Source of the DNA: Prosthecobacter dejongeii
GTDB lineage: Bacteria; Verrucomicrobiota; Verrucomicrobiia; Verrucomicrobiales; Verrucomicrobiaceae
Direction: 5' to 3'
NCBI RefSeq assembly: GCF_014203045.1
Contig: NZ_JACHIF010000005.1
Span: 310,001 to 374,000, forward strand
Length of the DNA stretch: 64,000 nt
Shown: positions 1 to 64,000 of the stretch, piece by piece
Layout of the letters: each line of letters opens with the position of its first letter
Numbering within the stretch: position 1 is the first letter of the stretch
The notes under the pieces: generated by a model
Told to the model about the DNA's origin: nothing
Database searches by the model: none
The model's input: only the letters and a program-made list of their open reading frames with translations
Program-made: the position numbers and the translations under genes

Positions 1-1141
1 TGTGTGGGATTTTGTTTTTACCGTTCTCGTCCTTGTAGCGCAGGTTCATCCGGCGGGCTTGGTAATCGCCAAAGCTGCTGCAACTGGAGACTTCCAGGTA
101 GGTGCCTTGGCCAGGAGCCCAGACTTCGATGTCGTAGGTCTTGGTGGACCCAAAGCCGATATCTCCGGTGCAGAGTTCAATGACACGGTAATGCAGGCCT
201 AACAACTGAAGCACTTTTTCGGCATTCGCCGTCAGGCTTTCCAGCTCGGCCATGCTCGTTTCTGGCGTGGTGATTTTTACCAACTCCACTTTGTCAAACT
301 GGTGCATGCGGATGAGGCCGCGCGTGCCCAGGCCAGCGCTACCGGCCTCGCGGCGGAAGCACGGGGTATAGGCCGCGTAGTTGATGGGAAGTTGGTCCAG
401 CTTCAGGATCTCATCGCGATGCAGGTTCGTCACCGGCACCTCAGCAGTGGGGATGAGGTAGAGATTATCTTCCGGGCTGTGATAGACTTGATCACCAAAC
501 TTGGGCAACTGGCCGGTGCCCACGAGGCACTCGGGCTTCACGAGCAGCGGCGGGCTGATTTCGTGATAACCGTGGACGGTGGTGTGGAGGTCCAGCAGAA
601 AGTTAATGAGGGTGCGTTCCAGTCGTGCACCCTGGCCGCGATAGACGACGAAGGCGCTGCCGGTGATTTTGGCCCCGGCTTCAAAATCAAGCAGGCCCAG
701 TTGCTGGCCAAGGACGGTGTGGTCCTTCGGCTCAAATTCAAACGTCGGCTTTTTCCCCCACACGCGGACTTCGGGGTTTTCCTCCGCGCTGTGGCCCACA
801 GGGCAGGCCTCGTGGGGCAGATTGGGCAGGCCTAGGAGGAGCTCGCGCTGGCGGGCGTCGGCACTGTCCGCATCGCGGCCGATCTGGTCAATGCGGTCAT
901 TGATGCCCCGCACTTCGGCCTCAATGGCGCTCGTGTCCTGGCCATTCTTTTTGGCGATGCCGATGTCCTTGCTGATGCGGTTGCGGTCGCCCTGCAGCTT
1001 CTGCCTCTCCGTCTCCGCCACGCGCCGGGCGGTGTCTATGGAGAGCACTTCATCCACGACGGACGCGTAGTCACCACTGCGGGTGGCGAGGCGTTCTTTG
1101 ACCAGATCAGGGTTGTCGCGGATGAGGCGGATATCGAGCAT
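1..1141 (-). CDS. serS: Seryl-tRNA synthetase, 3' end beyond window
   Basis: Charges tRNA-Ser with serine in the cytoplasm (class II aminoacyl-tRNA synthetase). The minus strand is open from an ATG at 1141 to the window edge, giving 380 residues. The family is about 420-430 residues long, so roughly the last 45 are missing. The N-terminus reads MLDIRLIRDNPDLVKERLATR, typical of SerRS. A charged coiled-coil arm rich in Arg, Glu and Lys follows (about residues 30-105). The catalytic core includes the motif 2 stretch TPCFRREAGSAG and, near the edge, a TYLEVSSCSSFGDYQARR-like motif. The gene is divergent from the secreted protein gene at 1397. Plus-strand frames over this gene are antisense shadows. 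Identification is by recognised family sequence. Confidence 0.96.
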   Translation of the reverse strand, partial: MLDIRLIRDNPDLVKERLATRSGDYASVVDEVLSIDTARRVAETERQKLQGDRNRISKDIGIAKKNGQDTSAIEAEVRGINDRIDQIGRDADSADARQRELLLGLPNLPHEACPVGHSAEENPEVRVWGKKPTFEFEPKDHTVLGQQLGLLDFEAGAKITGSAFVVYRGQGARLERTLINFLLDLHTTVHGYHEISPPLLVKPECLVGTGQLPKFGDQVYHSPEDNLYLIPTAEVPVTNLHRDEILKLDQLPINYAAYTPCFRREAGSAGLGTRGLIRMHQFDKVELVKITTPETSMAELESLTANAEKVLQLLGLHYRVIELCTGDIGFGSTKTYDIEVWAPGQGTYLEVSSCSSFGDYQARRMNLRYKDENGKNKIPH

Positions 1142-1396
1142 AGGGCGCGGAGATTAGCGGGAGAATGCGCGTTGTCGAGTGCCTGAGCCACTTTGTCCCG
1201 CAGAAGCCACCTTCTCACCAACAGTGCAGCACAGGAGCAATGCGCCTGCCTGCCTTGGAGAATCATTTTATCTCCGCCGAATGGAAGGTGGAGTATCGAA
1301 CTCCAGGACCCGCTCTGGGGTGAGCTTAGTGACGGCTCTGTCACGGAATGATCTTGCTTCCTTTGACTGAATCTCATAAGGAATACGGATAACTCC

Positions 1397-4300
1397 ATGA
1401 GAATTTATCCTTACTTCGTTCGCTTGCTAGCCTTCCTGGCGGTTCTCATGGTCAGTCAGCATCCTGCACAGGGGCAAGTATTTGCACTGGGGGGCGGCTC
1501 GTTGTTAGATGTGCATTTGGCCACTTTGACGGGACAGAAGGCCAAGGCGAATACCTTGGAGGTGTTGCCTACGGGCGAGATGCTCCTGGCCGGGCAGCTT
1601 TTAGATGGTTCGGGGAATCAGAAAATGATCGTCAGCCGTCTCTTAGCCAACGGGCAGCTAGATACCAACTTTGGCACCAGTGGATTTTTCACATTTTCAG
1701 AAAATACCCAGCCCTTTACCGTTCGTGCCTTGGCCCTTCAGAGCAGTGGTAAAATCATCGTGGCTGGCGATGCGGGAAGCACTTATTACATCCTGCGTCT
1801 GACAGCCCAAGGAACGTTGGACAATACCTTTGCCATCACTCGCTTTTCACATGCCTCCGCTGCCACCCTGACGGACGTGGTATCTTTGGCGAATGGGCGC
1901 ATCATCGTCTCTGGTAATGCTGTCCGCACGGGTGCTGCCGATTTAGATGCTGAGCTCTTTGGCATTGTCGCCGGCGGTGGCAGTGTGGATACCTCCTTTG
2001 GTACCAGCGGGCGGTATGTTTATGGAGGAAGTTCAGACCAGACCGTGACCAGTCTGCAAGTGCAGGCCGATGGTCGGGTGCTCTATGCAGGCAGCACTTC
2101 CAATGGAGCGTTCGCTTACGTTGGCCGTCTCTCAGCCACGGGAGTGACGGATACCAACTTTGCGAATTTCAATGGGCGCCTGCTCACCTCTACCACTGGC
2201 GGCAGCGCCAGCAATAACCAAGGCGTGCGAGCGCTGGCGCTGGATGTGGAGCAGAATATCGTCGCTGCCGTGACCAGTTCTCCTTCCAGTAATGAAATGG
2301 GAGTCATGCGCTTTACTCCCACAGGTGCACTGGACACCACCTTTTCTAATGATGGCATCCACACTTTCACCTTCGGTTCCCCCTCCTGGGTGCCGGGAGA
2401 TGTGCTCGTCCAGAGGGATGGCCGCATCATCATTGCGGCCCATGTGCCGGGGCAGCCAAATACTTCGCAGATCCGCCTACGCCGCCTGGAGTGGAATGGC
2501 CAGACAGACAGTTCCTTTGGTGGCACTGGAGATGTCACTTACACCCTGGGCAGCGGTGGAAACCTGCTGGCAGGGCTGCGGGATGACCCCGCAAACAATT
2601 ACCTTTTCATCGGCACTACGCGGGTAGGCACTGATCCGCTCGATTCCATGGCCGTCTTGCGGGTGCTACGTGGTAACAATGCACCTGTTCCTGGTCTCTC
2701 CATCCTTTCCACCCCGCCAGACCGCACCCTGCAGGCAGGTCAAAACACCCAGATCCATGCGGATGTGGCTGTGCTCGATGGCGTGGCTGCGGTGTACAGT
2801 TGGTATTGTAATAATACCTTGTTAGCTCGTACGCAGGAGCCCAGTTACAGTTTCTCCGCCCAGGGCAGCCATGAAGGCACTTGGCGTTTGGAGGTAACCG
2901 GCCAGGGCCCCACCCAGCGCATCACCCAGACGAGTGCGCCTTTCCAGATCACCGTGAGTCAGCCGCCTGTCCTCAGTCTCCCTCCGCCTGGTCGTTCCCA
3001 AGTCTTCATCGGCACCTTCGGGTACAGTTCCTACCTTTACAGTGGCCGCCTGCCGGCCACCTGCAAAGTCTATACCGATGGCGAGGTGGTCAATACCTTC
3101 AATATCAACGGTAATTACATTACCTTCAGTCTCTTTGAAAACACCCCTGCTACCCGCACCCACCACATCGTGGTGACCAATGCCGATGGCGAAATACGTA
3201 GCGACGACTTTGTCGTGGATTACGTCAACGACCCCTACATCCAACCCCACAATAATCTTCTCATCTCACTCGGTGAAACCTTCCAGATAGCGCCCACTAT
3301 CTTCACCAATTACGAGTGGCGCAGCAGTTGGAAACTCAATGGCAAAGCCCTCCCCCTGGCCAACACCGTGGCCGAATACACTGTGGGGGCGGCCACCTTT
3401 GCCGATGCCGGTACCTACAGCTTCACGGCACGCACCATCACTGGCAGCTACACGCGCGACATCCGCGTTGCCGTCATGGATAGCCGCCCCCGCAATCACC
3501 AGATCGCTGTTGGGCGCAAATTTAAACTGACCATCCCCATCGTCGGGTCAGGCCTCACCTATAGCTGGACTCACAATGGCGAGCCCCTAGAGGCCCGCCC
3601 GGGTCTCAGTGGCGTGGACAGCCCAACCCTTACCTTTGCCTCTCCGACGGCAGCGGATGAAGGTTCGTATGCTTGCACGGCTAGGTTCATCCCCAATGAG
3701 CTCGGTGCGAACGAGCTCACCTGCGCAGAACAGACGCTCACCATCGTCAGTGCGGTGCCTACTTTAGAGGCCTTCACGCTGGAGCCTGCCCAGATCGGCC
3801 TCTTTTATCAGGCTGAACTCCCTCTGCCTGAGCAAGCAGACCGCTTCACGGTCAAAGGTCTGCCTTCAGGCTTCAGTTACGACCCTATTTCCCACATCCT
3901 CAGCGGCACACCCACCAAGTCTGGTCGCTACACGCTCACCTTCACCGCAGTGAACCCTCTCGGCAGCTCCGCGCCGGTTAAAGTTCTGCTTGAGGTGCCC
4001 ACCCTCCCGACGGGAACCTATGGCCGTTTTTACGGAACGCTCTTCGATGGTGTCCTTTCCTCTGTGATTGATGTCACCATCACGCCGGACGGGCGCTTCA
4101 CTGGGAAAGTCAGCGCCAGCAACCACGCTGGGCGCAGCGGTCACGTCGGCTTCACTGGCAGCATGGTCAATGGCCAGGACCTCGGCACCAGCAGCAGTCG
4201 CTACCACGGCACCGCCCGGCTAGCCCTCACGAGCGCTCTCGGCGGCTCTATCAGCCACGATGGCCCTAGCACCTTCCACTTCCAGGTCGAAAACGGCGGC

Positions 4301-5245
4301 TTTGAATGTTACTTGGAAATTCCTTACACCAGTCCAGAAAACGGCTCTGGGGTGCAGTCCCTCAGTGGCAATCTCATCCATTGCCCCTACAGCAGCAAAG
4401 CCCCTCTGGATGCCGGATACCGTGGCATCTTTAACCTCGGCTTCGACCCCGCCGACGGTAGCGACTCCCGCCCCGGCGGCAGCAGCTTTACCCGCGCCAC
4501 CGTCAGCTCTAGCGGTGTCTTTAGCCAGGTAGGAAAATTAGCCGATGGCACTACCCTCACCTCCTCCGCTCCTGTTAATCAAGACTTCACGATCAACAGC
4601 TTGCGTCACCTCTACGGCAACCGAGGCGGCATCCTCTACACCTACAGCCTCAATCCCGGCAGCCAAGGGCCTGACTATCTCAATGCTAGCATTAGCGGCA
4701 GCTTCACCTGGATAAAAACTGCCGCCAGCTACACCGGCCAAAAGAACTACCCCATCGAGATCAACACCACGGTCGCCCTCAATGCCTGCGGCAAATACCT
4801 GAAGCCCAACCATCCCAGCGGCCTCACCGGTCCGCTCATGTTGAACACGAACGTCGGCGCTGATAATCTTTACCTGTCCACCCTCGGTGTCAGTGTTTAC
4901 ACCACCCTCCGCAAGGATCACAGCGTGGTCATCCCACCTGACCTCGACGGAGACTCGTTTACCCTCAAAAGCATCAAATTTAATCCTGCCACAGGCCACT
5001 TCAGCGCCACCGGCAGTCTCGTCATTCTCGTCGAAGAAACCTACGACCCCGAGACCGATACCTACAAAAGCAAGTACCGTCGCCAGCCCTACAACATGCA
5101 AGGCCTCATCATCCGTGAGCCCAATAGCCTCAGCAGCTTCGGCCTCGGTTACGGCCTCGTTCCTGAGACCTTCCTGCGGCCGGATACCGAGCAACTCATC
5201 CGCCTAAACCGCAGCTACGCCGTGGACCTCCGCAGCGCCTTCTGA
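1397..5245 (+). CDS. Secreted delta-60 repeat / Ig-like domain protein
   Basis: 1282 residues, function unknown. Residues 1-26 form a signal peptide ending QGQ. Residues about 40-430 hold repeated units of roughly 60 residues with the pattern G.LDT.FG..G ... ALQ..GKI..AG, matching the delta-60 repeat family found in large secreted bacterial proteins. Several Ig-like segments follow (about 435-520, 620-700 and 700-790, with YSW and GTYS/GSYAC motifs). A putative-Ig segment (SGFSYDPISHILSGTPTKSG) lies near 830-870. A C-terminal region of about 400 residues, beginning GTYGRFYGTLFDG, is rich in Gly, Ser and Thr. Start ATG 1397 has AAGGAA 13 nt upstream. No sorting signal is evident at the C-terminus. 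It is probably exported or surface-located; the substrate is not predictable. Confidence 0.85.
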   Translation: MRIYPYFVRLLAFLAVLMVSQHPAQGQVFALGGGSLLDVHLATLTGQKAKANTLEVLPTGEMLLAGQLLDGSGNQKMIVSRLLANGQLDTNFGTSGFFTFSENTQPFTVRALALQSSGKIIVAGDAGSTYYILRLTAQGTLDNTFAITRFSHASAATLTDVVSLANGRIIVSGNAVRTGAADLDAELFGIVAGGGSVDTSFGTSGRYVYGGSSDQTVTSLQVQADGRVLYAGSTSNGAFAYVGRLSATGVTDTNFANFNGRLLTSTTGGSASNNQGVRALALDVEQNIVAAVTSSPSSNEMGVMRFTPTGALDTTFSNDGIHTFTFGSPSWVPGDVLVQRDGRIIIAAHVPGQPNTSQIRLRRLEWNGQTDSSFGGTGDVTYTLGSGGNLLAGLRDDPANNYLFIGTTRVGTDPLDSMAVLRVLRGNNAPVPGLSILSTPPDRTLQAGQNTQIHADVAVLDGVAAVYSWYCNNTLLARTQEPSYSFSAQGSHEGTWRLEVTGQGPTQRITQTSAPFQITVSQPPVLSLPPPGRSQVFIGTFGYSSYLYSGRLPATCKVYTDGEVVNTFNINGNYITFSLFENTPATRTHHIVVTNADGEIRSDDFVVDYVNDPYIQPHNNLLISLGETFQIAPTIFTNYEWRSSWKLNGKALPLANTVAEYTVGAATFADAGTYSFTARTITGSYTRDIRVAVMDSRPRNHQIAVGRKFKLTIPIVGSGLTYSWTHNGEPLEARPGLSGVDSPTLTFASPTAADEGSYACTARFIPNELGANELTCAEQTLTIVSAVPTLEAFTLEPAQIGLFYQAELPLPEQADRFTVKGLPSGFSYDPISHILSGTPTKSGRYTLTFTAVNPLGSSAPVKVLLEVPTLPTGTYGRFYGTLFDGVLSSVIDVTITPDGRFTGKVSASNHAGRSGHVGFTGSMVNGQDLGTSSSRYHGTARLALTSALGGSISHDGPSTFHFQVENGGFECYLEIPYTSPENGSGVQSLSGNLIHCPYSSKAPLDAGYRGIFNLGFDPADGSDSRPGGSSFTRATVSSSGVFSQVGKLADGTTLTSSAPVNQDFTINSLRHLYGNRGGILYTYSLNPGSQGPDYLNASISGSFTWIKTAASYTGQKNYPIEINTTVALNACGKYLKPNHPSGLTGPLMLNTNVGADNLYLSTLGVSVYTTLRKDHSVVIPPDLDGDSFTLKSIKFNPATGHFSATGSLVILVEETYDPETDTYKSKYRRQPYNMQGLIIREPNSLSSFGLGYGLVPETFLRPDTEQLIRLNRSYAVDLRSAF

Positions 5246-5330
5246 ACCAAAGGCTTTTCCTCTTCCTCTTTTTGATCGACGATTCCAGACATGGGCTGGG
5301 CAAAAGGGGGATCGGATGAAAACAAGATGC

Positions 5331-5363
5331 AAAAAAAGAGCCTGTCAGTGACGACAGGCTCTT
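5331..5363 (-). terminator. Rho-independent terminator of the DEAD-box helicase gene
   Basis: Perfect 11-bp stem AAGAGCCTGTC / GACAGGCTCTT with a 6-nt loop. On the minus strand it is followed by a run of seven T, 40 nt past the helicase stop. The plus-strand side has no T-run, so it mainly serves the minus-strand gene, although the stem also sits just downstream of the plus-strand gene ending at 5245. Confidence 0.85.
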
Positions 5364-5402
5364 GATGAATCCGAGGATCAAACCCTCAGTTAAAGGGGAA
5401 GA

Positions 5403-7397
5403 TCAGTCTTCCCAGCGGCGGCCTTTGAAGCCACTTCCTGGGCCACCCTGGGGCTTGCCACCGAATTTGCCACCACCGCCACCGTAGGGTTTGCGAAAGC
5501 CACCTGGCTTGGCTCCACCACCGTAACTTGGCTTGCTGCCGAAACCACGAGGACCAAAGCTGCTGCGCTGGCCGCCACCACCGTCTTGGCGGTCGGCAAG
5601 GTTCATGCGGACGTCGCGGCCACGGTAATTGGTGCCGGTAACCGTGGTGATGACGGTTTCTACATGATCTTCAGGGACCTCCACGTAAGCGCATTTTTCG
5701 AAAATTTCGATCGTGCCGAGGGTGCCGCTGGGGATCTTCGCCGTGTTGTAGATCATGCCGGCGATGTCGCCTGGGCGGGCATTGTCCATGCCGCCAATGT
5801 TCACGAAAAGGCGCACCATGCCGGAGCGAGGGCCTTTTTGTACAAATGAGCGGGAGCGCATCGGTGCTGGGCCAAAGTCATCACGAGGTTCCTGGTAGGA
5901 AGGAGCCGGCGCATCCTGGCGGCGGGGGCCTTCATCACGGGCTGGTTCTTCGGCGCGTGGGGCATCAGCCGGACGAGGCACCGGGGGGGAGTCACCTGCA
6001 GCAGCGGTGCGGCCAGTGACGGCGGACTGCTGGCTGGGGACAAACTCACGCTGCGGCTGCTGTGGGCGCTGGTTGGCGCGGTCTTCGATGATCTGCTCAC
6101 CCTCACGGGAGAATTCCTTCATCCACAGGTCCAGCACAGCGCTGAGGATATCGGTCGGGTCAAAACCAGCGTCCAGCAGGCGCTGCACGGTGTGCTCATG
6201 CTTCGTGTAGCTGCCAGCTTCCAGGGTGGCTTTGAGCTTCTCAAAGGTCTGGTCCACGCGGGTGGCTTCCAGTTCTTCTTGGGAAGGAACTTTGGCGCGG
6301 GTGACTTTGGCATTCGTGAAGCGCTGGATGCGCTGCATGAGGTAGATTTCACGGCCTGCGACGAGGCTGACGGCGGTGCCTTTGCGCCCGGCACGGCCGG
6401 TACGGCCGATGCGGTGCACGTAGTCTTCCGTGTCATACGGAAGCTCAAAGTTCACGATGAGGTCAATGTCATTGACGTCCAGACCGCGAGCGGCCACGTC
6501 CGTCGCCACAAGTACTTCGATGGTGCCATTGCGGAAGTTCCGCATCACACGTTCACGCATCACTTGGTTGAGATCGCCATGCAGGCGGTCTGCCGCATAA
6601 CCACGGGCAGTGAGGGCATCCACCGTGTCATCCACCGCCTTTTTCGTATTGGCGAAGACGATAGTGAGGCGGGGGGAATCCATATCCAGCACGCGGCAGA
6701 GGACTTCCGTTTTGCTGCGGCCCTGCACTTCATAGTAGCGCTGCTCGATGGTCGGCACCGTCATCGCTTTTTGTTCGATGGTGATGGTGGCCGGGTTATT
6801 CGTGTACCGGTCAATGAGACGGCGGATGCGCGGATCAAAGGTGGCGGAGAAGAAGATGGTCTGGCGCTCTTTCGGCACGGCCTGCATCAGACGCTCAATC
6901 TCGTCGGCAAAGCCCATGTCCAGCATTTCGTCGGCTTCATCAAAGACGAGGGTCTTGAGGTCATCCAGACGGAGGGTGCCACGATCCACAAAGTCCAGGA
7001 TACGGCCAGGAGTTCCGACGACGATCTGGGAGCCCATCTGCAGAGCGCGGATCTGGCGGTCATAGGAGGAGCCACCGTAGATCGGTGTCGCGCGGACGCC
7101 TTCTTTGAAGGAGGCCACTTTGTGAATCTCGGCGCAGACCTGCATGGCCAGCTCACGTGTCGGGCACATGATCAGGACCTGGGTGCTGCGGCTCGTCGGG
7201 TCAATGCGATCCACGGCTGGAAGGCCGAAGGCGAGGGTCTTGCCGGAACCGGTCTGGCTCTGGCCAACGACGTCACGACCCGTGAGGGCGACGGGGATGG
7301 CCTGGGCCTGGATGGGGGAGGGTTGTTCGAAGCCTTGGGCCGCGATTGCTTTCATTAGCTCGGGCGAAAGGCCGAGATCTGCGAATGTCTTTTCCAT
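5403..7397 (-). CDS. DEAD-box ATP-dependent RNA helicase with DbpA-like domain
   Basis: 664 residues from ATG 7397. The open frame extends further upstream, but the helicase homology starts exactly at MEKTFADLGLSPELMKAI. An ATP-dependent RNA-unwinding enzyme of the DeaD/CsdA type, likely acting in ribosome assembly or cold adaptation. Visible motifs: Q-motif (FEQPSPIQ), motif I SQTGSGKT (about 47-54), PTRELA, DEAD inside FDEADEML, SAT, and HRIGRTGRAGRKG. After residue about 430 comes a charged Pro/Arg/Glu linker, then a DbpA RNA-binding-like domain (RLFVNIGGMDNARPGDIAG), and finally a Gly/Lys/Arg-rich tail ending RRWED. The long 329-nt space before the start could hold a regulated leader, as is common for cold-inducible helicases (inference). 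Confidence 0.95.
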   Translation of the reverse strand: MEKTFADLGLSPELMKAIAAQGFEQPSPIQAQAIPVALTGRDVVGQSQTGSGKTLAFGLPAVDRIDPTSRSTQVLIMCPTRELAMQVCAEIHKVASFKEGVRATPIYGGSSYDRQIRALQMGSQIVVGTPGRILDFVDRGTLRLDDLKTLVFDEADEMLDMGFADEIERLMQAVPKERQTIFFSATFDPRIRRLIDRYTNNPATITIEQKAMTVPTIEQRYYEVQGRSKTEVLCRVLDMDSPRLTIVFANTKKAVDDTVDALTARGYAADRLHGDLNQVMRERVMRNFRNGTIEVLVATDVAARGLDVNDIDLIVNFELPYDTEDYVHRIGRTGRAGRKGTAVSLVAGREIYLMQRIQRFTNAKVTRAKVPSQEELEATRVDQTFEKLKATLEAGSYTKHEHTVQRLLDAGFDPTDILSAVLDLWMKEFSREGEQIIEDRANQRPQQPQREFVPSQQSAVTGRTAAAGDSPPVPRPADAPRAEEPARDEGPRRQDAPAPSYQEPRDDFGPAPMRSRSFVQKGPRSGMVRLFVNIGGMDNARPGDIAGMIYNTAKIPSGTLGTIEIFEKCAYVEVPEDHVETVITTVTGTNYRGRDVRMNLADRQDGGGGQRSSFGPRGFGSKPSYGGGAKPGGFRKPYGGGGGKFGGKPQGGPGSGFKGRRWED

Positions 7398-7726
7398 GTA
7401 TGTTACGTGCCGGCAGGTAGGCTTCCGTGAGCGGGCAACCTGTCGCAGTAAGGGCGTCTCTGTGAGAGGAGACGGGATCACCACCAGATCTGGCGGGCTA
7501 CATGTCAAACTTCGGCCCCAAGTGGGGAAGCGGTTAAAAACCGGTTCGCAGGATTCCATGAATCGTGGAAAACGCAAGCAGTGTTTGTTAGCGGGGCGGT
7601 GTCGCAGTGGTCCTGAGCGAGGTCTGACGCCACTGCATTTCAGCACCCATCGATTTCGAATTGGGGCCATGAGACGTCTTTGTTCGTCCTTTTCGATTCG
7701 ACAATTTTAGGCGCACAGGTCTAGTC
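7398..7726. other. Divergent intergenic region, no gene seen
   Basis: 329 bases between the divergent helicase (minus) and the gene at 7727 (plus). It should contain both promoters and a long helicase leader. No convincing small ORF, tRNA, or promoter pair with good spacing was found by eye. Confidence 0.5.
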
Positions 7727-8974
7727 ATGACCATGACCTGTCGCCGTCATTTCATCCAGACTTCCGTCTCCGCCCTTTTTGCTTCCCGCCTCGGTTTGTC
7801 CGCCCAGGCGGCAGACGGCATCAAGGTACGCCAGATCACCCAGGGGCCAAAGCATCATTGGTTCGCCTATTATGACAAGGACCAGTTCAGCCCAGACAAC
7901 CGCTACGTGCTGGGCAATGAAGTGGACTTTGAGCATCGGTCTCCTACAGCAGGGGACAAGATCAAAGTAGGCATGGTGGACCTGCAGGATGGGGATAAAT
8001 GGATCGAGCTGGGCGAATCCCACGCGTGGAACTGGCAGCAGGGTTGCATGCTCCAGTGGGTGCCTGGAACGGAAAGTACCGTCATGTGGAATGACCGGGT
8101 GGAGGGCCAGTTCGTCTGCCACCTGCTGGATGTGAAGACGCAGAAAAAGCGCACGCTTCCACACCCGGTGTACAACCTCAGCCCAGATGGCAAATGGGGC
8201 ATCGCCCCAGATTTCCGACGACTCAATGACACCCGGCCAGGGTATGGTTATGCGGGAGTACCAGACCCAAACAAAGACGAGCTAGCGCCCGAGGATGCTG
8301 GGATCTGGAAGATCAACCTGGAGACAGGAGAGCAAAAGCTCATCATCACCTTCGCCCAAGCGGCAGCGATTCCTTATGAAGGGGGCTTTAGTCCGAATGC
8401 CAAGCATTGGTTCAATCACTTGTTATTCTCGCCGGATGGCAGCCGCTTCATTTTCCTGCATCGTTGGAAGGGCGATGGGGACAAAACTTTCAATACCCGC
8501 CTCTTCACGGCCAAGGCGGACGGTTCGGACCTTTACATCCTCGATCCGTTAGGCAAAACCTCCCACTTCGTTTGGAGGGATCCTCAACACGTTTTTGCCT
8601 GGGCCTTCCACCCCAGTCATGGAGATCGTTTTTACCTTTATAAAGACAAAACCCGTGAGGTCGAAGTCGTGGGTAAGGACAAAATGCCCCGCAACGGCCA
8701 CAATACCTACGTGCCGCACACCCAGAATGAATGGGTGCTGAATGATTGCTACCCGGACAAGGAGCGCATGCAGACCCCGTACCTCTACCACATCCCGACC
8801 GACCGCCGGGTGGACTTAGGGCACTTCTACAGTCCGGCTTTTTACACTGGGGAATGGCGCTGTGATACCCACCCCCGCAGCAGTCGGGATGGGCGTCTCG
8901 TCTGCATAGATTCGCCTCACAACAAAGGACGCCAGATGTATTTGATCGAGATTCACGACATCGTGGGGACTTGA
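7727..8974 (+). CDS. Secreted beta-propeller-like protein, possibly lyase-related
   Basis: 415 residues. The N-terminus (MTMTCRRHFIQTSVSALFASRLGLSAQA) has an RRHFIQ segment followed by a hydrophobic stretch, a possible Tat-type or ordinary signal peptide. The body has recurring WD40-like/PD40 segments (FSPDNRYVLG, LSPDGKWG, LLFSPDGSRFIFLHRW, SSRDGRLVCIDSPH), suggesting a propeller fold. These loosely resemble oligogalacturonate-lyase-type propellers; I cannot confirm enzyme activity. A second ATG six bases downstream is an alternative start. Many histidines and aspartates in conserved-looking turns would suit metal or sugar binding (inference). It is followed 106 nt later by ndk on the same strand. 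Confidence 0.7.
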   Translation: MTMTCRRHFIQTSVSALFASRLGLSAQAADGIKVRQITQGPKHHWFAYYDKDQFSPDNRYVLGNEVDFEHRSPTAGDKIKVGMVDLQDGDKWIELGESHAWNWQQGCMLQWVPGTESTVMWNDRVEGQFVCHLLDVKTQKKRTLPHPVYNLSPDGKWGIAPDFRRLNDTRPGYGYAGVPDPNKDELAPEDAGIWKINLETGEQKLIITFAQAAAIPYEGGFSPNAKHWFNHLLFSPDGSRFIFLHRWKGDGDKTFNTRLFTAKADGSDLYILDPLGKTSHFVWRDPQHVFAWAFHPSHGDRFYLYKDKTREVEVVGKDKMPRNGHNTYVPHTQNEWVLNDCYPDKERMQTPYLYHIPTDRRVDLGHFYSPAFYTGEWRCDTHPRSSRDGRLVCIDSPHNKGRQMYLIEIHDIVGT

Positions 8975-9080
8975 TGGCTACGCCCACGAGGGTTCAAGCC
9001 ATCATGGAGGCACCCTTCCTTCTTGCTTGACTCCATGGCACATGGACAGCACCTTCCGCGCCCTTTTTCCAACCCCCACT

Positions 9081-9506
9081 ATGGCCCAAGAAACATCCCT
9101 CCTCCTGCTGAAGCCCGACTGCGTCGCCCAAGGTCTCAATGGCGAAGTCCTCAAGCGTCTGGAGGCCGAAGGCTTCCGTGTGCGCGGCATCAAAATGATC
9201 CAGCTCACCGACGAGCTGTTGAAGGACCACTATTCCCACATCGCCGATAAACCCTTCTTCCCTGAAGTCGCCGGGTTCATGAAAAGCAAGCCCGTCATCG
9301 CCGTGGCCCTTGCCGGTGAAAATGTCATCTCCCACGTCCGCGACCTCTTGGGCCCAACGGATTCCAAGGCGGCTCCTAAAGGCACCATCCGGGGTGACTT
9401 TGGCAGCGATAAAATGACCAATGTGGTTCATGCCTCCGACTCCCCAGAGGCGGCTGCGGTGGAACTGAAACGGTTTTTCAAGGACGGCGAAATCTTCAAT
9501 TACTAA
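9081..9506 (+). CDS. ndk: Nucleoside diphosphate kinase
   Basis: 141 residues from ATG 9081; the frame is open further upstream, but family homology begins at MAQETSLLLLKPDCV. It transfers the gamma phosphate of ATP to NDPs through a phosphohistidine intermediate, maintaining cytoplasmic NTP pools. The catalytic histidine lies in NVVHASDSPE. The KPD motif near the N-terminus and the R.GD.G region (GTIRGDFGSDK) are present. Length matches the usual 135-150 residues. rpmB follows 90 nt later but has its own promoter, so the two are probably separate units. Confidence 0.97.
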   Translation: MAQETSLLLLKPDCVAQGLNGEVLKRLEAEGFRVRGIKMIQLTDELLKDHYSHIADKPFFPEVAGFMKSKPVIAVALAGENVISHVRDLLGPTDSKAAPKGTIRGDFGSDKMTNVVHASDSPEAAAVELKRFFKDGEIFNY

Positions 9507-9535
9507 CCCATCGGTGCAAAAAAATGTTTCTGAGG

Positions 9536-9563
9536 TTGACGCGCCCGCGTCCTCAGCTACTAT
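9536..9563 (+). promoter_or_regulatory. Sigma-70-type promoter of rpmB
   Basis: TTGACG at 9536-9541, a 16-nt spacer, then TACTAT at 9558-9563. The -10 box is 33 nt upstream of the rpmB ATG. The same architecture (TTGACG, 16 nt, TAGAAT) precedes rpsU at 52481, which strengthens the call. Confidence 0.7.
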
Positions 9564-9596
9564 CGCGCCCCAATTTTTTTCTCAAGGAGCACTCAC

Positions 9597-9860
9597 ATGG
9601 CCAAAGTTTGTCAAATCACCGGAGCTGGCGTTACACGCGGCCACCACATTCATCGCAGCGGTAAAGCTAAGAAGGAAGGTGGTATCGGTAAGCACATCAC
9701 CAAGCGTGTGAAGCGCGTTATTTATCCGAACCTTCGCCACAAGCGCATTTTCGTTCCTGAGCTCAATGCCTGGGTGAATGTCAAGCTTACCGCTCGTGCG
9801 CTGAAAACCATGGACAAAAACGGTGCCTTCAAGACCTTGAAGGAAGCTGGTTTGATCTGA
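9597..9860 (+). CDS. rpmB: 50S ribosomal protein L28
   Basis: 87 residues, a basic large-subunit protein. The N-terminus MAKVCQITGAGVTRGHHIHRSG and the stretch RFVPEL-like IFVPELNAWVNVKLTARALKT match bacterial L28 (usually 70-100 residues). Start ATG 9597 is preceded by AAGGAG at 9584-9589, 7 nt away, one of the few clear Shine-Dalgarno sequences in the window. Flanked by a good promoter and a rho-independent terminator, so it appears to be a monocistronic unit. Confidence 0.97.
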   Translation: MAKVCQITGAGVTRGHHIHRSGKAKKEGGIGKHITKRVKRVIYPNLRHKRIFVPELNAWVNVKLTARALKTMDKNGAFKTLKEAGLI

Positions 9861-9886
9861 TTCTTTTCGTTGTTTGTTGGTGTTTT

Positions 9887-9917
9887 AAGGGCAGGTCCGA
9901 AAGGCCTGCCCTTTTTT
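9887..9917 (+). terminator. Rho-independent terminator of rpmB
   Basis: Stem GGGCAGG (9889-9895) / CCTGCCC (9905-9911), flanked by AA and followed by six T (9912-9917). It lies 28 nt after the rpmB stop. Confidence 0.85.
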
Positions 9918-10050
9918 CATGTCCAACTGATGAGCCCGATTTTGTCTGGAAGACGTCTCTTCTTGCTGACTTGCGCGGACTCTGCAAGATCCTCCCCCTC
10001 ATCCACCGATTTTCCATCCTGATCGTATCATTTCAGATCCCCAACCCCCT

Positions 10051-11172
10051 ATGAACCTCACACGCACAGCTTACGGCACTTGGAGTGGCGGCAAATTCAT
10101 GCACTTCGGTGAAATGCTGGATGATGAACGCTACATCCGCATGATTCGCAGCGCTTTTGACCAGGGTGTCCGCACCTTTGTCACCGCCGATGTCTATGGC
10201 TCAGGACGGGCAGACTCCATGCTGGGGCAGGCGCTCCAGGGCCTGCCGCGAGATGAGTACAGCCTCGTCGGCATGGTGGGGCATGATTTCTATGAAGGCC
10301 TTCGTTCAGGTGCCAAAGGCTACCCCCGTTTTACCGAGGCCAGTCTCCACCAGCCAGAGCAATATGGCAGCTACCTGACCATGGCCACGGAGAAGTCGCT
10401 CCAACGATGCGGGGCAGATAAGTTTGACCTCCTGATGCTGCACAATCCCGATACTGTGGGTTACACCAGTGAAGTCGTGTGGGATGGCTTGACGGCCTTG
10501 AAGGACAAAGGGCTGACAGATCGTCTCGGCATCGCCCCTGGCCCGGCCAATGGCTTCACGCTGGATATGATTGACTGTTTTGAGCGCTTCGGTGACCGCA
10601 TGGACTGGGCCATGATTATTTTGAATCCCCTGGAGCCCTGGCCCGGCCAGCATGTTCTACCTGCGGCTAAAAAGCACGGGGTGGACATCCTCACTCGCGT
10701 AGTGGACTACGGCGGTATCTTCCATGATGACGTGAAACCTGGGCACAAATTCCGCGATGGGGATCACCGCACCCACCGCCCAGCGGGCTGGGTGGACCAT
10801 GCAGGTGAGAAGATGGAAAAGATCCGTCACATTGCAGACAAACATGGCCTTACCATGATCCAGCTAGCCTGTCTCTGGGACTTGGCTCAAGAGCCTGTAA
10901 AAAGCGTCGTGCCCACCCTCATCCAAGAAGCCGGCGAAGGCGCCAAGAGCATCGAGAGCAAGTTGGCTGAGCTTGCTTCACTGCCAGTCGAAAACATCCT
11001 CAGTGCTGAAGAAGTGGAGATGATCCGCCAGATCGGTGACAACACCGGTTGTATGACGCTCAAAGGAGCCAGCCAGCGCCATGAGGGGCAGGAGGCTCGG
11101 CCGGATGAATGGCCCATGCGTCCTGAATTGCTCTCACTCGCCAGTCGCTGGGATTTGGGCACTGCCTGGTAG
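10051..11172 (+). CDS. Aldo/keto reductase family protein
   Basis: 373 residues. Probably an NADPH-dependent cytoplasmic oxidoreductase of the AKR barrel fold; the substrate is unknown. The N-terminal half has the AKR pattern: a strand ending in TADVYGSGRADSMLGQAL (active-site Asp and Tyr of the D....Y motif), then DLLMLHNPD with the conserved His in the LLxLHxP strand, and KGLTDRLGIAPGPANG for the cofactor-side loop. Length is slightly over the common 310-350 residues. It lies 190 nt after the rpmB stop with no visible operon partner. A strong inverted repeat follows its stop. Confidence 0.85.
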   Translation: MNLTRTAYGTWSGGKFMHFGEMLDDERYIRMIRSAFDQGVRTFVTADVYGSGRADSMLGQALQGLPRDEYSLVGMVGHDFYEGLRSGAKGYPRFTEASLHQPEQYGSYLTMATEKSLQRCGADKFDLLMLHNPDTVGYTSEVVWDGLTALKDKGLTDRLGIAPGPANGFTLDMIDCFERFGDRMDWAMIILNPLEPWPGQHVLPAAKKHGVDILTRVVDYGGIFHDDVKPGHKFRDGDHRTHRPAGWVDHAGEKMEKIRHIADKHGLTMIQLACLWDLAQEPVKSVVPTLIQEAGEGAKSIESKLAELASLPVENILSAEEVEMIRQIGDNTGCMTLKGASQRHEGQEARPDEWPMRPELLSLASRWDLGTAW

Positions 11173-11185
11173 GCGGATTTTGTTT

Positions 11186-11234
11186 CTCGATTTGTCTGCG
11201 TGAGGCGGTGACGCAGCATGCAGACAAAGTGCGA
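11186..11234. repeat. Inverted repeat downstream of the aldo/keto reductase
   Basis: TTTGTCTGC (11191-11199) pairs with GCAGACAAA (11220-11228), and outer CTCG/CGAG can extend the stem. The loop contains a second small hairpin (GCGT...ACGC). No T-run follows, so it is a transcript-end structure or mobile-repeat remnant rather than a canonical terminator. Confidence 0.45.
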
Positions 11235-11299
11235 GAGGCGACTCATTCATAGCTGCCCCGGTTTCGTTTCGCTCTCCCGCTCTGTTCAGTGGGAAGCTC

Positions 11300-11467
11300 T
11301 AGACCGGTTTCCAAAAAGATTGTCCGATTGAAAAGGCGGGCGCGGTGGGATGAGTGGCAAGGCAAGAGCGCAGGCTGCTATCTTGACGATAACAGCCAAG
11401 CGAAAAACGCCGCCAATCGTCCCACCCCTTCGCCGCTTTTCGGACAATCTTTTTGGAAATCGGTCTA
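11300..11467. mobile_element. MITE-like hairpin element with 28-bp terminal inverted repeats and TA flanks
   Basis: Left arm 11300-11327 (begins TAGACCG) and right arm 11440-11467 match in inverted orientation at 27 of 28 positions. The dinucleotide TA borders both ends, the target duplication expected of IS630/Tc1-mariner-type transposition. The interior continues as an imperfect palindrome down to GGCTGCTATC / GATAACAGCC around TTGAC (about 11371-11397), so the whole 168 bp can fold into one long hairpin. It contains no gene. It would be mobilised in trans by a transposase not seen here. It sits between the reductase and the RRM gene terminator. Confidence 0.75.
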
Positions 11468-11482
11468 AGTTGAAAAAGGCAT

Positions 11483-11514
11483 GAAAAAGGCGGAATCCGT
11501 GAGGATTCCGCCTT
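11483..11514 (-). terminator. Rho-independent terminator of the RRM protein gene
   Basis: Perfect 12-bp stem AAGGCGGAATCC / GGATTCCGCCTT with GTGA loop (11487-11514). On the minus strand it is followed by TTTTTCAT. It lies 30 nt past the stop of the minus-strand RNA-binding protein. Confidence 0.85.
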
Positions 11515-11544
11515 CAAATTGTTTATGGCTAGGCCACCGAGCGA

Positions 11545-12009
11545 TTACCAGCGTTCGCCGCCTTCGCCCTTGCCACCACGGTCACGGTCCCAGCTTTTGC
11601 CGCCACGGCCACCGCCGCCGCCGCCACCACCGCCGTAGCCGCCACGGCCACCGCCGCCGCCACCACCGCCGCCGTAGCCACCACGGCCACCGCCGCCGCC
11701 ACCACCGCCGCCGTAGCCACCACGGCCACCGCCGCCGCCGCCACCGAAGGCAGGGCGCTCTTCTTTCGGACGAGCTTCATTGATCGTCAGGGAGCGACCA
11801 CCGAAGTCCTTGCCATTCAGGCCAGTGATGGCTGCCGTCATCGCTTCCGGTGTGTCCATGCTGACGAACGCAAACCCACGTGGGCGACCGCTCTCACGGT
11901 CCATTGGCAGGAAGACATCGGTAACGCCGCCGAATTGGGCGAAGAGATCGCGCAGATCAACATCGGTGGCACTGAAGGGGAGGTTCCCCACATACATTTT
12001 CGTATTCAT
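11545..12009 (-). CDS. RRM-domain RNA-binding protein with glycine-rich tail
   Basis: 154 residues. One RNA-recognition motif occupies residues about 4-80: RNP2 MYVGNLPF near the start and RNP1 RGFAFVSM near residue 45. The remainder is a low-complexity Gly/Arg/Tyr tail. This is the architecture of bacterial and cyanobacterial glycine-rich RNA-binding proteins, single-stranded RNA binders often linked to cold or stress. The tail is encoded by three 39-bp tandem units, so its length may vary between strains. A possible regulatory hairpin in the leader pairs CACCTGT 12072-12078 with ACAGGTG 12102-12108. Its similarity in tail composition to the helicase at 5403 suggests both act on RNA under similar conditions (inference). 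Confidence 0.92.
11601..11717 (-). repeat. Three tandem 39-bp units in the RRM glycine-rich tail
   Basis: Units at 11601-11639, 11640-11678 and 11679-11717 are nearly identical. Each encodes 13 residues, essentially a run of Gly with one Arg and one Tyr. A partial fourth unit continues to about 11750. Period 39 keeps the frame, so slippage would change only tail length. Confidence 0.9.
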
Positions 12010-12592
12010 TTCGGTAATAACTGAGTGGTCACTGAATTTTGATCAGCCAGAACCCTCAAAGACGAAACATTCACCTGTGAACTTCTGGACCTAACCCTCA
12101 AACAGGTGGACGCATCGGAGGTGTTGCAGAGGAGGGAAGCGAATGCAAGCGTTATTCTTGGTGCCGGGCAATCGTTTGTAAGGCAGGAGAGTTGTGGCTT
12201 TGAGGGCCATGAGTAGCCGTTTTAAAGGGGTTTTGAAAGGCTTGGCAGGCCCGGTTTCAGGCATTTGCATTCTTTCACTGCACGTTGCGAGGAATCCCTT
12301 CTGAGGAAATGGCTGGATAGAAAAGAAAAAATATTTTTTACGAAGAATTAGACGCCTGTTTGAGAGGATGAGTTTCCTGATCGAGAAGGCACTGATAATC
12401 AGTCGAGTATCCGAGGCTTGTCGTGCATTTCGCTGGACAGGCTCGGCTTTCCCTGCTTTTCGATAGAATCAAATGAGCCCACTGGATGGAGAGCCTCAAG
12501 GAGAGCGAAAAATGGCATGCGATCATGACAGAGAATTGTCGTGCCTACCTTGGAGAACCCCAGCTGCATGTTCGCGTCAGCCTTGCTAGAGC
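12010..12592. other. Large divergent intergenic region, no gene seen
   Basis: 583 bases between the RRM gene (minus) and the MBOAT gene (plus). It holds an AT-rich patch with an AAAAAATATTTTTT self-complementary core near 12326-12339. Short open frames on the minus strand (12338-12614) have no recognisable protein character or start signal. Most of it is probably leader and promoter sequence for the two flanking genes. Confidence 0.5.
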
Positions 12593-14029
12593 ATGCTGTT
12601 TCATACTTTAACATTCTGGGTCTTTTTTGCGCTGTTCCTGGCTATTTACTGGCGTCTGGGACTTCGTGGTCAAAATATCCTGCTGCTTGTCGCTACCAAT
12701 TTCTTTTACGGCTGGTGGGACTGGCGCTTTCTACCGCTGATTTGGTACTTAGTGAGTGTGGATTTCTTCATCGGTCGGCAGCTTGGAAGGGAGTCTCGGC
12801 CCAGCTTCCGCAAAGGCTGGGTGGCCCTGTCACTCATCTCCAATTTAGGGCTGCTTTTTGTCTTTAAATACCTGAATTTCTTTGCTGGAGAGACCTGCCA
12901 TTTGATGGGCCTCTTTGGTTATGCCTGTGACGTGCCAGGATGGATCAAAAACATCATTTTGCCTCTCGGGATCTCCTTTCACACCTTTCAGACCGTCAGC
13001 TACATCATGGACGTGTATCGGCGGAAGGAGGCCCCCGTGCAAAGATGGGTGGATTACGCCTTATTCTGCGGTTTTTTTCCGCAGCTCTTGGCAGGGCCTA
13101 TCGAGCGCAGCTCCACGCTGATGCCGCAGCTTTTTACCCCCCGTCAGCCGCTGAGCGCGGATGATTTTTCGGAGGGGCTCTATCACCTGATGGTGGGCTT
13201 TTTCAAAAAGGTGGTCATCGCCGATAACATGGCCGTCTTGGTGAATCACATCTTTAGCCTGCCTCCAGAGCAGCTCAGTGCCTGGGAAGTGTTGCTCGGC
13301 TCCTATGCCTTTGCTTTTCAGGTGTATGGAGATTTCTCCGGTTACAGCTCCATGGCGCAGGGCATCGCGAAATGGATGGGCTTTAACCTGAGCTGGAACT
13401 TTAAGATCCCGTTCCTGGCCACCTCTCCCCAGGTCTTCTGGCAGCGCTGGCACATCACCCTTTCCACCTGGCTGCGAGACTACCTCTTCATGCCGCTGAT
13501 GCGCATGACCTGGCTGCAGGGCATGACCAAGGTCTATGCCGTGGCCATCATCGTTCAGCTTGCCAGTGGCGTCTGGCATGGGGCGAACTGGACGTTTCTT
13601 TTCTGGGGCCTGCTGCATGGTGTGTACCTGTGCCTACAGTTGTGGCTGACGCGTCGCGGTTGGTTTGCGGAGCCGCCCGCCGGCAGTAGCCTGCTACGCC
13701 GCATGCCCTGGATCATCGGCACCTTTCACCTCATGTGCGTGGGCATGATCCTCTTCCGTGCCGATAACATCGGGCAGGCGGGGGCGCTGTTCATGGCCTT
13801 CGGTTCACGCTGGCAGATCACAGAGTTTGTGATTTATGGGCTCGCTCAGTTGCTGCTGTTTGCGGGGCCGCTGATGGTTTTTGAGGGCTGGCTAGAAACT
13901 AAAAAGGATCACCTCGCTCTTCTAAAAGTCTCCTGGCCCGCCCGCACGTCGGTGTATGCTGTCATGCTGCTCATGATCTGGTTCTTACCGCCAGAAAACA
14001 CCCATGAATTCATCTACTTCCAGTTCTGA
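12593..14029 (+). CDS. MBOAT family membrane O-acyltransferase (AlgI/DltB-like)
   Basis: 478 residues with about ten hydrophobic segments. Membrane-bound O-acyltransferases move an acyl group across or onto a secreted polymer; AlgI acetylates alginate and DltB moves D-alanine to teichoic acid. The conserved family blocks are visible: FAFQVYGDFSGYSSMAQGIAKWMGF, FWQRWHITLSTWLRDYLFMPL, and SGVWHGANWTFLFWGLLHG with the catalytic His at residue 329. The stop overlaps the next gene by 26 nt, so the two are translationally coupled. The downstream adenylation and carrier genes suggest the acyl donor is a carrier-bound amino acid rather than acetyl-CoA (inference). First gene of a four-gene cassette. 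Confidence 0.92.
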   Translation: MLFHTLTFWVFFALFLAIYWRLGLRGQNILLLVATNFFYGWWDWRFLPLIWYLVSVDFFIGRQLGRESRPSFRKGWVALSLISNLGLLFVFKYLNFFAGETCHLMGLFGYACDVPGWIKNIILPLGISFHTFQTVSYIMDVYRRKEAPVQRWVDYALFCGFFPQLLAGPIERSSTLMPQLFTPRQPLSADDFSEGLYHLMVGFFKKVVIADNMAVLVNHIFSLPPEQLSAWEVLLGSYAFAFQVYGDFSGYSSMAQGIAKWMGFNLSWNFKIPFLATSPQVFWQRWHITLSTWLRDYLFMPLMRMTWLQGMTKVYAVAIIVQLASGVWHGANWTFLFWGLLHGVYLCLQLWLTRRGWFAEPPAGSSLLRRMPWIIGTFHLMCVGMILFRADNIGQAGALFMAFGSRWQITEFVIYGLAQLLLFAGPLMVFEGWLETKKDHLALLKVSWPARTSVYAVMLLMIWFLPPENTHEFIYFQF

Positions 14030-14987
14030 GAATCCCAGGAAAAGCCTGTGGTCTTCCAGCGAATGGAAGGTGCTATTGATTCTGGCTTTGTTGCTCTTAA
14101 GCACAGAGATCACACTGCGTTTGATTGAACAGCGCCTTTCCATTGATGTGGCGCACATCCGCTCGGCACCTCAGCTTGCAGCTTCCATCAGCACGGCAGA
14201 TGGAGCCTCCAAAGAAGCACTCAAAATTCTCTTCATCGGAAATTCCTCCATTCGTGAAGGCATCGTGCCAGAGCAGTTGGTTTCAGAGTTTAAGACGCGT
14301 TACGGGCGGGAAGTTCGCCCTTACTTCTTCTATCCCGATGGCGGCTCCATCATGAGCTGGCGATGGGCGTGGCGGCGATATTTTAGTGACCCCTCATGCC
14401 GCCCAGATTTGGTGGTGATCTGTGGTGGCACGTCCCACTTTGACGATGGCAATACGGAGCCACGTGTCGCTGGCAGTTACTTCGTCAGTTCCAAGGATGC
14501 ACTGACCTTCGCCAGCACTGAACTTCCAAATACCGAATCTCGCCTGGAATTCATGATGGCCAAAACCTCGGTTTCCTACGCTTCCAGGCGGCGTGTGCAG
14601 CGGCGTGTCATGGACATTTTGATGCCTTATAATCGGACCGTCCTTTTTGAAATCTCTACCCTGGCCGAGAAAAAAGCCGCCAAGTCTAAAACCGATTCCC
14701 CCCCGACTTCAAAGCGTCTGAAAAGTCTGCTGGAGGACATCCGCGCACGCCACCTACAAGCGGTGGTGGTGACCGTGCCTAACCTGAACCTTTACGATGT
14801 GCCTGAAGATCGTGTGCGGACCATCGCAGAGGCAGGTGCCTATTTTGCTGACTTGAGAGCTGTGGAGGGCATCACCGCCGCGCACTTTTTTGACAAAGCC
14901 CACCTGGATGAAAAGGGCGCAGAGATCTTCACCCGCGCTTTATGCAGCTCTCTCAATCAAGCGCTCACCCAGCCGCCCAAGCCGTGA
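14004..14987 (+). CDS. SGNH hydrolase-like membrane-anchored protein, partner of MBOAT
   Basis: 327 residues. One hydrophobic N-terminal segment (residues about 22-33) anchors it, with the rest probably periplasmic. LFIGNSSIREG near residue 76-86 resembles SGNH block I with the nucleophile serine at about Ser81. DKAHLDEKGAEIF has the block V D-x-x-H pair, Asp297 and His300. VVICGGTSHFDDGN may supply the Gly/Asn blocks. Such proteins (AlgX, AlgJ, DltD) work with MBOAT enzymes to place the acyl group on the final polysaccharide. The gene begins inside the MBOAT gene and ends 30 nt before the adenylation gene. The family assignment is by motif and neighbourhood; sequence identity to DltD or AlgJ is not obvious. 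Confidence 0.75.
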   Translation: MNSSTSSSENPRKSLWSSSEWKVLLILALLLLSTEITLRLIEQRLSIDVAHIRSAPQLAASISTADGASKEALKILFIGNSSIREGIVPEQLVSEFKTRYGREVRPYFFYPDGGSIMSWRWAWRRYFSDPSCRPDLVVICGGTSHFDDGNTEPRVAGSYFVSSKDALTFASTELPNTESRLEFMMAKTSVSYASRRRVQRRVMDILMPYNRTVLFEISTLAEKKAAKSKTDSPPTSKRLKSLLEDIRARHLQAVVVTVPNLNLYDVPEDRVRTIAEAGAYFADLRAVEGITAAHFFDKAHLDEKGAEIFTRALCSSLNQALTQPPKP

Positions 14988-15017
14988 AGCCGTAGCCTCT
15001 CTATCCAGACCCTGACG

Positions 15018-16547
15018 ATGCGTGATCTAATCTCTGCCGCTTTCCAAACGCACCCGCATCTCCCCGCCCTGTCTCTGCCGCAGGGTGAAGTTTCCTACCA
15101 CGCCCTTTGGGAGGCGGCTGGCCAAGTGGCGAAGAGCCTCCAGTCCCTGCCTCCAGGCCCCATCGGCATCCTCGGCGGGCGAGAGCCTGCCATGTATGTG
15201 GGCCTGCTCGCCGCCATGCTCAGTGGCCGCGCTTACGTGCCCCTGAATGCCAAGTTTCCGCCCAGCCGCCTCGCTGAAATGCTGCGCGTGGCCGGTTGCG
15301 CAGGTGTCCTGCATGATCCCGCCTCCCAGCCCCTACTGGAAAGCCTCTTTGCCGAGGCTCAGCTTTCGCTGGCTGATACACGCACGGTTAGCGGCCCATC
15401 TCCTTTAGGGGACGTGACGCTGAGTGTCCCTGGGGCCGATGCAGGCCTAACGAAAAGTGGGACTGAAAACGAGGCCTTCGCTTACATTCTTTTCACCTCC
15501 GGCAGCACGGGCAAGCCCAAGGGCATCGGCATCACTCCTGAAAATCTTCAGACCTACCTGGCCCACGCCACCGCTGCCTATGGGGTAGCCCCTGGGGACC
15601 GTGCTTCCCAGATGTTTGAGCTCACCTTCGATCTCAGCGTGCATGATCTGTTTGTGACTTGGCTGGGCGGCGGTTGCCTCTGCGTGCCTGCGGGCATGGA
15701 CATGATGGCCCCCGCGCGCTTCATCCTCACCCAGCGCATCACCCACTGGTTCTCCGTGCCCTCCACGGCGTCCTTACTGGCGCGGCTGCGCCTCCTCCGT
15801 GAAAATGCCTTCCCCACTTTAAAACAGAGCCTCTTCTGCGGTGAGGCGCTGCCCACCGCCCTGGCGCAGCAATGGCAGGCTGCGGCACCGCATTCGCAGG
15901 TGTGGAATCTCTATGGGCCGACGGAGGCCACCATCGCCATCACCGCACATCAGGTGGGCACGGCAGGCGATGGCGAAGAACGTCCCGTCGTCCCCATCGG
16001 CCAGCCCTTTCCAGGCCACCGCACCGCCCTGGTGGTGGATGGTAAACCCGTCGCGGCAGGGGAAGCGGGGGAACTTTGGCTCTCCGGCCCTCAAGTCTCC
16101 CCAGGTTACCTCGCCAATGAAGAAAAAACTCGCGAGGCCTTTGTCACCCTCAGCGCTGACCCGGATGACTCCCGGTGGTACCGCACGGGCGATCTGGTGC
16201 GGGCGGGTGAAGACGGCACCCTGCATTACCTGGGGCGGCTGGACAGCCAGATCCAGGTGCATGGGCACCGCGTGGAGCTGGGGGAGGTGGAGACCGCCCT
16301 GCGCAGCGCCGCCGGTGGGCGCTCGGTGGCTGCCATCGGTTGGCCACGCAGTGGAGCGACCATCGAAGGCATCGTCGCCTTTGCCGAAGGCAGCGGCACG
16401 CCCGAAGACGCCCAGGCACTGCTAGCCACCCTGCAGACTCAGTTGCCCGCCTACATGGTTCCCTCACGAATCGTCTTTGTCGCAACGATGCCTTTGAATT
16501 CGAATGGAAAGACGGATAGAAACGCCTTAGCCCTGCTGCTCCCATGA
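15018..16547 (+). CDS. Amino-acid adenylation enzyme (DltA/NRPS A-domain-like)
   Basis: 509 residues. It activates a carboxylic acid, most likely an amino acid, as acyl-AMP and loads it onto a carrier protein. Standard A-domain motifs are in order: FTSGSTGKPKGIG (A3), FDLSVHDLFVTWLGGG (A4 region), LYGPTEATIAIT (A5), GELWLSGPQVSPGY (A6), YRTGDL (A7), GRLDSQIQVHGHRVELGEVE (A8) and NSNGKTDR with the catalytic Lys (A10). Stand-alone length with no condensation or thioesterase domain matches DltA (about 500 residues). The stop overlaps the carrier-protein gene start by 4 nt (ATGA). Substrate cannot be read with confidence. Confidence 0.92.
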   Translation: MRDLISAAFQTHPHLPALSLPQGEVSYHALWEAAGQVAKSLQSLPPGPIGILGGREPAMYVGLLAAMLSGRAYVPLNAKFPPSRLAEMLRVAGCAGVLHDPASQPLLESLFAEAQLSLADTRTVSGPSPLGDVTLSVPGADAGLTKSGTENEAFAYILFTSGSTGKPKGIGITPENLQTYLAHATAAYGVAPGDRASQMFELTFDLSVHDLFVTWLGGGCLCVPAGMDMMAPARFILTQRITHWFSVPSTASLLARLRLLRENAFPTLKQSLFCGEALPTALAQQWQAAAPHSQVWNLYGPTEATIAITAHQVGTAGDGEERPVVPIGQPFPGHRTALVVDGKPVAAGEAGELWLSGPQVSPGYLANEEKTREAFVTLSADPDDSRWYRTGDLVRAGEDGTLHYLGRLDSQIQVHGHRVELGEVETALRSAAGGRSVAAIGWPRSGATIEGIVAFAEGSGTPEDAQALLATLQTQLPAYMVPSRIVFVATMPLNSNGKTDRNALALLLP

Positions 16548-17320
16548 CCGCCTCCCACTCCAAAGAAGACATCCGCGCCTTTCTCATTGCCAAAACCGGA
16601 CTCAACCCCGCCAAAGCTGAGGATAGCTCCATCATCGTGGGCTCCGGTCTGGTGGATTCCTTTGGCCTCGTGGCCCTGCTGGCCGAGATCGAACAGCGCT
16701 TCGGCGTCTTCCCAGACCTCATGAGCCTGGACCCCGCCGAATACGCCACCCTGGGCGGCCTAACCAAAATTGTTTCCACCGCGCTCAACCTCCCCGAAAC
16801 CGAGGCCACCCCCAGCAGCCCCGCAGGCGCAGCAGCCACCGCCTCATCCTCGTCCGGGCCTGAAATCCAGCGCCTCGCCAAAGGCAGTCCCGAGTGGCAG
16901 CAGGTGCCCGCTTTGATGAAGGAAATGTTCCAAGGCTTTGCCGGGCAGGGCCTGCGTTTACCTCTCGTCGAAGGCGGCGAAAAACTCTGGCTGCAATCGC
17001 TGGAGCGACTCCCTGAGTCCGTCTTCCTCGTCCTCGGGGCCAGCGTCGGCGGTCAACTCGTCAGCTTCGCCAGCGCCCACTGCAAGATGCTGCCCGCCCA
17101 CCTCGGCGGCGGCATGGTGGGAGAGATCAGCTACGTCTATGTGAAGCCCGAAGCCCGCCGCCACGGCCTCGCCGGCCGCATGGTCGCCCAGATGGAAGAC
17201 TGGCTGAAAAGCAGCAAAGTCCGCTCCATCGAGATCCAAGTCCTCACCGGCAACGAAGGCGCCCTCGCCTTCTGGCGCCGCAGCGGCTTCGGTGATGAAC
17301 TGGTGCAGATGCGGAAGTGA
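16544..17320 (+). CDS. Carrier protein fused to GNAT N-acetyltransferase
   Basis: 258 residues, two domains. Residues 1-85 are an acyl/peptidyl carrier domain: SGLVDSFGLVALLAEIEQRFG carries the likely phosphopantetheine serine, Ser39, in the DS motif. An Ala/Ser/Pro linker (about 86-105) leads to a GNAT domain with the acetyl-CoA loop VYVKPEARRHGLAGRMVAQMEDW and the terminal GNEGALAFWRRSGF. DltC-type carriers normally stand alone; fusion to a GNAT is unusual. The proximity suggests the acetyltransferase modifies the carrier-tethered aminoacyl group, for instance N-acetylating it before membrane transfer (inference). Last gene of the cassette; no terminator is obvious after it. Confidence 0.85.
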   Translation: MTASHSKEDIRAFLIAKTGLNPAKAEDSSIIVGSGLVDSFGLVALLAEIEQRFGVFPDLMSLDPAEYATLGGLTKIVSTALNLPETEATPSSPAGAAATASSSSGPEIQRLAKGSPEWQQVPALMKEMFQGFAGQGLRLPLVEGGEKLWLQSLERLPESVFLVLGASVGGQLVSFASAHCKMLPAHLGGGMVGEISYVYVKPEARRHGLAGRMVAQMEDWLKSSKVRSIEIQVLTGNEGALAFWRRSGFGDELVQMRK

Positions 17321-17476
17321 CTTCGCCTCGGCGTTGGCGCGCCTGTAGTCTTTTCGTTTACTTTGGAGATTCTCTTATCCCAGTTTCAGAGAAACCTCGC
17401 GCCAATCGTTAGGCTTCTAAACTCGCTAGATACCCTTGGCGTTTAAGTGGTTAGAACATTGAGATCGTTCTGTATG

Positions 17477-17520
17477 TCTGGCATCTTTTTAGTTCTTCTG
17501 GCATCTTTTTATCTTTTTAG
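17477..17520. repeat. Two direct copies of a RAYT-type motif at the Rhs truncation point
   Basis: CTGGCATCTTTTTA occurs at 17478-17491 and 17498-17511, period 20, followed by a further CTTTTTAG. Its reverse complement (AAAAAGATGCCAG) appears at 21220-21249 and in the hairpin before the RAYT gene at 21792, so the accessory block is bracketed by inverted copies. Recognisable Rhs coding sequence begins at 17521, directly after this block. Confidence 0.65.
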
Positions 17521-17598
17521 ACCCGCACCACCAGCTACACCTACCATCCGGCGAATCATGATCATGCTGGGAAGCTGCATACGAAGACGGCTCCCTAC

Positions 17599-20337
17599 GT
17601 GGCCAAGTTCAGCAGTGCCACCAGTGTGGTGGAGTACCTCTATGATAGCTTTGGCCGTGCCTCGGGCCAGCAGGGCGCTGGCGCTTACCCAGTGACCTAC
17701 GGATTCAATGAATATGGGGATCAAAATAGTCTCTCAACCTACAGAATACCGGGCCAGCCGGATGTGACCACCTGGGCGTTTGATCCATCCAGCGGGCTCT
17801 TGCATTACAAACAGGACGCCGCAGGCCAGCGCACCACCTATGCCTACCACACCGCTTCGGCCCAGGCGGCCACGCGCACCTGGGCGCGGCAGGTCGGGGG
17901 GCAGGCCCTAGTGAAGACACTCGTTTATGACGTCACGGGACGTGTTTCAGGCCAGACTTACAGCGATGACACCCCGCCGGTGAGTTACAGTTTCCGGCGA
18001 GATGGCAGCCTCAGCCAGTGGGTGGATGCGGCGGGCAGCCACACCTATGCAGACCACTCGCCCGAGGGCATCCCTCAGCTAGAAACCATCAGTGGCGATG
18101 TGGATGACGCTCTGGCTGGCCTGGAGATCCGCATGCCGGTGGATGGCTTGGGACGGCGGGTCGGTTACCAAAGTCAGCTCTTGCCCGAGCGCGGGCTGGT
18201 GAATGAACAGGCCGTGGTGCTGCCAGCCGCACGCTGGAGTTACGGCTCGCGGGGGGAACTGGCGCGTGTCAGCTCAGGCAGCCGCAGCATCACCTTTGAA
18301 CAGGCGGCAGATGCCACCTCCGCCACCCGCACGCTGACGCGGCAGGACACGGTGGCTTCCAGCTTGTCATTGACCACGGTGGAGGTATCCTCGCTGGCCC
18401 AGGGCATGCGCACCATCACCCACAGTCGCAGTGGTTACACCCAATCCCGCACGGTGGGGACCACAGGCACCCCATCCACCGGAGTGGACATCCGAGCGGT
18501 GGACCCAGACTTCGGGATTGGTAATTATTCCGGCCACGGAGGTTGGCGTTACACCTATGACAGCAAGGGCCAGGTGCTGCGGGATCGAAAACTGTTCACC
18601 TTGAATGGCACGAATTTCAGTGAGCTTAGTTATCGAGACATTTCGCGTAACCTCGTTGGTGATAGTGGCGGTTTTTATGAAGACAATTCTCTCAATCAAA
18701 GAACCATGAACTACCGCGACTTTACGTGGGTGGATGGCTTGGCGTTAGATCCTAGCAGCGTTATGGTTAATGACGTTATGCCCGCCGTCGAAGGAAAGTG
18801 GTTTGGGGAGGTTATCCAAGGTACCATGCAGCCACAGTGGAAGCATGTGGAGGTGACTGTTCCAGACAACGTCAGCTCTGGCCTTGTGCTGAGTCAGACT
18901 GGCAAACTCTACATTCCGCCACAGCATGATGCCCTCAGCCATGATGCCGACGGCAATCTCACCGATGATGCTCGCTGGAAATACCATTGGGATGCGGAGA
19001 ATCGGCTTAAACAACTAACCACGCAGGCCGCCGCCGTGACGGCAGGTGTGCCAGAGCTACGCTTGAGCTTCAGCTACGACGCGCAGAGCCGACGCGTGCG
19101 TAAGAAGGTGGAGGAAAAGGTCAGCAGCGTGTGGGAACTGCGCAGTGATGTGCGGTTTATCTACGATGGCTGGAACCTGATGGCGGAAGTGGAATACCAC
19201 GGCGGGGCGAAAGACGCGCCGAAGGTGAGCAGCAGCCCCGGAACAAGAGCCTACGTGAAACGCAGCTACGTGTGGGGCCCGGACGTGAGCGGGAGCTGGG
19301 ATGGAGCCGGCGGTGTGGGAGGCCTGCTAGCGCTGACACGCCATGAACGCGGCACGCAGAGTGCCGAAAGCTACTGGGTCAACATGGACCTCAACGGCAA
19401 CGTAATCGGCCTAGTGAGCAGTACACAGGCTGATCGCTACGCCGTGTATGACTACGATGGTTATGGCCTTTGCATCCGAGCAAACGAACCGGAAGAAGGT
19501 CTGAATGCTGTGAGGTTCAGTAGCAAGTATACGGATGTAGAAACCGGACTAGTCTACTACGGCTACCGCTACTACTCGCCAGTAATGACCCAATGGATCA
19601 GCCGAGATCCGATTGGGGAGAAAGGCGGGGTCAATCTTTATGGGATGGTTGGCAATGATGTGGTTACTCGGGTGGATTATTTGGGAAAAAAAAGCGTTAA
19701 GGTTGCTTTTGTTTTTGATGATAGGGCAAGTCAAAGTTTTAATAACACGATGTTTCCGGGTAACACAATGCCTGAATGGGAAGCAAGAGCTCGTTCTGCA
19801 ATGGCCGATTTGAAAGAAGTGCTTGATAGATGCAACGATTTAGGAGTCAAAATAGATTGTAGCCAAGTATACGGCGAATGGAGCCCTCTCGATTCTGCTG
19901 ACCCGTTAGGGAACGATCAATTGTTTGGTAAAAACCCGCTTAGCGGATCAGATTTACCTGGTGGCTTTGATAGCTTAGGAAACCCAGGTAAACTAAAAAC
20001 CCCGCCCCCAGCTGGGATCTATGACGCGTTAAAGGAGCTGAATAAAAAGATAAAGTGGCCTGATAGTCACTTTCATGTAATTCTGACGGGTAGATGGACA
20101 AGTGGTTTATTCAAGGTTAATGGGATGGCTGGTAGGACGGACAACCTTATTCTTTTGAATATGTCGGCTTCAAAGTGGACCCTGCCACACGAGATGGGAC
20201 ATGTTATAAAATGGATTGATGCCGCGAGCCAAAAAACTCATAGTAATGAAAAAAGCAATTTAATGTATACAGATGGATCTAGTGGCCAGCCGGATTGTCA
20301 ATGGTGTCATAAGTTAAAGGATTATATTAATAAATAA
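17599..20337 (+). CDS. 5'-truncated Rhs protein with C-terminal HExxH metallopeptidase tip
   Basis: 912 residues from GTG 17599. The Rhs reading frame already runs from 17521 (TRTTSYTYHPANHDHAGKL-like), directly after a TAG at 17518, so the true N-terminus (signal, plug and early repeats) is missing. YD/RHS repeats span about 10-550. The RHS-associated core follows (YTDVETGLVYYGYRYYSPVMTQW, then SRDPIGEKGGVNLYGM), ending near residue 696. Downstream the sequence turns AT-rich and becomes a unique tip of about 216 residues with LPHEMGHVIKW (His864, Glu865, His868), a zinc metallopeptidase signature. This is polymorphic-toxin architecture: conserved cage plus variable toxin. Expression of the truncated form is uncertain, so it may be an orphan tip kept for recombination. 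The next gene starts 1 nt after its stop. Confidence 0.8.
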   Translation: MAKFSSATSVVEYLYDSFGRASGQQGAGAYPVTYGFNEYGDQNSLSTYRIPGQPDVTTWAFDPSSGLLHYKQDAAGQRTTYAYHTASAQAATRTWARQVGGQALVKTLVYDVTGRVSGQTYSDDTPPVSYSFRRDGSLSQWVDAAGSHTYADHSPEGIPQLETISGDVDDALAGLEIRMPVDGLGRRVGYQSQLLPERGLVNEQAVVLPAARWSYGSRGELARVSSGSRSITFEQAADATSATRTLTRQDTVASSLSLTTVEVSSLAQGMRTITHSRSGYTQSRTVGTTGTPSTGVDIRAVDPDFGIGNYSGHGGWRYTYDSKGQVLRDRKLFTLNGTNFSELSYRDISRNLVGDSGGFYEDNSLNQRTMNYRDFTWVDGLALDPSSVMVNDVMPAVEGKWFGEVIQGTMQPQWKHVEVTVPDNVSSGLVLSQTGKLYIPPQHDALSHDADGNLTDDARWKYHWDAENRLKQLTTQAAAVTAGVPELRLSFSYDAQSRRVRKKVEEKVSSVWELRSDVRFIYDGWNLMAEVEYHGGAKDAPKVSSSPGTRAYVKRSYVWGPDVSGSWDGAGGVGGLLALTRHERGTQSAESYWVNMDLNGNVIGLVSSTQADRYAVYDYDGYGLCIRANEPEEGLNAVRFSSKYTDVETGLVYYGYRYYSPVMTQWISRDPIGEKGGVNLYGMVGNDVVTRVDYLGKKSVKVAFVFDDRASQSFNNTMFPGNTMPEWEARARSAMADLKEVLDRCNDLGVKIDCSQVYGEWSPLDSADPLGNDQLFGKNPLSGSDLPGGFDSLGNPGKLKTPPPAGIYDALKELNKKIKWPDSHFHVILTGRWTSGLFKVNGMAGRTDNLILLNMSASKWTLPHEMGHVIKWIDAASQKTHSNEKSNLMYTDGSSGQPDCQWCHKLKDYINK

Positions 20338-20338
20338 T

Positions 20339-21103
20339 ATGAAACAAAATTATTATTTGAAAGCTTTTGCTTGTATTGCCATTTTTATTGTTCCTGTTAT
20401 GCTTCATGCTGACAGTTGGTTGGGAATTGCCAACTCAAGCCCTGATTATTTGAGGTTTGCATCAATGACGCTAACTATTGGAGCTGATCGCCGTGATGTT
20501 TTACTGCGCTCATTGCCTGCAAATTCAGCCCGAATATGGATCCGTATTACAGGTGATAAGCACATCTACATTGATCAAATTATGGGGCTAGGACCTCTTG
20601 GTTTCGCAAGGTTTTCATCAAAGGATGATTCGGCGGAATTTTTACCACCTGGAGTTTATCAACTGGATATAAATAAAAACGATCAATTGTTGGTCTCTCC
20701 TGGTTCGCTTGATGATGCTTCACAAGTTATTCCTCTTTGGGATATTACTGTCCTAGCATTGTGTGATAGGTTGAAATTAATTAATAATCCTAATATTGAA
20801 AGGGAGAATAAAATGCTTGATCAGCTCATTAGATCATATAACCCGGTAGCAATACCTGGTAAATACAATTCAAGTCCTGCTTTAATGTCGCTTTTTTCTA
20901 TTGGATATGCGCATGGATGGTTCTCGCGCGCAATACCAGAAGTAGAATTTGATAAAGTGGATTATTTACTTATTGAGCCGAATGTATCTTTGATAACTAA
21001 TAAAAACGAGTTATTACCGTTTCACGACACACGGGAGATATTTAAAGAGGCCTTTAAAGCTGGTTGGGATAATTCAAAAGACGTAATGCTAGATAAACAA
21101 TAA
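20339..21103 (+). CDS. Secreted protein, candidate immunity to the Rhs metallopeptidase tip
   Basis: 254 residues, no family recognised. Signal peptide of about 24 residues (MKQNYYLKAFACIAIFIVPVMLHA), so it is exported to the periplasm or beyond. The gene is AT-rich like the Rhs tip and unlike the core genes around it, and begins 1 nt after the Rhs stop, as toxin/immunity pairs do. A periplasmic location would fit protection against a peptidase delivered to the periplasm. It contains a GYAHGWFSRAIPEV segment and an ASP/Asn-rich C-terminus, with no catalytic motif visible. Role is inferred from position only; it could instead be a second secreted factor. Confidence 0.65.
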   Translation: MKQNYYLKAFACIAIFIVPVMLHADSWLGIANSSPDYLRFASMTLTIGADRRDVLLRSLPANSARIWIRITGDKHIYIDQIMGLGPLGFARFSSKDDSAEFLPPGVYQLDINKNDQLLVSPGSLDDASQVIPLWDITVLALCDRLKLINNPNIERENKMLDQLIRSYNPVAIPGKYNSSPALMSLFSIGYAHGWFSRAIPEVEFDKVDYLLIEPNVSLITNKNELLPFHDTREIFKEAFKAGWDNSKDVMLDKQ

Positions 21104-21219
21104 ACCTAACCTAGAAATTGTTGTTAAATTTTAGGAAATAGGGAAGAAAGCATGAGTGTTGAAAAAGCGATCCAGTGCATGCCTGCTAGCGTGGATGCCA
21201 GATGCTTGTAGTCGCGATG

Positions 21220-21249
21220 AAAAAAGATGCCATGAAAAAAGATGCCAGG
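21220..21249. repeat. Two RAYT-type motif copies downstream of the immunity candidate
   Basis: AAAAAAGATGCCA at 21220-21232 and AAAAAAGATGCCAGG at 21235-21249, opposite in orientation to the copies at 17478 and 17498 and the same as the arm at 21792. The 250 bases between 21104 and 21354 hold nothing else recognisable except a small hairpin CCGTTT/AAACGG near 21293-21314. Confidence 0.6.
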
Positions 21250-21354
21250 CAAGAATGGCACTCAGTTAAGGCGGGGTCTCGTTGATTTTGAGCCGTTTGA
21301 AACGTGTGAAACGGTTGGGTGGCGAGTACAACTCAGCCTAGGTTTCCGGGTTGC

Positions 21355-21791
21355 ATGAGCATGGCTCTCAAAACTTGCTTTCTGCCCCATTTTCCCCGCT
21401 GTCTCCAAGGGCGTGCCAAGCGCTCCGAAGTCTCCCGCCTTGCCACTGGTCTCCAGGATCTGCGGAAGTTCGCACTGCCGGATCTCGCTTCGCTGCTGAC
21501 TGTGTTTTTGCCGGATACCTTCTTTGCCAAGGCTCCAGGTGCGAAGGCTGGGCGGGTGCGCCTGCTGCCGCCGATCACCGTCTTCTGGGCCTTCCTTTAC
21601 CAGGTGCTCAATCCGGACATGGCCTGCCAGGAAGTCGTCTCCAAACTGCGCTGCTGGCGGCTGTCCCAACGCCAAGGCCACGCGGCAAGCTTCACCCAAC
21701 CTTCGTTGGGCACCTCTGGCTACTGTCAGTCGCGCAAAGCCCTGAGCCTCCATTTGGTGATCCGCGCTTTTGAGACCCTTCGCAGCCACTT
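21355..21791 (+). pseudogene. Truncated IS4-family transposase remnant
   Basis: From an ATG at 21355 the frame encodes the N-terminal part of an IS4-like transposase: a segment LLPPITVFWAFLYQVLNPDMACQ-like, a K/R-rich helix, and the SLGTSGYCQSRKALSLHLV region corresponding to the 'AYCKAR' motif of the family. Homology stops near residue 146, at the point where the RAYT-associated hairpin begins (21792). The DDE catalytic core is absent, so the protein cannot be active. The remainder of the insertion sequence was probably replaced by the RAYT unit. Confidence 0.7.
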
Positions 21792-21833
21792 AAAAAGATG
21801 CCAGGCAATCAGTGCTTGCCTTGACGTCTTTTT
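21792..21833. repeat. REP-like imperfect hairpin upstream of the RAYT gene
   Basis: AAAAAGATGCCAGGCA (21792-21807) pairs imperfectly with TGCCTTGACGTCTTTTT (21817-21833), leaving a 9-nt loop. It lies 18 nt before the RAYT start. RAYT enzymes recognise and cleave REP hairpins, so this is the probable cognate element; further copies of the left arm lie at 17478, 17498, 21220 and 21235. Confidence 0.6.
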
Positions 21834-21851
21834 GAGCTCAATTCCATCCCC

Positions 21852-22991
21852 ATGAAAACCACCCGAAGGCTTGATTCTCAGGGCCATGCGATGGAGCAGC
21901 AGCTTGTTGGGATTAATGCCAAGATTGCTCCTTATCCTGCGGCGCGTTCTTGGTCGGGCGGGCGCAGGCGGGTGGTGGGAAAGGGACCCTTGGAAAGTTA
22001 CTGTTACCACGTCATGTCGCGCACCTGTGGTGGTGAGGTCTTCTTTGATGAAATTGAAAAGGAAGCGCTGAAACGGCTCATGTGGCGGCTGGCGGACTTT
22101 TCAGGCGTGAAGCTGGTGACTTACTGCATCATGGGCAATCACTTCCATGTGTTGGTGGAGGTGCCTCGCAGGGAGGTGTGGTTGCAACGATTCGCAGGGC
22201 CCACGGGTGAAGAAAAACTCTTTGAACATCTGCGCCTGCTTTATAGTAAGACCTACTTGGCCTTCCTGCGTGAGGAGTTCGCGGAACTGCGTCGCCTGGG
22301 ACTGGAAGCCCGGGTGCAAGAGAAACTGGAAGCTCTCTACAAACGTTTTTGCGACCTGTCCCTTTACGTCAAGGAGGTCAAAGAACGCTTCAGCCGTTGG
22401 TTCAACAAACGCCGGGGCCGACGCGGCACGTTGTGGATGGATCGTTTCAAAAGCGTGATGGTGGAAAGTGGGGGCGAAGCGCTGCGGACGATGGCGGCTT
22501 ACATTGATCTGAACCCGGTGCGGGCGGGATTGGTGGAAGATCTCAAAGACTATCGCTGGTGTGGGTATGGCGAGGCCGTGGGTGGTAGCCGGAGAGCCCA
22601 GCGTGGGCTGTGCAAAGTGGTGGCTAAACCTGTGGATGGATGGGTGAAACACGAGGCGGCAAAGGCCTACCGCTGCCTGCTGTATGCCAGTGGCAGGGAA
22701 GTGAGAGATGCGCAAAACACAAACGTGGTTAGGCCAGGAGTGACTGCAGAGGAGGCCCGGAAAGTATTGGCCGAGAAGGGGAAACTAAGTCCCGCAGAAC
22801 TGGTGCGGCTGCGACGAGTGCGCTACTTTACCGATGGGCTGGTGCTAGGAAGCCAGGCGTTTGTGGAGAGCGTGTTTGAAGAGAACCGAGAGTGGTTCGG
22901 CCCAAAACGCAAGGATGGAGCGCGAAAGCTGAGCGAGTGCGCGGGGAATCTGTTTTCTCTTCGCCGATTGCGAGTGCGTGCGGTGGGGTGA
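21852..22991 (+). CDS. REP-associated tyrosine transposase (RAYT, Y1_Tnp family)
   Basis: 379 residues. A single-strand DNA transposase of the IS200/IS605-related Y1 superfamily. Visible: HVMSRTCGGEVFFDEIEKEALKRLM-like start of the catalytic domain, HUH motif in MGNHFHVLVEVP, basic segment FNKRRGRRGTLW, and the catalytic-tyrosine helix region AAYIDLNPVRAGLVEDLKDYRWCGYGE. The C-terminal 120 residues are a basic helical extension seen in longer RAYTs. The complete domain set suggests it may still be active. It has no linked second IS gene, as expected of a domesticated REP transposase. Confidence 0.9.
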   Translation: MKTTRRLDSQGHAMEQQLVGINAKIAPYPAARSWSGGRRRVVGKGPLESYCYHVMSRTCGGEVFFDEIEKEALKRLMWRLADFSGVKLVTYCIMGNHFHVLVEVPRREVWLQRFAGPTGEEKLFEHLRLLYSKTYLAFLREEFAELRRLGLEARVQEKLEALYKRFCDLSLYVKEVKERFSRWFNKRRGRRGTLWMDRFKSVMVESGGEALRTMAAYIDLNPVRAGLVEDLKDYRWCGYGEAVGGSRRAQRGLCKVVAKPVDGWVKHEAAKAYRCLLYASGREVRDAQNTNVVRPGVTAEEARKVLAEKGKLSPAELVRLRRVRYFTDGLVLGSQAFVESVFEENREWFGPKRKDGARKLSECAGNLFSLRRLRVRAVG

Positions 22992-23223
22992 TGCTGGATT
23001 TAAATCTAATGGATCCGGGATTCCTCTGTCTGCACGAATGCCTTTCCGAAGGCGTCGCACTGTAGTTGCACTCGACTCATTGCATGTGCCCAGAAGCGTT
23101 TTGTTGGACAACTGACCATCTCCAGATATGAGTCTAAATGCCTTGGGTAAAGATTCGTCCTTTCCTTCTTCGAATCTTGATTTCCTCAGCCCCCTCAACG
23201 CCGCCAATCGTTGAAAATCAGAC

Positions 23224-23295
23224 GTCTCCGTAGTTCAATGGATAGAACGAGGGTTTCCTAAACTCTAAATACAGGTTCGATTCCTGTCGGGGATA
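23224..23295 (+). tRNA. tRNA-Arg (anticodon CCU)
   Basis: 72 nt, no encoded CCA. Acceptor stem GTCTCCG / CGGGGAT with two G-U pairs, D-arm GTTC/GAAC, anticodon stem AGGGT/ACTCT with loop TTCCTAA (anticodon CCT in DNA), variable loop AAAT, and T-arm ACAGG-TTCGATT-CCTGT. The 3' half is duplicated 5.5 kb downstream (28802-28829), so it serves as an integration site. The complete copy here combines the chromosomal 5' part with the 3' part brought by the element. Confidence 0.88.
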
Positions 23296-23296
23296 C
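23269..23296 (+). repeat. attL, 28-bp direct repeat inside tRNA-Arg
   Basis: Identical over 28 positions to 28802-28829. It covers the T-arm and 3' acceptor strand (starts ATACAGGTTCG, ends GGGGATAC). Confidence 0.9.
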
Positions 23297-23336
23297 TGGG
23301 TTGATAGTGAATGAGTTACGTTTCGGAAAGGGGGCT

Positions 23337-23357
23337 AGTGGCAACGCAAGTGACAAC
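23337..23357 (+). promoter_or_regulatory. Arm-type integrase binding site candidate, left end
   Basis: AGTGGCAAC-N3-AGTGACAAC, 41 nt inside attL. It matches 28708-28728 at 18 of 21 positions in the same orientation. Each copy is itself a near-direct repeat of TGGCAAC/TGACAAC with 12-nt period. The rest of 23297-23579 shows no gene. Confidence 0.5.
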
Positions 23358-23579
23358 ATGGAAAAACAAGTCCATGAAGACTGAACAAGTCAGCCAAGTC
23401 ACATTCCCCTCATAAGTCTATGAAATGGAGGTCGTAAAATTTGAGCCCTATGCGAAACGAAACGGCAAATTACTTGCAGTATCTTGAAAAATACTGAGGT
23501 CCTTTGCGCTCCCGCACCCCACGGCCCCAGGAAGGACCCAAAAACCCTAAAGGGGACAAATTTTGATCATTCTCTTAAT

Positions 23580-24662
23580 TCAATTAGGTTTTCCCTCTAG
23601 TCCTCTCTGCCCGTATGCTTTTTCAAGCCTTGCATCTGCTGTTTTAAACCGAAACTTTTTAAGTGTTTCCACTTTCCCCAAATTATATCCACGGCCTTTT
23701 GGTTCGGTATAGGTTTCACCGGGCAAAATGCCTTTAGCATCCTCAGATACGTAAATGTAATATGGGCTTAAAACGCTCAGGAAATCCATAATTTGTCCAT
23801 CTTCGTCCTTTGATCTGATCGTTGCTTTCACCGCGTGGATTGGCTTCTCACCTATGTTCTTCCAGTCCAGGTAAACCATGATGAATTCCTCGCCATCATC
23901 ACGCGTCCATGTGGATGCCCTCGCCTTCACCAATTTAATTTTTACACCCGCCACGCCATCCTCAAAGATTGTTAAACCTGAGTCTTCATCCTGAATTTCG
24001 ACTACTGCCACGGTGTCACCATTCAATGAAACATGTGAGCGAGCTTCGTATTCTTTGCGGTGTCCGAATTCGTTCTCCGCAGTGAATTTAACAATGGATT
24101 GATTAAAGTCTCCCAGGTCCATGAATGAAGTTTGTTTCTCAAACTGGAACGAATCAGGTGTTGGAATGTGCTTTTTGATACTTTCCGAAAGTTTGGCCTT
24201 CAAAAGCTCTTCACCATCTTGCTTTTTCAGAGCCTCTTTAATTGGCTCTGCCCTGACTATTTCTTCAATTCCCGTGGACGGGTAAAGCTTGTTCAGGCGC
24301 TCGGCCTCCTCGGCTGGCATGGCCTCCGGTCCATTGTCTTTCGAGTCGGGGGCAAGTCCCTGATTATCTTTTGACCCACTGAGCATGATGAAAAGGAAAA
24401 CAATGCCAATCAGCCCGGCGCAACCGCATCCCTTCTGAAACTCTGCTTTCTTTTTTGGAGTGGGATGCGCAGGAGGTGGAGGCTCTGCTCCATCCAATAT
24501 CGGCTGCATAACGTCCAGATTTTTCCATCCCTTCCATCCCTCCAAGCGATATGGAGTTCTTATGGTGACTTCCCCACGGCACCACATAGAGCGTAGCTGG
24601 CTGAGTGTGAGAGGGCCAAGTTCGGTCGTGTCCTTACGGATATAATAGAGGTGTTCAGACAT
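23580..24662 (-). CDS. GYF_2 (DUF4339) domain membrane protein, element cargo
   Basis: 360 residues. Residues about 5-55 form a GYF_2/DUF4339 domain (YYIRKDTTELGPLTLSQLRSMW ... GWKGWKNLD), a small fold thought to bind proline-rich or peptide partners. One transmembrane segment follows at about 80-97 (GLIGIVFLFIMLSG), placing the C-terminal 260 residues outside. That part has a helical stretch and a beta-rich domain (VYLDWKNIGEKPIHAVKATIRSKDEDG) like FxLYD/DUF4352-type extracellular beta sandwiches. It occupies the position where satellites carry accessory genes, at the end away from the integrase, divergent from an XRE regulator. Its function is unknown; a role in cell-surface or phage interference is only inference. 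Confidence 0.72.
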   Translation of the reverse strand: MSEHLYYIRKDTTELGPLTLSQLRSMWCRGEVTIRTPYRLEGWKGWKNLDVMQPILDGAEPPPPAHPTPKKKAEFQKGCGCAGLIGIVFLFIMLSGSKDNQGLAPDSKDNGPEAMPAEEAERLNKLYPSTGIEEIVRAEPIKEALKKQDGEELLKAKLSESIKKHIPTPDSFQFEKQTSFMDLGDFNQSIVKFTAENEFGHRKEYEARSHVSLNGDTVAVVEIQDEDSGLTIFEDGVAGVKIKLVKARASTWTRDDGEEFIMVYLDWKNIGEKPIHAVKATIRSKDEDGQIMDFLSVLSPYYIYVSEDAKGILPGETYTEPKGRGYNLGKVETLKKFRFKTADARLEKAYGQRGLEGKPN

Positions 24663-24957
24663 GCAGCTCCTGGCATTATCATGCCAAGGTGTTTTCCGTC
24701 AAGCGTGGTTTGGATTGCGGGTGCCACGCCCCTCTCAGCTAGACTCCCGTGAACGAAAACTTGTGCTTCTCTTGAAGCGGGAGCGAATGCGTAAAGGGAT
24801 CTCCGCAAACAAATTGGCAGCCCAAGTCGGACTTGCCCGCACAACCATCACTCACCTAGAAAGCGATGATGCTTGCCCCACTTACTGGGTTCTCCTCAAG
24901 ATTGCAGATGGTCTTGGCGTGGATTTTCCTGCCCTGGTCGCTGAATCGTTTGAGTGA
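24661..24957 (+). CDS. XRE-family helix-turn-helix regulator
   Basis: 98 residues. A Cro/CI-type HTH spans about residues 33-93: LLLKRERMRKGISANKLAAQVGLARTTITHLESDD ... LLKIADGLGVDF. The start overlaps the start of the divergent membrane-protein gene by 2 nt, so the two share one promoter region and the regulator probably controls its neighbour or itself. The first 30 residues do not match the family, and an internal start near residue 30 is possible. Confidence 0.82.
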   Translation: MQLLALSCQGVFRQAWFGLRVPRPSQLDSRERKLVLLLKRERMRKGISANKLAAQVGLARTTITHLESDDACPTYWVLLKIADGLGVDFPALVAESFE

Positions 24958-25064
24958 GCTTGGTGCCTTCCAGGTGGAGAGGTGGGGCAATATCTCGAAA
25001 TATCCCTGAACAAACCCAAGAGGATGAAAAACAACAACCAAAAAACAAGCTACACCACTCCACC

Positions 25065-26465
25065 CTAAAACGCGCTTTGCTGCAAGAGTTCCCAGCGTTC
25101 AGTGCCATGCAATTTCCCGGCTTTGCGGACGCGTTCAGGATGCGATGAAGCCAAACGGCCAAGGTATGTGCCACAGGCCGGGGTCCAATCCATAAGGAGA
25201 CGACGGGCAGCATGACAATCAACCGCATTTGGTGAGGTAAGAATACGTTTGAGTTCGTTAGCCGTGAGCTTGCAAGGAAGAGTGATGGAACCAGCCTCCA
25301 CTTCGGTCATAATGTGGCCCCAAAGCTGAATTTCAGGCGCGAGAGTTTGCAAGCCTTCGACAAGTAATGGGTGGTGGAAGTGCTTCACCCCGCAACGTTC
25401 TTCCTCCAGGTGTGCGGGGATCTCCCAGCTTTTCAACCAATGAAGGAATGCGGGGATTTCTGCCTCCAGGGTTTTCCAAAACAAAGTTTTTTCCTGCAAA
25501 GTATGTGCAGGCATCGGCAAAGTGAAACGGTGGCAGTGCAAGAGCGTGATTTTATCCATCACATCTTCATTCAGTGGAGGCAAGACAAGCAGATTTTCCG
25601 GTTCATCATTCAGGGCAAAAACAAGCCTCCAAATAGGGCGGCAATCGAAGGCGTTTTTATGCTTTCCTTCTATGCGCACCTCCCCGGCGAAAAGGGAGGA
25701 TTTGATATTGGCAGACAGAGCCGCACGGGCGCGAGGATCTGAACTGCCCGCCTTGTCATCCACCACAAGCAATTCAGCGCCCGCACAACTCAGATTGAAT
25801 GAGGTCCGTCCCGACAGCCATTCATAAGCGCCCGAAGTTCTACCGCCAAGGACACCCCTCAAAACATCAATCAAAAGCGATTTTCCGCAGCCTCTAGGAC
25901 CAGCAAGGGCAAGAGCTTGTCCAGGCCGATATTTGCCAGTCTCCAAACATTCAAAAGCCAGTTTCAACCAACCATAAAAAGTGTGTAACTGGGTCAAATC
26001 TTCATGCCCTAGCAACCCTGTAAATACGGCGTTCAGGTTTACCCATTGGCCGGGGGCGGGGATCAATATTTTAGGAGATTCAGTGATCAGTACGCGTTTG
26101 CCTCCAGGCAGCTCATGAAGTCCTCTGGTGTGGCCTGCAAGGGGTCCGGCGTAGCTCACGAATTGAGCGGTTTGAATGCGGTTTAAAGCGTGATCGTCGG
26201 GTCTTAATCCGGTAAGGTCTTTCTCTCCGTAGCATCCAGCGCTTTTCAAGTGACGGCGAACGCTAGCTAAATCAGGCAAAGGAATGTAGAGGGGGCCTGT
26301 ATCCATGTAATACCCATGGCCGTCATAGAAAAAGCAGGTGGCGGGGTCGGTTCTGGATTCGGGCGTGGGCTTTGGATTTTTGGCCTTTGGTTTCGTCGTG
26401 TTTGCCCTCTTGGCTACGGTAGCGCCACCGCCCCAAAATTCAGCCTCGTTAAAAGCTGCTTTCAC
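25065..26465 (-). CDS. Primase-helicase type P-loop ATPase (DUF5906/D5-like)
   Basis: 466 residues. Likely the replicative helicase of the element. Walker A is GPRGCGKSLLIDVL, Walker B ELLVVDDK, and a sensor-like stretch is VFALNDEPENLLVLPPL, the layout of superfamily 3 helicases related to phage D5/P4-alpha proteins. The N-terminal part (FFYDGHGYYMDTG, residues about 45-57) may relate to primase-linked domains. Start GTG 26465 is supported by a strong Shine-Dalgarno AAGGAGGT 5 nt upstream (26471-26478 on the complementary strand), and it overlaps the preceding stop. No separate primase gene is seen. Confidence 0.8.
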   Translation of the reverse strand: MKAAFNEAEFWGGGATVAKRANTTKPKAKNPKPTPESRTDPATCFFYDGHGYYMDTGPLYIPLPDLASVRRHLKSAGCYGEKDLTGLRPDDHALNRIQTAQFVSYAGPLAGHTRGLHELPGGKRVLITESPKILIPAPGQWVNLNAVFTGLLGHEDLTQLHTFYGWLKLAFECLETGKYRPGQALALAGPRGCGKSLLIDVLRGVLGGRTSGAYEWLSGRTSFNLSCAGAELLVVDDKAGSSDPRARAALSANIKSSLFAGEVRIEGKHKNAFDCRPIWRLVFALNDEPENLLVLPPLNEDVMDKITLLHCHRFTLPMPAHTLQEKTLFWKTLEAEIPAFLHWLKSWEIPAHLEEERCGVKHFHHPLLVEGLQTLAPEIQLWGHIMTEVEAGSITLPCKLTANELKRILTSPNAVDCHAARRLLMDWTPACGTYLGRLASSHPERVRKAGKLHGTERWELLQQSAF

Positions 26466-26707
26466 AGTGGACCTCCTTTTTTGAGTGTCATGAAGACCTT
26501 CAAGACCGCCTTTGCCGTAAGGACCAACCTTTCTTCGTATCGAATAAGAGCTTTATCTGCCATCTCTTGATTATGCGCGGCATTCGCCGCTCTTTCTTCA
26601 GGTGTGAAGCCGACTGTGGGCCTAGCTAAAATATCCAACGGCCCAACCGTAAGTGCTGCAACATTCATCGCACGCCATAGGATTTCGGGATCTTCAGGAA
26701 TGTTCAT
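26462..26707 (-). CDS. Small protein of unknown function in satellite operon
   Basis: 81 residues, not recognised. Contains a run of Ala/Asn/Glu (TPEERAANAAHNQEMADKAL) suggesting helix. It lies 8 nt after the AlpA-like gene and overlaps the helicase gene start, so it belongs to the same transcript. Confidence 0.6.
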   Translation of the reverse strand: MNIPEDPEILWRAMNVAALTVGPLDILARPTVGFTPEERAANAAHNQEMADKALIRYEERLVLTAKAVLKVFMTLKKGGPL

Positions 26708-26715
26708 GGGCGCAG

Positions 26716-26964
26716 TTACTGAAGGTTAGTGGTTAGGGTTTCACCGCCCGATGCGCGGGACTCCAGAAAGGCGCGAAGTGAATCGAAGGAAATCAGGCGG
26801 GTGCCTTTCACCTGCCCGCGTTCTTTGAGTGAGACGGATTTGATCAGGCTGCGATTGATTAAGTCATAGAGCTTGGGCTTGCTCAGACGAGAGAACGTGC
26901 AGGCTTCTTTGACGCGGAGCCATTCAGGCTGGTAAGTGGGGGCGGGCGGGGTCGTTATTTTCAT
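26716..26964 (-). CDS. AlpA/excisionase-like winged helix-turn-helix protein
   Basis: 82 residues. WLRVKEACTFSRLSKPKLYDLINRSLI ... GTRLISFDSLRAFLESRA is the MerR-like HTH_17 pattern of excisionases and AlpA regulators, which in P4-like satellites activate integrase expression or direct excision. A short palindrome overlaps its start codon (26964-26982). It starts a co-directional group running into the helicase gene. Confidence 0.8.
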   Translation of the reverse strand: MKITTPPAPTYQPEWLRVKEACTFSRLSKPKLYDLINRSLIKSVSLKERGQVKGTRLISFDSLRAFLESRASGGETLTTNLQ

Positions 26965-26982
26965 GACGACATAAGATCGTCA
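26964..26982. promoter_or_regulatory. Operator-like palindrome at the AlpA-like start
   Basis: TGACGA-CATAAGA-TCGTCA, a 6-bp perfect dyad with 7-nt spacer that includes the first base of the start codon. A bound repressor here would block initiation, so it is a candidate autoregulatory site for the HTH protein. Confidence 0.4.
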
Positions 26983-27006
26983 GTGGAGTCAGTGAGGCAC
27001 TTTAGT

Positions 27007-27576
27007 TCATTTTTTCTCTCGCTTTGACCGAACTAATTCCGTCTCCCCTTGTGCCTTGGGTCGTTGCCCTGATTTTGCTTTAGGCACTTGGTCAAGGCCA
27101 AGCGTTTGAAAGGCCTTCACATAGGCTTCACCTTTGGCTGGGACACCAGGAAAAGCGTGCTCCCAAACTTCGAGACGGTTTGGATTTTGGCCAGCTTGAA
27201 GAAGCTGGCGGTATGCGAGCGCAAGCTTTCGCGCCCGTTGAGCTTGCTTCGTTTCGGGTTCCTCCAAATCAAACGGATTGTTAGGCCAAGGAACAATTTT
27301 CCCTGCTTTTTTGGGACGAATTTTTTGAGCCGCTTCAGCGTAGTCTGCCAAGTCATGAATCTTGCTTATTGAGCCTTCACGAATGGCGCAAGCAATCACC
27401 CTTCCCCATTCGGCAGCATCTGCATCGCTAATATCATCCCCGTTGTACATGAGCATATCAACCAAATCGCTTTTGCTATAAAGGCTGTCATCTTTAGGAG
27501 TCGGGAATACCGCCATCCACTCTGCCACCCACGCGCGAAAATAGCGCGTCACGCTACCATCAATCAGTTGTTTCAT
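27007..27576 (-). CDS. Unknown satellite protein downstream of integrase
   Basis: 189 residues, not recognised. The first 80 residues are mixed helical with many acidic residues (KSDLVDMLMYNGDDISDADAAEWGR). The last 40 are Lys/Arg/Gln-rich (AKSGQRPKAQGE), suggesting nucleic-acid contact. The start overlaps the integrase stop by 4 nt, so it is co-translated with it. Confidence 0.65.
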   Translation of the reverse strand: MKQLIDGSVTRYFRAWVAEWMAVFPTPKDDSLYSKSDLVDMLMYNGDDISDADAAEWGRVIACAIREGSISKIHDLADYAEAAQKIRPKKAGKIVPWPNNPFDLEEPETKQAQRARKLALAYRQLLQAGQNPNRLEVWEHAFPGVPAKGEAYVKAFQTLGLDQVPKAKSGQRPKAQGETELVRSKREKK

Positions 27577-28703
27577 GGCTTCAAAAGGTTAGGCATCTTG
27601 TCCAGAGCATCTCGCTTGGTCTTGCTTTCAATGTGGGTGTATTGCGCGTTCATTTCGGCGGAATCATGGCCGATGATGTCTTGCACAACGGCAGGCGAGA
27701 CGCCCGCGTTTTTCATCATGCTGGTTGCCGTATGGCGGAGTGAGTGAAAGGACAGTTCGGAAACGGCCCGGCGTGAACCACGGCCCTTTTTGCTGGCGTC
27801 ATGATTCACGGCGGCGCGGAGTCCGGCAACGGCCATCAGTTCGCCAAATTGGCGAGAAACGGTCACTTGCTTACTGGTGGCGGCGCGAGGGTGAAGGGGC
27901 GCTTTGGGATCATCGCCCGCAGGTAAGCCTTCAATGTGCTCCATGAGTGGCGTGCAAATAGGCACACGGATGAATCGTTTTGTTTTGGCCGTGCGAAGGT
28001 GGATTTCCCCTGCCTGCAAATCCACGTTGGCCCATGTCAGCCGCGCTAAATCTCCGAGACGCTGCCCGGTATAAAGGCCAAACATCAGCATGGAGCGCCA
28101 TTCTTCATCTGCGGCCCCCATGAGAGAGCGCAATTCCACCAGAGTGAAAGGACGGCGGGCCGTGTCTGTCTCCTGTTTGAGCAAGCCGCAATCCTTGGCG
28201 GGGTTATCGGCAATGAAGTTGTCACGGCGTGCATCCTCCAGAATCACCCGCAGGAGTTTGATTCCATGGTTTGCCGTGCTGGCGGAAACCCTGGCGGCTA
28301 AGGCGTCACGATAAGCGGTGAAGTGCCTTGTTTCCAAATCAGCCATGGGGCCATCAGCGGCAGCCTCCAACCATGAAAGGAAGTGCGTAGCGCGGCCTGA
28401 ATATGCGGCGTAGCTGGCGGGGGCAAGCTCGCCCTGACGACGCGTCAGCCATGCAGTGATGAAGGCGCGAGGGGTGGCGTCTGGCAGTTCCTTGTTATGG
28501 GCTGACTTGTAGATGTCGGCAATGACGCGGTGAGCCTGTCGGGCCTTTGCTCTTTCTTTGGATAGCTTCTCCCATCCATCCGCTTTGGCTTGGGCTGCCT
28601 TGCGGGTCGTTTCCTTGGTGGACCGCTGCACACGGCGGCCATCAGGCAGGGTAAAGCAGGCAAACCAGAACGGGGAGCGGGGTTTTTTGCGAAGGGCGGC
28701 CAT
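27573..28703 (-). CDS. int: Tyrosine-recombinase integrase
   Basis: 376 residues from ATG 28703 (MAALRKKPRSPFWFACFTLPDGRR); in-frame ATG 28718 and TTG 28727 upstream are alternatives with no better ribosome site. Site-specific recombinase that inserts the element at the tRNA-Arg 3' end. It has an N-terminal arm-binding domain, SAM-like core (about 80-170: ITAWLTRRQGELAPASYAAYSGRA) and catalytic domain with TGQRLGDLARLTW (first Arg), the FHSLRHTATSMM box (His, Arg), IIGHDS (His) and AQYTHIE (Tyr nucleophile). The reading frame ends inside the element; attR is 99 nt upstream of its start. Confidence 0.94.
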   Translation of the reverse strand: MAALRKKPRSPFWFACFTLPDGRRVQRSTKETTRKAAQAKADGWEKLSKERAKARQAHRVIADIYKSAHNKELPDATPRAFITAWLTRRQGELAPASYAAYSGRATHFLSWLEAAADGPMADLETRHFTAYRDALAARVSASTANHGIKLLRVILEDARRDNFIADNPAKDCGLLKQETDTARRPFTLVELRSLMGAADEEWRSMLMFGLYTGQRLGDLARLTWANVDLQAGEIHLRTAKTKRFIRVPICTPLMEHIEGLPAGDDPKAPLHPRAATSKQVTVSRQFGELMAVAGLRAAVNHDASKKGRGSRRAVSELSFHSLRHTATSMMKNAGVSPAVVQDIIGHDSAEMNAQYTHIESKTKRDALDKMPNLLKP

Positions 28704-28707
28704 GTTG

Positions 28708-28728
28708 AGTGGCAACATTAGTGACAAC
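28708..28728 (+). promoter_or_regulatory. Arm-type integrase binding site candidate, right end
   Basis: AGTGGCAAC-N3-AGTGACAAC, 73 nt inside attR, overlapping the integrase leader. It matches the left copy at 23337 at 18 of 21 positions. Integrase binding here could also repress its own gene. Confidence 0.5.
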
Positions 28729-28801
28729 GTCAGGAAGGTTTATCAAGTCTTTATGGTCGTAGAATCCTTGATTTTACAAGGGTCCGGCGTGCCCGGTGGA
28801 C

Positions 28802-28829
28802 ATACAGGTTCGATTCCTGTCGGGGATAC
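28802..28829 (+). repeat. attR, displaced 3' end of tRNA-Arg
   Basis: 28-bp exact copy of 23269-23296. The sequence to its left does not continue as a tRNA, so this is the original chromosomal 3' fragment displaced by insertion. Confidence 0.9.
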
Positions 28830-28906
28830 GCCTTGCCGGAGGTGAGTGGTGTAGGAGCGTGTGGGATGCTGTGAACACTCGGCTTGCTGGGGTGTCTGAC
28901 TTTTGC

Positions 28907-28930
28907 AACCCCGGGTTTTCTGGGGTTTTT
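28907..28930 (+). terminator. Rho-independent terminator, probably the original tRNA-Arg terminator
   Basis: AACCCC (28907-28912) / GGGGTT (28922-28927) with T-run to 28930. It lies 78 nt after the displaced tRNA 3' end, where the terminator of the undisturbed tRNA gene would be. Confidence 0.55.
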
Positions 28931-29018
28931 CCCCCGGAACATCGGTGATAAATTCAATTGCGATTTATTATGAGATGTGCTGATATTTAGAATAAGCGTA
29001 ATAATCGCGAGTTTCATC

Positions 29019-31328
29019 ATGATTGGCCAAGACCGTACCCGCATCCTAATCGTCGAGAACGAGGGTCTCGTGGGCTGTGACATGGCTGCGTGTCTCACGG
29101 GGCTGGGTTACCGCGTGGTGGGCACTTGTGCGACGGGGGAGGAGGCGCTGCGCCTTTACGATGAGTTGCAGCCGGACCTGGTCCTGATGGATGTGCATCT
29201 CAATGGCCCGCTGGACGGGATCGAGACGGCGAAGCGCCTGCAAAAGCGGGGGCATGTGGCGGTGATCTATGTCACGGCCTGTGCGGACCTGGAGACGGTG
29301 CACAGAGCCCGCGAGACGAATCCCCACGGTTATCTGCTGAAGCCTTTTAACCAGGATGAGCTGCGCCTGACGGTGGAGGTGGCTGCCTCTCGCCACCAGG
29401 CGGACCGGGAGCGGATGAGCCGGGAGCGCAGTTACTTTGAGACTTTCCAGAGTTTGGCGGATGGGGTCATTGCGGCCGATCTGGGGGGTGTGATTGTGTT
29501 TATGAACCCCGCTGCGGCGCGCATCACGGGCTGGCCTGAGGCACAGGTGGTGGGCCGCTCTCTGCATGAGGTGTTTCGCATTTACCACGCCAGCGGCCAG
29601 CCGGCTGCGGTGGAGCTGACCTCTGCGACGCAGACTTTGCCGGAGCGGACTGTGTGGTTGACGACGCTGGATGGATCGCGAGTGGCAGTACAGGATCGGT
29701 CCACGCCGCTGCGGGATCAGTCTGGCCAGCTCACGGGTGTGGTCATTCTTTTCCGTGGTCTGGCCTCTCCAGCGGTGGAAAATCAGCCGTCTGTGCCTAC
29801 GCCGAGTGACCGTGCTGCGCAGGCACCGCTGGTGGATGTGGTGGAGAGTATTTCAGATCCCCTCATTGCTTTAGATAGTCGGTGGAAGCTGATCTATGTG
29901 AATGCGAGTGCGCAGCGCCTGTTTGAACGCGGGCCGGAAAAGCTGCTGGGGGCAAATCTCTGGGACCTGCTGCCGACGGCGACGCGGGAGTCCCACTACG
30001 AAGCCTTAGCTCACGCTCTGCTGCACCGTGAGTCGGTGACGAGGGAGCTGTATTTTGAGGAGAAGCAGACGTGGCTGGAGATTCGCGGCCACCCTTTTGC
30101 CGAGGGACTGCTGGTACTGATGCAGGACATCACAAGCCGCCGGGAAGAGGCGGAACGGCGGAATCGGCTGGATCGGCTGGAGTCTCTGGGACTGCTGGCT
30201 CGTGGTTTCGCACATGAGTTTAATAATTTGCTCACCGTCTTGTTAGGCAATATTTCCCTGGCGGAAATGCGGCTACGCAGTGCGGTGCAATTGCCTGAGT
30301 TGCATACCGCCAAACAGGCCACGTTGCAGGCGCAAGGTCTGGTGCAGCAGCTCCTCACGTTTGCCCGTGGGGGTGCTCCCATCAAACGCCCGACACTGTT
30401 GAGCGATTTGGTGGAGCAGTTTTTCCTCCATCACAGTCGGGCTACGCGTATCGAATATCGGCTGGAGCTGGCGCCGCGTCTGCCGAATCTGGCCGTGGAC
30501 CCGGCACAGATCCGTCGTTTGTTAGGCAATCTCATCCGCAATGCCGAGCAGGCGCAGCCTGAAGGCGGGCTGATCACGGTGCGCTGCGTGGCGGCAGACC
30601 CTGGGGAGATGTTTCCCCATGAGCTCCTGACGGACCATCCTAGCCAGCCGAGCGGTATTGTGATTGAGGTGATTGATGCAGGTGAGGGCATCCTAGCAGA
30701 AAATCTAACGCATATTTTTGAGCCCTACTTCAGCACGCGCAAGGCGGAAAACGCCACGGGCCTGGGGCTGACGGTGTGCGAATCCATCGCGAAAGCACAC
30801 GGTGGTTCCCTGTCTGTGCGCAGTGAGGCGGGCCGGGGGACGACGGTACGCTTTTACCTGCCGGTGGATGCCGATGGTGAAGAAGTGGACTCGATCGGTC
30901 TGACCACGGCGTTTGATTCCGCACCGCCTTCGGCTGCGCCGCGTATCCTGGTGCTGGAGGACGATCCCCTCATCCGTAGCCTGATTGTGAGGAATCTCAG
31001 CAGCCAAAACTACGAGATCGCTGAGAGTGCTGAGGGAAGTGAAACGGTGCGTCTTTACCAGGAGTCCCTGCAAGCCGGGCACCCTTATGATCTGGTCATT
31101 TTAGATTTATCCATCCCGAATGGGATGGGGGGCGTTCGCACAATGGAGCGCCTGCGCCAGCTTGACCCAGAAGTGCTGGCCATCGTTTCCAGTGGTTATT
31201 CGGATGATCCTGTGATGGCTAAACCTGCTGCCTATGGCTTTGCCGCTGTGCTGCCCAAGCCCTACGAGCCTGCAGATATGCTGCGCCTGGTGAAAACGGT
31301 GCTGGCCCAGCGCGAAGTGCGCAAGTGA
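29019..31328 (+). CDS. Hybrid histidine kinase: REC-PAS-PAS-HisKA-HATPase-REC
   Basis: 769 residues from ATG 29019; GTG 28977 would add 14 hydrophobic residues of uncertain meaning. Cytoplasmic signalling protein, no membrane segment. Order: receiver domain (RILIVENE ... LVLMDVHLNGPLDG with phospho-Asp, K in GYLLKPF), PAS 1 (FQSLADGVIAADLGGVIVFMNPAAARITGWPEAQVVGR), PAS 2 (VVESISDPLIALDSRWKLIYVNASAQRLF), HisKA-type H box (ARGFAHEFNNLLTVLLGNISLAE), N box LLGNLIRNAEQAQPEGG, G boxes DAGEGI and GLGLTVCESIAKAHGG, and a C-terminal receiver (ILVLEDDPLIRSLI, LVILDLSIPNGMGG, LPKPYEP). The H-box style matches NtrB-like kinases with C-terminal receivers. Input signal unknown; no linked output regulator. 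Confidence 0.93.
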   Translation: MIGQDRTRILIVENEGLVGCDMAACLTGLGYRVVGTCATGEEALRLYDELQPDLVLMDVHLNGPLDGIETAKRLQKRGHVAVIYVTACADLETVHRARETNPHGYLLKPFNQDELRLTVEVAASRHQADRERMSRERSYFETFQSLADGVIAADLGGVIVFMNPAAARITGWPEAQVVGRSLHEVFRIYHASGQPAAVELTSATQTLPERTVWLTTLDGSRVAVQDRSTPLRDQSGQLTGVVILFRGLASPAVENQPSVPTPSDRAAQAPLVDVVESISDPLIALDSRWKLIYVNASAQRLFERGPEKLLGANLWDLLPTATRESHYEALAHALLHRESVTRELYFEEKQTWLEIRGHPFAEGLLVLMQDITSRREEAERRNRLDRLESLGLLARGFAHEFNNLLTVLLGNISLAEMRLRSAVQLPELHTAKQATLQAQGLVQQLLTFARGGAPIKRPTLLSDLVEQFFLHHSRATRIEYRLELAPRLPNLAVDPAQIRRLLGNLIRNAEQAQPEGGLITVRCVAADPGEMFPHELLTDHPSQPSGIVIEVIDAGEGILAENLTHIFEPYFSTRKAENATGLGLTVCESIAKAHGGSLSVRSEAGRGTTVRFYLPVDADGEEVDSIGLTTAFDSAPPSAAPRILVLEDDPLIRSLIVRNLSSQNYEIAESAEGSETVRLYQESLQAGHPYDLVILDLSIPNGMGGVRTMERLRQLDPEVLAIVSSGYSDDPVMAKPAAYGFAAVLPKPYEPADMLRLVKTVLAQREVRK

Positions 31329-31606
31329 ATGGGGCAGGCATGTGGGGGTAACAAGAGGTATTTTGGTCTAACCAGGGGTGTGTTTGTCCCGCAGACGGGA
31401 CTCACTTGACCCTTGGCTACTGGCTGTGATGCCTCCGGCATCGGGGGGCGAACCATCCTGTTTGGGGCGGACGCATCACTCGGAGAGTGATGGATACTGT
31501 ACTTGCGGACGAGGACGTTTTCCCCCGCCCAGGAGGGGCGGAATAACCAATGGTGTCGCTATGGGATGTGCCCTGGAGGGGCGCGAGAAACGTCTGCTCG
31601 CGCCCC
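31329..31606. repeat. Palindromic repeat island 1
   Basis: 278 bases between convergent genes. Contents: family B double hairpin 31364-31448 (GTCCCGC.. and GATGCC-TCC-GGCATC), family A 31475-31502 (ATCACTC-GGA-GAGTGAT then GATACTGTAC), a CCCGCCCAGGAGGGGCGG hairpin 31521-31541, and family D 31570-31590 (CCCTGGAGGGG). No gene. Confidence 0.8.
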
Positions 31607-32086
31607 TCACCTCAGCTTCGCGTGAGTGATACTCTCGCGCAGCCTGTGCAGGCAGGCTTTCCAGAGGGCGGGGCTGATGGGGATGTAGCGCTGGCTGCCA
31701 TCGGGGAAGAGGCGGGTTTCGAAGATGTTGCTGGGCTGCTGGATGATCTCGTCATAGAGGCCGTGTACGAAGAAGGTGCGGGCATCGGCTCCATCGGGCC
31801 AGGGGCTGGGGCGACCTTGGGCTTCCTCCAGGGCGGCATCAATGGCGGAGAGGATTTCGATGGGTTGGAGGGTGATGTTCAGGTTTTTGCCACTTTCGAG
31901 GTAGTCGGCGATGACGACCTGCATTTTCCCGACCACGGTTTTGAGTTCGGCCAGGTCCACGGGGCCTTCCCCTGAGATCAGTTGTTCCAACTCAAGTTGG
32001 GTCTTTAGCGCCCAGGCCTCGCCCTCAGGCCCGGTGGTCTGGAGCGGGGCTGAGCGGGTGCGTTTGGGACGTGGGGAATCCGACAT
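31607..32086 (-). CDS. Protein of unknown function downstream of CobW-type gene
   Basis: 159 residues, no family recognised, no signal or membrane segment. The middle section (LAELKTVVGKMQVVIADYLESGKNLNITL) is helical. FETRLFPDGSQRYIPISPALWKACLHRLRESI looks like a folded C-terminal domain. It lies 46 nt after the CobW-type gene on the same strand, so they probably form one operon and may share metal-related regulation (inference). Confidence 0.6.
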   Translation of the reverse strand: MSDSPRPKRTRSAPLQTTGPEGEAWALKTQLELEQLISGEGPVDLAELKTVVGKMQVVIADYLESGKNLNITLQPIEILSAIDAALEEAQGRPSPWPDGADARTFFVHGLYDEIIQQPSNIFETRLFPDGSQRYIPISPALWKACLHRLRESITHAKLR

Positions 32087-32132
32087 GAGGGCTGCGATGT
32101 AGCCAATCGCGGGTCTTTGGCAAGGGAGGGCT

Positions 32133-33134
32133 TCACCAGTCGTTGGGGTCGAATCCTGGCGTCAGCTCGGCGGTGGGGAGGGCCTGGAACTGGGCGGTGA
32201 TGGAAGCCTCTGGCAGGCCCACGCCGATGATGACGCCGATGGGGGTGATGCTGCGGGCCTGGATCATGGGGAGGAACCACGTCTCTGCCTGCGGGCGCAC
32301 GTGCTGAAAGGACATGGGCACCTGGGGGAGCTCGGCCAGGCGGCACAGGCCTTTCACGCGGATGACGCTCTCTGGCAGGGCGGCCAGGGTGAGCTCGAGG
32401 TCGCGGCGTTTGACCACAAAAGGCACTTTCACCTGCATGGAGGTGAAGGCGCGCGGGCCTTCATGGTGATGCTGGGGCGGGGGCGCGGAGGTGGCTAAAG
32501 CGGGATCTGCCAGGGGCTGCGGGGTGGCCGCAGGCCGGGCCCAGCGGGAGGTCGCGGCGAGGAGGCGGAGATCGTCTGCCAGGGCGGCGGCATCGGTCTC
32601 ACGGGCCTGGGGGCAGAGGGTGCGGATGTCTGCCCGGCGCTGCTCTAAAAGGGCCGGGGTGACCTCCTGGGCATGGGTGAGCTGCCAGTGGGTGGAGGTG
32701 AGGGCTTGCTCGCGCTCCAGCTCGTTTTGTGCGCCGCGTGTCTGCCAGCGTTTGGCATCCAGCAGGGTGACCTGGAGGGGGGAGGTGAAGCGCTGGCACT
32801 CATGCCGCACGGTGATGGCGGCGATGAGGGAGAGGAGGTCTGAGGCCCCATTGACCTCCACCAGCAGCACGCCGCCTTTGGGCACGGGGATGTCTCCCAG
32901 CATTTCCATAAAATCATGGAGGGAACTGCAGCAGACGCAGGAGCCATTGAGGGCGCGGACTTCGGCCTCGAGGGTGCGCAGCCGCACGGCATCCACCTCA
33001 GCATTTTCAAAGTCGTTGACGATGACGCTGAAGCCGGTGCCGCTTTCTCGGAGTGACGTCATCAGACGGCGGAGAAAGGTGGTCTTCCCGGCTCCGAGAA
33101 AGCCTGCGATCAAGAGAAGGGGGAGGCGCTTCAT
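32133..33134 (-). CDS. CobW/COG0523-family GTP-binding metallochaperone
   Basis: 333 residues. P-loop GFLGAGKTT (11-19), the family-defining metal motif GSCVCC (Cys66, Cys68, Cys69; CxCC) and LLVEVNGASD as Walker B region. COG0523 GTPases deliver metal, often zinc, to client enzymes under limitation. The C-terminal domain (after about 225) has a His-rich bridge (PPPQHHHEG), then the usual CobW_C strand pattern SVIRVKGLCRLAELP. Slightly shorter in the linker than some members. A Fur-family-like palindrome lies 58 nt upstream of its start, consistent with metal-dependent repression. Confidence 0.88.
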   Translation of the reverse strand: MKRLPLLLIAGFLGAGKTTFLRRLMTSLRESGTGFSVIVNDFENAEVDAVRLRTLEAEVRALNGSCVCCSSLHDFMEMLGDIPVPKGGVLLVEVNGASDLLSLIAAITVRHECQRFTSPLQVTLLDAKRWQTRGAQNELEREQALTSTHWQLTHAQEVTPALLEQRRADIRTLCPQARETDAAALADDLRLLAATSRWARPAATPQPLADPALATSAPPPQHHHEGPRAFTSMQVKVPFVVKRRDLELTLAALPESVIRVKGLCRLAELPQVPMSFQHVRPQAETWFLPMIQARSITPIGVIIGVGLPEASITAQFQALPTAELTPGFDPNDW

Positions 33135-33191
33135 TTATTGGCTGGGGGGGGCGTGTGCTTCACGCAAAGCCTATGATGGAGCTTCTTTTGA

Positions 33192-33210
33192 AATGCAAAT
33201 TATTTGCGTT
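33192..33210. promoter_or_regulatory. Fur/Zur-family operator candidate
   Basis: AATGCAAAT-T-ATTTGCGTT, a 19-bp inverted repeat with 8 of 9 matching arm positions and perfect core GCAAAT-T-ATTTGC. It resembles Fur-family boxes of the TGCAAAT.ATTTGCA type. It lies in the shared leader of the CobW-type gene (minus) and the gene at 33376 (plus), closer to the former. Another half-like TTTGCATTA lies at 33232-33240. Confidence 0.5.
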
Positions 33211-33375
33211 ATAAGTGGTCGCGTTTCATCCTTTGCATTATCCGACTATAAATTTCTCTGTGAGATTCGTCACACAAAGTTTCCTTCGGCCAATACTCTC
33301 TTGTGTCATTGCATGACTCCTGCTTTATGCACGATTAACGTTTCCTTATAGCTTACCTAAAATCACCTCCTTCAT

Positions 33376-35502
33376 ATGTCGCAAACACGATCGCCGATCG
33401 TGAATCCCCCAGGTCTCTCCCTCAAGACCGAACCCACTTTGTTTTCCTCGCTGCGGGCGGGGACGGAGGAGGTGTGCCCGGCGCGGGGGCCGTGGCTGAT
33501 CCGGCAGTTTTTTGAGAAGAAAGAGGCGGCATGGTTGGCCGGTTTGCTGGGGGGGTATTTCCCCTCTCTGCCACGGGCGCTGAGCCTGCAGGCGGAGGCG
33601 CAGCGCACGACCATCACCCTCGGGGGGGCACCGGGAGAGCCGCTGCAGGATTACTGCAAAAGGGTGGGCCCCATGCCGGTGGCTACGGCCTGCATCCTGG
33701 TGTGGCGACTGGCCACGGAGCTGGAAGCGCTGGAGACCTGGCTGCCTGAGGCCCTGAGCTATGTGGACCCGCTGAGCTGCAAGGTGGGGCTGTGGCAGCA
33801 GGAGTTTCTCCAGCTTTTCATTGACCGGTTCGAGCAGCCTTACCTGACAAAAAAACCGGGGGATCTGCCCTCCCGCCTGCTGAAGGTGTGCGGCATGCTG
33901 CTGAGTGGCCAGGCGAATCCGGTGGTGGACCACAACGTGGCCGCGCGGGTGCCCTCATCCCTGCTGACGGCGCTGCGCCAGCTCCAGCACACGGGCAGTG
34001 CGGCGCTGGATCTGCGGCAGCTCAAAGGCATCCTGCTCATGGCCACGGCAGCGGTGACGCGGGAGTTGCGGGGGTCCAACCTCATGTCTCAGCTCCTCGT
34101 GGGGGAAGTGTGGCACCCCAAAGTGGCCAGCCGTGCGCTGCCGCAGGTGCCGCTGGATCCTAGGCGGGAAGGCCGTCGCTCCCACCTCAGCCCCGTGCGG
34201 CTGTCGCGTTTCTTAGCGCACCGAAATCGGCTGAATGCGAGTGAGATCACCCTCCTGCTGCGGCGTTTGGAGGAGTTGACGGAGATCACGGAGGAGGTGA
34301 ATCTGGACCCGCAGCACATCTGGCTGCACCTGCCTGGCCAGCGGGAAAGCATCCTGGATGCAAAGATCCTGGACGTGCGGCTGGACAGCCTGCCGGAGTT
34401 TTCTGTTTCGCTGGATGCCTTTCACCCCAACCCGGCGCAGGCGCGCTCTCCGGTGACTTTTCGCGAGGCCTCCGCGCCGGGCCTGGCCTTTACGGACCTT
34501 CAGCCGCTGAGGGGGGAGCAATTCAGCCGCCTGGTGCAGACGCTGCAAGACGGGACCTTCAGCCTTTCCGGGTATGACATGGGGGGCTCTCAGGACAAGG
34601 AGTTGCCGGGGCTTTTCTCCTGTTACCTGCCCCCAGCACCGCCTGATCCCCGCGCCCTGGCGTCTTTGAAGTCCGCCATCGGAGACTCCTTTTCTCTGCC
34701 CCGCGCCCTCGCCGCGGTGCCTGCGGCGGGCATGCCTGTTTTTCCCGTTCATCCACTCTCCGTTCAGCCTCCTAGACTCCCTGATTCCATGAAAATGATC
34801 CTCATCACCGCTGGCAGTGGCGGTACTGGCAAGAGCACCATCGCGCGTTTGATCTATGAACTCGCCAATTTTGAAAATCGCGATGACGTGGCGATGTTTG
34901 ATTGCGATGCCTTGGGGAACCGCGATTTCCAAAAGATCTCCCCGGAGAAGATCGAATCCATGCCGATTGACAATGTGGACACGATGCGGCGGCTGGTGGA
35001 GACGGCCATGGAGCGCAAGCTGGTGCTGGCCGATCTGCCCGCGAGCTGCCAGGACGTGCTGGCCCGGGATCTGAACCCTGAAATCATCCAAAGCCTGCGG
35101 GTGGATGAAGGCCTGCACTGGATGCCCATCCACCTGCTCACGGCCAAGGCCGCTGCCGTGCCCGCGATCAAACAGTGGCGCAGCTCCGTCTTTGGGGATT
35201 CGCCTTCCGTGCTCATCGTCAGCATGAAAGATGGCCCCGTCTCCGCAGACATGCTGGATGAAGTGGCGCGCCCGCAGGACATCGTGCTGAAGATGCCGCT
35301 GCTGGATCAAAGCCTGGCCTCAGCACTGGATGCCTCCAGTTCGAGCTGGCTCGACATCCTGGATGGCAAAGCCGGGGAAACCCACCGCATGTTTAGCAAT
35401 CCACTGGTGAAGCGTCAGCTCCGCTTCAAACGCAAGGAGTGCGAAGACGCCCTTTTCCCGCTCCTTCGGCTGATTTTGAATGATCAACAGAAGGCGGAGT
35501 AA
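33376..35502 (+). CDS. Pseudokinase-like / ParA-MinD-like P-loop fusion protein
   Basis: 708 residues, unusual. The N-terminal 250 residues follow the outline of a Ser/Thr-kinase C-lobe (LQDYCKRVGPMPVATACILVWRL as hinge and helix E, DPLSCKVGLWQQ at the place of the catalytic loop, LPSRLLKVCGMLLSGQANP as the 'LGxxLxELLTG' helix) but with no HRD, DFG or Lys/Glu pair, so it would be a pseudokinase. A middle segment (260-460) repeats a similar helix-strand pattern. From residue 472 a P-loop NTPase begins: ITAGSGGTGKST (Lys486) and FDCDALGNRDF, like the ParA/MinD/ArsA class. The C-terminus binds or switches rather than obviously partitioning DNA. No linked ParB. Function unknown. Confidence 0.65.
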   Translation: MSQTRSPIVNPPGLSLKTEPTLFSSLRAGTEEVCPARGPWLIRQFFEKKEAAWLAGLLGGYFPSLPRALSLQAEAQRTTITLGGAPGEPLQDYCKRVGPMPVATACILVWRLATELEALETWLPEALSYVDPLSCKVGLWQQEFLQLFIDRFEQPYLTKKPGDLPSRLLKVCGMLLSGQANPVVDHNVAARVPSSLLTALRQLQHTGSAALDLRQLKGILLMATAAVTRELRGSNLMSQLLVGEVWHPKVASRALPQVPLDPRREGRRSHLSPVRLSRFLAHRNRLNASEITLLLRRLEELTEITEEVNLDPQHIWLHLPGQRESILDAKILDVRLDSLPEFSVSLDAFHPNPAQARSPVTFREASAPGLAFTDLQPLRGEQFSRLVQTLQDGTFSLSGYDMGGSQDKELPGLFSCYLPPAPPDPRALASLKSAIGDSFSLPRALAAVPAAGMPVFPVHPLSVQPPRLPDSMKMILITAGSGGTGKSTIARLIYELANFENRDDVAMFDCDALGNRDFQKISPEKIESMPIDNVDTMRRLVETAMERKLVLADLPASCQDVLARDLNPEIIQSLRVDEGLHWMPIHLLTAKAAAVPAIKQWRSSVFGDSPSVLIVSMKDGPVSADMLDEVARPQDIVLKMPLLDQSLASALDASSSSWLDILDGKAGETHRMFSNPLVKRQLRFKRKECEDALFPLLRLILNDQQKAE

Positions 35503-35751
35503 AAGGGGCGGCGCAGGCGGCGACGTCATGGGGTGCAGGTCCAGGATGAATCCCTCTCCGAGTGATGCCGTCCGCCCCAGACATGCCTCGTTGGCGCCCT
35601 TCTCGCGCCCCTCCAGGGCGCACCTCTGACCGCATCGTTGGTTATTCCACCCATCCGCGGGTTCCCGCTCGCCAAGCCTCGCTCCACCCCCGGCTACTTT
35701 TCTTTCGCCCCTCCGGGGCGAGGGGAGCCCTCACTTCGAATGACGAGTTTA

Positions 35752-36052
35752 GCCCTCCTCCGCTCCCCCGATGCCGGAGGCATCGCAGCGGGTAGCCAGG
35801 GGGCCGTGAGTCCCGCTTGCGGGACGAACGCACCCCTGGTTAGGCCAAGCATGCCCTTCGCTCAGGGTCGCATCCTGGAAGGATGCCAGCGGCGTGGTTG
35901 GGTCCATCGAGATCGAAAGGGTGCAATCGGCCTTTCTCGCGCCCCTCCAGGGCGCAACGCTTGCTGAATCTTTGGTTATGCTCGAGTCCGGGGGTTCCCG
36001 CTCGTTCCTCGCTCCACCCCCGGCTACCTTTCTTTCGCCCCTCTGGGGCGGT
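35752..36052 (+). repeat. 300-bp composite repeat unit, copy 1
   Basis: Ordered modules B, C, D, E with the same spacing and mostly the same linking sequence as 53343-53660. Shared landmarks: GATGCCGGAGGCATCGCAGC, CGCACCCCTGGTT, GCCAGCGGCGTG, and CACCCCCGGCTAC before the terminal CGCCCCTC hairpin. Confidence 0.8.
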
Positions 36053-36420
36053 GGAGTGTGCAAGGGGGGAAGGTAGAGCGCAGGGTCCCCATGCGCAGCG
36101 GGGCGGGGGAACTGGCCCCGTCCGTAGGTACAGTATCCATCACTCTCCGAGTGATGCCGTCCGCCCCAGACGAGCGTCGTCCGCCCCTTTGCTCTCCCGC
36201 GCCCCGGAGGGGCGAAAGCCGGTAGCCGGGGGTGAAGGTGCGCAGCGCCGAGAACCCCCGGTCCCGAGCCTAACCAACAACGCGTCTTAAGGGGGCGCCC
36301 TGGAGGGGCGCGAGAAACGCGCGCTCACTCCAGGCATCCGCACTTCCCGTTAGGTGCACGTCTCACACCGTCCCGCATGCGGGACGGGGCGACCGTGCCG
36401 CGAGCCCAAACCAGCCCCCG

Positions 36421-36600
36421 TTCGCGTTAGACCGATGCACCTTCCCAGACCACCTGCTGGCGCAGGCGGCTACAACTTGGGCTGCGCTAGACCGACGTGC
36501 CTTCCCAGACCACCTGCTGGCGCAGGCGGCTACAACTTGGGCTGCGCTAGACCGATGTACCCTCCCAGGCCACCTGCTGGCGCAGGCAGCTACATCCTGG
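36421..36600. repeat. Three tandem 60-bp repeats
   Basis: Units 36421-36480, 36481-36540 and 36541-36600 start on the same phase and differ at only a few positions. Each contains the hairpin CCTGC-TGGC-GCAGG. A frame through them gives a Pro/Gly-rich 20-residue repeat but lacks gene character. It abuts the oligopeptidase stop at 36608. Confidence 0.9.
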
Positions 36601-36607
36601 GCGGCCC

Positions 36608-38410
36608 TCACGCAGAGGGCAGTTTTTCATAAGCCTCCAAGGTGGGGGTGATGGCCTGGAGGGCGGTGGCCCAAAAGGCGGGATCGGTGAGGTCGGCCCC
36701 CAGGGTCTGCCGGGCCACTTCTTCACAGGTGGCGCTGCCGGTGGCGGCCAGGAAGGCCTCATAACGCGGCAGGAAGCTGGCGCCTTCAGCTTTAAACCGG
36801 GCGAACAACGCCTGACTGAGCAGGTAACCGAAGACGTAGGGGAAGTTATAAAACGACACGCCGGTGATGAAGAAATGCATCTTCGAGGCCCAGAACATGG
36901 GGTCGGTCCCGTCAGGCAGCAGGGTGTCTCCATAGAGCTGATTTTGCGCCGCTGTCATGAGCTCGCGCAGGCGGGAGACGGAGACCTCACCGGCGGCGCG
37001 TTCGGCATAAAAGGCTTTTTCAAACTCATACCGCATGGGGATGTTCACCAGGTAGGCATGGGCCCGCAGCATCTCTTGATCCAGCAGGTAGGCCTTGGTG
37101 GCCGGGGTGAGCGCGGGGTCGCTCATGAGGCCATCCAGCAGGATCATTTCGCCGAAGTTGGAAGCCGTCTCCGCCAGGGTCATGGGGTAACTGGCAGCGT
37201 AGGAGCGGGCCGGGCGCAGCACGCAGGAGTGCCAGGCGTGGCCGGCCTCATGCGCCAGGGTGACCATGTCATGCACGGTGCCGTGCCAGGTCATGTACAC
37301 GCGCTCTTCATGGCGGAGCAGGGAGCCGGTGCAGAAGGCGCCGGGGCGCTTGCCAGGGCGGGGTTGGGCCTCGATCCAGCGCTGCTGGAGCATGTCGCGA
37401 AAGTATTTCCCTAGCGCGGGGTAGGCGGTGGTGAAGGCGCGGTCCACCGTGGCGCAGGCTTCATCCCAGGTGAGGGGTTTTTCATCCGGAGCCTTCACCT
37501 GCGGGGCTTCGAGGTCGAAGTAATGCAGGGCGGGCGTGCCCTGCAAACGAGCGGCGGCGCGGATGGCGCGGCGTGGCAACTCGATGTGCGTGTGGATGGC
37601 CTCCAGCATGGCATCCAGCGAGGCGCGGCTCATGGCCCCATCAAAGAGCGGGGTTTCTAAAAAGTGCGGGATGCCCCGGTGACCGTAGAGGCTGAGGCGC
37701 GTGCCGGCGATGCCATTGAGCCCGGCGGCCAGGGTATCTGCATGGTCCAGCCAGGGCTGCTGCCCCGCGTGAAAAGAGGCCTCGCGCAGACGACGATCTG
37801 GGTCCGACATGAGCGCACGGCGGCGGGCCATGGGCACCGTCTCGCGGTGGCCATCGGGGAAGGTCATGTCGAAGACCATCTTGCCGCTGAGGGTATCATA
37901 CAGGCGGCCCCAGGCATGGAGGCCATTCACATTCAGATCGGCCGCCAGCGCCTCCAGTTCCCCCGGCATCTGCTGCCGCCCTTCCGTGCGCATGCGCCTC
38001 ACGGCATGTTCGGCACCGGCTAGAGCGGCGTCCTTCAGCAGGCGTTCAAAATCGGCTTCTGGCAGGGCGGCCAGGGCAGACTGGAGGGAGGCCCGCAGCT
38101 TGGTATTTTCCGCATCCAGGGTGGAGATCCAGGCCTCGTCGGCCTTCACCGCTTCATCGCTCGCGTCATCGGCGGAAAGGCAGCCCAGGTAAGCGGACAG
38201 ATGCCCCAGGCGATCCCCCACCTTTTCATAACTGGTGAGGACCTGCACGATGGCCGGTAGGTCCTGCCCGAGCGCGGTGGCCTGCTGTTTCAGGGCCTCC
38301 AGATCCCGCACCAAATCGGCTTTGAAAGCGATGTAATCGGCACCGCCAAACGCGGTGAACCAGGATTCCAGAGACCAACGATCCGGCGTGAGGGGGATGG
38401 GTGAAGACAT
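36608..38410 (-). CDS. M3-family oligoendopeptidase (PepF-like)
   Basis: 600 residues from ATG 38410 (MSSPIPLTPDRWSLES); the longer in-frame start at 38455 would add 15 residues. Zinc metallopeptidase that trims short peptides in the cytoplasm. The HExxH site is LAHEAGHAWH (His387, Glu388, His391), and a downstream ETASNFGEMI holds the third zinc ligand Glu. Helical N-terminal region and length match M3B oligoendopeptidase F (about 600). No signal peptide. Flanked on both sides by repeat islands; the 3' end lies 8 nt from the tandem 60-bp repeats. Confidence 0.93.
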   Translation of the reverse strand: MSSPIPLTPDRWSLESWFTAFGGADYIAFKADLVRDLEALKQQATALGQDLPAIVQVLTSYEKVGDRLGHLSAYLGCLSADDASDEAVKADEAWISTLDAENTKLRASLQSALAALPEADFERLLKDAALAGAEHAVRRMRTEGRQQMPGELEALAADLNVNGLHAWGRLYDTLSGKMVFDMTFPDGHRETVPMARRRALMSDPDRRLREASFHAGQQPWLDHADTLAAGLNGIAGTRLSLYGHRGIPHFLETPLFDGAMSRASLDAMLEAIHTHIELPRRAIRAAARLQGTPALHYFDLEAPQVKAPDEKPLTWDEACATVDRAFTTAYPALGKYFRDMLQQRWIEAQPRPGKRPGAFCTGSLLRHEERVYMTWHGTVHDMVTLAHEAGHAWHSCVLRPARSYAASYPMTLAETASNFGEMILLDGLMSDPALTPATKAYLLDQEMLRAHAYLVNIPMRYEFEKAFYAERAAGEVSVSRLRELMTAAQNQLYGDTLLPDGTDPMFWASKMHFFITGVSFYNFPYVFGYLLSQALFARFKAEGASFLPRYEAFLAATGSATCEEVARQTLGADLTDPAFWATALQAITPTLEAYEKLPSA

Positions 38411-39106
38411 GCGGTGTGTGGGGCTATTAAAGAAGGTTTCCCAAACCTTGTCCACTCAGCGGGAGAGGCGGCGCCTGAAATCTTTGGGGGGAAGGGGGCG
38501 GACGGTCTTCGTGGGAGAGGGATTTCCCCGCCCAGGAGGGGCTGAGAAGGACCGCTTGCACCGCCGATTCACCCCAGGGATGTTAGACCTAGGCCACGCC
38601 GCTGGCATCCTTCCAGGATGCGACCTTGAGTGCGGGTGTGTTTTTGGCCTAACCAGGGGTGCGTTCGTCCCGCAAGCGGGACTCACTTACCCCTCGCTAC
38701 CCGCTGCGATGCCTCCGGCATCGGGGGAGGAGAGGGGTGAACTCGTCATTTAAGAGGGATTTATCCTGTGTCTTCCCACACTCCGGAGGGGTGTGAGAAG
38801 GGGGGCGGACGAGGCATGTCTGGGGCGGACGCATCACTCGGAGAGTGATGGATACTGTACTTGCGGACGAGGACGTTCCCCCGCCCAGGAGGGGAGCGAG
38901 AAGGGGGCGGACGGTGCGTGCTGGGGCGGACGCATCACTCGGAGAGTGATGGATACGGTACTGCAACGGGGCGGTGAAATGCACACGGCCCAGGCGAGCG
39001 ACCTTCTTTTTTAAACTCGCCTAGGGCGCGCGAGGCCACCTGGGTGAGAAAATAACCGCAGATTTCCGCTCGACGTCGCGGCCCTCTCGCTGCTTTACTC
39101 TGGGCG
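38411..39106. repeat. Palindromic repeat island 3 and divergent leaders
   Basis: 696 bases between divergent genes. Contents: a GCCCAGGAGGGGC hairpin at 38527-38543, C 38593-38622 (minus), B 38648-38730, another hairpin CACTCCGGAGGGGTG 38778-38792, A 38833-38860, GCCCAGGAGGGG 38883-38894, A 38934-38961 (GATACGGTAC variant). 38539-38746 is the inverted copy of the 300-bp unit. The last 140 bases (38965-39106) should hold the MoxR operon promoter; none is obvious. Confidence 0.8.
38539..38746 (-). repeat. 300-bp composite repeat unit, copy 2 (inverted, partial)
   Basis: Modules C then B read in reverse relative to 53343-53660, including the linker CCAGGGATGTTAGACC and the GCTTGCACC segment. 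The D and E ends are missing or degenerate. Confidence 0.75.
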
Positions 39107-40123
39107 ATGTCTGACCCCTACGTGATGGATGCCGAACTGCAGTCTGCGACGAAGCCCATCGCGGCTCTGCGCCAGGCGCTGAATGAGGTTTTATTTGGCC
39201 AGAGTGAGTTGATCGAGCTGGTGCTCTGTGGCGTCATCGCACGCGGTCACGTGCTCTTGGAAGGCCTGCCGGGCCTGGGCAAAACGGAGCTGGTGAAGGG
39301 CCTTTCCAAAGCGCTGAACCTCACCACCCGGCGCGTGCAGTTTACCCCAGATCTGCTGCCGGGTGACATCACGGGAAATCCGGTGCTGCAGGAGGTGGAT
39401 GGGCGGCGCGAGTTCGTCTTCCAGCCAGGGCCGCTTTTTACCAACCTGCTGCTGGCGGATGAGATCAACCGTGCGTCGCCGAAGACCCAGTCCGCCCTGC
39501 TGGAGGCCATGCAGGAGCGGCGTGTGACGGTGCTGGGCCACACCCACACGTTGCCAGATCCTTTCTTCGTGCTGGCCACGCAAAACCCCATCGAGCTGGA
39601 GGGTACCTACCCGCTGCCGGAGGCGCAGGTGGACCGCTTTCTTTTCAAGCTGGAGGTGCTGCGCAACAGTGCGGAGACTTTGGCGAAGATCGTGTTGCAT
39701 CGTGAGTTAGGCGTGGAGCCCAGCGTGCCCACCGTCACCACGCGGGAGGAGTTTGCCCACATCCAGCAGGCCGCCCGGCGCATTTACCTGCCGGAGGTCG
39801 TGGCGGACTACATCGCCCGTCTGGTGGATGCCACGCACCCCGGACAGTCCAAGGCGGCGGAAGGCGTGCGCTATGGTGCTAGCCCTCGTGCCGCGCTGAG
39901 TCTGGCCTCCGCTGCAAAAGCCCGCGCGCTCATGCATGGCCGGCCCAATGCGAGCTTCGAAGATGTGCAGGCCCTGGCCCCTGCGGTGCTGAATCATCGT
40001 GTGCTGCTGGACTACACGGCGCGCATGGATGGCCGCAGCAGTGCCAGCGTGGTGCGGGCCATCCTTGCCGAGGTGCCTGTGCAAAATCTCGCCACCCCGC
40101 GCACCCTGAAGGAGGCCGCATGA
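39107..40123 (+). CDS. MoxR-family AAA+ ATPase
   Basis: 338 residues. Chaperone-like ATPase: Walker A LEGLPGLGKTELVKGL, Walker B LLLADEINRASPKTQSALLEAMQE, sensor 1 FVLATQNPIELEGTYPLPEAQVDRF, sensor 2 in GASPRAALSLASAAKA. Family length (320-340) fits. MoxR genes normally sit with DUF58/BatA-type membrane proteins; here the next gene (4-nt overlap, ATGA) is a membrane protein of that kind. First gene of an operon extending to 45012. Confidence 0.95.
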   Translation: MSDPYVMDAELQSATKPIAALRQALNEVLFGQSELIELVLCGVIARGHVLLEGLPGLGKTELVKGLSKALNLTTRRVQFTPDLLPGDITGNPVLQEVDGRREFVFQPGPLFTNLLLADEINRASPKTQSALLEAMQERRVTVLGHTHTLPDPFFVLATQNPIELEGTYPLPEAQVDRFLFKLEVLRNSAETLAKIVLHRELGVEPSVPTVTTREEFAHIQQAARRIYLPEVVADYIARLVDATHPGQSKAAEGVRYGASPRAALSLASAAKARALMHGRPNASFEDVQALAPAVLNHRVLLDYTARMDGRSSASVVRAILAEVPVQNLATPRTLKEAA

Positions 40124-41886
40124 AACATCGCATTTTTGGTTTTACTTGCGTGCTCGCCAGCCTGCTGCTCGCGCCCATGGTCCAGGCCCAGGAAAACCTG
40201 GTGGATGTATTGCTGGATAGCAACAACGGCACGCGGCTGGAGGTACGCAGCCTTTTTGATCCCATGCCACCCAGTGGCTATGCCCCGCTGCGCATCGTGG
40301 CCACGAATGGCACGGCCCGGGATGCGGTGTGGAGGCTGGATTTCAGCTCAAGCACCACGGACTACCGGAGGAACAATGTGCATGCCAGCACGCTGTCTCT
40401 GCCCATCCCGGCAGGGGCCACCCAGACCGCCGTTTTCCTGGCCCCGCTGGCCGTGGACTATGGGGACAGCGGCTACGGCAGCAATAACCACAGCTTCAAT
40501 GGCACGCTCACGGGCCCATACCCTAACACCTTTTCCGGTCACAACAATCGCACCGCCGGTTTCCCCGCCATCGCCATCAGCAAAACCCTGGCGGATAGCA
40601 GCCTGCCGCGCCTGAATGACGACCTGGAGCGCCGGCAAAAAGGTGCCAGTTCTTACGGGCGCAGGGATCACATCTTTGGCAGTCGGTTCACGCCTGCGGA
40701 CTTGCCGGAGGATTGGCTGGCCTTCAGCGGTTTTGATTATGTGCTGCTCACGGATACGGAATGGCAGAGCCTGAAGTCCGGCACCCGCAATGCGCTTTTG
40801 CAATGGGTTCGGTTAGGCGGCAAGTTGCATTTTTACGCCACCAGCCTGCCTGCGCCGGGGCTGCCCAAGGATGATGAAACGCACTCGCTAGGGCAGATCA
40901 AGTCCTTCACCTGGAATGGCAGTCTCCTGCCTGCGGTTTACACCGTGGAGCGATACTGGAATGAACCGGAACGTTATGAGCATCTGCGTAATGAGCACGC
41001 TCGCGGCACGGAAGCGTGGTCGCTGCTGGAGAAGTTGAGCGCGCGCCAATTCAACTCCTGGCAGGTGCTGCTTTTCCTGGTCATCTTCGGCGTCCTGGTG
41101 GGCCCGGTGAATCTTTACGTGCTGGCACCGTCCGGCCGCAGGCATCGCCTGTTTTTCACCACGCCCCTGTTATCTCTGGGGGCCAGTGCGGTGATGGTGG
41201 GCCTCATTCTCATCCAGGATGGGATCGGGGGTGTGGGAGCCCGTGTGGTCTTCATCAATGTGGAACCTATAGAGACCACCGCCTACGTCACCCAAAAGCA
41301 GATCAGCCGCACGGGCGTGCTGCTGGGTGCAGGTTTTGAGCTGAAACAACCCGCCTTGGTGGAGCCCCTGGCGCTGCCAGCCTCTGAGTGGGTGAAGCTG
41401 CAAAACACCTCCCACTCCCAGCCGGTGAATCTCACCCAAGAGGGCGCTGCGCGGGGTGGGAACTTTTTCCAAAGCCGGGCAGAGCAGGCGCAGATGATCC
41501 GCGCTGCCGTCTCCACCCGCGCCCGCCTGGAAGTGCAGCCTGGGGCCACGCCGGATGCCGCGCCCACCCTCGTCTCAGCCCTGGGGTTCACCCTGGAGGA
41601 AATGTTTTATGCAGGTCCTGACGGCACGGTTTGGTCGCTGAAAGCGCCTCTTGCCACCGGACAAAAGGCGGAGCTGGTGAAGGTGCAGCCTAGCCAACTC
41701 GTGGAATGGTGGAAGAAACACTACCCCCTGATCAAAATCTGGGAATTGCACAAGCTGACCTCCATCCTGCCTAACCACTTTTTTGCTACGGCCAAAGCTG
41801 CCCCCGGCTTCACCCAAGAGACGCTTTCTTCCATCCGCTGGCAGGAGGATCAAGTCCTCGTTTACGGCAGCGTCACGCCCCCCTGA
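40120..41886 (+). CDS. Exported/membrane protein coupled to MoxR
   Basis: 588 residues. Signal peptide (MKHRIFGFTCVLASLLLAPMVQAQ), then an extracytoplasmic domain of about 300 residues with a GATase-like/DUF4350-like section (FSGFDYVLLTDTEWQSLKSGTRNALLQWVRLGGKLHFYAT). Two transmembrane helices follow near 315-375 (WQVLLFLVIFGVLVGPVNLYVLAPSGRRHRLFF ... SLGASAVMVGLILIQDGIGG); the VGPVN....GRR motif recurs in membrane proteins beside MoxR genes. The C-terminal 200 residues look beta-rich and lie outside. The stop is 2 nt before the ABC ATPase. Specific role unknown. Confidence 0.75.
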   Translation: MKHRIFGFTCVLASLLLAPMVQAQENLVDVLLDSNNGTRLEVRSLFDPMPPSGYAPLRIVATNGTARDAVWRLDFSSSTTDYRRNNVHASTLSLPIPAGATQTAVFLAPLAVDYGDSGYGSNNHSFNGTLTGPYPNTFSGHNNRTAGFPAIAISKTLADSSLPRLNDDLERRQKGASSYGRRDHIFGSRFTPADLPEDWLAFSGFDYVLLTDTEWQSLKSGTRNALLQWVRLGGKLHFYATSLPAPGLPKDDETHSLGQIKSFTWNGSLLPAVYTVERYWNEPERYEHLRNEHARGTEAWSLLEKLSARQFNSWQVLLFLVIFGVLVGPVNLYVLAPSGRRHRLFFTTPLLSLGASAVMVGLILIQDGIGGVGARVVFINVEPIETTAYVTQKQISRTGVLLGAGFELKQPALVEPLALPASEWVKLQNTSHSQPVNLTQEGAARGGNFFQSRAEQAQMIRAAVSTRARLEVQPGATPDAAPTLVSALGFTLEEMFYAGPDGTVWSLKAPLATGQKAELVKVQPSQLVEWWKKHYPLIKIWELHKLTSILPNHFFATAKAAPGFTQETLSSIRWQEDQVLVYGSVTPP

Positions 41887-41888
41887 TC

Positions 41889-42896
41889 ATGCACCAGACT
41901 TCCCATCCCCCCGCGGAAATGGACCGCAGTCAGCCCGCCATCGTGGTGGAAAATTTGCAGCGCTCTTTCGGCACTTTGCAGGCCGTGCAGGGCGTCTCCT
42001 TCAGCATCGGTCATGGCCAGGTGGTGGGCTTTGTCGGGGCCAATGGCGCAGGCAAGACCACCACCATGCGCATCCTGGCCACGCTGGATTACCCCAATGA
42101 GGGCACGGTAAAAATCGGCGGGCACAATGTCGTCCATTACCCGGATAAGGTGCGTCGTTTGTTAGGCTGGATGCCGGATAGCTTCGGTACGTATGAGCAC
42201 ATGACCGTGCTGGAGTACCTGGACTTTTACGCCCGTGCCCTGGGCTACAAAGGCCAGGAGCGGCTGAAGCGCATCCAGGAGGTGATGGACTTCACGGACC
42301 TCACACCGCTGGCAGATCGCATGAGCAATAAGATGTCCAAGGGACAGACCCAGCGCCTGTGCCTGGGGCGCTCTCTTTTGCACGATCCGCAGATCCTCAT
42401 CATGGACGAGCCCGCCGCCGGGCTGGACCCCAAGGCGCGTGTGGAGCTGAAGCAGCTCATCCGCATCCTGGCGGAAGAGGGCAAGACCATCCTCATCAGC
42501 TCCCACATCCTCAGCGAGCTGGGGGAGATGTGCGATAGCCTCCTGTTCATTGACAAAGGCCGCATCGTTCACCATGGCGATGCCGAGTCCATGACCCGTG
42601 GCAGCGCCGCCACCGCGGAGACGCTGGTGACGGTGCAGGTGGTGGGAGATCCCGCCAAACTGGTGCAGTGGGCCCTCACCGCGCCCCTGATCGAGGTGGT
42701 GGAGGAAACCAAACGCGGTGCCCGCCTGCGCGTACAATCGGTGGAAGAAGGGACGCTAGCCGGGGTCCTGCGCCGAATGATAACCGATGGTCTCCAGGTT
42801 ACCGACTTCCACCGCGAAGAGCGCAAGCTCGAAGATGCCTTCATTGACATGCTGGGGCAGATTGACAAAGGCACCTTCAAAGGCGACACGCCATAG
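41889..42896 (+). CDS. ABC transporter ATP-binding protein
   Basis: 335 residues. Walker A GANGAGKTTTMRIL, ABC signature variant MSKGQTQRLCLGRSLLHDP (SKGQ instead of SGGQ), Walker B ILIMDEPAAGLDP, H-loop LISSHILSE. The extra 90-residue C-terminus is as in GldA/CcmA/NatA-type exporters that pair with ABC-2 permeases. No permease gene is present on either side: the partners here are a MoxR-linked membrane protein upstream and an Omp85 protein 1 nt downstream. The membrane component must lie elsewhere or the upstream protein acts in its place (inference). Confidence 0.93.
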   Translation: MHQTSHPPAEMDRSQPAIVVENLQRSFGTLQAVQGVSFSIGHGQVVGFVGANGAGKTTTMRILATLDYPNEGTVKIGGHNVVHYPDKVRRLLGWMPDSFGTYEHMTVLEYLDFYARALGYKGQERLKRIQEVMDFTDLTPLADRMSNKMSKGQTQRLCLGRSLLHDPQILIMDEPAAGLDPKARVELKQLIRILAEEGKTILISSHILSELGEMCDSLLFIDKGRIVHHGDAESMTRGSAATAETLVTVQVVGDPAKLVQWALTAPLIEVVEETKRGARLRVQSVEEGTLAGVLRRMITDGLQVTDFHREERKLEDAFIDMLGQIDKGTFKGDTP

Positions 42897-42897
42897 C

Positions 42898-45012
42898 ATG
42901 TGCAGTGAGGATGCAGCAGCGCGGGCCCGGCACCCGCAGTCACTCCCAGCGAGGCTCCTGGGCCTCTCTGCGCTGTGGATATGCAGCCTGACATGCCCGC
43001 TCCTCGCCCCGGCGCAGGAGGTGCCCACCGCAGGCTACAGCCTCCGCGAGGGCGGCGTCACCGTCACCGTGACCGGGGCCGATGCCGCCATGTGGAATGA
43101 CCTGGACAGCATGCTGAAGGACCAGCTCACCCTTTCCGGCAGCAGCACGCCCAGTGAACCTTTGGCCGATGACCTCGCCTTTTTCACCCGCCAGCACTAC
43201 ATCCGCGAAGGCTGGCCCGAGGCTGAAGTGCGCTGGGAGCTGAAGGGCGGCACCATCACCCTGGCCATCAATACCGGGGTGCAAAAGCGCGTGGGGGAGA
43301 TCACCTGGCGTGGGGACCTCATCGTGCCGGAGGAGGAGCTGCGCACCTTTCTCCTGCGCCCCAGCATTGAAAAAGAAGGCGCGGATAAAACCCACCCCGT
43401 ATGGGTGGACAGCGAGCTGCAAAGCGGCACCGGCCTGGTGCAGCGCCGCCTGCGGGCCGAGGGCTACCTCCAGGCCCAGGTCACCTTTCTCCCAGACCCC
43501 ATCACCGGCAGCGATGGCCTGCGCGACATCGCCATGGAGGTGAAAGCAGGGCCGCGTTTCACCTTCGGCACCGTGGACTTTGCCGGCGGCCCGATGGAGC
43601 TGGAAAAGAAGATGCGTGGCCTCATTGCCCAGACTCCCGGCCTGCCCTTCAATGAAGCACGCGTGCAGCAGATCGAAGGTCAGCTCAACAGCATCGCCAA
43701 AGAGGCCGGCTGGCTCAATTCGGCCACCGTTTCGGACTACAAGTTAGGCCTGCAAGGCGGCACCGTGGATGTCGTCATCCGCATGACTCCGGGCGAGCGC
43801 GTGCGCGTGGCGCAGATCGTCCCGCACCCCGACTTTAGCCGGGGCTCCAAGCGTGTGCTGACGGCTGGCTTTCGCGAGGCGGAGGGTAAATATTACATCG
43901 CCGAAGACCTGGACGTGATGTTCAAGCGCGCGCTGGATACCGGCATGTTTGCCCGGCTGGATGTGGAGCCTCAGTTGCAGCCCGGCATCAGCCCCGCCCA
44001 GGCGGATCTCCGCATCACCGGTGAGGAGACAAAGCCGAAGACGCTGGGCTTTGAGCTCGGCTTTGATACCTTCCTGGGCCCACAGGCGGGGGTGAACTAC
44101 CGGAACACGAATTTTCGGGATCAGGGCAATACCCTGGCTGCGGAACTGAACTGGAGCACCGCAGGCCCCCTGGGCTCTCTCAAGCTCACCAACCCCGCCA
44201 TTTTTAATTCCGGTTATGCCAGCTCCGTCCAGCTCGCGGTGGAAAATTTCAATCTCTTTGAATACTCCCGTTACGGCACCAGCCTGAACCTGGAGCTCTC
44301 CCGGCGGGCCAGCAAACACTTCACCTACACCGTCTTCGCGGGTGTCTCTGCCAACACCGTCTCCACCGATGTCCTCACCGATGCCGAGATCGGCCCAGAC
44401 ACTTATACCCTCGGCAGCCTGGGCGGCAGCATGATGCTGGACTACCGGGACAGCCCCGTCCTGCCGCGCAAAGGCTGGTTTGTCAGCGCCCGCCTGGAGT
44501 CCACCCTGGATGTCATGGGCTCCAACGTCAGCTACATGCGCACAGACCTGCGCGGGGCCTGGTATCGGCCCATCACCAAGAAATTTCGCTTCGCCGCCGG
44601 CGCGGCCTTGCTCAGCATCCAGGGCGCTGCCGCTGAGGAGTTGCCCATTGATTCCCGTGTCTTCAATGGCGGGCCTAACAGCGTGCGTGCCTTTGCTGAG
44701 CGTGAACTGGGGCCCGTGACCAATGGCGGCACCCCGCTCGGCGGTACCTCCGCCCTGTTTGCCAGCGCTGAGTTCAGTTACGAAATCTACCCCAACCTCG
44801 AACTCGCCCTCTTTGGCGACGTCGGTAGCCTCGGCCGTGGCAGCAACAGCAGCGCCTTCGATTACTCCTCCGACTTCCGCCCCGCCATCGGTGCCGGATT
44901 GCGCTACAAGCTGCCCTTCGGCCCCATCCGCTTGGACTACGGTCACAACGTCGGCAAACGGGAAGGTGAAAGCGGCGGCATGCTGCACGTCACCGTCGGC
45001 TTTGCCTTTTGA
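42898..45012 (+). CDS. Omp85/BamA-TamA family outer-membrane protein
   Basis: 704 residues from ATG 42898, 1 nt after the ABC ATPase stop; an in-frame extension upstream overlaps that gene and is not credible. N-terminal signal-like segment (LLGLSALWICSLTCPLLAPAQE), then three or so POTRA-type repeats (about 40-370: ITWRGDLIVPEEELRTFL, VDFAGGPMELEKKMRGLI, IVPHPDFSRGSKRVLTAGF), then a 16-strand barrel with the conserved FNGGPNSVRAFAERELGP and a C-terminal LHVTVGFAF ending in Phe. It assembles or secretes outer-membrane or exported proteins. Co-operonic with MoxR and an ABC ATPase, suggesting an envelope assembly or export module. Confidence 0.92.
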   Translation: MCSEDAAARARHPQSLPARLLGLSALWICSLTCPLLAPAQEVPTAGYSLREGGVTVTVTGADAAMWNDLDSMLKDQLTLSGSSTPSEPLADDLAFFTRQHYIREGWPEAEVRWELKGGTITLAINTGVQKRVGEITWRGDLIVPEEELRTFLLRPSIEKEGADKTHPVWVDSELQSGTGLVQRRLRAEGYLQAQVTFLPDPITGSDGLRDIAMEVKAGPRFTFGTVDFAGGPMELEKKMRGLIAQTPGLPFNEARVQQIEGQLNSIAKEAGWLNSATVSDYKLGLQGGTVDVVIRMTPGERVRVAQIVPHPDFSRGSKRVLTAGFREAEGKYYIAEDLDVMFKRALDTGMFARLDVEPQLQPGISPAQADLRITGEETKPKTLGFELGFDTFLGPQAGVNYRNTNFRDQGNTLAAELNWSTAGPLGSLKLTNPAIFNSGYASSVQLAVENFNLFEYSRYGTSLNLELSRRASKHFTYTVFAGVSANTVSTDVLTDAEIGPDTYTLGSLGGSMMLDYRDSPVLPRKGWFVSARLESTLDVMGSNVSYMRTDLRGAWYRPITKKFRFAAGAALLSIQGAAAEELPIDSRVFNGGPNSVRAFAERELGPVTNGGTPLGGTSALFASAEFSYEIYPNLELALFGDVGSLGRGSNSSAFDYSSDFRPAIGAGLRYKLPFGPIRLDYGHNVGKREGESGGMLHVTVGFAF

Positions 45013-45830
45013 GTTCGCCCTGCACGCTACCCGCGCCCCTCCGGGGCGAGGGAGGAGCCAGGGGCGAAGGTAGGGCACAGGGTCCCCATGCGCAGCGGGG
45101 TGGGCGAGGGTGTGGACTCAAGGAGTGAGGCCATCCTGGCCTCAGCGGAGGGAGGGTGTGAGGCCATCTGTGGCAGTACAGTATTCATCACTCTCCGAGT
45201 GATGCGTCCGCCCCAAACAGGATGGTCCGCCCCCTTCCGAACGAGCGCTGGAAGCGGGGAAAGGTGGGGCGAACGACGGCGGGGGAGTGGTCCGCGCACG
45301 CTGGGGGAGTTAGGCGAATAGGATATTCGCGCTCCGTCTGTGGGTGTGCGGTGTCGTGAGGAGTTGAGGGGGGCGTCTCGGTCCGAGTGCGCTTCTCGCG
45401 CCCCTCCAGGGCGGGGCGGGTGGTGACACGGTTTTGGTTAGGTGGGAGTCCGGGGGTTTCGCTCGTGCCTCGCTGCACCCCCGGCTACTCTTCTTTCGCC
45501 CCTCCGGGGCGAGGGAGGTGCCAGAGGCGAAGTTAGGGCCCATGATCGCCATGCGCAGCGGGGTGGGTGCAAGGGGCGGGCTCAAGGAGTGAGGCCATCC
45601 TGGCCTCAGCGGACAGGGGTGTGCTGGGGCGGACGGCATCACTCGGAGAGTGATGGATACTGTACTTGCACCCTGAAAGGGCGCGAGAAACGCACCCTGA
45701 CCCCACGCCCACCCCTCCACTCCTCACGACCCCGAAGGCCCGCAGACGGAGCGCGAGCATCCTGCTCGCCTAACCTCCCCGACGCGTGCGAGGGCCTTTC
45801 ACACCCTCGCTCGCTTCATCACGCACCCGC
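45013..45830. repeat. Palindromic repeat island 4
   Basis: 818 bases between convergent genes. In order: E core 45027-45053, H 45069-45101, F 45118-45149 (GAGGCCA-TCC-TGGCCTC), A 45176-45203 (minus), G 45310-45340 (GCGAATAGGATATTCGC, minus), D 45392-45416, E 45446-45515, H 45533-45563, F 45581-45613, A 45638-45665, degenerate D 45669-45690, G 45742-45774. Bases 45176-45414 are an inverted copy of the 230-bp unit at 53903-54136. No gene. Confidence 0.85.
45176..45414 (-). repeat. 230-bp composite repeat unit, inverted copy
   Basis: Read on the minus strand it runs D, then TCGGACCGAGACGCC, G (AGACGGAGCGCGAATAT), GTCGTTCGCC, GCTCGTTCGGAAG, GGGGCGGA, A, in the same order as 53903-54136 with scattered differences. 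A partial third copy lies at 45669-45790. Confidence 0.75.
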
Positions 45831-48800
45831 TCACTTTGCGATTTTCTCGTCGCCGTGGCTCGCTTCATCCTTGCCAGCCTTTTTGTTAGCGGCGGTGCGG
45901 CTGGCCAGGTAGGCCACAAGGTCACGCAGATCCCGTGGTGGCAGGGCCGTACCCAGCGGTGGCATGGCTGAAACCGGCGGGGCGATGCTGGCGATGGTGC
46001 TGCGCTCCAGCTTGGCGGGCTTGCCATCCATGCCCACGATTTCCACCGCGTCTTTGTTTTCCTTCGCCAAGCGGCCCATGAGCAGCGTGCCGTCTTTCAT
46101 CGTGATGGCGGCCAGGCCGTAACCGGGGGCGATGACGGCATTCGGATTGACCAGGGATTCCACCAGTTTATCCGCCTTCAGTCGTTCACCAATTTTGGTT
46201 AGGTCAGGCCCCTGGATGCCGCCGTCACTGCCCACCTTGTGGCATTGCAGGCAGCCACCTTGATTGCGAAACACGGACTCTCCACGCAGGGCGTCACCGC
46301 CGGTTTCGCTGAGGCGATAGACGGCATCTGGCGCACTGGCCACATGCGCGCTCACCAGGGCCTGGGTGGCGGGGGTGGTCTGTGCTTGCAGGGCCAGGAA
46401 AACATCCAGCCACAGACCCCGGCGCAGGCCGTTGCTCTCGCGTTTTTGCCACAGCGTGGCGATCTCTTCCGGGTGGGTGGTGGTGAGGCCGGCGATGCCT
46501 GCGCGGGCTTTCACCAGCGGGCCGGAGGCGATGGCCGCGCGGGAGATCTCCGCCAGTCCATCCAGCTTCAAGGTGTAACCGTGCGTCAGGGCTGCCGCGG
46601 AGACAGCAGGGTTGGCATCGGCCATCAAACGGCGCACCTGTTCGCCAGCTTCCGCAGGGGCAGAAGTCACCAGACTGTCCAGTGCCGCCGTGCGCACCTC
46701 CGCCGCCAGAGCCGGGTTGGCCGTAAAGTTTTGCAGCGTTTTGGGCTCCAGCCGCACACCTGTTTCCGCCGCCAGTTTGAGCGCCAGTGAGGCGAGCTGC
46801 GGTGGCAATTCACTGGCCAGCAAAGCGCGCAGATCCGCCTCAATGGCCTGGCCCAGGCGAGTCAGTGTGCGCTCAGCCTTGGGCAGTGGGCGGTACAGGC
46901 CCAGCACGGGATCGGTGACGATCTGTTTTTCCCACAGACGGAGCGCATGCAGGGCGGCGCTGCGGGTGGCGGCATCCAGCTTGGCCTCCTTCACCAGGTG
47001 CAGCAGGTGGCGGGCATTTTCAGCCCCGCCCCGGCGGTAATTTGCCGCCACGATGCGCTGCTGGAGCGTGGGGGGAAAAGCAGCCGCTTCAGGGGCCAGC
47101 GCCGCCACGGCATCGCCTGCAGGGCCATCCACAGCGGCGGTGTCATAAATCGCGCGCACGGCTTCCCGGCGGATCTGCGCATCGTTATCCTTCAGGAACA
47201 GAGCGCACTCCGGGCTCTGATGACGGCGCAGGAAAAGCAGGGCCGTGAGGCGCACCTCCCGCTCTGCGGCCTGGGCACGGGCGGTGGCGGCTGGGACGGT
47301 GCCGATGACATCCAGCGCAGACAGTACCGCGTGACGCAGCACGGGGTCCACCGCGCCAGCACCCTGGCGGGCGGCCACTTCATAGAGCGCCTCCGTCACC
47401 TTCGCATCCCCAGGCTTTGTCACCCGCTGCAGGGCGATGGCCGCCAGTGAGCGCACCCGGGGTGATTCATCCTTCAGCAGCGCCAGCAGCGCCTCCTGGC
47501 TTTCCAGCACCCGCACACTGCCCAGGGCACGGGCGGCTTGCGCGCGGATTTCGGATTCCTTATCTTCGGTTAGGCTGGTGAGGGTGTCGCCCACGGGCAC
47601 TCCCTGGCGGCCCAGTTGGTCCAGCGCCCAGATGCCATGCAGGCGGGTCTTCAGTGGCTTGGTCGCATCATTGGTTAGTGCCGTCAGCACGGTCGTTTCT
47701 TTTCGTTTCACCAGCTCAAACTGCGCCGCTTGCCGCAGGCGTTTGTCGGGTGATTCCAGGTAGGCCATCAGCTTTGCCACGGGCTCGTCTTTGAGACCTT
47801 TGGCAAAGATGACCTGCGTCTCCGCCCCGGCTTTTTTCAGGGCCGCATCCTTCGGGGTCAGTTTCTCGATGGCGCCATTCGTATTGATGCTCCACCCGCC
47901 GCCGAAGTCGCACAGGTAAAGGCTGCCGTCATAGCCCAGTTCCACATCGGTCACGCCCACGCCTTCCACCAAGACGTCTTCGGAATTCGCCACATACCCC
48001 GCGCCTTTCGGCTCGATGCCCACCGTCAGCACCGTGCAGCCCTGGGAGGCCCCGCGATAGTTCGCCAGCAGGAATTTACCGCGCAGATCTTCTGGCAAAG
48101 AAACCCCCGTGAGAAAGGTCACGCCAGAGGGGCCACGCGCCACATGCGAGGCCGGTGGGTACACCCACTGCGGCTGCTCCTCATTGAAGGTCTCAAACAT
48201 CTTTTCCGCCACCCACATGGAGGTCTTCGGGTGAAAGTCCTCCCAGTCCAGCATGGTCACGTACTGATGGGCGGACTGGTGGCTCATGTCCCAGCCCGAG
48301 TCGCTGCCTTCCAAGGCATACACCATGCGCGCTAGGTCGCCGATGTCGCCCGTGTTATCGAAGGTGAAAAGATTTCCCGCTTCATCGAAGGCCAGCTCCT
48401 GCGGATTGCGCAGCCCTTTGCAAAAGACCTCAAAACCGCTGCCGTCAGATTCACAGCGAAAGATGGCCCCGCGCCCCGCACCAGACAGCACCCGGCCATC
48501 CTGCGTGGTGACGTGGTACCCCCGATCCCCCACGGAAAAATACAGCCGCCCATCCGGCCCGCGAGTGATGCCATGCAGATCATGCCCGATGAAGGATACC
48601 CGCACGCCAAAGCCGCCCACCAGCGCCTTTTCCGCATCGGCCACGCCGTCATCGTTCGCATCCGTCAGCTTCCACAGATTCGGGATGCAGGTGAAATACA
48701 CCGCATCCTCTTCCGCCAAAACGGAAAAGCCGATGCCATCCAGGGGCTCGTGAAAACGATCTGAAAACAGCGTGCGATGATCTGCCGCGCCGTTGCCATC

Positions 48801-49244
48801 GCGGTCTTCCAGCCGGATCAGGCGATCCGCCGTGTTGGTGAAAAAAGTGGTGGGAAAACGTGCCGCCCAGGTCTTGTAGAGATTCGCCCGGTCCTCCAGC
48901 GTCGTCGCCTGGAAGTCCCCACGGATCAGTTCATTCGCGCCGCGCAGATCTGGCACCCCACGCCAAAAGCGATTTGCCTCCGCCACATACAGGCGGCCTT
49001 TCGGGTCAAAACCAAAGCTGCCGGGATTTTCGACGAATGGAAACCGCACCCACGTATGCGCTTCATAGCCTGGATGCTTCACCAGGCCAGGGAAGGGCTC
49101 CGGCTTATTTTTCAGCGGCGGCAGGTCCTTTTCTGCCACCGTTGGCATCGGCTGTTGCCGCTGGTTCATCTCCTCCAGCGTTAGGGCAGACAGAGAGGAA
49201 CTGAGGAGGCCAAAGGCCGAAAGAAAGAGAAACGAGCGCTGCAT
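45831..49244 (-). CDS. PVC-type cytochrome: dehydrogenase-like propeller, HEAT repeats and CxxCH domain
   Basis: 1137 residues. Signal peptide (MQRSFLFLSAFGLLSSSLSA). Residues about 40-480 form the membrane-bound-dehydrogenase propeller domain common in planctomycetes and verrucomicrobia (FVENPGSFGFDPKGRLYVAEANRFWRG, GITRGPDGRLYFSVGDRG). A HEAT-like repeat region spans about 490-960. A C-terminal c-type heme domain has GGCLQCHKVGSDGG (CxxCH) and a Met-rich region (VSAMPPLGTALPPRDLRDLVAYLASR) that can supply the axial Met. Likely a periplasmic or surface sugar/alcohol oxidation protein; the substrate is not deducible. It ends in an Ala/Lys/Glu-rich tail. Both flanks are gene-poor. Confidence 0.88.
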   Translation of the reverse strand: MQRSFLFLSAFGLLSSSLSALTLEEMNQRQQPMPTVAEKDLPPLKNKPEPFPGLVKHPGYEAHTWVRFPFVENPGSFGFDPKGRLYVAEANRFWRGVPDLRGANELIRGDFQATTLEDRANLYKTWAARFPTTFFTNTADRLIRLEDRDGNGAADHRTLFSDRFHEPLDGIGFSVLAEEDAVYFTCIPNLWKLTDANDDGVADAEKALVGGFGVRVSFIGHDLHGITRGPDGRLYFSVGDRGYHVTTQDGRVLSGAGRGAIFRCESDGSGFEVFCKGLRNPQELAFDEAGNLFTFDNTGDIGDLARMVYALEGSDSGWDMSHQSAHQYVTMLDWEDFHPKTSMWVAEKMFETFNEEQPQWVYPPASHVARGPSGVTFLTGVSLPEDLRGKFLLANYRGASQGCTVLTVGIEPKGAGYVANSEDVLVEGVGVTDVELGYDGSLYLCDFGGGWSINTNGAIEKLTPKDAALKKAGAETQVIFAKGLKDEPVAKLMAYLESPDKRLRQAAQFELVKRKETTVLTALTNDATKPLKTRLHGIWALDQLGRQGVPVGDTLTSLTEDKESEIRAQAARALGSVRVLESQEALLALLKDESPRVRSLAAIALQRVTKPGDAKVTEALYEVAARQGAGAVDPVLRHAVLSALDVIGTVPAATARAQAAEREVRLTALLFLRRHQSPECALFLKDNDAQIRREAVRAIYDTAAVDGPAGDAVAALAPEAAAFPPTLQQRIVAANYRRGGAENARHLLHLVKEAKLDAATRSAALHALRLWEKQIVTDPVLGLYRPLPKAERTLTRLGQAIEADLRALLASELPPQLASLALKLAAETGVRLEPKTLQNFTANPALAAEVRTAALDSLVTSAPAEAGEQVRRLMADANPAVSAAALTHGYTLKLDGLAEISRAAIASGPLVKARAGIAGLTTTHPEEIATLWQKRESNGLRRGLWLDVFLALQAQTTPATQALVSAHVASAPDAVYRLSETGGDALRGESVFRNQGGCLQCHKVGSDGGIQGPDLTKIGERLKADKLVESLVNPNAVIAPGYGLAAITMKDGTLLMGRLAKENKDAVEIVGMDGKPAKLERSTIASIAPPVSAMPPLGTALPPRDLRDLVAYLASRTAANKKAGKDEASHGDEKIAK

Positions 49245-49505
49245 GAGAAAGGGGGAAGGGGCGGGCCGCAGGATGCGGCGCCCAGGAGATACGCCAAGAC
49301 TGCCCTCTCCTCACCAACAAAAGTGGGGCCGCCTGGCCAGCCCTCCACAGGGAGTTTTCAAGATGCGCATCTCGACTTGATTCCGTGAGTGAGCGGGCTA
49401 TCTCGGCATCACACGGAGCCGCCCCTGAGGGTAACCTTGGGCCATGCCATACAGCCTTTTTTTATGGACCCCTGTTTTACCTCACCTCATCTCGCCCGCA
49501 TCCCC

Positions 49506-50420
49506 ATGCAGAAAATGATCCCACTTTGGGTTAGACTCTCCCTTCTGGTTCTTTTTGGCCTGCTCCATGCAGTCTCCAGCCAGGCCGGAGTGCTGGACCG
49601 AAAGCCCGACTATTCCCAGCATGACGTGCCGCTCTATGAGCAGGTCACGAATCGCATCAAGGCCAAGATCCTGGCCCGTCTGGGCAATGGGAACAATCCC
49701 CGCGACCGCTACTTCATCATCCCCTTTGCTTATCAAAACCAAGGCAATGCGCCCGAATACTCCCACTCCTTCATGTCCGTCATCCGCGTCCTGGCAGACC
49801 GCCAGCAACGCCACCTGACCGAGGGGCTGACGCGCGGCGTTTATAAAAATCGCGAGTTTGAGGCCTTCACCATCAGTTGGCTGCCGCATGACTTTGATAC
49901 GAATCCGAATCTCTGCGTCTTCAAAGGCTTCGGCAGCCGCCTCTTTCCCCGCATGAATGCCTGCCCCCTGTCTCCCGGCAAAAGCTTCAATCTAGAGCAA
50001 ACCCTCCGCCTGGCCGTGAATGTGAAAAACGCCGTCTGCATGTGGGGCCCGTATGAGATCACCCAGGGCGGCTTTGACCTCGGCGTGCAGCGCCTGCGCC
50101 TGCTGGAAAGCGGCCGCATCCTCTACCGGGCCGATGACCGCCTGTATCGCAAAGACCGCGTCGCCATCAACTGTTTCCACGCCATGGCCGGCCTCTACGA
50201 TCTCTACCCCAATGGCGGCATCTTTGGCACCGGCTTTAAAATGTGGGGCATCAACGGCACCGCCCGCGTGCTCTTGGAATACGAAAACACCGCCAGCTTT
50301 CGCGGCCAACTCCTCGAGCCCGTGGATGAGAAAAAAGATCGCTACGGCTTCATCTACTCCGCCCAGCCCCACAGCCGCCCCTACAACCCCTTCAAAGAAG
50401 CCTCCGCGTATCGGAGGTGA
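49506..50420 (+). CDS. Secreted protein of unknown function
   Basis: 304 residues from ATG 49506 (MQKMIPLWVRLSLLVLFGLLHAVSSQAG, a signal peptide); an in-frame ATG at 49389 would add 39 non-signal residues. The mature part contains repeated aromatic and Asn-rich strands (DRYFIIPFAYQNQGNAPEYSHSF, FTISWLPHDFDTNPNLCVFKGFGSRL, LAVNVKNAVCMWGPYEIT) and ends with Pro/Ser/Tyr. I do not recognise the family. A Cys pair (CVF and NAC) may form a disulfide. It is the only gene between the cytochrome-domain protein (divergent) and the Nif3 gene. Confidence 0.7.
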   Translation: MQKMIPLWVRLSLLVLFGLLHAVSSQAGVLDRKPDYSQHDVPLYEQVTNRIKAKILARLGNGNNPRDRYFIIPFAYQNQGNAPEYSHSFMSVIRVLADRQQRHLTEGLTRGVYKNREFEAFTISWLPHDFDTNPNLCVFKGFGSRLFPRMNACPLSPGKSFNLEQTLRLAVNVKNAVCMWGPYEITQGGFDLGVQRLRLLESGRILYRADDRLYRKDRVAINCFHAMAGLYDLYPNGGIFGTGFKMWGINGTARVLLEYENTASFRGQLLEPVDEKKDRYGFIYSAQPHSRPYNPFKEASAYRR

Positions 50421-50878
50421 AAACGGAGGTCGTTTGCCTCCGCACGCGGTGGACCAAACCAACCGTCATTCGCTCTATCATCCCGAGCTTCCAAAGAAGC
50501 TTCCCTCTCCCCCCGCTTGCGGGGGGTGCGAAGCCGCGAAGCGAAAGGCCCCGGTGAGGGGGTGGTCGCAGCACGAAAAACCCCCGTTCGCAAAAGGGTA
50601 CCCTCTTTCCCCAAACAACACCTCTGTACTGCACCGCCCCCCCCCGGAGGGGCGAGAGAAAAGTAGCCGGGGGTGAAGGTGCGTAGCACCGAGAACCCCC
50701 GGACCTCGCCTAACCAAAAACGCGGTATCACAGGTGCGCCCTGGAGGGGCGCGAGAACCCCCCGTTCGCAAAACCTACCCTCTTCCCTCCAAGACCACCT
50801 TGCCCTCCCATTTCTGCTTTCCGCTTTCCCCCAGGAAATCTGGTGGAGCACCCGCCTCAACCATGATCTGTTCACCCC
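50421..50878. repeat. Palindromic repeat island 5
   Basis: 458 bases between co-directional genes. Hairpin CCCCCGCTTGCGGGGG near 50508-50523, family E reversed 50637-50702, family D reversed 50736-50757, and a repeated CCCCGTTCGCAAAA segment at 50583 and 50760. No gene. Confidence 0.75.
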
Positions 50879-51637
50879 ATGAAGCTGACTGACCTCACGG
50901 CCCATCTCGATACCCTCCTGCGCATCCGCGAACTGCCAGACTACGCCCCCGCCGTGAACGGCCTGCAACTGGCGAATCGCCCCGGCGAGGTCAGCCACAT
51001 CGTCGCCGCTGTGGATGCCACCTTGCCCGTGGTGAAAAAGGCCATCGCCGCCGGGGCAGACCTGCTCATCGTCCATCACGGCATGTTTTGGAGCGGCCTC
51101 CAGCCGTGGACCGGCGCCACGTTTGAGCGCCTCAGCCTCGCCTTGGAAAACAACCTCGCCATTTACAGCGTCCACCTGCCTTTGGATGTGCATCCGCAGT
51201 TAGGCAACAACGCCCAGATCGCCCAGGCCATGCAGTTGCAGCCCAGCGGTGGATTTCTGGATTACAAAGGCCTGGCCGTCGGCGTCACGTGCGAGGTGGA
51301 GCTTCCCTTGGACGAAGTCATCTCCCGCTTCACCACCGCCCTGGATGGCGGCCGCGTGCACGTCTGCGCCGGTGGCCCCCAGACCACCCGAAAGATCGGC
51401 ATTTCCTCCGGAGGTTCCGGGTCCGAAGTCGCCGCCGCCGCGCGTGCCGGGGTGGATACCTTCATCACCGGGGAAGGCCCGCACTGGAGCTACACCCTGG
51501 CGGAAGAACTGGGCATCAATGTCCTCTACGGCGGCCATTACGCCACCGAGACCTTCGGCGTCAAAGCCCTGGCCCAGCATCTCCAGGACCAGTTCGGCCT
51601 GCCGTGGACGTTTGTGGACCACCCCACCGGGCTGTAA
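50879..51637 (+). CDS. Nif3-like dinuclear metal center protein
   Basis: 252 residues. Family of conserved cytoplasmic hexameric metal-binding proteins (YbgI/NIF3), of uncertain physiological role. Metal-ligand motifs: LLIVHHGMFW (tandem His), SVHLPLDVHPQLGNN, and a C-terminal GEGPHWS / GGHYATETFGV pair. The 'PDYAPAVNGLQLA' start is diagnostic. The stop is 2 nt from the next gene (TAA-CC-ATG), so the DNA glycosylase is co-transcribed. Confidence 0.93.
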   Translation: MKLTDLTAHLDTLLRIRELPDYAPAVNGLQLANRPGEVSHIVAAVDATLPVVKKAIAAGADLLIVHHGMFWSGLQPWTGATFERLSLALENNLAIYSVHLPLDVHPQLGNNAQIAQAMQLQPSGGFLDYKGLAVGVTCEVELPLDEVISRFTTALDGGRVHVCAGGPQTTRKIGISSGGSGSEVAAAARAGVDTFITGEGPHWSYTLAEELGINVLYGGHYATETFGVKALAQHLQDQFGLPWTFVDHPTGL

Positions 51638-51639
51638 CC

Positions 51640-52296
51640 ATGGCTTTCCTAACCAACGATTATTTCGAGCGCGACGTCCTCACCGTCGCCCGCGACCTCA
51701 TCGGGATCGAGCTCGTCTGGCAGGGCTGCTCAGGCATCATCGTCGAGACCGAGGCCTACGCCGTGGAGGGCGATCCCGCCTGCCACACCGCCACCCGGCC
51801 CAGCGCGCGCGTGTTTGTGAAAAGCCAGCCCCCCGGCACCGCCTACGTCTATTTTAACTACGGCATGTACTGGCTGTTTAACCTCCTGGTGAAGGGCGGC
51901 GAACGCGACGGCCTCATCCTCATCCGTGCGCTGGATCCCCGCCTCGGTCTGGCCGAAATGCAGCAGCGGCGGCAACGCCCGAAGGTGACCGATCTCTGCT
52001 CAGGCCCTGGCAAACTGGCCCTCGCGCTCGGCATCGGCGGCATCCATCACGGTGCCCCCCTGGCGGGCCGCCACCGGCTGAAAGGCTGCGGCCTCCGCCC
52101 CGGACCAGAAAACCTCGAAGTCCTCAGCGACGTCCGCGTCGGCATCAGCCAAGCCGCCGACTTCCCCTGGCGCTACCTCGCCCGAGACAACCCCCACGTC
52201 AGCGTCAAACACGGCCGCGTCAAACCTCCGGTCACCCGTCATTTCGCCTCAGATCCTCTCATGGCATCTTCGGCACGTAGCAGTCCTCCTCGGTGA
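51640..52296 (+). CDS. 3-methyladenine DNA glycosylase (AAG/MPG family)
   Basis: 218 residues from ATG 51640, 2 nt after the Nif3 stop. Removes alkylated purines in base excision repair. Diagnostic elements: ARDLIGIELVW, IIVETEAYAVEGDPACH (catalytic Glu in ETEAY), TAYVYFNYGMYWLFNLL and LCSGPGKLALALGI. Length is typical (about 190-220). The last 20 residues after RYLARDNPHVSVKHGR are a low-complexity extension. The gene is followed by 180 nt before the rpsU promoter. Confidence 0.94.
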   Translation: MAFLTNDYFERDVLTVARDLIGIELVWQGCSGIIVETEAYAVEGDPACHTATRPSARVFVKSQPPGTAYVYFNYGMYWLFNLLVKGGERDGLILIRALDPRLGLAEMQQRRQRPKVTDLCSGPGKLALALGIGGIHHGAPLAGRHRLKGCGLRPGPENLEVLSDVRVGISQAADFPWRYLARDNPHVSVKHGRVKPPVTRHFASDPLMASSARSSPPR

Positions 52297-52480
52297 TAAG
52301 GCGCGGCCTCCGCGTCCATTGGGGAGCCGTCGTCCGTCTTTTCTCCCTTCTAGTTCATCTCGGCATCCGAACCAATAGCGAAGCTGTGACAGGGGACTGG
52401 TCGAAGGTGCTTGTGCTGAGCCATCAAGGGATGGGGACGCTGCACGAGGAAAGAACCTTTGCTGCAAAGTATCTTTCTAT

Positions 52481-52508
52481 TTGACGAATGCGCGGGTGCC
52501 GCTAGAAT
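52481..52508 (+). promoter_or_regulatory. Sigma-70-type promoter of rpsU
   Basis: TTGACG at 52481-52486, 16-nt spacer, TAGAAT at 52503-52508, 36 nt upstream of the rpsU ATG. Nearly the same as the rpmB promoter at 9536. Confidence 0.75.
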
Positions 52509-52544
52509 CGCGACCCCTTTTCTAAACCATTTCTCTGAACCCGT

Positions 52545-52772
52545 ATGCCCGAAGTCCAAATCCGCAAAGGTGAGCCTGTTGACCGCGCTCTCAAGCGTCT
52601 GAAAACCAAGCTCGAGATGGAAGGCATTCTCGAAGAAATGCGCCGCCTGCGCGCTCACGAAAACCCGAAAGAGCGCACCAAGCGCAAGGCCCGTGCGGCT
52701 GCGAAGCGTGGCAAGATCCGTTTCCGCTTCACCCTGCCGAAGGCTCCTGAGGGCGCTGCCCCGACGGCCTGA
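52545..52772 (+). CDS. rpsU: 30S ribosomal protein S21
   Basis: 75 residues. Small, very basic subunit protein: MPEVQIRKGEPVDRALKRLKTKLEMEGILEEMRRLRAHENPKERTKRKA is the S21 consensus. The C-terminal RGKIRFRFTLPKAPEG extension is a little longer than in E. coli. A good promoter lies upstream and a terminator follows 40 nt after the stop, so it is a monocistronic unit. Confidence 0.97.
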   Translation: MPEVQIRKGEPVDRALKRLKTKLEMEGILEEMRRLRAHENPKERTKRKARAAAKRGKIRFRFTLPKAPEGAAPTA

Positions 52773-52811
52773 TTTATTTCCTGGCTCGTTGTCTGGATTT
52801 CCAACCTCGGA

Positions 52812-52842
52812 AAGGCTGTCTGTCTGCAGGCAGCCTTTTTGT
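52812..52842 (+). terminator. Rho-independent terminator of rpsU
   Basis: AAGGCTGTCTG (52812-52822) / CAGGCAGCCTT (52827-52837), one G-U pair, 4-nt loop, followed by TTTTTGTTTTTTT. Confidence 0.85.
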
Positions 52843-53342
52843 TTTTTTGGGTGGAGCCGGGGTGTAGAACAGAGGGTGGTGTGGGGGTGTCGCGACTTTC
52901 GCGGGGCTGGCGTGGGAGGTCCATGGGATGTGGGGCCTGAGGGTGGACGCGGGTGGTGTGAAGGAACGAAGGTTTCTCGCGCCCCTCCAGGGCGCAGAGG
53001 GTGGTGAGGCGTTTTGTCGTGAGGTGTGGGTCCGGGGGTTCCCGCTCGCCAAGCCTCGCTGCACCCCCGGCTGCTCTTCTTTCGCCCCTCCGGGGCGGGG
53101 GGGTAGTTCACCAGTGGGCAGACGCTGGGGCTGATCCACAGCGACTCCACGGCGGGGGAGGTGCAAGGAGGTAGGTAGGGCGCAGGGTCCCCATGCGCAG
53201 CGGGGCAACGGCCTCGTCCGCAAGTACCGTATCCATCACTCTCCGAGTGATGCGTCCGCCCCAGACAGGCCTCGTCTGCTCTCTTCTCGCGCGCTTTCGG
53301 GGCGGGGGAAGTCACGGGATGAACCCCTTTTCAAAGGATGCA

Positions 53343-53660
53343 TTCGCCCCTCTCCTCCCCCGATGCCGGAGGCATCGCAGCGGGTAGCCAGCGGTAAGTG
53401 AGTCCCGCTTGCGGGACGAGCGCACCCCTGGTTGGGCAAAGACGTTGCCCCACCCAAGGTCGCATCCTGGAGGGATGCCAGCGGCGTGCCCACGGTCTAA
53501 CATCTCTGGGGTGAATTGGGGGTGCAAGCGGCCTTTCTCGCGCCCCTCCAGGGCGCAGCATTGGGTGACGCGTTGTTGGTTAGGCGGGGGTCCGGGGGTT
53601 TCGCTTGTGCCTCGCTCCACCCCCGGCTGCTCTTCTTTCGCCCCTCCGGGGCGGGGGCGG
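53343..53660 (+). repeat. 300-bp composite repeat unit, copy 3
   Basis: Same module order B, C, D, E as 35752-36052 and same orientation, with insertions and substitutions in the linkers. Confidence 0.8.
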
Positions 53661-53902
53661 TGCAAGGGGGCGGATGGGCGTGTTTTGGGGCAGACGCATC
53701 ACTCGGAGAGTGATGGATACTGTACTGCCAGGGGACGGGCGGGCTCAAGGAGTGAGGCCATCCTGGCCTCAGCGGACGGGCTTCGATATGTGAGTTCCGC
53801 GAGGACGTGAAGCTCGGCGCGCGAGATCCCGCAGTCGCGGGACAAGGCGCATGTGCGCTCCGGGGCGGACGCATCACTCGGAGAGTGATGGATACTGTAC
53901 CT

Positions 53903-54136
53903 GCGCCCTGGAGGGGCGCGAGAAGGGGGCTCGGACCGAGACGCCCGCCCCTCCACTCCTACGACATCGCAGGCCCGCAGACGGAGCGCGAATATGCTAT
54001 TCGCCTGACTTTCCTAGTGCGCGGGGACCTCTCTCTCACCGTCGTTCGCCACACCTGCTCCCGCATCCAGGGCTCGTTCGGAAGAGGGGGCGGATCATCC
54101 TCTTTGGGGCGGATGGCATCACTCGGAGAGGGATGA
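53903..54136 (+). repeat. 230-bp composite repeat unit, direct copy
   Basis: D, G and a terminal degenerate A in the order seen inverted at 45176-45414. It contains TCGGACCGAGACGCC and AGACGGAGCGCGAATAT. Confidence 0.75.
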
Positions 54137-54229
54137 AAACCGGGCGGCGGGCTTGCGGGGCTGGGGGAAATGCTTGGGGTGGGTGGGGGCGTTATGTATT
54201 TAGGGCTGCGGGCGGTGCGTAGTGCGGAA

Positions 54230-54249
54230 TGGGGGCGGGTGGGGGAGGG
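54230..54249 (+). other. G-quadruplex-capable run upstream of the prepilin gene
   Basis: Four G-runs (5, 3, 5 and 4) separated by single C, T and A. Further G-rich stretches with TGGG/GGGG surround it (54160-54190 and 54255-54300). It lies 310 nt before the prepilin-like ATG. Confidence 0.5.
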
Positions 54250-54475
54250 GCAGGCGGGGAGAAAAAGGCTGTTTCGGGGGTGGGGAGGGGGATGTTTGGC
54301 GAATTTAACGGCCGGGGGAGGGGGCATCTCCGAATTAGCTGCCACGTTACAGGAAAGGCGTAAAAAGGGCTGTTTTGGCCCTGAAATCCCCAGGTAGCGT
54401 GTGTTTTTACGCATTTTGCAATGAAATCTCAACAGTGGCGAGCTTCCAACCTTCGGTATTTACCATGTATTTGAA

Positions 54476-54505
54476 TTGACGCTACAGGCCCCCTTCCGCT
54501 ATTCT
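54476..54505 (+). promoter_or_regulatory. Promoter candidate of the prepilin-like gene
   Basis: TTGACG (54476-54481), 18-nt spacer, TATTCT (54500-54505), 53 nt upstream of the ATG. Confidence 0.5.
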
Positions 54506-54558
54506 GAATAAAATCCCGGAAAATCGGTCCTAAATAATACCTGGAGTCTCTCCCTGCC

Positions 54559-55083
54559 ATGAACACCTCCCTCTCCCTCCCTCTGCACAAGTCTTCCCGA
54601 AGTGGTTTCTCTTTGGTGGAAGTGGTGATGGCGGTGGGCATCATGGCTTTGGGAGTGGTGACGATCCTGGGCCTGCTGCCGCACGGGCTGAAGATGACGA
54701 GCCAGACGGCGAATGAGCAGGCGGAGACGCGCATTGTGGATTTCCTGGTCGGAGAGCTTCAGTCCACGAACTGGACGACCGTTGATGCGACGCCGACGCA
54801 GACGCGTTACTTTGATGATCAGGGCCTGGAACTGGACCAGACCAATCCGGATTTTGGCATTTTGCTCACCTACGTGGTGCAGGTGAACGTTCCCGAGTAC
54901 GACGTGCGGCTGCCGAACAATGACGGCAACATGGTGGCCAATCAGAATCTGCGCCGGGTGATCATCAAGATGATCGCTGCACCGCTGAGAGATTTTAATT
55001 TTGATAACCCGACTTCTGCCGTGCCGATCAAAATCTTCACGCAGTCCATCGCCAACATGGGGATAGCCCACAATCTGCCTTGA
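54559..55083 (+). CDS. Prepilin-like protein, resembles Verru_Chthon cassette protein B
   Basis: 174 residues. Prepilin N-terminus: SGFSLVEVVMAVGIMALGVVTILGLLPHGLKM has the Gly/Phe cleavage site, the Glu at +5 and a hydrophobic helix, so it is processed by a prepilin peptidase and inserted in the inner membrane as a type IV pilin/pseudopilin-like subunit. The length and the 'GLLPHGLK' end fit the Verru_Chthon cassette B family, which in some verrucomicrobia sits with three sister genes and a giant repeat protein. The sister genes A, C and D are not visible here. It lies 74 nt before the giant autotransporter-type protein, probably one transcript. Confidence 0.78.
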   Translation: MNTSLSLPLHKSSRSGFSLVEVVMAVGIMALGVVTILGLLPHGLKMTSQTANEQAETRIVDFLVGELQSTNWTTVDATPTQTRYFDDQGLELDQTNPDFGILLTYVVQVNVPEYDVRLPNNDGNMVANQNLRRVIIKMIAAPLRDFNFDNPTSAVPIKIFTQSIANMGIAHNLP

Positions 55084-55157
55084 TGTTTTCCCCTTCGCTG
55101 GGCCGCCGCGCGCGGAATGACTGTTTTTCCAACCTTTTAGATTTCCCCCCCCAACCT

Positions 55158-58100
55158 ATGAAAACCAACTCTGCATCCCCTGGCGTTTTCCGCAAGGCCT
55201 TGAGGCTGAGCTCGGCACTGAGCCTGCTGGTCGCGACTCCGGGACTCGTCCTGGGACAGACGGTGCCGCCCTTCACTCTGAAGAGTTTGGATGGGTTTTC
55301 GACGCTGAATGCCAACGGCAGTTGGGTCAGTCCCGCGAGCAACTTTCACCAGACCTTTGCGATCAATGCGACGGCGACAGCGACGCGCGCGACGACTGGG
55401 GTGAATGCCAACCGGATCACTGCGATCGCCCTCACCAGCCGCGGTGCAGGCTACACTTCCGTGCCGACGGTGATCATCGGCCGTGGGACGGGGGACACCA
55501 CCGGTACTGGCGCGACAGCGGTGGCTACCATCACTCCTGAAGGACATGTGGACACAGTGACGCTCACCAACATGGGGTCTAACTACACGGCGACGCCCAC
55601 AGTGACCATCAGCCCGACTTTTGGTGGCTCCGGCTCGACGGTGCATTTCAATGCGGACATCACGGCAAACCGTATTTTGACGTTGGATGGGAACCGCACG
55701 GTGGGGACGATGTTTCTGGGAGATCTCAGCAACGGTAGTTCCTACACGATCGCTCAGGGTACTGAGGGCAGCCTGATCTTTGACAACGATGGCAATGGCG
55801 GTGGGGCGTTTTTGAATCGCTTCAACGGCGTGACGACGGATGTTATCAGTGCGCCTGTACGCCTCGATGATTGGCTGAATTTCCGCGCGACAACAGGCCG
55901 CCTGACGATCAGCGGGGCGATCTCTGGGAATGGCAATGCGATCACGAGTTATGGCAACGGCATCCTGTCTCTGACGGGCAATAACTCGCAGGCGAATACG
56001 GGATCGAAGTTTGACCTGAGACTGTGGAACCGTGGCACGACGAATACGGGGGCGCAGGTGGAACTGGGAGCCACGGCGGGCAATGCGGTGGGTGGGAATA
56101 TTTACATCGGCAATGCCACACTGGGGACTTCGGGCCATGCGGTGCTGCAACTGCTGGCGGGGCGTTCGCACCTGGACCAGATCAGCAATGATGCGACGCT
56201 GACGTTTGACAGCTTCTCGGGCAGTGGTCGTAACAATTACTTCAAGCTGCTGGGTGGCAGTGAGACGGTGGGCCGCATCCTGGACCTGGGCAGCCTGGCG
56301 GTGATTGAGAACCGTGAGTCGGAGACCATCGGCACCGCGGCGACACTGACTTTGTCTAGCAATGCGGACTCTTATGTGACGGGTTTCATCCGTGATAACA
56401 GCGGGAATAACCTTCAGCAGGCGGATCAATTGGGATCTCCTGGGGCGAACGCTTTGGCCATCGTGAAACAGGGGACGGGGGAGATGACTCTCCAGGGTGG
56501 GAACATCATCTTCACGGGTGGCCTGACGGTGAGTGGTGGCACGACGATCCTGCGCCAGGCGACGAACTTCCGCAGTGATGTGGTGAACAATGGCACCCTG
56601 GTTTTTGACAACACGGGGACATGGAACTTTACGAAGACCTTCACGGACCCGGATGGTGCGGGTTCGAATGCTCAGTTGGCTCCAGCGCAGAAGAACCTTC
56701 TGATTTCTGGCAGCGGCAATGTGGTGAAGGACGGCACGGGCATCCTGAATTTGGGTGCTTCGGCGACGGAAAATCACAGCATCGGCGGTTCACTGACGGT
56801 GAACAATGGCACGCTGAACCTGGCCGGCGGCGGGGCAGGGCTTGGCAGCGTGATTGGTGGGGCTTTGTTGGTGAATGGGGACTCGGGCCTGAACCGCAAT
56901 GTGGGCTTGCAGGGTCGTACTTCCATTGATGGCGGCATCCGGGCGACGGGGCGGTACAATGCCGCAGGCAGTACCTTGTCCGTCGGTGGCACGGTGCTCA
57001 CGCAGGGAGACCAGCTTTCTTCCACTTGGCAGGATGGTCTGTCCACGATCACGGGGGACATCAATCTCCAGTACATGAACATGCGTGTGGAGAGCAGCTT
57101 TAACATCAATAAAACCAGCAGCGCGGCGACGAGCTCTGGCAATACGGTGACGGTGACTCAGAGTGCCTCCCTCGTGGTGGGCATGCGGGTGACGGGCAAT
57201 GGTGTGCCGGCGGATACGGTGGTGACGGCGATTGACCCCGTGACACGGGTGGTGACGCTGAGCAAGTCGGCGTCCGTCCCTGGAAATACGACCCTGAACT
57301 TCGCTTACTCAACCAACACGGATGGGGTGATCAATGAGTTCACCACCTCCCTGGCCACGGCGGCGACGACGATGGCGCAGAACAGCAGCACGCTGAATGT
57401 GGGCTCCTCCCCAGCGGCGGCGGGGCTGAAGGTGGGCATGCGCATCAGCCACCCGAACCTGCCTGCAGGCACGACGATTTTGGCCATCAATGAGGCTTTG
57501 GGTCAGGTGACATTGAGCAATCCCGCCTCAGCGGCGATCACGGCCAGCGCCGGTACACCAGTGGCGGTGAATGGGCTGAACAGCATCAATATTTCCGGGC
57601 GGCCAAACGCCATCGGCGTGGCAGCGAACTCGGGGGGTCTTTACCTGAACAACACGCGTTTTTCGAACAATGCGAACCGCATCCCAGACGGCACCACGAT
57701 CAAGCTGAACGGCGGGGTGGTGGAGTTTGTGAATGATGCCTCGGCAAACACGTTCTCTGAGCAGCTCGGGCCTTTGACTTTGGGGTCAGGGCAGGGGCAG
57801 ATCACGTCCTTCCAGGCCCCTGTGGGCAGCACTTCCACACTGCGTTTCGCCTCCCTCACCCGTCAGCCAGGCGGGGTGGTGGAGTTCGCTGGCCGCGAAG
57901 CTACGCTGGGATCCTCGACGGTGAATACGGTGACGGATGCCCTGGGCACGACGACGCGTAACCGCATCTTCTTTAATAGTGGCGTGACGCTGGATGACAA
58001 CATCATCGGCGGCTGGGCCTTCGCGAACAATGAGTTCGTCAAATATGGGGCAAACGGGGTGACGCGTCTGCTGTCCACAGATTACACGAACACGACGGAT

Positions 58101-61100
58101 GCCAACGGTCAGAACACTTGGTTGTTCAATGCGAACGCGAAGTTCCAAGGCACGGCTAGTTTCACCACGATTACGACGAATGCGAGAAGAGCGGTGAACT
58201 CGCTGAGCCTTCAGCCAGATCTTTCGGCCGCAGCGGCAGGGCGTGCGGTTAACCTGGGAACAGGTTTTTTATTGTCGGTCGAGTCCGGTGGTATTCTGGC
58301 CAGCCATGGTGGGCACACGATCAACGGGTCTGACACGGCTTACCTCACCGTGGGCACGCCCAAAAATACTCCTGCAGAGCTGTTTGCCATCACGGGCACG
58401 TTTAACAACACACCGGCCTCTCTGGCCTCTCTGACGATCAGCGCGCCCGTGCGTGACTTTAACCTGGAATTCAACGGCCAGGGCGCAGTGAATGTGGTGA
58501 CGATGCCTGCGGGCAGCAACCAGATGACCATCCCTGCGGGGACGGCCCCGGTGCTGATGGTGGGCATGGAAGTGACGCATGCCAACCTGCCAGCAGGCAC
58601 CGTCATCACGGCGGTGGACCGCAGCCAAACTGGGGTGACGACGATCACGCTCAACAATGCACCGATCTCTGGAGCTCTGGCTGCGGCGACGGCGACGCCC
58701 GTGCGGTTTAATGGCGGCAGCGTGAGTTTTGTGAAAGCTGGGCCTGGCACCGTGGTGATGCACCCCACTTTCCAAAACACCTACACGGGCCGGACGGTGA
58801 TCAACAACGGCATTTTGCGCCTGCGCGCGAATACGAACCTGGGGCCAGCACCCTCCACCTTCAGTGCAGATCACCTCTTGCTCAATGGCGGTACCTTACA
58901 GTTTGGCCGTGATACGGTGACAGGCACCCCTGGGGTGACACTGCCGGACTTTGAGTACACGCTGACGGATGCGAACCGCGGCATCACGTTTGGCAATTCC
59001 GGTGGCCGTTTGGAAGTGGGGCATCAAAACCCCACGCCTTACATCTTGCCTGGAGCAGCCAATAACAACGTCATCCAGGAAGTGAATCTCACCGTCACCA
59101 GCCCCATCCAGGCTACGGGGGTGGTGGAATTGGCTGTGCGTGCGACGCCGACCTTTGATGGCGTGGGCAGCTTTAACACGCTGAATTTGGGGAACAATGC
59201 CTCCACCAACAACTACGGCGGCGGCATCAAGACCGAGGGTGGCTTTGACGGTAACATCAACATCTACGGGAACAACAACGTGAACGGCCTGTTCATGGAA
59301 GGTGCCCGGGTGCAGTTTTATGGGAACAACAATTTCAGCGGGGACATCCGTGTGCTGAGTGGTAACCTGACCCTGAGCGGAAACAACACCTACAACGGCA
59401 CCAACAACTTCTCAGACACCATCACGCTGGGCACGGCGACCTTGACCTTGAGCAGCGCCAACGCGCTGGGCACGGCAGGCTTTAAGGTGATTTTGGGGGA
59501 CAATTCCCGCCTGCGCTTCAATGGCACGAACCAGACGCTGCTAAGCCTGACCGGTGCGGCCAATGCCAGCATCAGCAACGGGTACAGTCCTGCGGAAGGC
59601 ACGTCAGATCCCCAGTTGCCTTCGGTTTTGACGGTTGATCTGCCGATCAATGAGACCTATGCCGGTCTTCTGAACAATGGCGGCAGCAGCGAGCTGCGCC
59701 TGCTGAAAAAAGGCCCAGGACGCCTGTCCTTGACGGGCACGGAGAGTGAGTTTTCTGGGAATGTGACCATCGAAGAAGGCGTGCTGGACATCGCCACCAT
59801 CAGCTTTGCGGGTGGGCGCTCTTCCTTGGGCACGGGTAGCAATGGGGCGGCGTCTGAGATCGTCATTGATGGCGGCGGGCTGTCCTTCAGCCCACGTGGC
59901 CAGCAGTTTACCAACCGCTCCATCACCATCGGTGAGGGGCCGGATGCGGCGACTTTGGTGGCGAACGGGGTGAACCAGGCGGCACGTGTCATCCTGGGCT
60001 CCTCCTTGATCTTGTTCCCTGGCCAGCCAAATGAGGAAAGCCTGGTCAGTGAAAGAGTGGGCATGCTGGGCAATGGCCCACGCACACTGACCCTGAGCGG
60101 AGTGAACACGGGGGACAATGAGTTCCAGCTCCAGCTTTCGGATAAATCCGCCACGGCAGCGACTTCACTGCTGAAGATCGGCCCCGGGACCTGGGGCGTG
60201 GGCACTGCGGGCGACTTTAGCGGGCAGGTGACGGTACAGGAAGGGGTCTTGGCCGTGCTGGCCAATGGCGCTCTGGGCACACCGGGCATCCCCACCACGG
60301 TCTTGGTCTCTCCGGTCAATAAACTGACCGGGCGGCTGCCCAACGGCACGGAAGTGACCTTCCCCAGAATGTCCACCACCATCTTCCCGCAGGGGATGAA
60401 GGCGAACACCCGGTACTATGTGGTGGAATCTGACAAGCCAAACGGCACCTTCAAAATCGCCACCACTCCGGGTGGGACGGCGGTGAATCTAGTCGCCCTG
60501 ACGAGAATCAACGAAGATTTTGAAGAGGTGCCGATTTTACCCTTCGATGTGACCTACGTGCCGAATGTGCAGGCCGTGGCCTCCACCTATGGGGATGATG
60601 CGACGGATACCTTCACGGGGAATCTCCTGGACGGCAGCGTGGTGAACTTCAGCTTTGGTTTGCTGTATCGCAATCCAGTGACGAACCAGCAGGTCGCCAG
60701 TTCTTTGCCCGGTAATATTTTCGCTGACCGGACCTACTACGTCATCAATGCCACAGGAACCACCTTCCAGGTGGCGCTGGACCCGAACAGCACCACGCCG
60801 GTGCTGCTGACGTCCAATTCCTCGGGCAACATCATCTACACGGCCTCAGGCCCTGGCATCTCCACCTCGGGCGTGAACGTCATCGGGGGTCGCCTGGATC
60901 TGCGCAATGTGGACTACATGCTGAATGAAGAGATCACCTTCCAGGGGGGGGCTCTCTCCATGCCGGCCAATAACCTGGCCACCTGGTCTGGGAATGTGGA
61001 CGTGCAGGCGAATACGACCTTCACCATCGGTGCCAATTCGGAATTCATTCTGGATGGGAACATCCTGGGCGCGCGCGCCATCACCCAGCTTGGGGAAGGA

Positions 61101-64000
61101 ACCGTGCGTCTGCGCGGGGAAACGATCCAGCACTATATTCCTAACGTAGGTGGTGGCACCGGTCAGTCTGAAATGGAAAACTTCCGCCGCACTTACACGG
61201 TCCAGGCGGGTACATTGATCCTGGACTACAGCCAGAATAACAACTCGAAGCTGGTGGATTTGGCGACTCTTACGCTGGGCGGTGGCCGCCGTGGTGGCAT
61301 CATTCGCCTGCAAGGCGGCACAACCTACCATGAAGAAATCATCAACAACCTCAGCCTGCAGGCAGGGGCAAATGAGATCTACCGTGACAGCGGCACGAAC
61401 ACGCTGCGCTTAAACGCCATCTCCCGTGCGGAAGGCGCTTCGCTTTACTTTGACCTCGCTCGCATCGCGACGGTGGATAACCTGAACATCAACGGCATTC
61501 TGGGTGGCTGGGCCATCATTCGTGACGCTGTGGTGCAGGCGAGCTGGACCATCCGCGGCACCGTGAGCCGTAACTTTGCGGCCAGCACCACGACGGATGT
61601 GCTCTCCGTGCCGCTGGCCCAGGGGGTGCATTATTTGATCAATGGTTCTCCTGTGCGCCTCACCACCGTGGGCACCCTGCCAGCACCGCTGGAGACGGGC
61701 GTCACTTACTACGTCGTGAGCGCTAGCACCCGCAGCTTCAAACTGGCGCTGACACCTGATGGCACGCCGATTGACATCACGAGCACGGGCACGGCAGGCA
61801 GCAACCAGCACACGGTGAGCGCCTACCAGCCTCAGCGCCCCGGCGCAGCCACGCTGGTCTTTACCGCGAACCCAGACGTCTTCCCTGGAGCCCTGGGGAC
61901 GGATGTCTTCAGTGTGAAGATCGAAAACACGGGAGTGGCCGGTAACATCACTTCCACGATCAATGTGCCGCCCCAGATCACTCCGGCGACACCGCTGACC
62001 TACGTCATCCGCACCACGACCACGCGCAGCAGTGCGAATGACATCGTGGCCTTTGTGAATGGCACGGACACCACCATCCGCAACTACCTCAGCGTGACCG
62101 CCAGCGGTAGCGACTCCCTTCTGGATGCGGCTACCTACGGGCCACAGCTCCTGCAAGGTGGTAGCAATGACAATGGCAGCCAGAGCCTGGGCTGGGCGCG
62201 CAACAGCTCCAACAGCCTGGACGGCCTGGTGCAGGTGCTGGGAAATACCAGCTACTTGCCGAACTCCTGGGGTGAAAATGGCAATACCAACGTCACGGGC
62301 AACCTGCCTGTGGGCGAGGGCAGCATCACCTACACGCTGCGTTACGCGACGAATGCGCCTAGCATCACCACTCTGAGCGGGGGAGATGAATTTGGCGGCA
62401 TCAGCACCCTGCAGACGGGCTCCATCCTGGTTTCCCCCACCGTCGGGGCGAATGATTCCAGCATCGTGGGAACGGGCAGCCTGGCCACCCGGAATGAGGG
62501 GAACCTGCGTGACTTCCTGATCCATCAATACAACGAGGACGGTGACTTCATCATCGGCGTGCCCTTGCTGAACCGTGGGGTGCAGACCCGCCGGGGCCGC
62601 CTGACAGCGGGGAACCCTGCGGTGCTCAGCGGCATCTCCGATACCACGGGCCTGCTCGGGGCCACGGTGTCTGTGGTGCCTGGGCAGACGAACATTTTGC
62701 CAGCCAATGCTACAGTGGTTCAGGTCTTGGATGCGAATACCGTGGTTCTCAGTGGGAATACGACCAACAGCGCAGATGCGCGTGTCGAGTTAATTTTCAC
62801 GGTCGCTGGCAATCCGATCCGTCGTTTTGTCACAACGCAGAACACGACGACCCAGAACCGCATCAACGGGGTGGTGAATCCTGAGACGGGGTTGATCTCC
62901 ACCTCAGATATCTACATCGGCATGCCGATTTCTGGCCCTGGCATCCCTGCCGGAGCCATCGTGGATGCGATCTTCAATGATTCAGACATCCGCATCAATG
63001 CGAACCACTTCTTCAATGCCGAGCTTTATGGTGTGAGCTCCACCTTCACGCTGACGCCTTCCGTCGGTCTTCAGAAGCTGGGTGGCGGCACGCTGATCCT
63101 GGATGCGGACAATACCTACACGGGGGTCACTTTCCTGGCCGATGGCGTGCTGCGTGCGCAGAAGCTGACGGATGCCGGGGTGGCTGGCAGCCTGGGCTTG
63201 TCCGCCACGGGGAACCCCGCAGGGAACCTGGTGTTTAACGGCGGTACGCTGCAATACATCGGTGAAAACAGCTCCACCAACCGCGCCTACACCATCACGG
63301 ACTTTGCCCGCTTTAACGTGGGGCATGAAAAGACAACGGCCATTTTCTCAGGCAACTTCAACTTGAGCGGCACCATCGGGGCCTCGGATCGCCTGGAAAA
63401 AGTGGGCAGTGGCACGCTGGAACTGCGCGGCAGTGGCGGCCTGAATGAAGTGAAGGTGGAAGAAGGTGTGCTGCGCATGCAGTTGGTGGATACCAATGCG
63501 AGCGCGGGTGGATTCGCCATCTCGAACCCGGTCAACAATAACCTGGCCAACGTGCGCCTCTCTGGCGGTATGCTGGAAGTACGCGGCCTGCCTGAGGCAA
63601 ACTCCAGCCTGACCATGGGTGGGGCCTTCATCGTGGATGAAGGGGCCTCTGAAGTGCGCGTGACCAACGTGGCTGGTTTTGATCCGGTGAACCTGCGTGC
63701 GGGCCCCATCAGCACCCGCACCACCACGGTCAACTTCATGGGTGGTGAGGAAACCACCAGCGTGCAGCGCCTTTCGGGCGGCACGGTGCGGTTTACGGAA
63801 AATCCGGAGCTGAATTCCGGCTCGGCGAACATCTTCCTGAACATCCCCCGTCTGGAGCGAACGAATCTCCTGGCCTGGGCGGTGTACCAGAACCTGTCTG
63901 CCGCTGGCGGCACGGTGGGTGTGGATGACTTTGCCTCCGTGCTCGTGGAAAGCGGCGGTGTGGTCTCGGCAGATTTCCAGACCCTTTATCAACTGGGTTC
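55158..64000 (+). CDS. Giant autotransporter-type beta-strand-repeat protein, 3' end beyond window
   Basis: At least 2947 residues, open to the right edge. Signal-peptide-like N-terminus (MKTNSASPGVFRKALRLSS, then a hydrophobic stretch to LGQ). The body is a beta-helix passenger with autotransporter-associated repeats ('KLGGGTLILDADNTYTGVT', 'LTGNNSQANTGSK', 'NLTLSGNNTYNGTNNF') rich in Gly, Asn, Thr and Ser. Recurring inserts 'VGM.V....LPAGT.I.AID' occur at about 57140, 57420, 58540 and 62890. Three 'TYYVV/I...F..A..P.GT' modules lie at about 60290-60490, 60620-60820 and 61610-61800. No barrel domain lies inside the window. Likely surface-displayed or extracellular adhesion or scaffold. Confidence 0.85.
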   Translation, partial: MKTNSASPGVFRKALRLSSALSLLVATPGLVLGQTVPPFTLKSLDGFSTLNANGSWVSPASNFHQTFAINATATATRATTGVNANRITAIALTSRGAGYTSVPTVIIGRGTGDTTGTGATAVATITPEGHVDTVTLTNMGSNYTATPTVTISPTFGGSGSTVHFNADITANRILTLDGNRTVGTMFLGDLSNGSSYTIAQGTEGSLIFDNDGNGGGAFLNRFNGVTTDVISAPVRLDDWLNFRATTGRLTISGAISGNGNAITSYGNGILSLTGNNSQANTGSKFDLRLWNRGTTNTGAQVELGATAGNAVGGNIYIGNATLGTSGHAVLQLLAGRSHLDQISNDATLTFDSFSGSGRNNYFKLLGGSETVGRILDLGSLAVIENRESETIGTAATLTLSSNADSYVTGFIRDNSGNNLQQADQLGSPGANALAIVKQGTGEMTLQGGNIIFTGGLTVSGGTTILRQATNFRSDVVNNGTLVFDNTGTWNFTKTFTDPDGAGSNAQLAPAQKNLLISGSGNVVKDGTGILNLGASATENHSIGGSLTVNNGTLNLAGGGAGLGSVIGGALLVNGDSGLNRNVGLQGRTSIDGGIRATGRYNAAGSTLSVGGTVLTQGDQLSSTWQDGLSTITGDINLQYMNMRVESSFNINKTSSAATSSGNTVTVTQSASLVVGMRVTGNGVPADTVVTAIDPVTRVVTLSKSASVPGNTTLNFAYSTNTDGVINEFTTSLATAATTMAQNSSTLNVGSSPAAAGLKVGMRISHPNLPAGTTILAINEALGQVTLSNPASAAITASAGTPVAVNGLNSINISGRPNAIGVAANSGGLYLNNTRFSNNANRIPDGTTIKLNGGVVEFVNDASANTFSEQLGPLTLGSGQGQITSFQAPVGSTSTLRFASLTRQPGGVVEFAGREATLGSSTVNTVTDALGTTTRNRIFFNSGVTLDDNIIGGWAFANNEFVKYGANGVTRLLSTDYTNTTDANGQNTWLFNANAKFQGTASFTTITTNARRAVNSLSLQPDLSAAAAGRAVNLGTGFLLSVESGGILASHGGHTINGSDTAYLTVGTPKNTPAELFAITGTFNNTPASLASLTISAPVRDFNLEFNGQGAVNVVTMPAGSNQMTIPAGTAPVLMVGMEVTHANLPAGTVITAVDRSQTGVTTITLNNAPISGALAAATATPVRFNGGSVSFVKAGPGTVVMHPTFQNTYTGRTVINNGILRLRANTNLGPAPSTFSADHLLLNGGTLQFGRDTVTGTPGVTLPDFEYTLTDANRGITFGNSGGRLEVGHQNPTPYILPGAANNNVIQEVNLTVTSPIQATGVVELAVRATPTFDGVGSFNTLNLGNNASTNNYGGGIKTEGGFDGNINIYGNNNVNGLFMEGARVQFYGNNNFSGDIRVLSGNLTLSGNNTYNGTNNFSDTITLGTATLTLSSANALGTAGFKVILGDNSRLRFNGTNQTLLSLTGAANASISNGYSPAEGTSDPQLPSVLTVDLPINETYAGLLNNGGSSELRLLKKGPGRLSLTGTESEFSGNVTIEEGVLDIATISFAGGRSSLGTGSNGAASEIVIDGGGLSFSPRGQQFTNRSITIGEGPDAATLVANGVNQAARVILGSSLILFPGQPNEESLVSERVGMLGNGPRTLTLSGVNTGDNEFQLQLSDKSATAATSLLKIGPGTWGVGTAGDFSGQVTVQEGVLAVLANGALGTPGIPTTVLVSPVNKLTGRLPNGTEVTFPRMSTTIFPQGMKANTRYYVVESDKPNGTFKIATTPGGTAVNLVALTRINEDFEEVPILPFDVTYVPNVQAVASTYGDDATDTFTGNLLDGSVVNFSFGLLYRNPVTNQQVASSLPGNIFADRTYYVINATGTTFQVALDPNSTTPVLLTSNSSGNIIYTASGPGISTSGVNVIGGRLDLRNVDYMLNEEITFQGGALSMPANNLATWSGNVDVQANTTFTIGANSEFILDGNILGARAITQLGEGTVRLRGETIQHYIPNVGGGTGQSEMENFRRTYTVQAGTLILDYSQNNNSKLVDLATLTLGGGRRGGIIRLQGGTTYHEEIINNLSLQAGANEIYRDSGTNTLRLNAISRAEGASLYFDLARIATVDNLNINGILGGWAIIRDAVVQASWTIRGTVSRNFAASTTTDVLSVPLAQGVHYLINGSPVRLTTVGTLPAPLETGVTYYVVSASTRSFKLALTPDGTPIDITSTGTAGSNQHTVSAYQPQRPGAATLVFTANPDVFPGALGTDVFSVKIENTGVAGNITSTINVPPQITPATPLTYVIRTTTTRSSANDIVAFVNGTDTTIRNYLSVTASGSDSLLDAATYGPQLLQGGSNDNGSQSLGWARNSSNSLDGLVQVLGNTSYLPNSWGENGNTNVTGNLPVGEGSITYTLRYATNAPSITTLSGGDEFGGISTLQTGSILVSPTVGANDSSIVGTGSLATRNEGNLRDFLIHQYNEDGDFIIGVPLLNRGVQTRRGRLTAGNPAVLSGISDTTGLLGATVSVVPGQTNILPANATVVQVLDANTVVLSGNTTNSADARVELIFTVAGNPIRRFVTTQNTTTQNRINGVVNPETGLISTSDIYIGMPISGPGIPAGAIVDAIFNDSDIRINANHFFNAELYGVSSTFTLTPSVGLQKLGGGTLILDADNTYTGVTFLADGVLRAQKLTDAGVAGSLGLSATGNPAGNLVFNGGTLQYIGENSSTNRAYTITDFARFNVGHEKTTAIFSGNFNLSGTIGASDRLEKVGSGTLELRGSGGLNEVKVEEGVLRMQLVDTNASAGGFAISNPVNNNLANVRLSGGMLEVRGLPEANSSLTMGGAFIVDEGASEVRVTNVAGFDPVNLRAGPISTRTTTVNFMGGEETTSVQRLSGGTVRFTENPELNSGSANIFLNIPRLERTNLLAWAVYQNLSAAGGTVGVDDFASVLVESGGVVSADFQTLYQLG

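Follow-up and report, generated by a model that had tools for sequence, protein, structure and literature searches.

The question raised by this locus is what four adjacent genes, encoding an MBOAT, an SGNH-like protein, a stand-alone amino acid adenylation enzyme and a carrier protein fused to a GNAT acetyltransferase, might make together. They lie in a 64,000-nt stretch of Prosthecobacter dejongeii DNA (hereafter the window). The initial annotation had placed them on the forward strand as a single tight unit, and the coordinates of the open reading frames confirmed this: the MBOAT and SGNH genes overlap by 26 nt, a 30-nt gap separates the SGNH gene from the adenylation gene, and the latter overlaps the carrier-GNAT gene by 4 nt (Table 1). 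No excess of promoter or terminator signals over shuffled sequence could be observed at the cassette. Our preferred explanation, with a probability of about 60%, is a carrier-dependent envelope acylation cassette in which glycine would be loaded, N-acetylated on the carrier and passed via the MBOAT and SGNH proteins to a glycan. The gene set, the fusion, the intact motifs, the AlmE-like pocket and the recurrence of the cassette are read from sequence, and we infer what the substrate is, in which order the steps run, that acetylation takes place on the carrier, that the MBOAT takes up a carrier-bound group and what the acceptor is.

Table 1. Features of the cassette (positions within the window)
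Feature	Position	Strand	Basis
MBOAT O-acyltransferase, PatA/AlgI type, 478 aa	12593..14029	+	Pfam 68.8 bits (cut-off 27); 63% identical to SSF29 cassette MBOAT
MBOAT His329 codon; His expected to be catalytic	13577..13579	+	Conserved 3/3; Trp-His in 10/10 MBOATs compared
C-terminal FIYFQF, an FxYxxF acyl-shuttle motif; Tyr475 expected acyl-Tyr	14009..14026	+	Sequence comparison; function from an excerpt of PMC12148441
SGNH-like protein, one N-terminal hydrophobic stretch, 327 aa	14004..14987	+	48% identical to SSF29 homologue; weak GDSL match
Codon of SGNH Ser81, GNS motif, expected nucleophile	14244..14246	+	Motif conservation
SGNH Asp297-x-x-His300	14892..14903	+	Motif conservation
AlmE-like adenylation enzyme, stand-alone, 509 aa; predicted to be specific for the amino acid glycine	15018..16547	+	Profile matches, structure-database matches, tree
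Carrier protein-GNAT fusion, 258 aa	16544..17320	+	Pfam; orthologues over nearly full length
Carrier domain, residues about 1-85	16544..16798	+	PDB matches to D-alanyl carriers and a peptidyl carrier
Carrier Ser39 codon; phosphopantetheine attachment site	16658..16660	+	Asp38-Ser39-Phe40 invariant 3/3
GNAT domain, residues about 106-258	16859..17317	+	Pfam 52.2 bits (cut-off 20.7); fused-GNAT clade 97/97
Predicted acetyl-CoA binding motif RRHGLA	17156..17173	+	R-x-x-G-x-A/G pattern, kept in 3/3 fusions

The gene set appears to go beyond chance, since it recurs in two further genomes. G542, which belongs to a different family, has the four genes in the same order as the window. SSF29, a second Verrucomicrobiaceae genome, contains all four as two pairs on separate contigs, both of which carry a shared 252-bp repeat (98% identical) near the gene pairs. 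Thus, an annotation artefact or a one-genome oddity, either of which had been named at the outset as fatal to the proposed reading, is ruled out by the orthologues of the fusion, which extend over nearly its full length (46% identical in SSF29 and 36% in G542). The fusion was also found to recur in the expected company, with an MBOAT gene overlapped by an SGNH-like gene in all three genomes. It should be noted that the cassette is rare, being present in at least 3 of the 386 in our sample of the order; relatives may have been missed, because scoring in this and the other searches for relatives was confined to at most six first-look candidates in each genome. Only a scar of the cassette is left in a congener, and neither the carrier-GNAT fusion nor the SGNH protein had a match on plasmids.

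The adenylation enzyme (AMP-binding, 211.9 bits, Pfam) is by sequence nearest to glycine-specific AlmE and not to DltA. AlmE was its best single-domain match among solved structures; when the pocket segment was compared with these, AlmE again scored best (98.6 bits, versus 57 bits for DltA), and the pocket positions, as read by eye from the alignment, were shared 7 of 9 with AlmE versus 5 of 9 with DltA. The DltA equivalog model gave 283 bits, under its cut-off of 559.85, which places the enzyme outside the DltA type. The pocket itself, DLHFLCLIAK, is identical in the window, SSF29 and G542, and identity at its eight variable positions has a chance of ∼0.004 relative to random columns of residues 200-320. 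The cassette enzymes were monophyletic (93/90) and separate from DltA-like and NRPS rows in a tree of 16 rows, which included four multidomain NRPS matches and left out the remaining multidomain ones. AlmE acts on glycine (PMC11253843, excerpt), and glycine is probably the substrate of the window enzyme as well. On balance, the original proposal that an amino acid is activated and loaded on the carrier could be counted as supported. In G496, the sister of these enzymes forms a fusion with a carrier and has no GNAT; therefore, the GNAT is not invariably part of the set. The C-terminal domain of this G496 protein was left unnamed: its motif has the look of an SGNH protein, an assignment that we rejected on finding no Pfam match at E up to 5 and an hhalign probability below 1%.

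Both halves of the fusion could be recognized. The carrier half scored 17.6 bits for PP-binding (Pfam cut-off 20.8) and 22.6 bits with the dltC model (cut-off 52.35), and the weak Pfam score is offset by the conservation of Asp38-Ser39 in the three fusions. As for the GNAT half, the completeness of its acetyl-CoA site had been raised as a point on which the proposal would stand or fall. Arg205-x-x-Gly208-x-Ala/Gly, which we take to be the acetyl-CoA binding motif, is intact in all three fusions (RRHGLA, RRHGVA and RNLGLG), and the fused GNATs formed one clade (97/97) in a tree of 4 cassette-type and 13 background rows. A relative of these GNATs occurs in G821, where a carrier, an amino acid:carrier ligase, the GNAT relative and an MBOAT-like protein are encoded in one tight run; its acetyl-CoA motif is intact, and its kinship to the fused GNATs is weak (71/78, with all four grouped in 34% of bootstrap trees). 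The curacin synthase GNAT is a possible precedent for a GNAT acting as a carrier decarboxylase, and the E. coli O7 vio genes for an N-acetylglycyl group on a carrier; nothing on the latter precedent was found in the literature searched. A malonyl-carrier decarboxylase role by analogy with MadA was dropped, as the decarboxylase activity of MadA resides in its hot-dog domain and not in its GNAT (PMC8666670, excerpt). AlphaFold models were poor (mean pLDDT 52 and 43), with Foldseek matching that of the fusion to generic acetyltransferases, and were set aside as too weak to serve as evidence.

Could the GNAT act otherwise than by acetylating the carrier cargo? It might, in the cytoplasm and without acetyl-CoA, use the loaded carrier as a donor and transfer a glycyl or other aminoacyl group to an amine such as that of an amino sugar nucleotide. 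Aminoacyl transferases do exist among GNAT-fold enzymes (PMC2922099, excerpt), and some surface polysaccharides carry N-acetylaminoacyl amides of amino sugars (PMC3210612, excerpt). However, the CoA-binding motif is intact in the three fusions and in the G821 GNAT, and an acyl-CoA user is therefore to be expected; furthermore, such a route would need neither the MBOAT nor the overlapping SGNH-like gene, yet both were found in all three cassettes. We consider it distinctly unlikely. The GNAT might also be a regulator of a plain Dlt- or Alm-like glycylation system, acetylating the catalytic Lys498 of the adenylation enzyme as AcuA does on acetyl-CoA synthetase. GNAT control of AMP-forming synthetases is known (PMC11255334), but this would fail to explain G821, in which the GNAT relative accompanies a class II synthetase-like ligase, and a GNAT that is fused to the carrier, and not to the synthetase, would more likely act on the carrier cargo. 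Such a role appears very improbable.

The initial annotation had compared the four parts with DltB, DltD, DltA and DltC. This correspondence was not borne out: the activator is AlmE-like, and the MBOAT, judged by its sequence, is of the PatA/AlgI type with an acyl shuttle of its own, and not DltB. The DltB model TIGR04091 gave 166.7 bits (cut-off 375), and the protein ends in ...EFIYFQF, a feature that had passed unremarked; the FxYxxF tail is present in all three cassette MBOATs. According to an excerpt of PMC12148441, the MBOAT His is catalytic and the FxYxxF motif serves as an acyl shuttle, its Tyr being auto-acetylated in PatA, and DltB has no such tail of its own. The window MBOAT has both the catalytic His and the C-terminal FxYxxF of PatAB/AlgI systems. 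These systems also pair the MBOAT with a membrane-anchored SGNH protein that bears Ser and Asp-x-x-His, in agreement with the motifs and the hydrophobic stretch of the window SGNH. Its GDSL/SGNH score was 18.9 bits, under the Pfam cut-off of 32.9, a weakness offset by the conservation of Gly-Asn-Ser and Asp-x-x-His in the window, SSF29 and L030, a paralogue in the same genome. No DltD match was listed for it at E up to 5, and kinship with DltD was rejected (hhalign 12.5%). The G542 SGNH differs in having Gly-Asp-Ser and an Asp-His without the two-residue spacing. It was named from its position, motif and a DltD match of 20.7 bits, just under the cut-off of 22.7; it gave no blastp alignment to its cassette counterpart, and hhalign joined it to the window protein with 57% probability over the C-terminal block only.

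The MBOAT of G542 falls into another clade, as none of 200 bootstrap trees united the three cassette MBOATs (40 rows, of which 30 background rows were a subset of the matched loci). Its exact place in the tree is unsure because it forms a long branch of odd composition. The MBOAT half seems exchangeable, which would suit two separate activities: the adenylation enzyme and carrier-GNAT would make a modified sugar or a small metabolite, and the MBOAT/SGNH pair would O-acetylate the same polymer from acetyl-CoA. Carrier-less MBOAT/SGNH pathways are held to use acyl-CoA (PMC12148441, excerpt), SSF29 has the two halves on separate contigs, and the closest paralogous pair in the window genome, L030, stands alone; neither adenylation nor carrier genes accompany the closest MBOAT/SGNH relatives (own contig C10, L030). 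Against this, we scanned 62 further MBOAT loci from the order together with flanks of ∼7.5 kb. They comprised 57 stretches (non-own matches and one more of G542) and five loci from the window genome and SSF29, and in 56 the downstream sequence continued for 3 kb or more past the MBOAT. None had a GNAT of the cassette type, and none combined a carrier with an adenylation enzyme, whereas the identical scan recovered all parts in the window and G542. AMP-binding proteins occurred at two of the 62 loci (one acetyl-CoA synthetase and one partial match) and a carrier match at four, of which G199 and G217 were inspected. Moreover, two of the three cassettes are contiguous and in the same order despite MBOATs of different clades, and carriers also adjoin MBOATs in dlt-type SSF29 and G444, in G548 and G821, and in G199 and G217, where the MBOATs are tailed; G199, of the same genus, has consecutive, overlapping genes for an MBOAT, an SGNH protein and a 472-aa protein that contains a carrier. 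We regard two separate activities as unlikely.

Under the preferred reading of carrier-dependent acylation, the AlmE-like enzyme would adenylate glycine and load it on the Ser39-phosphopantetheine of the carrier, where the tethered GNAT, with acetyl-CoA, would acetylate the glycyl amine to give N-acetylglycyl-S-carrier. On the cytoplasmic side the MBOAT would collect the carrier-bound acyl group and, on the outer side, place it on Tyr475 of its own C-terminal tail, from which SGNH Ser81 would take it and esterify a periplasmic or surface glycan. N-capping would stabilize the aminoacyl ester, and the added group would stay uncharged, unlike in Dlt or Alm aminoacylation. The stronger statement, that N-acetylaminoacyl (probably N-acetylglycyl) glycan esters are formed, with capping on an acetyltransferase-bearing carrier and a self-shuttling MBOAT accepting the carrier-bound group, has in our estimate an even chance of being correct. 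If true, an uncharged, capped amino acid would be added to the envelope acyl groups already known, and shuttle-tyrosine MBOATs could be carrier-fed, against the printed generalization that tailed MBOAT/SGNH pairs use acyl-CoA. In that case, the carriers that adjoin tailed MBOATs in G199 and G217 would mark further carrier-fed shuttle MBOATs, and a tractable test of which MBOAT feature sets the donor would be available. Envelope acylation looks modular, because one activator is joined to MBOATs of two clades and one GNAT type (of weak kinship) stands beside two unrelated activators.

This mix of known surface-decoration parts was not described in the literature searched. The amino acid:[carrier protein] ligase sets (NF005479), represented by G821, likewise combine a carrier, an amino acid ligase, a GNAT relative and an MBOAT-like protein; however, the activator there is class II synthetase-like (165.7 bits, under the cut-off of 357) and unrelated to the adenylation enzyme, GNAT and carrier are separate genes, the MBOAT-like protein lacks the FxYxxF tail and no SGNH protein was recognized beside it. 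AlmEFG, which glycylates lipid A in Vibrio cholerae, resembles the cassette in having a stand-alone adenylation enzyme whose pocket is of the glycine type, a carrier and a diderm host, whereas the window carrier has a GNAT fused to it. In that system the last transfer falls to AlmG, and the excerpt of PMC12930378 mentions neither MBOAT/SGNH proteins nor a GNAT. Among the four window products no AlmG was found, Pfam giving MBOAT, weak GDSL, AMP-binding, carrier and GNAT only. Dlt (DltABCDX), which D-alanylates teichoic acid, also has an adenylation enzyme, a carrier, an MBOAT and an SGNH protein and would work alike, but the window pocket is AlmE-like, the MBOAT has its own tail and would need no DltX, the SGNH protein lacks a DltD match, and the carrier is GNAT-fused in all three cassettes instead of a stand-alone DltC. 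Finally, PatAB and AlgI-AlgX O-acetylation share with the cassette a tailed MBOAT and, after it, an SGNH protein anchored in the membrane. In an excerpt of PMC12148441 MBOAT/SGNH pathways other than Dlt have no carrier, evidently because acyl-CoA is used, whereas a carrier and an adenylation enzyme are both part of the window unit.

Of the four cassette ORFs of the window, the first two overlap by 26 nt, a gap of 30 nt separates the second from the third, and the last two overlap by 4 nt; no acceptor gene was found within the four-gene unit. Directly downstream lies a gene for a 912-aa protein (17599-20337) that appears RHS/YD-repeat-like by eye (Pfam RHS_repeat below cut-off), the second downstream gene had no Pfam match, and a Y1 (IS200-like) transposase is located at 21852-22991. 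The carrier-GNAT protein matched a peptidyl carrier protein, D-alanyl carrier proteins and acetyltransferases among solved structures.

Cassette genes in the window and in G542 (stretch L035); identities are to the window proteins
Genome	Gene	Position	Strand	Remarks
Window	MBOAT	12593-14029	+	MBOAT family match
Window	SGNH-like	14004-14987	+	weak GDSL/SGNH match
Window	adenylation enzyme	15018-16547	+	AMP-binding and its C-terminal domain matched
Window	carrier-GNAT	16544-17320	+	carrier match just under cut-off; GNAT match
G542	MBOAT	6026-7510		32% identical
G542	SGNH-like	7485-8426		not alignable
G542	adenylation enzyme	8419-10035		41% identical
G542	carrier-GNAT	9995-10786		36% identical

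A strict peptide pattern scan of 84,980 species genomes recovered one full-length orthologue of the fusion (L017), which was found in SSF29, a second Verrucomicrobiaceae genome, and aligned across residues 1-258. In overlapping genome samples, the full-length fusion occurred in 2 of 68 genomes of the family and, with at most six candidates scored per genome, in at least 3 of 386 genomes of the order, at least 1 of 384 of the class and at least 1 of 387 of the phylum (the window's own in the last two cases). The third genome, G542, belongs to a different family of the same order and was the only one with the fusion among 74 genomes of its family. Asp38-Ser39-Phe40 and R-x-x-G-x-A/G were conserved in all three fusions, whose GNATs formed a clade (97/97) in a 17-row tree. 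The initial annotation had considered that the fusion might be an artefact of one genome; with orthologues in SSF29 (46% identity) and G542 (36%), it is not, and the fusion is real and old.

The proposed association with MBOAT/SGNH genes also recurred. G542 has the same four-gene order, and its MBOAT and SGNH genes likewise overlap by 26 nt; its SGNH-like protein contains a GDS motif and Asp-His near its end rather than Asp-x-x-His, and its DltD match was just below the cut-off. All four genes are present in SSF29 on two contigs: C9 carries the MBOAT (63% identical to the window) and SGNH (48%) genes, and C23 the adenylation enzyme (55%) and carrier-GNAT (46%) genes. The two contigs have a repeat in common (252 bp at 98% and 187 bp at 99%). 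On C9 this repeat lies past the SGNH gene, at a distance of ∼0.4 kb; on C23 it precedes the adenylation gene by ∼1.7 kb and is overlapped by a 353-aa frame recognised by eye as a REP/Y1-type transposase. The set was probably split through rearrangement or insertion; it may be contiguous after all, because both contigs end nearby. In G418, of the same genus as the window, the genes flanking the cassette site were 86-94% identical to those of the window, and all that was left of the cassette was 137 bp of the GNAT gene (82% with gaps; L033, about 11024-11260), compared with ∼4.7 kb in the window. This scar adjoins a conserved RRM gene. Most simply, the cassette was present in the common ancestor of the two genomes and was then lost in G418.

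The adenylation enzyme of the window matched the NCBIfam amino acid adenylation domain above cut-off (344.9 bits) and was well below the DltA cut-off. Among solved single-domain entries AlmE (4oxi) ranked first (263 bits), with the best DltA at 208 bits; two-domain NRPS entries outscored AlmE only in the sum of both domains. For the pocket segment alone AlmE was again first (98.6 bits, versus 57 for DltA). At the nine pocket positions, read by eye, there were seven agreements with AlmE (the other two being exchanges between Leu and Phe, one in each direction) and five with Bacillus cereus DltA. According to a review, AlmE Leu248 and Cys316 are guards for glycine and a neighbouring AlmE Leu is Thr in DltA; the window counterparts are Leu206, Cys274 and Leu298. 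The ten-residue code D-L-H-F-L-C-L-I-A-K was identical in all three cassettes (chance ∼0.004 when its eight variable positions are compared with columns drawn at random from residues 200-320). SSF29 also has a separate dlt-like set, and the code of its DltA-like enzyme is D-L-M-V-W-C-T-V-A-K. A tree of 16 rows grouped the three cassette enzymes (93/90; recovered in 94% of bootstrap trees) with G496 as sister to their clade, and placed DltA-like and NRPS rows elsewhere. The G496 protein (905 aa; L097, 187-2904, at the contig start and so without readable upstream neighbours) consists of an adenylation domain, a carrier and a 285-aa stretch with neither a family match nor a GNAT. In G520 (L098, 205-4019), adjacent genes for an adenylation enzyme and a carrier are followed by one for a 363-aa protein that matched no Pfam family and one for a formyltransferase.

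The window genome (a 6.0-Mb, 22-contig assembly) encodes four MBOATs. The cassette MBOAT ends in FIYFQF, and an FxYxxF tail was present in all three cassette MBOATs and absent from the SSF29 dlt-type MBOAT and the MBOAT-like protein of G821. The tail alone is ordinary, since it is shared by 29 of the 30 background MBOATs from the order. In a 40-row MBOAT tree the window and SSF29 proteins paired (100/100) beside the window genome's own C10 type (98/97), and the G542 protein fell in a different clade (97/98), its exact place being unsure because this row has a long branch and an unusual composition. None of 200 bootstrap trees united the three. The most economical explanation would be recruitment of the export pair on two occasions, or its exchange in place, in the same order and beside the same activator.

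As a control, we analyzed 62 other MBOAT loci (57 stretches plus five; median ∼7.5 kb seen per side) by a scan that recovered every cassette part in the window and in G542. Neither a GNAT of the cassette type nor a carrier together with an adenylation enzyme was found at any of them; two had an AMP-binding protein (one acetyl-CoA synthetase, one partial match) and four a carrier match. Two of the latter were inspected more closely. In G199 (same genus; L150, 7597-11300), the gene of a tailed MBOAT shares 26 nt with the SGNH-like gene behind it, and the next gene of this overlapping run encodes a 472-aa protein whose carrier domain scored 36.4 bits (Pfam) and whose remainder has no assigned function; this is possibly another carrier-fed shuttle MBOAT. 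In G217 (L152, 5230-8993), genes for a 78-aa carrier and a 612-aa protein lie upstream of a tailed MBOAT; the latter protein resembles FkbH-type enzymes by eye. Therefore, carriers beside tailed MBOATs are not confined to the cassette, which supports the carrier-fed reading, and this theme is broader than the initial annotation saw. Other arrangements were also observed. The dlt-like set of SSF29 (contig C57; L029, 4623-8944) comprises DltD (Pfam 144 bits), a stand-alone carrier (5846-6091), the DltA-like enzyme and an MBOAT without FxYxxF, and G444 (L084) has a similar carrier-adenylation-MBOAT run. In G548 (L099, 2274-6706), MBOAT and SGNH may be fused in a single chain of 858 aa, which has an MBOAT-like part (own profile, E 3e-7) and matched GDSL below cut-off; genes for a carrier and an adenylation enzyme come next.

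The nearest other GNAT by path (weak support, 71/78) was a stand-alone one in G821, a genome of another order in which 1 of 146 genomes had such a GNAT. It lies in a tight unit (L041, 6886-10086) of carrier, amino acid:[carrier protein] ligase (NF005479, 165.7 bits against a cut-off of 357), GNAT and MBOAT-like protein (no Pfam match; TIGR04091, 48.5 bits against 375), the first three genes overlapping. The activator is unrelated to that of the cassette, but both loci combine a carrier for amino acid loading with an MBOAT-like protein and a GNAT of this type. Of the indirect evidence for action of the GNAT on a carrier-bound amino acid, this locus is the best.

The cassette parts, their motifs and their repeated joining are established by sequence. 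Adenylation enzymes load carriers, MBOATs move acyl groups to Tyr, and SGNH proteins move them to glycans. In the proposed pathway, the adenylation enzyme would activate an amino acid, putatively glycine, and load the carrier; the GNAT would N-acetylate it there; the MBOAT would accept the carrier-bound group and pass the acyl to its Tyr; and the SGNH protein would transfer it to a glycan as the likely acceptor. Such a group would not be exotic, because surface polysaccharides are known to carry N-acetylglycyl and N-acetylalanyl in amide linkage to amino sugars (PMC3210612).

In an open-access literature search, partly narrow and with most subscription papers outside its scope, no carrier-GNAT fusion with MBOAT/SGNH was found among the top matches. 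According to PMC12148441, the FxYxxF tyrosine of PatA undergoes auto-acetylation and then carries the group over to the SGNH partner, the motif sits on DltX in Dlt, and pathways other than Dlt are said to be carrier-less, evidently as acyl-CoA users. The cassette appears to work like Dlt and Alm, but is classed with neither because it lacked some of the defining features tested for each. It has the sequence features of tailed MBOAT-SGNH acylation, yet it also contains a carrier.
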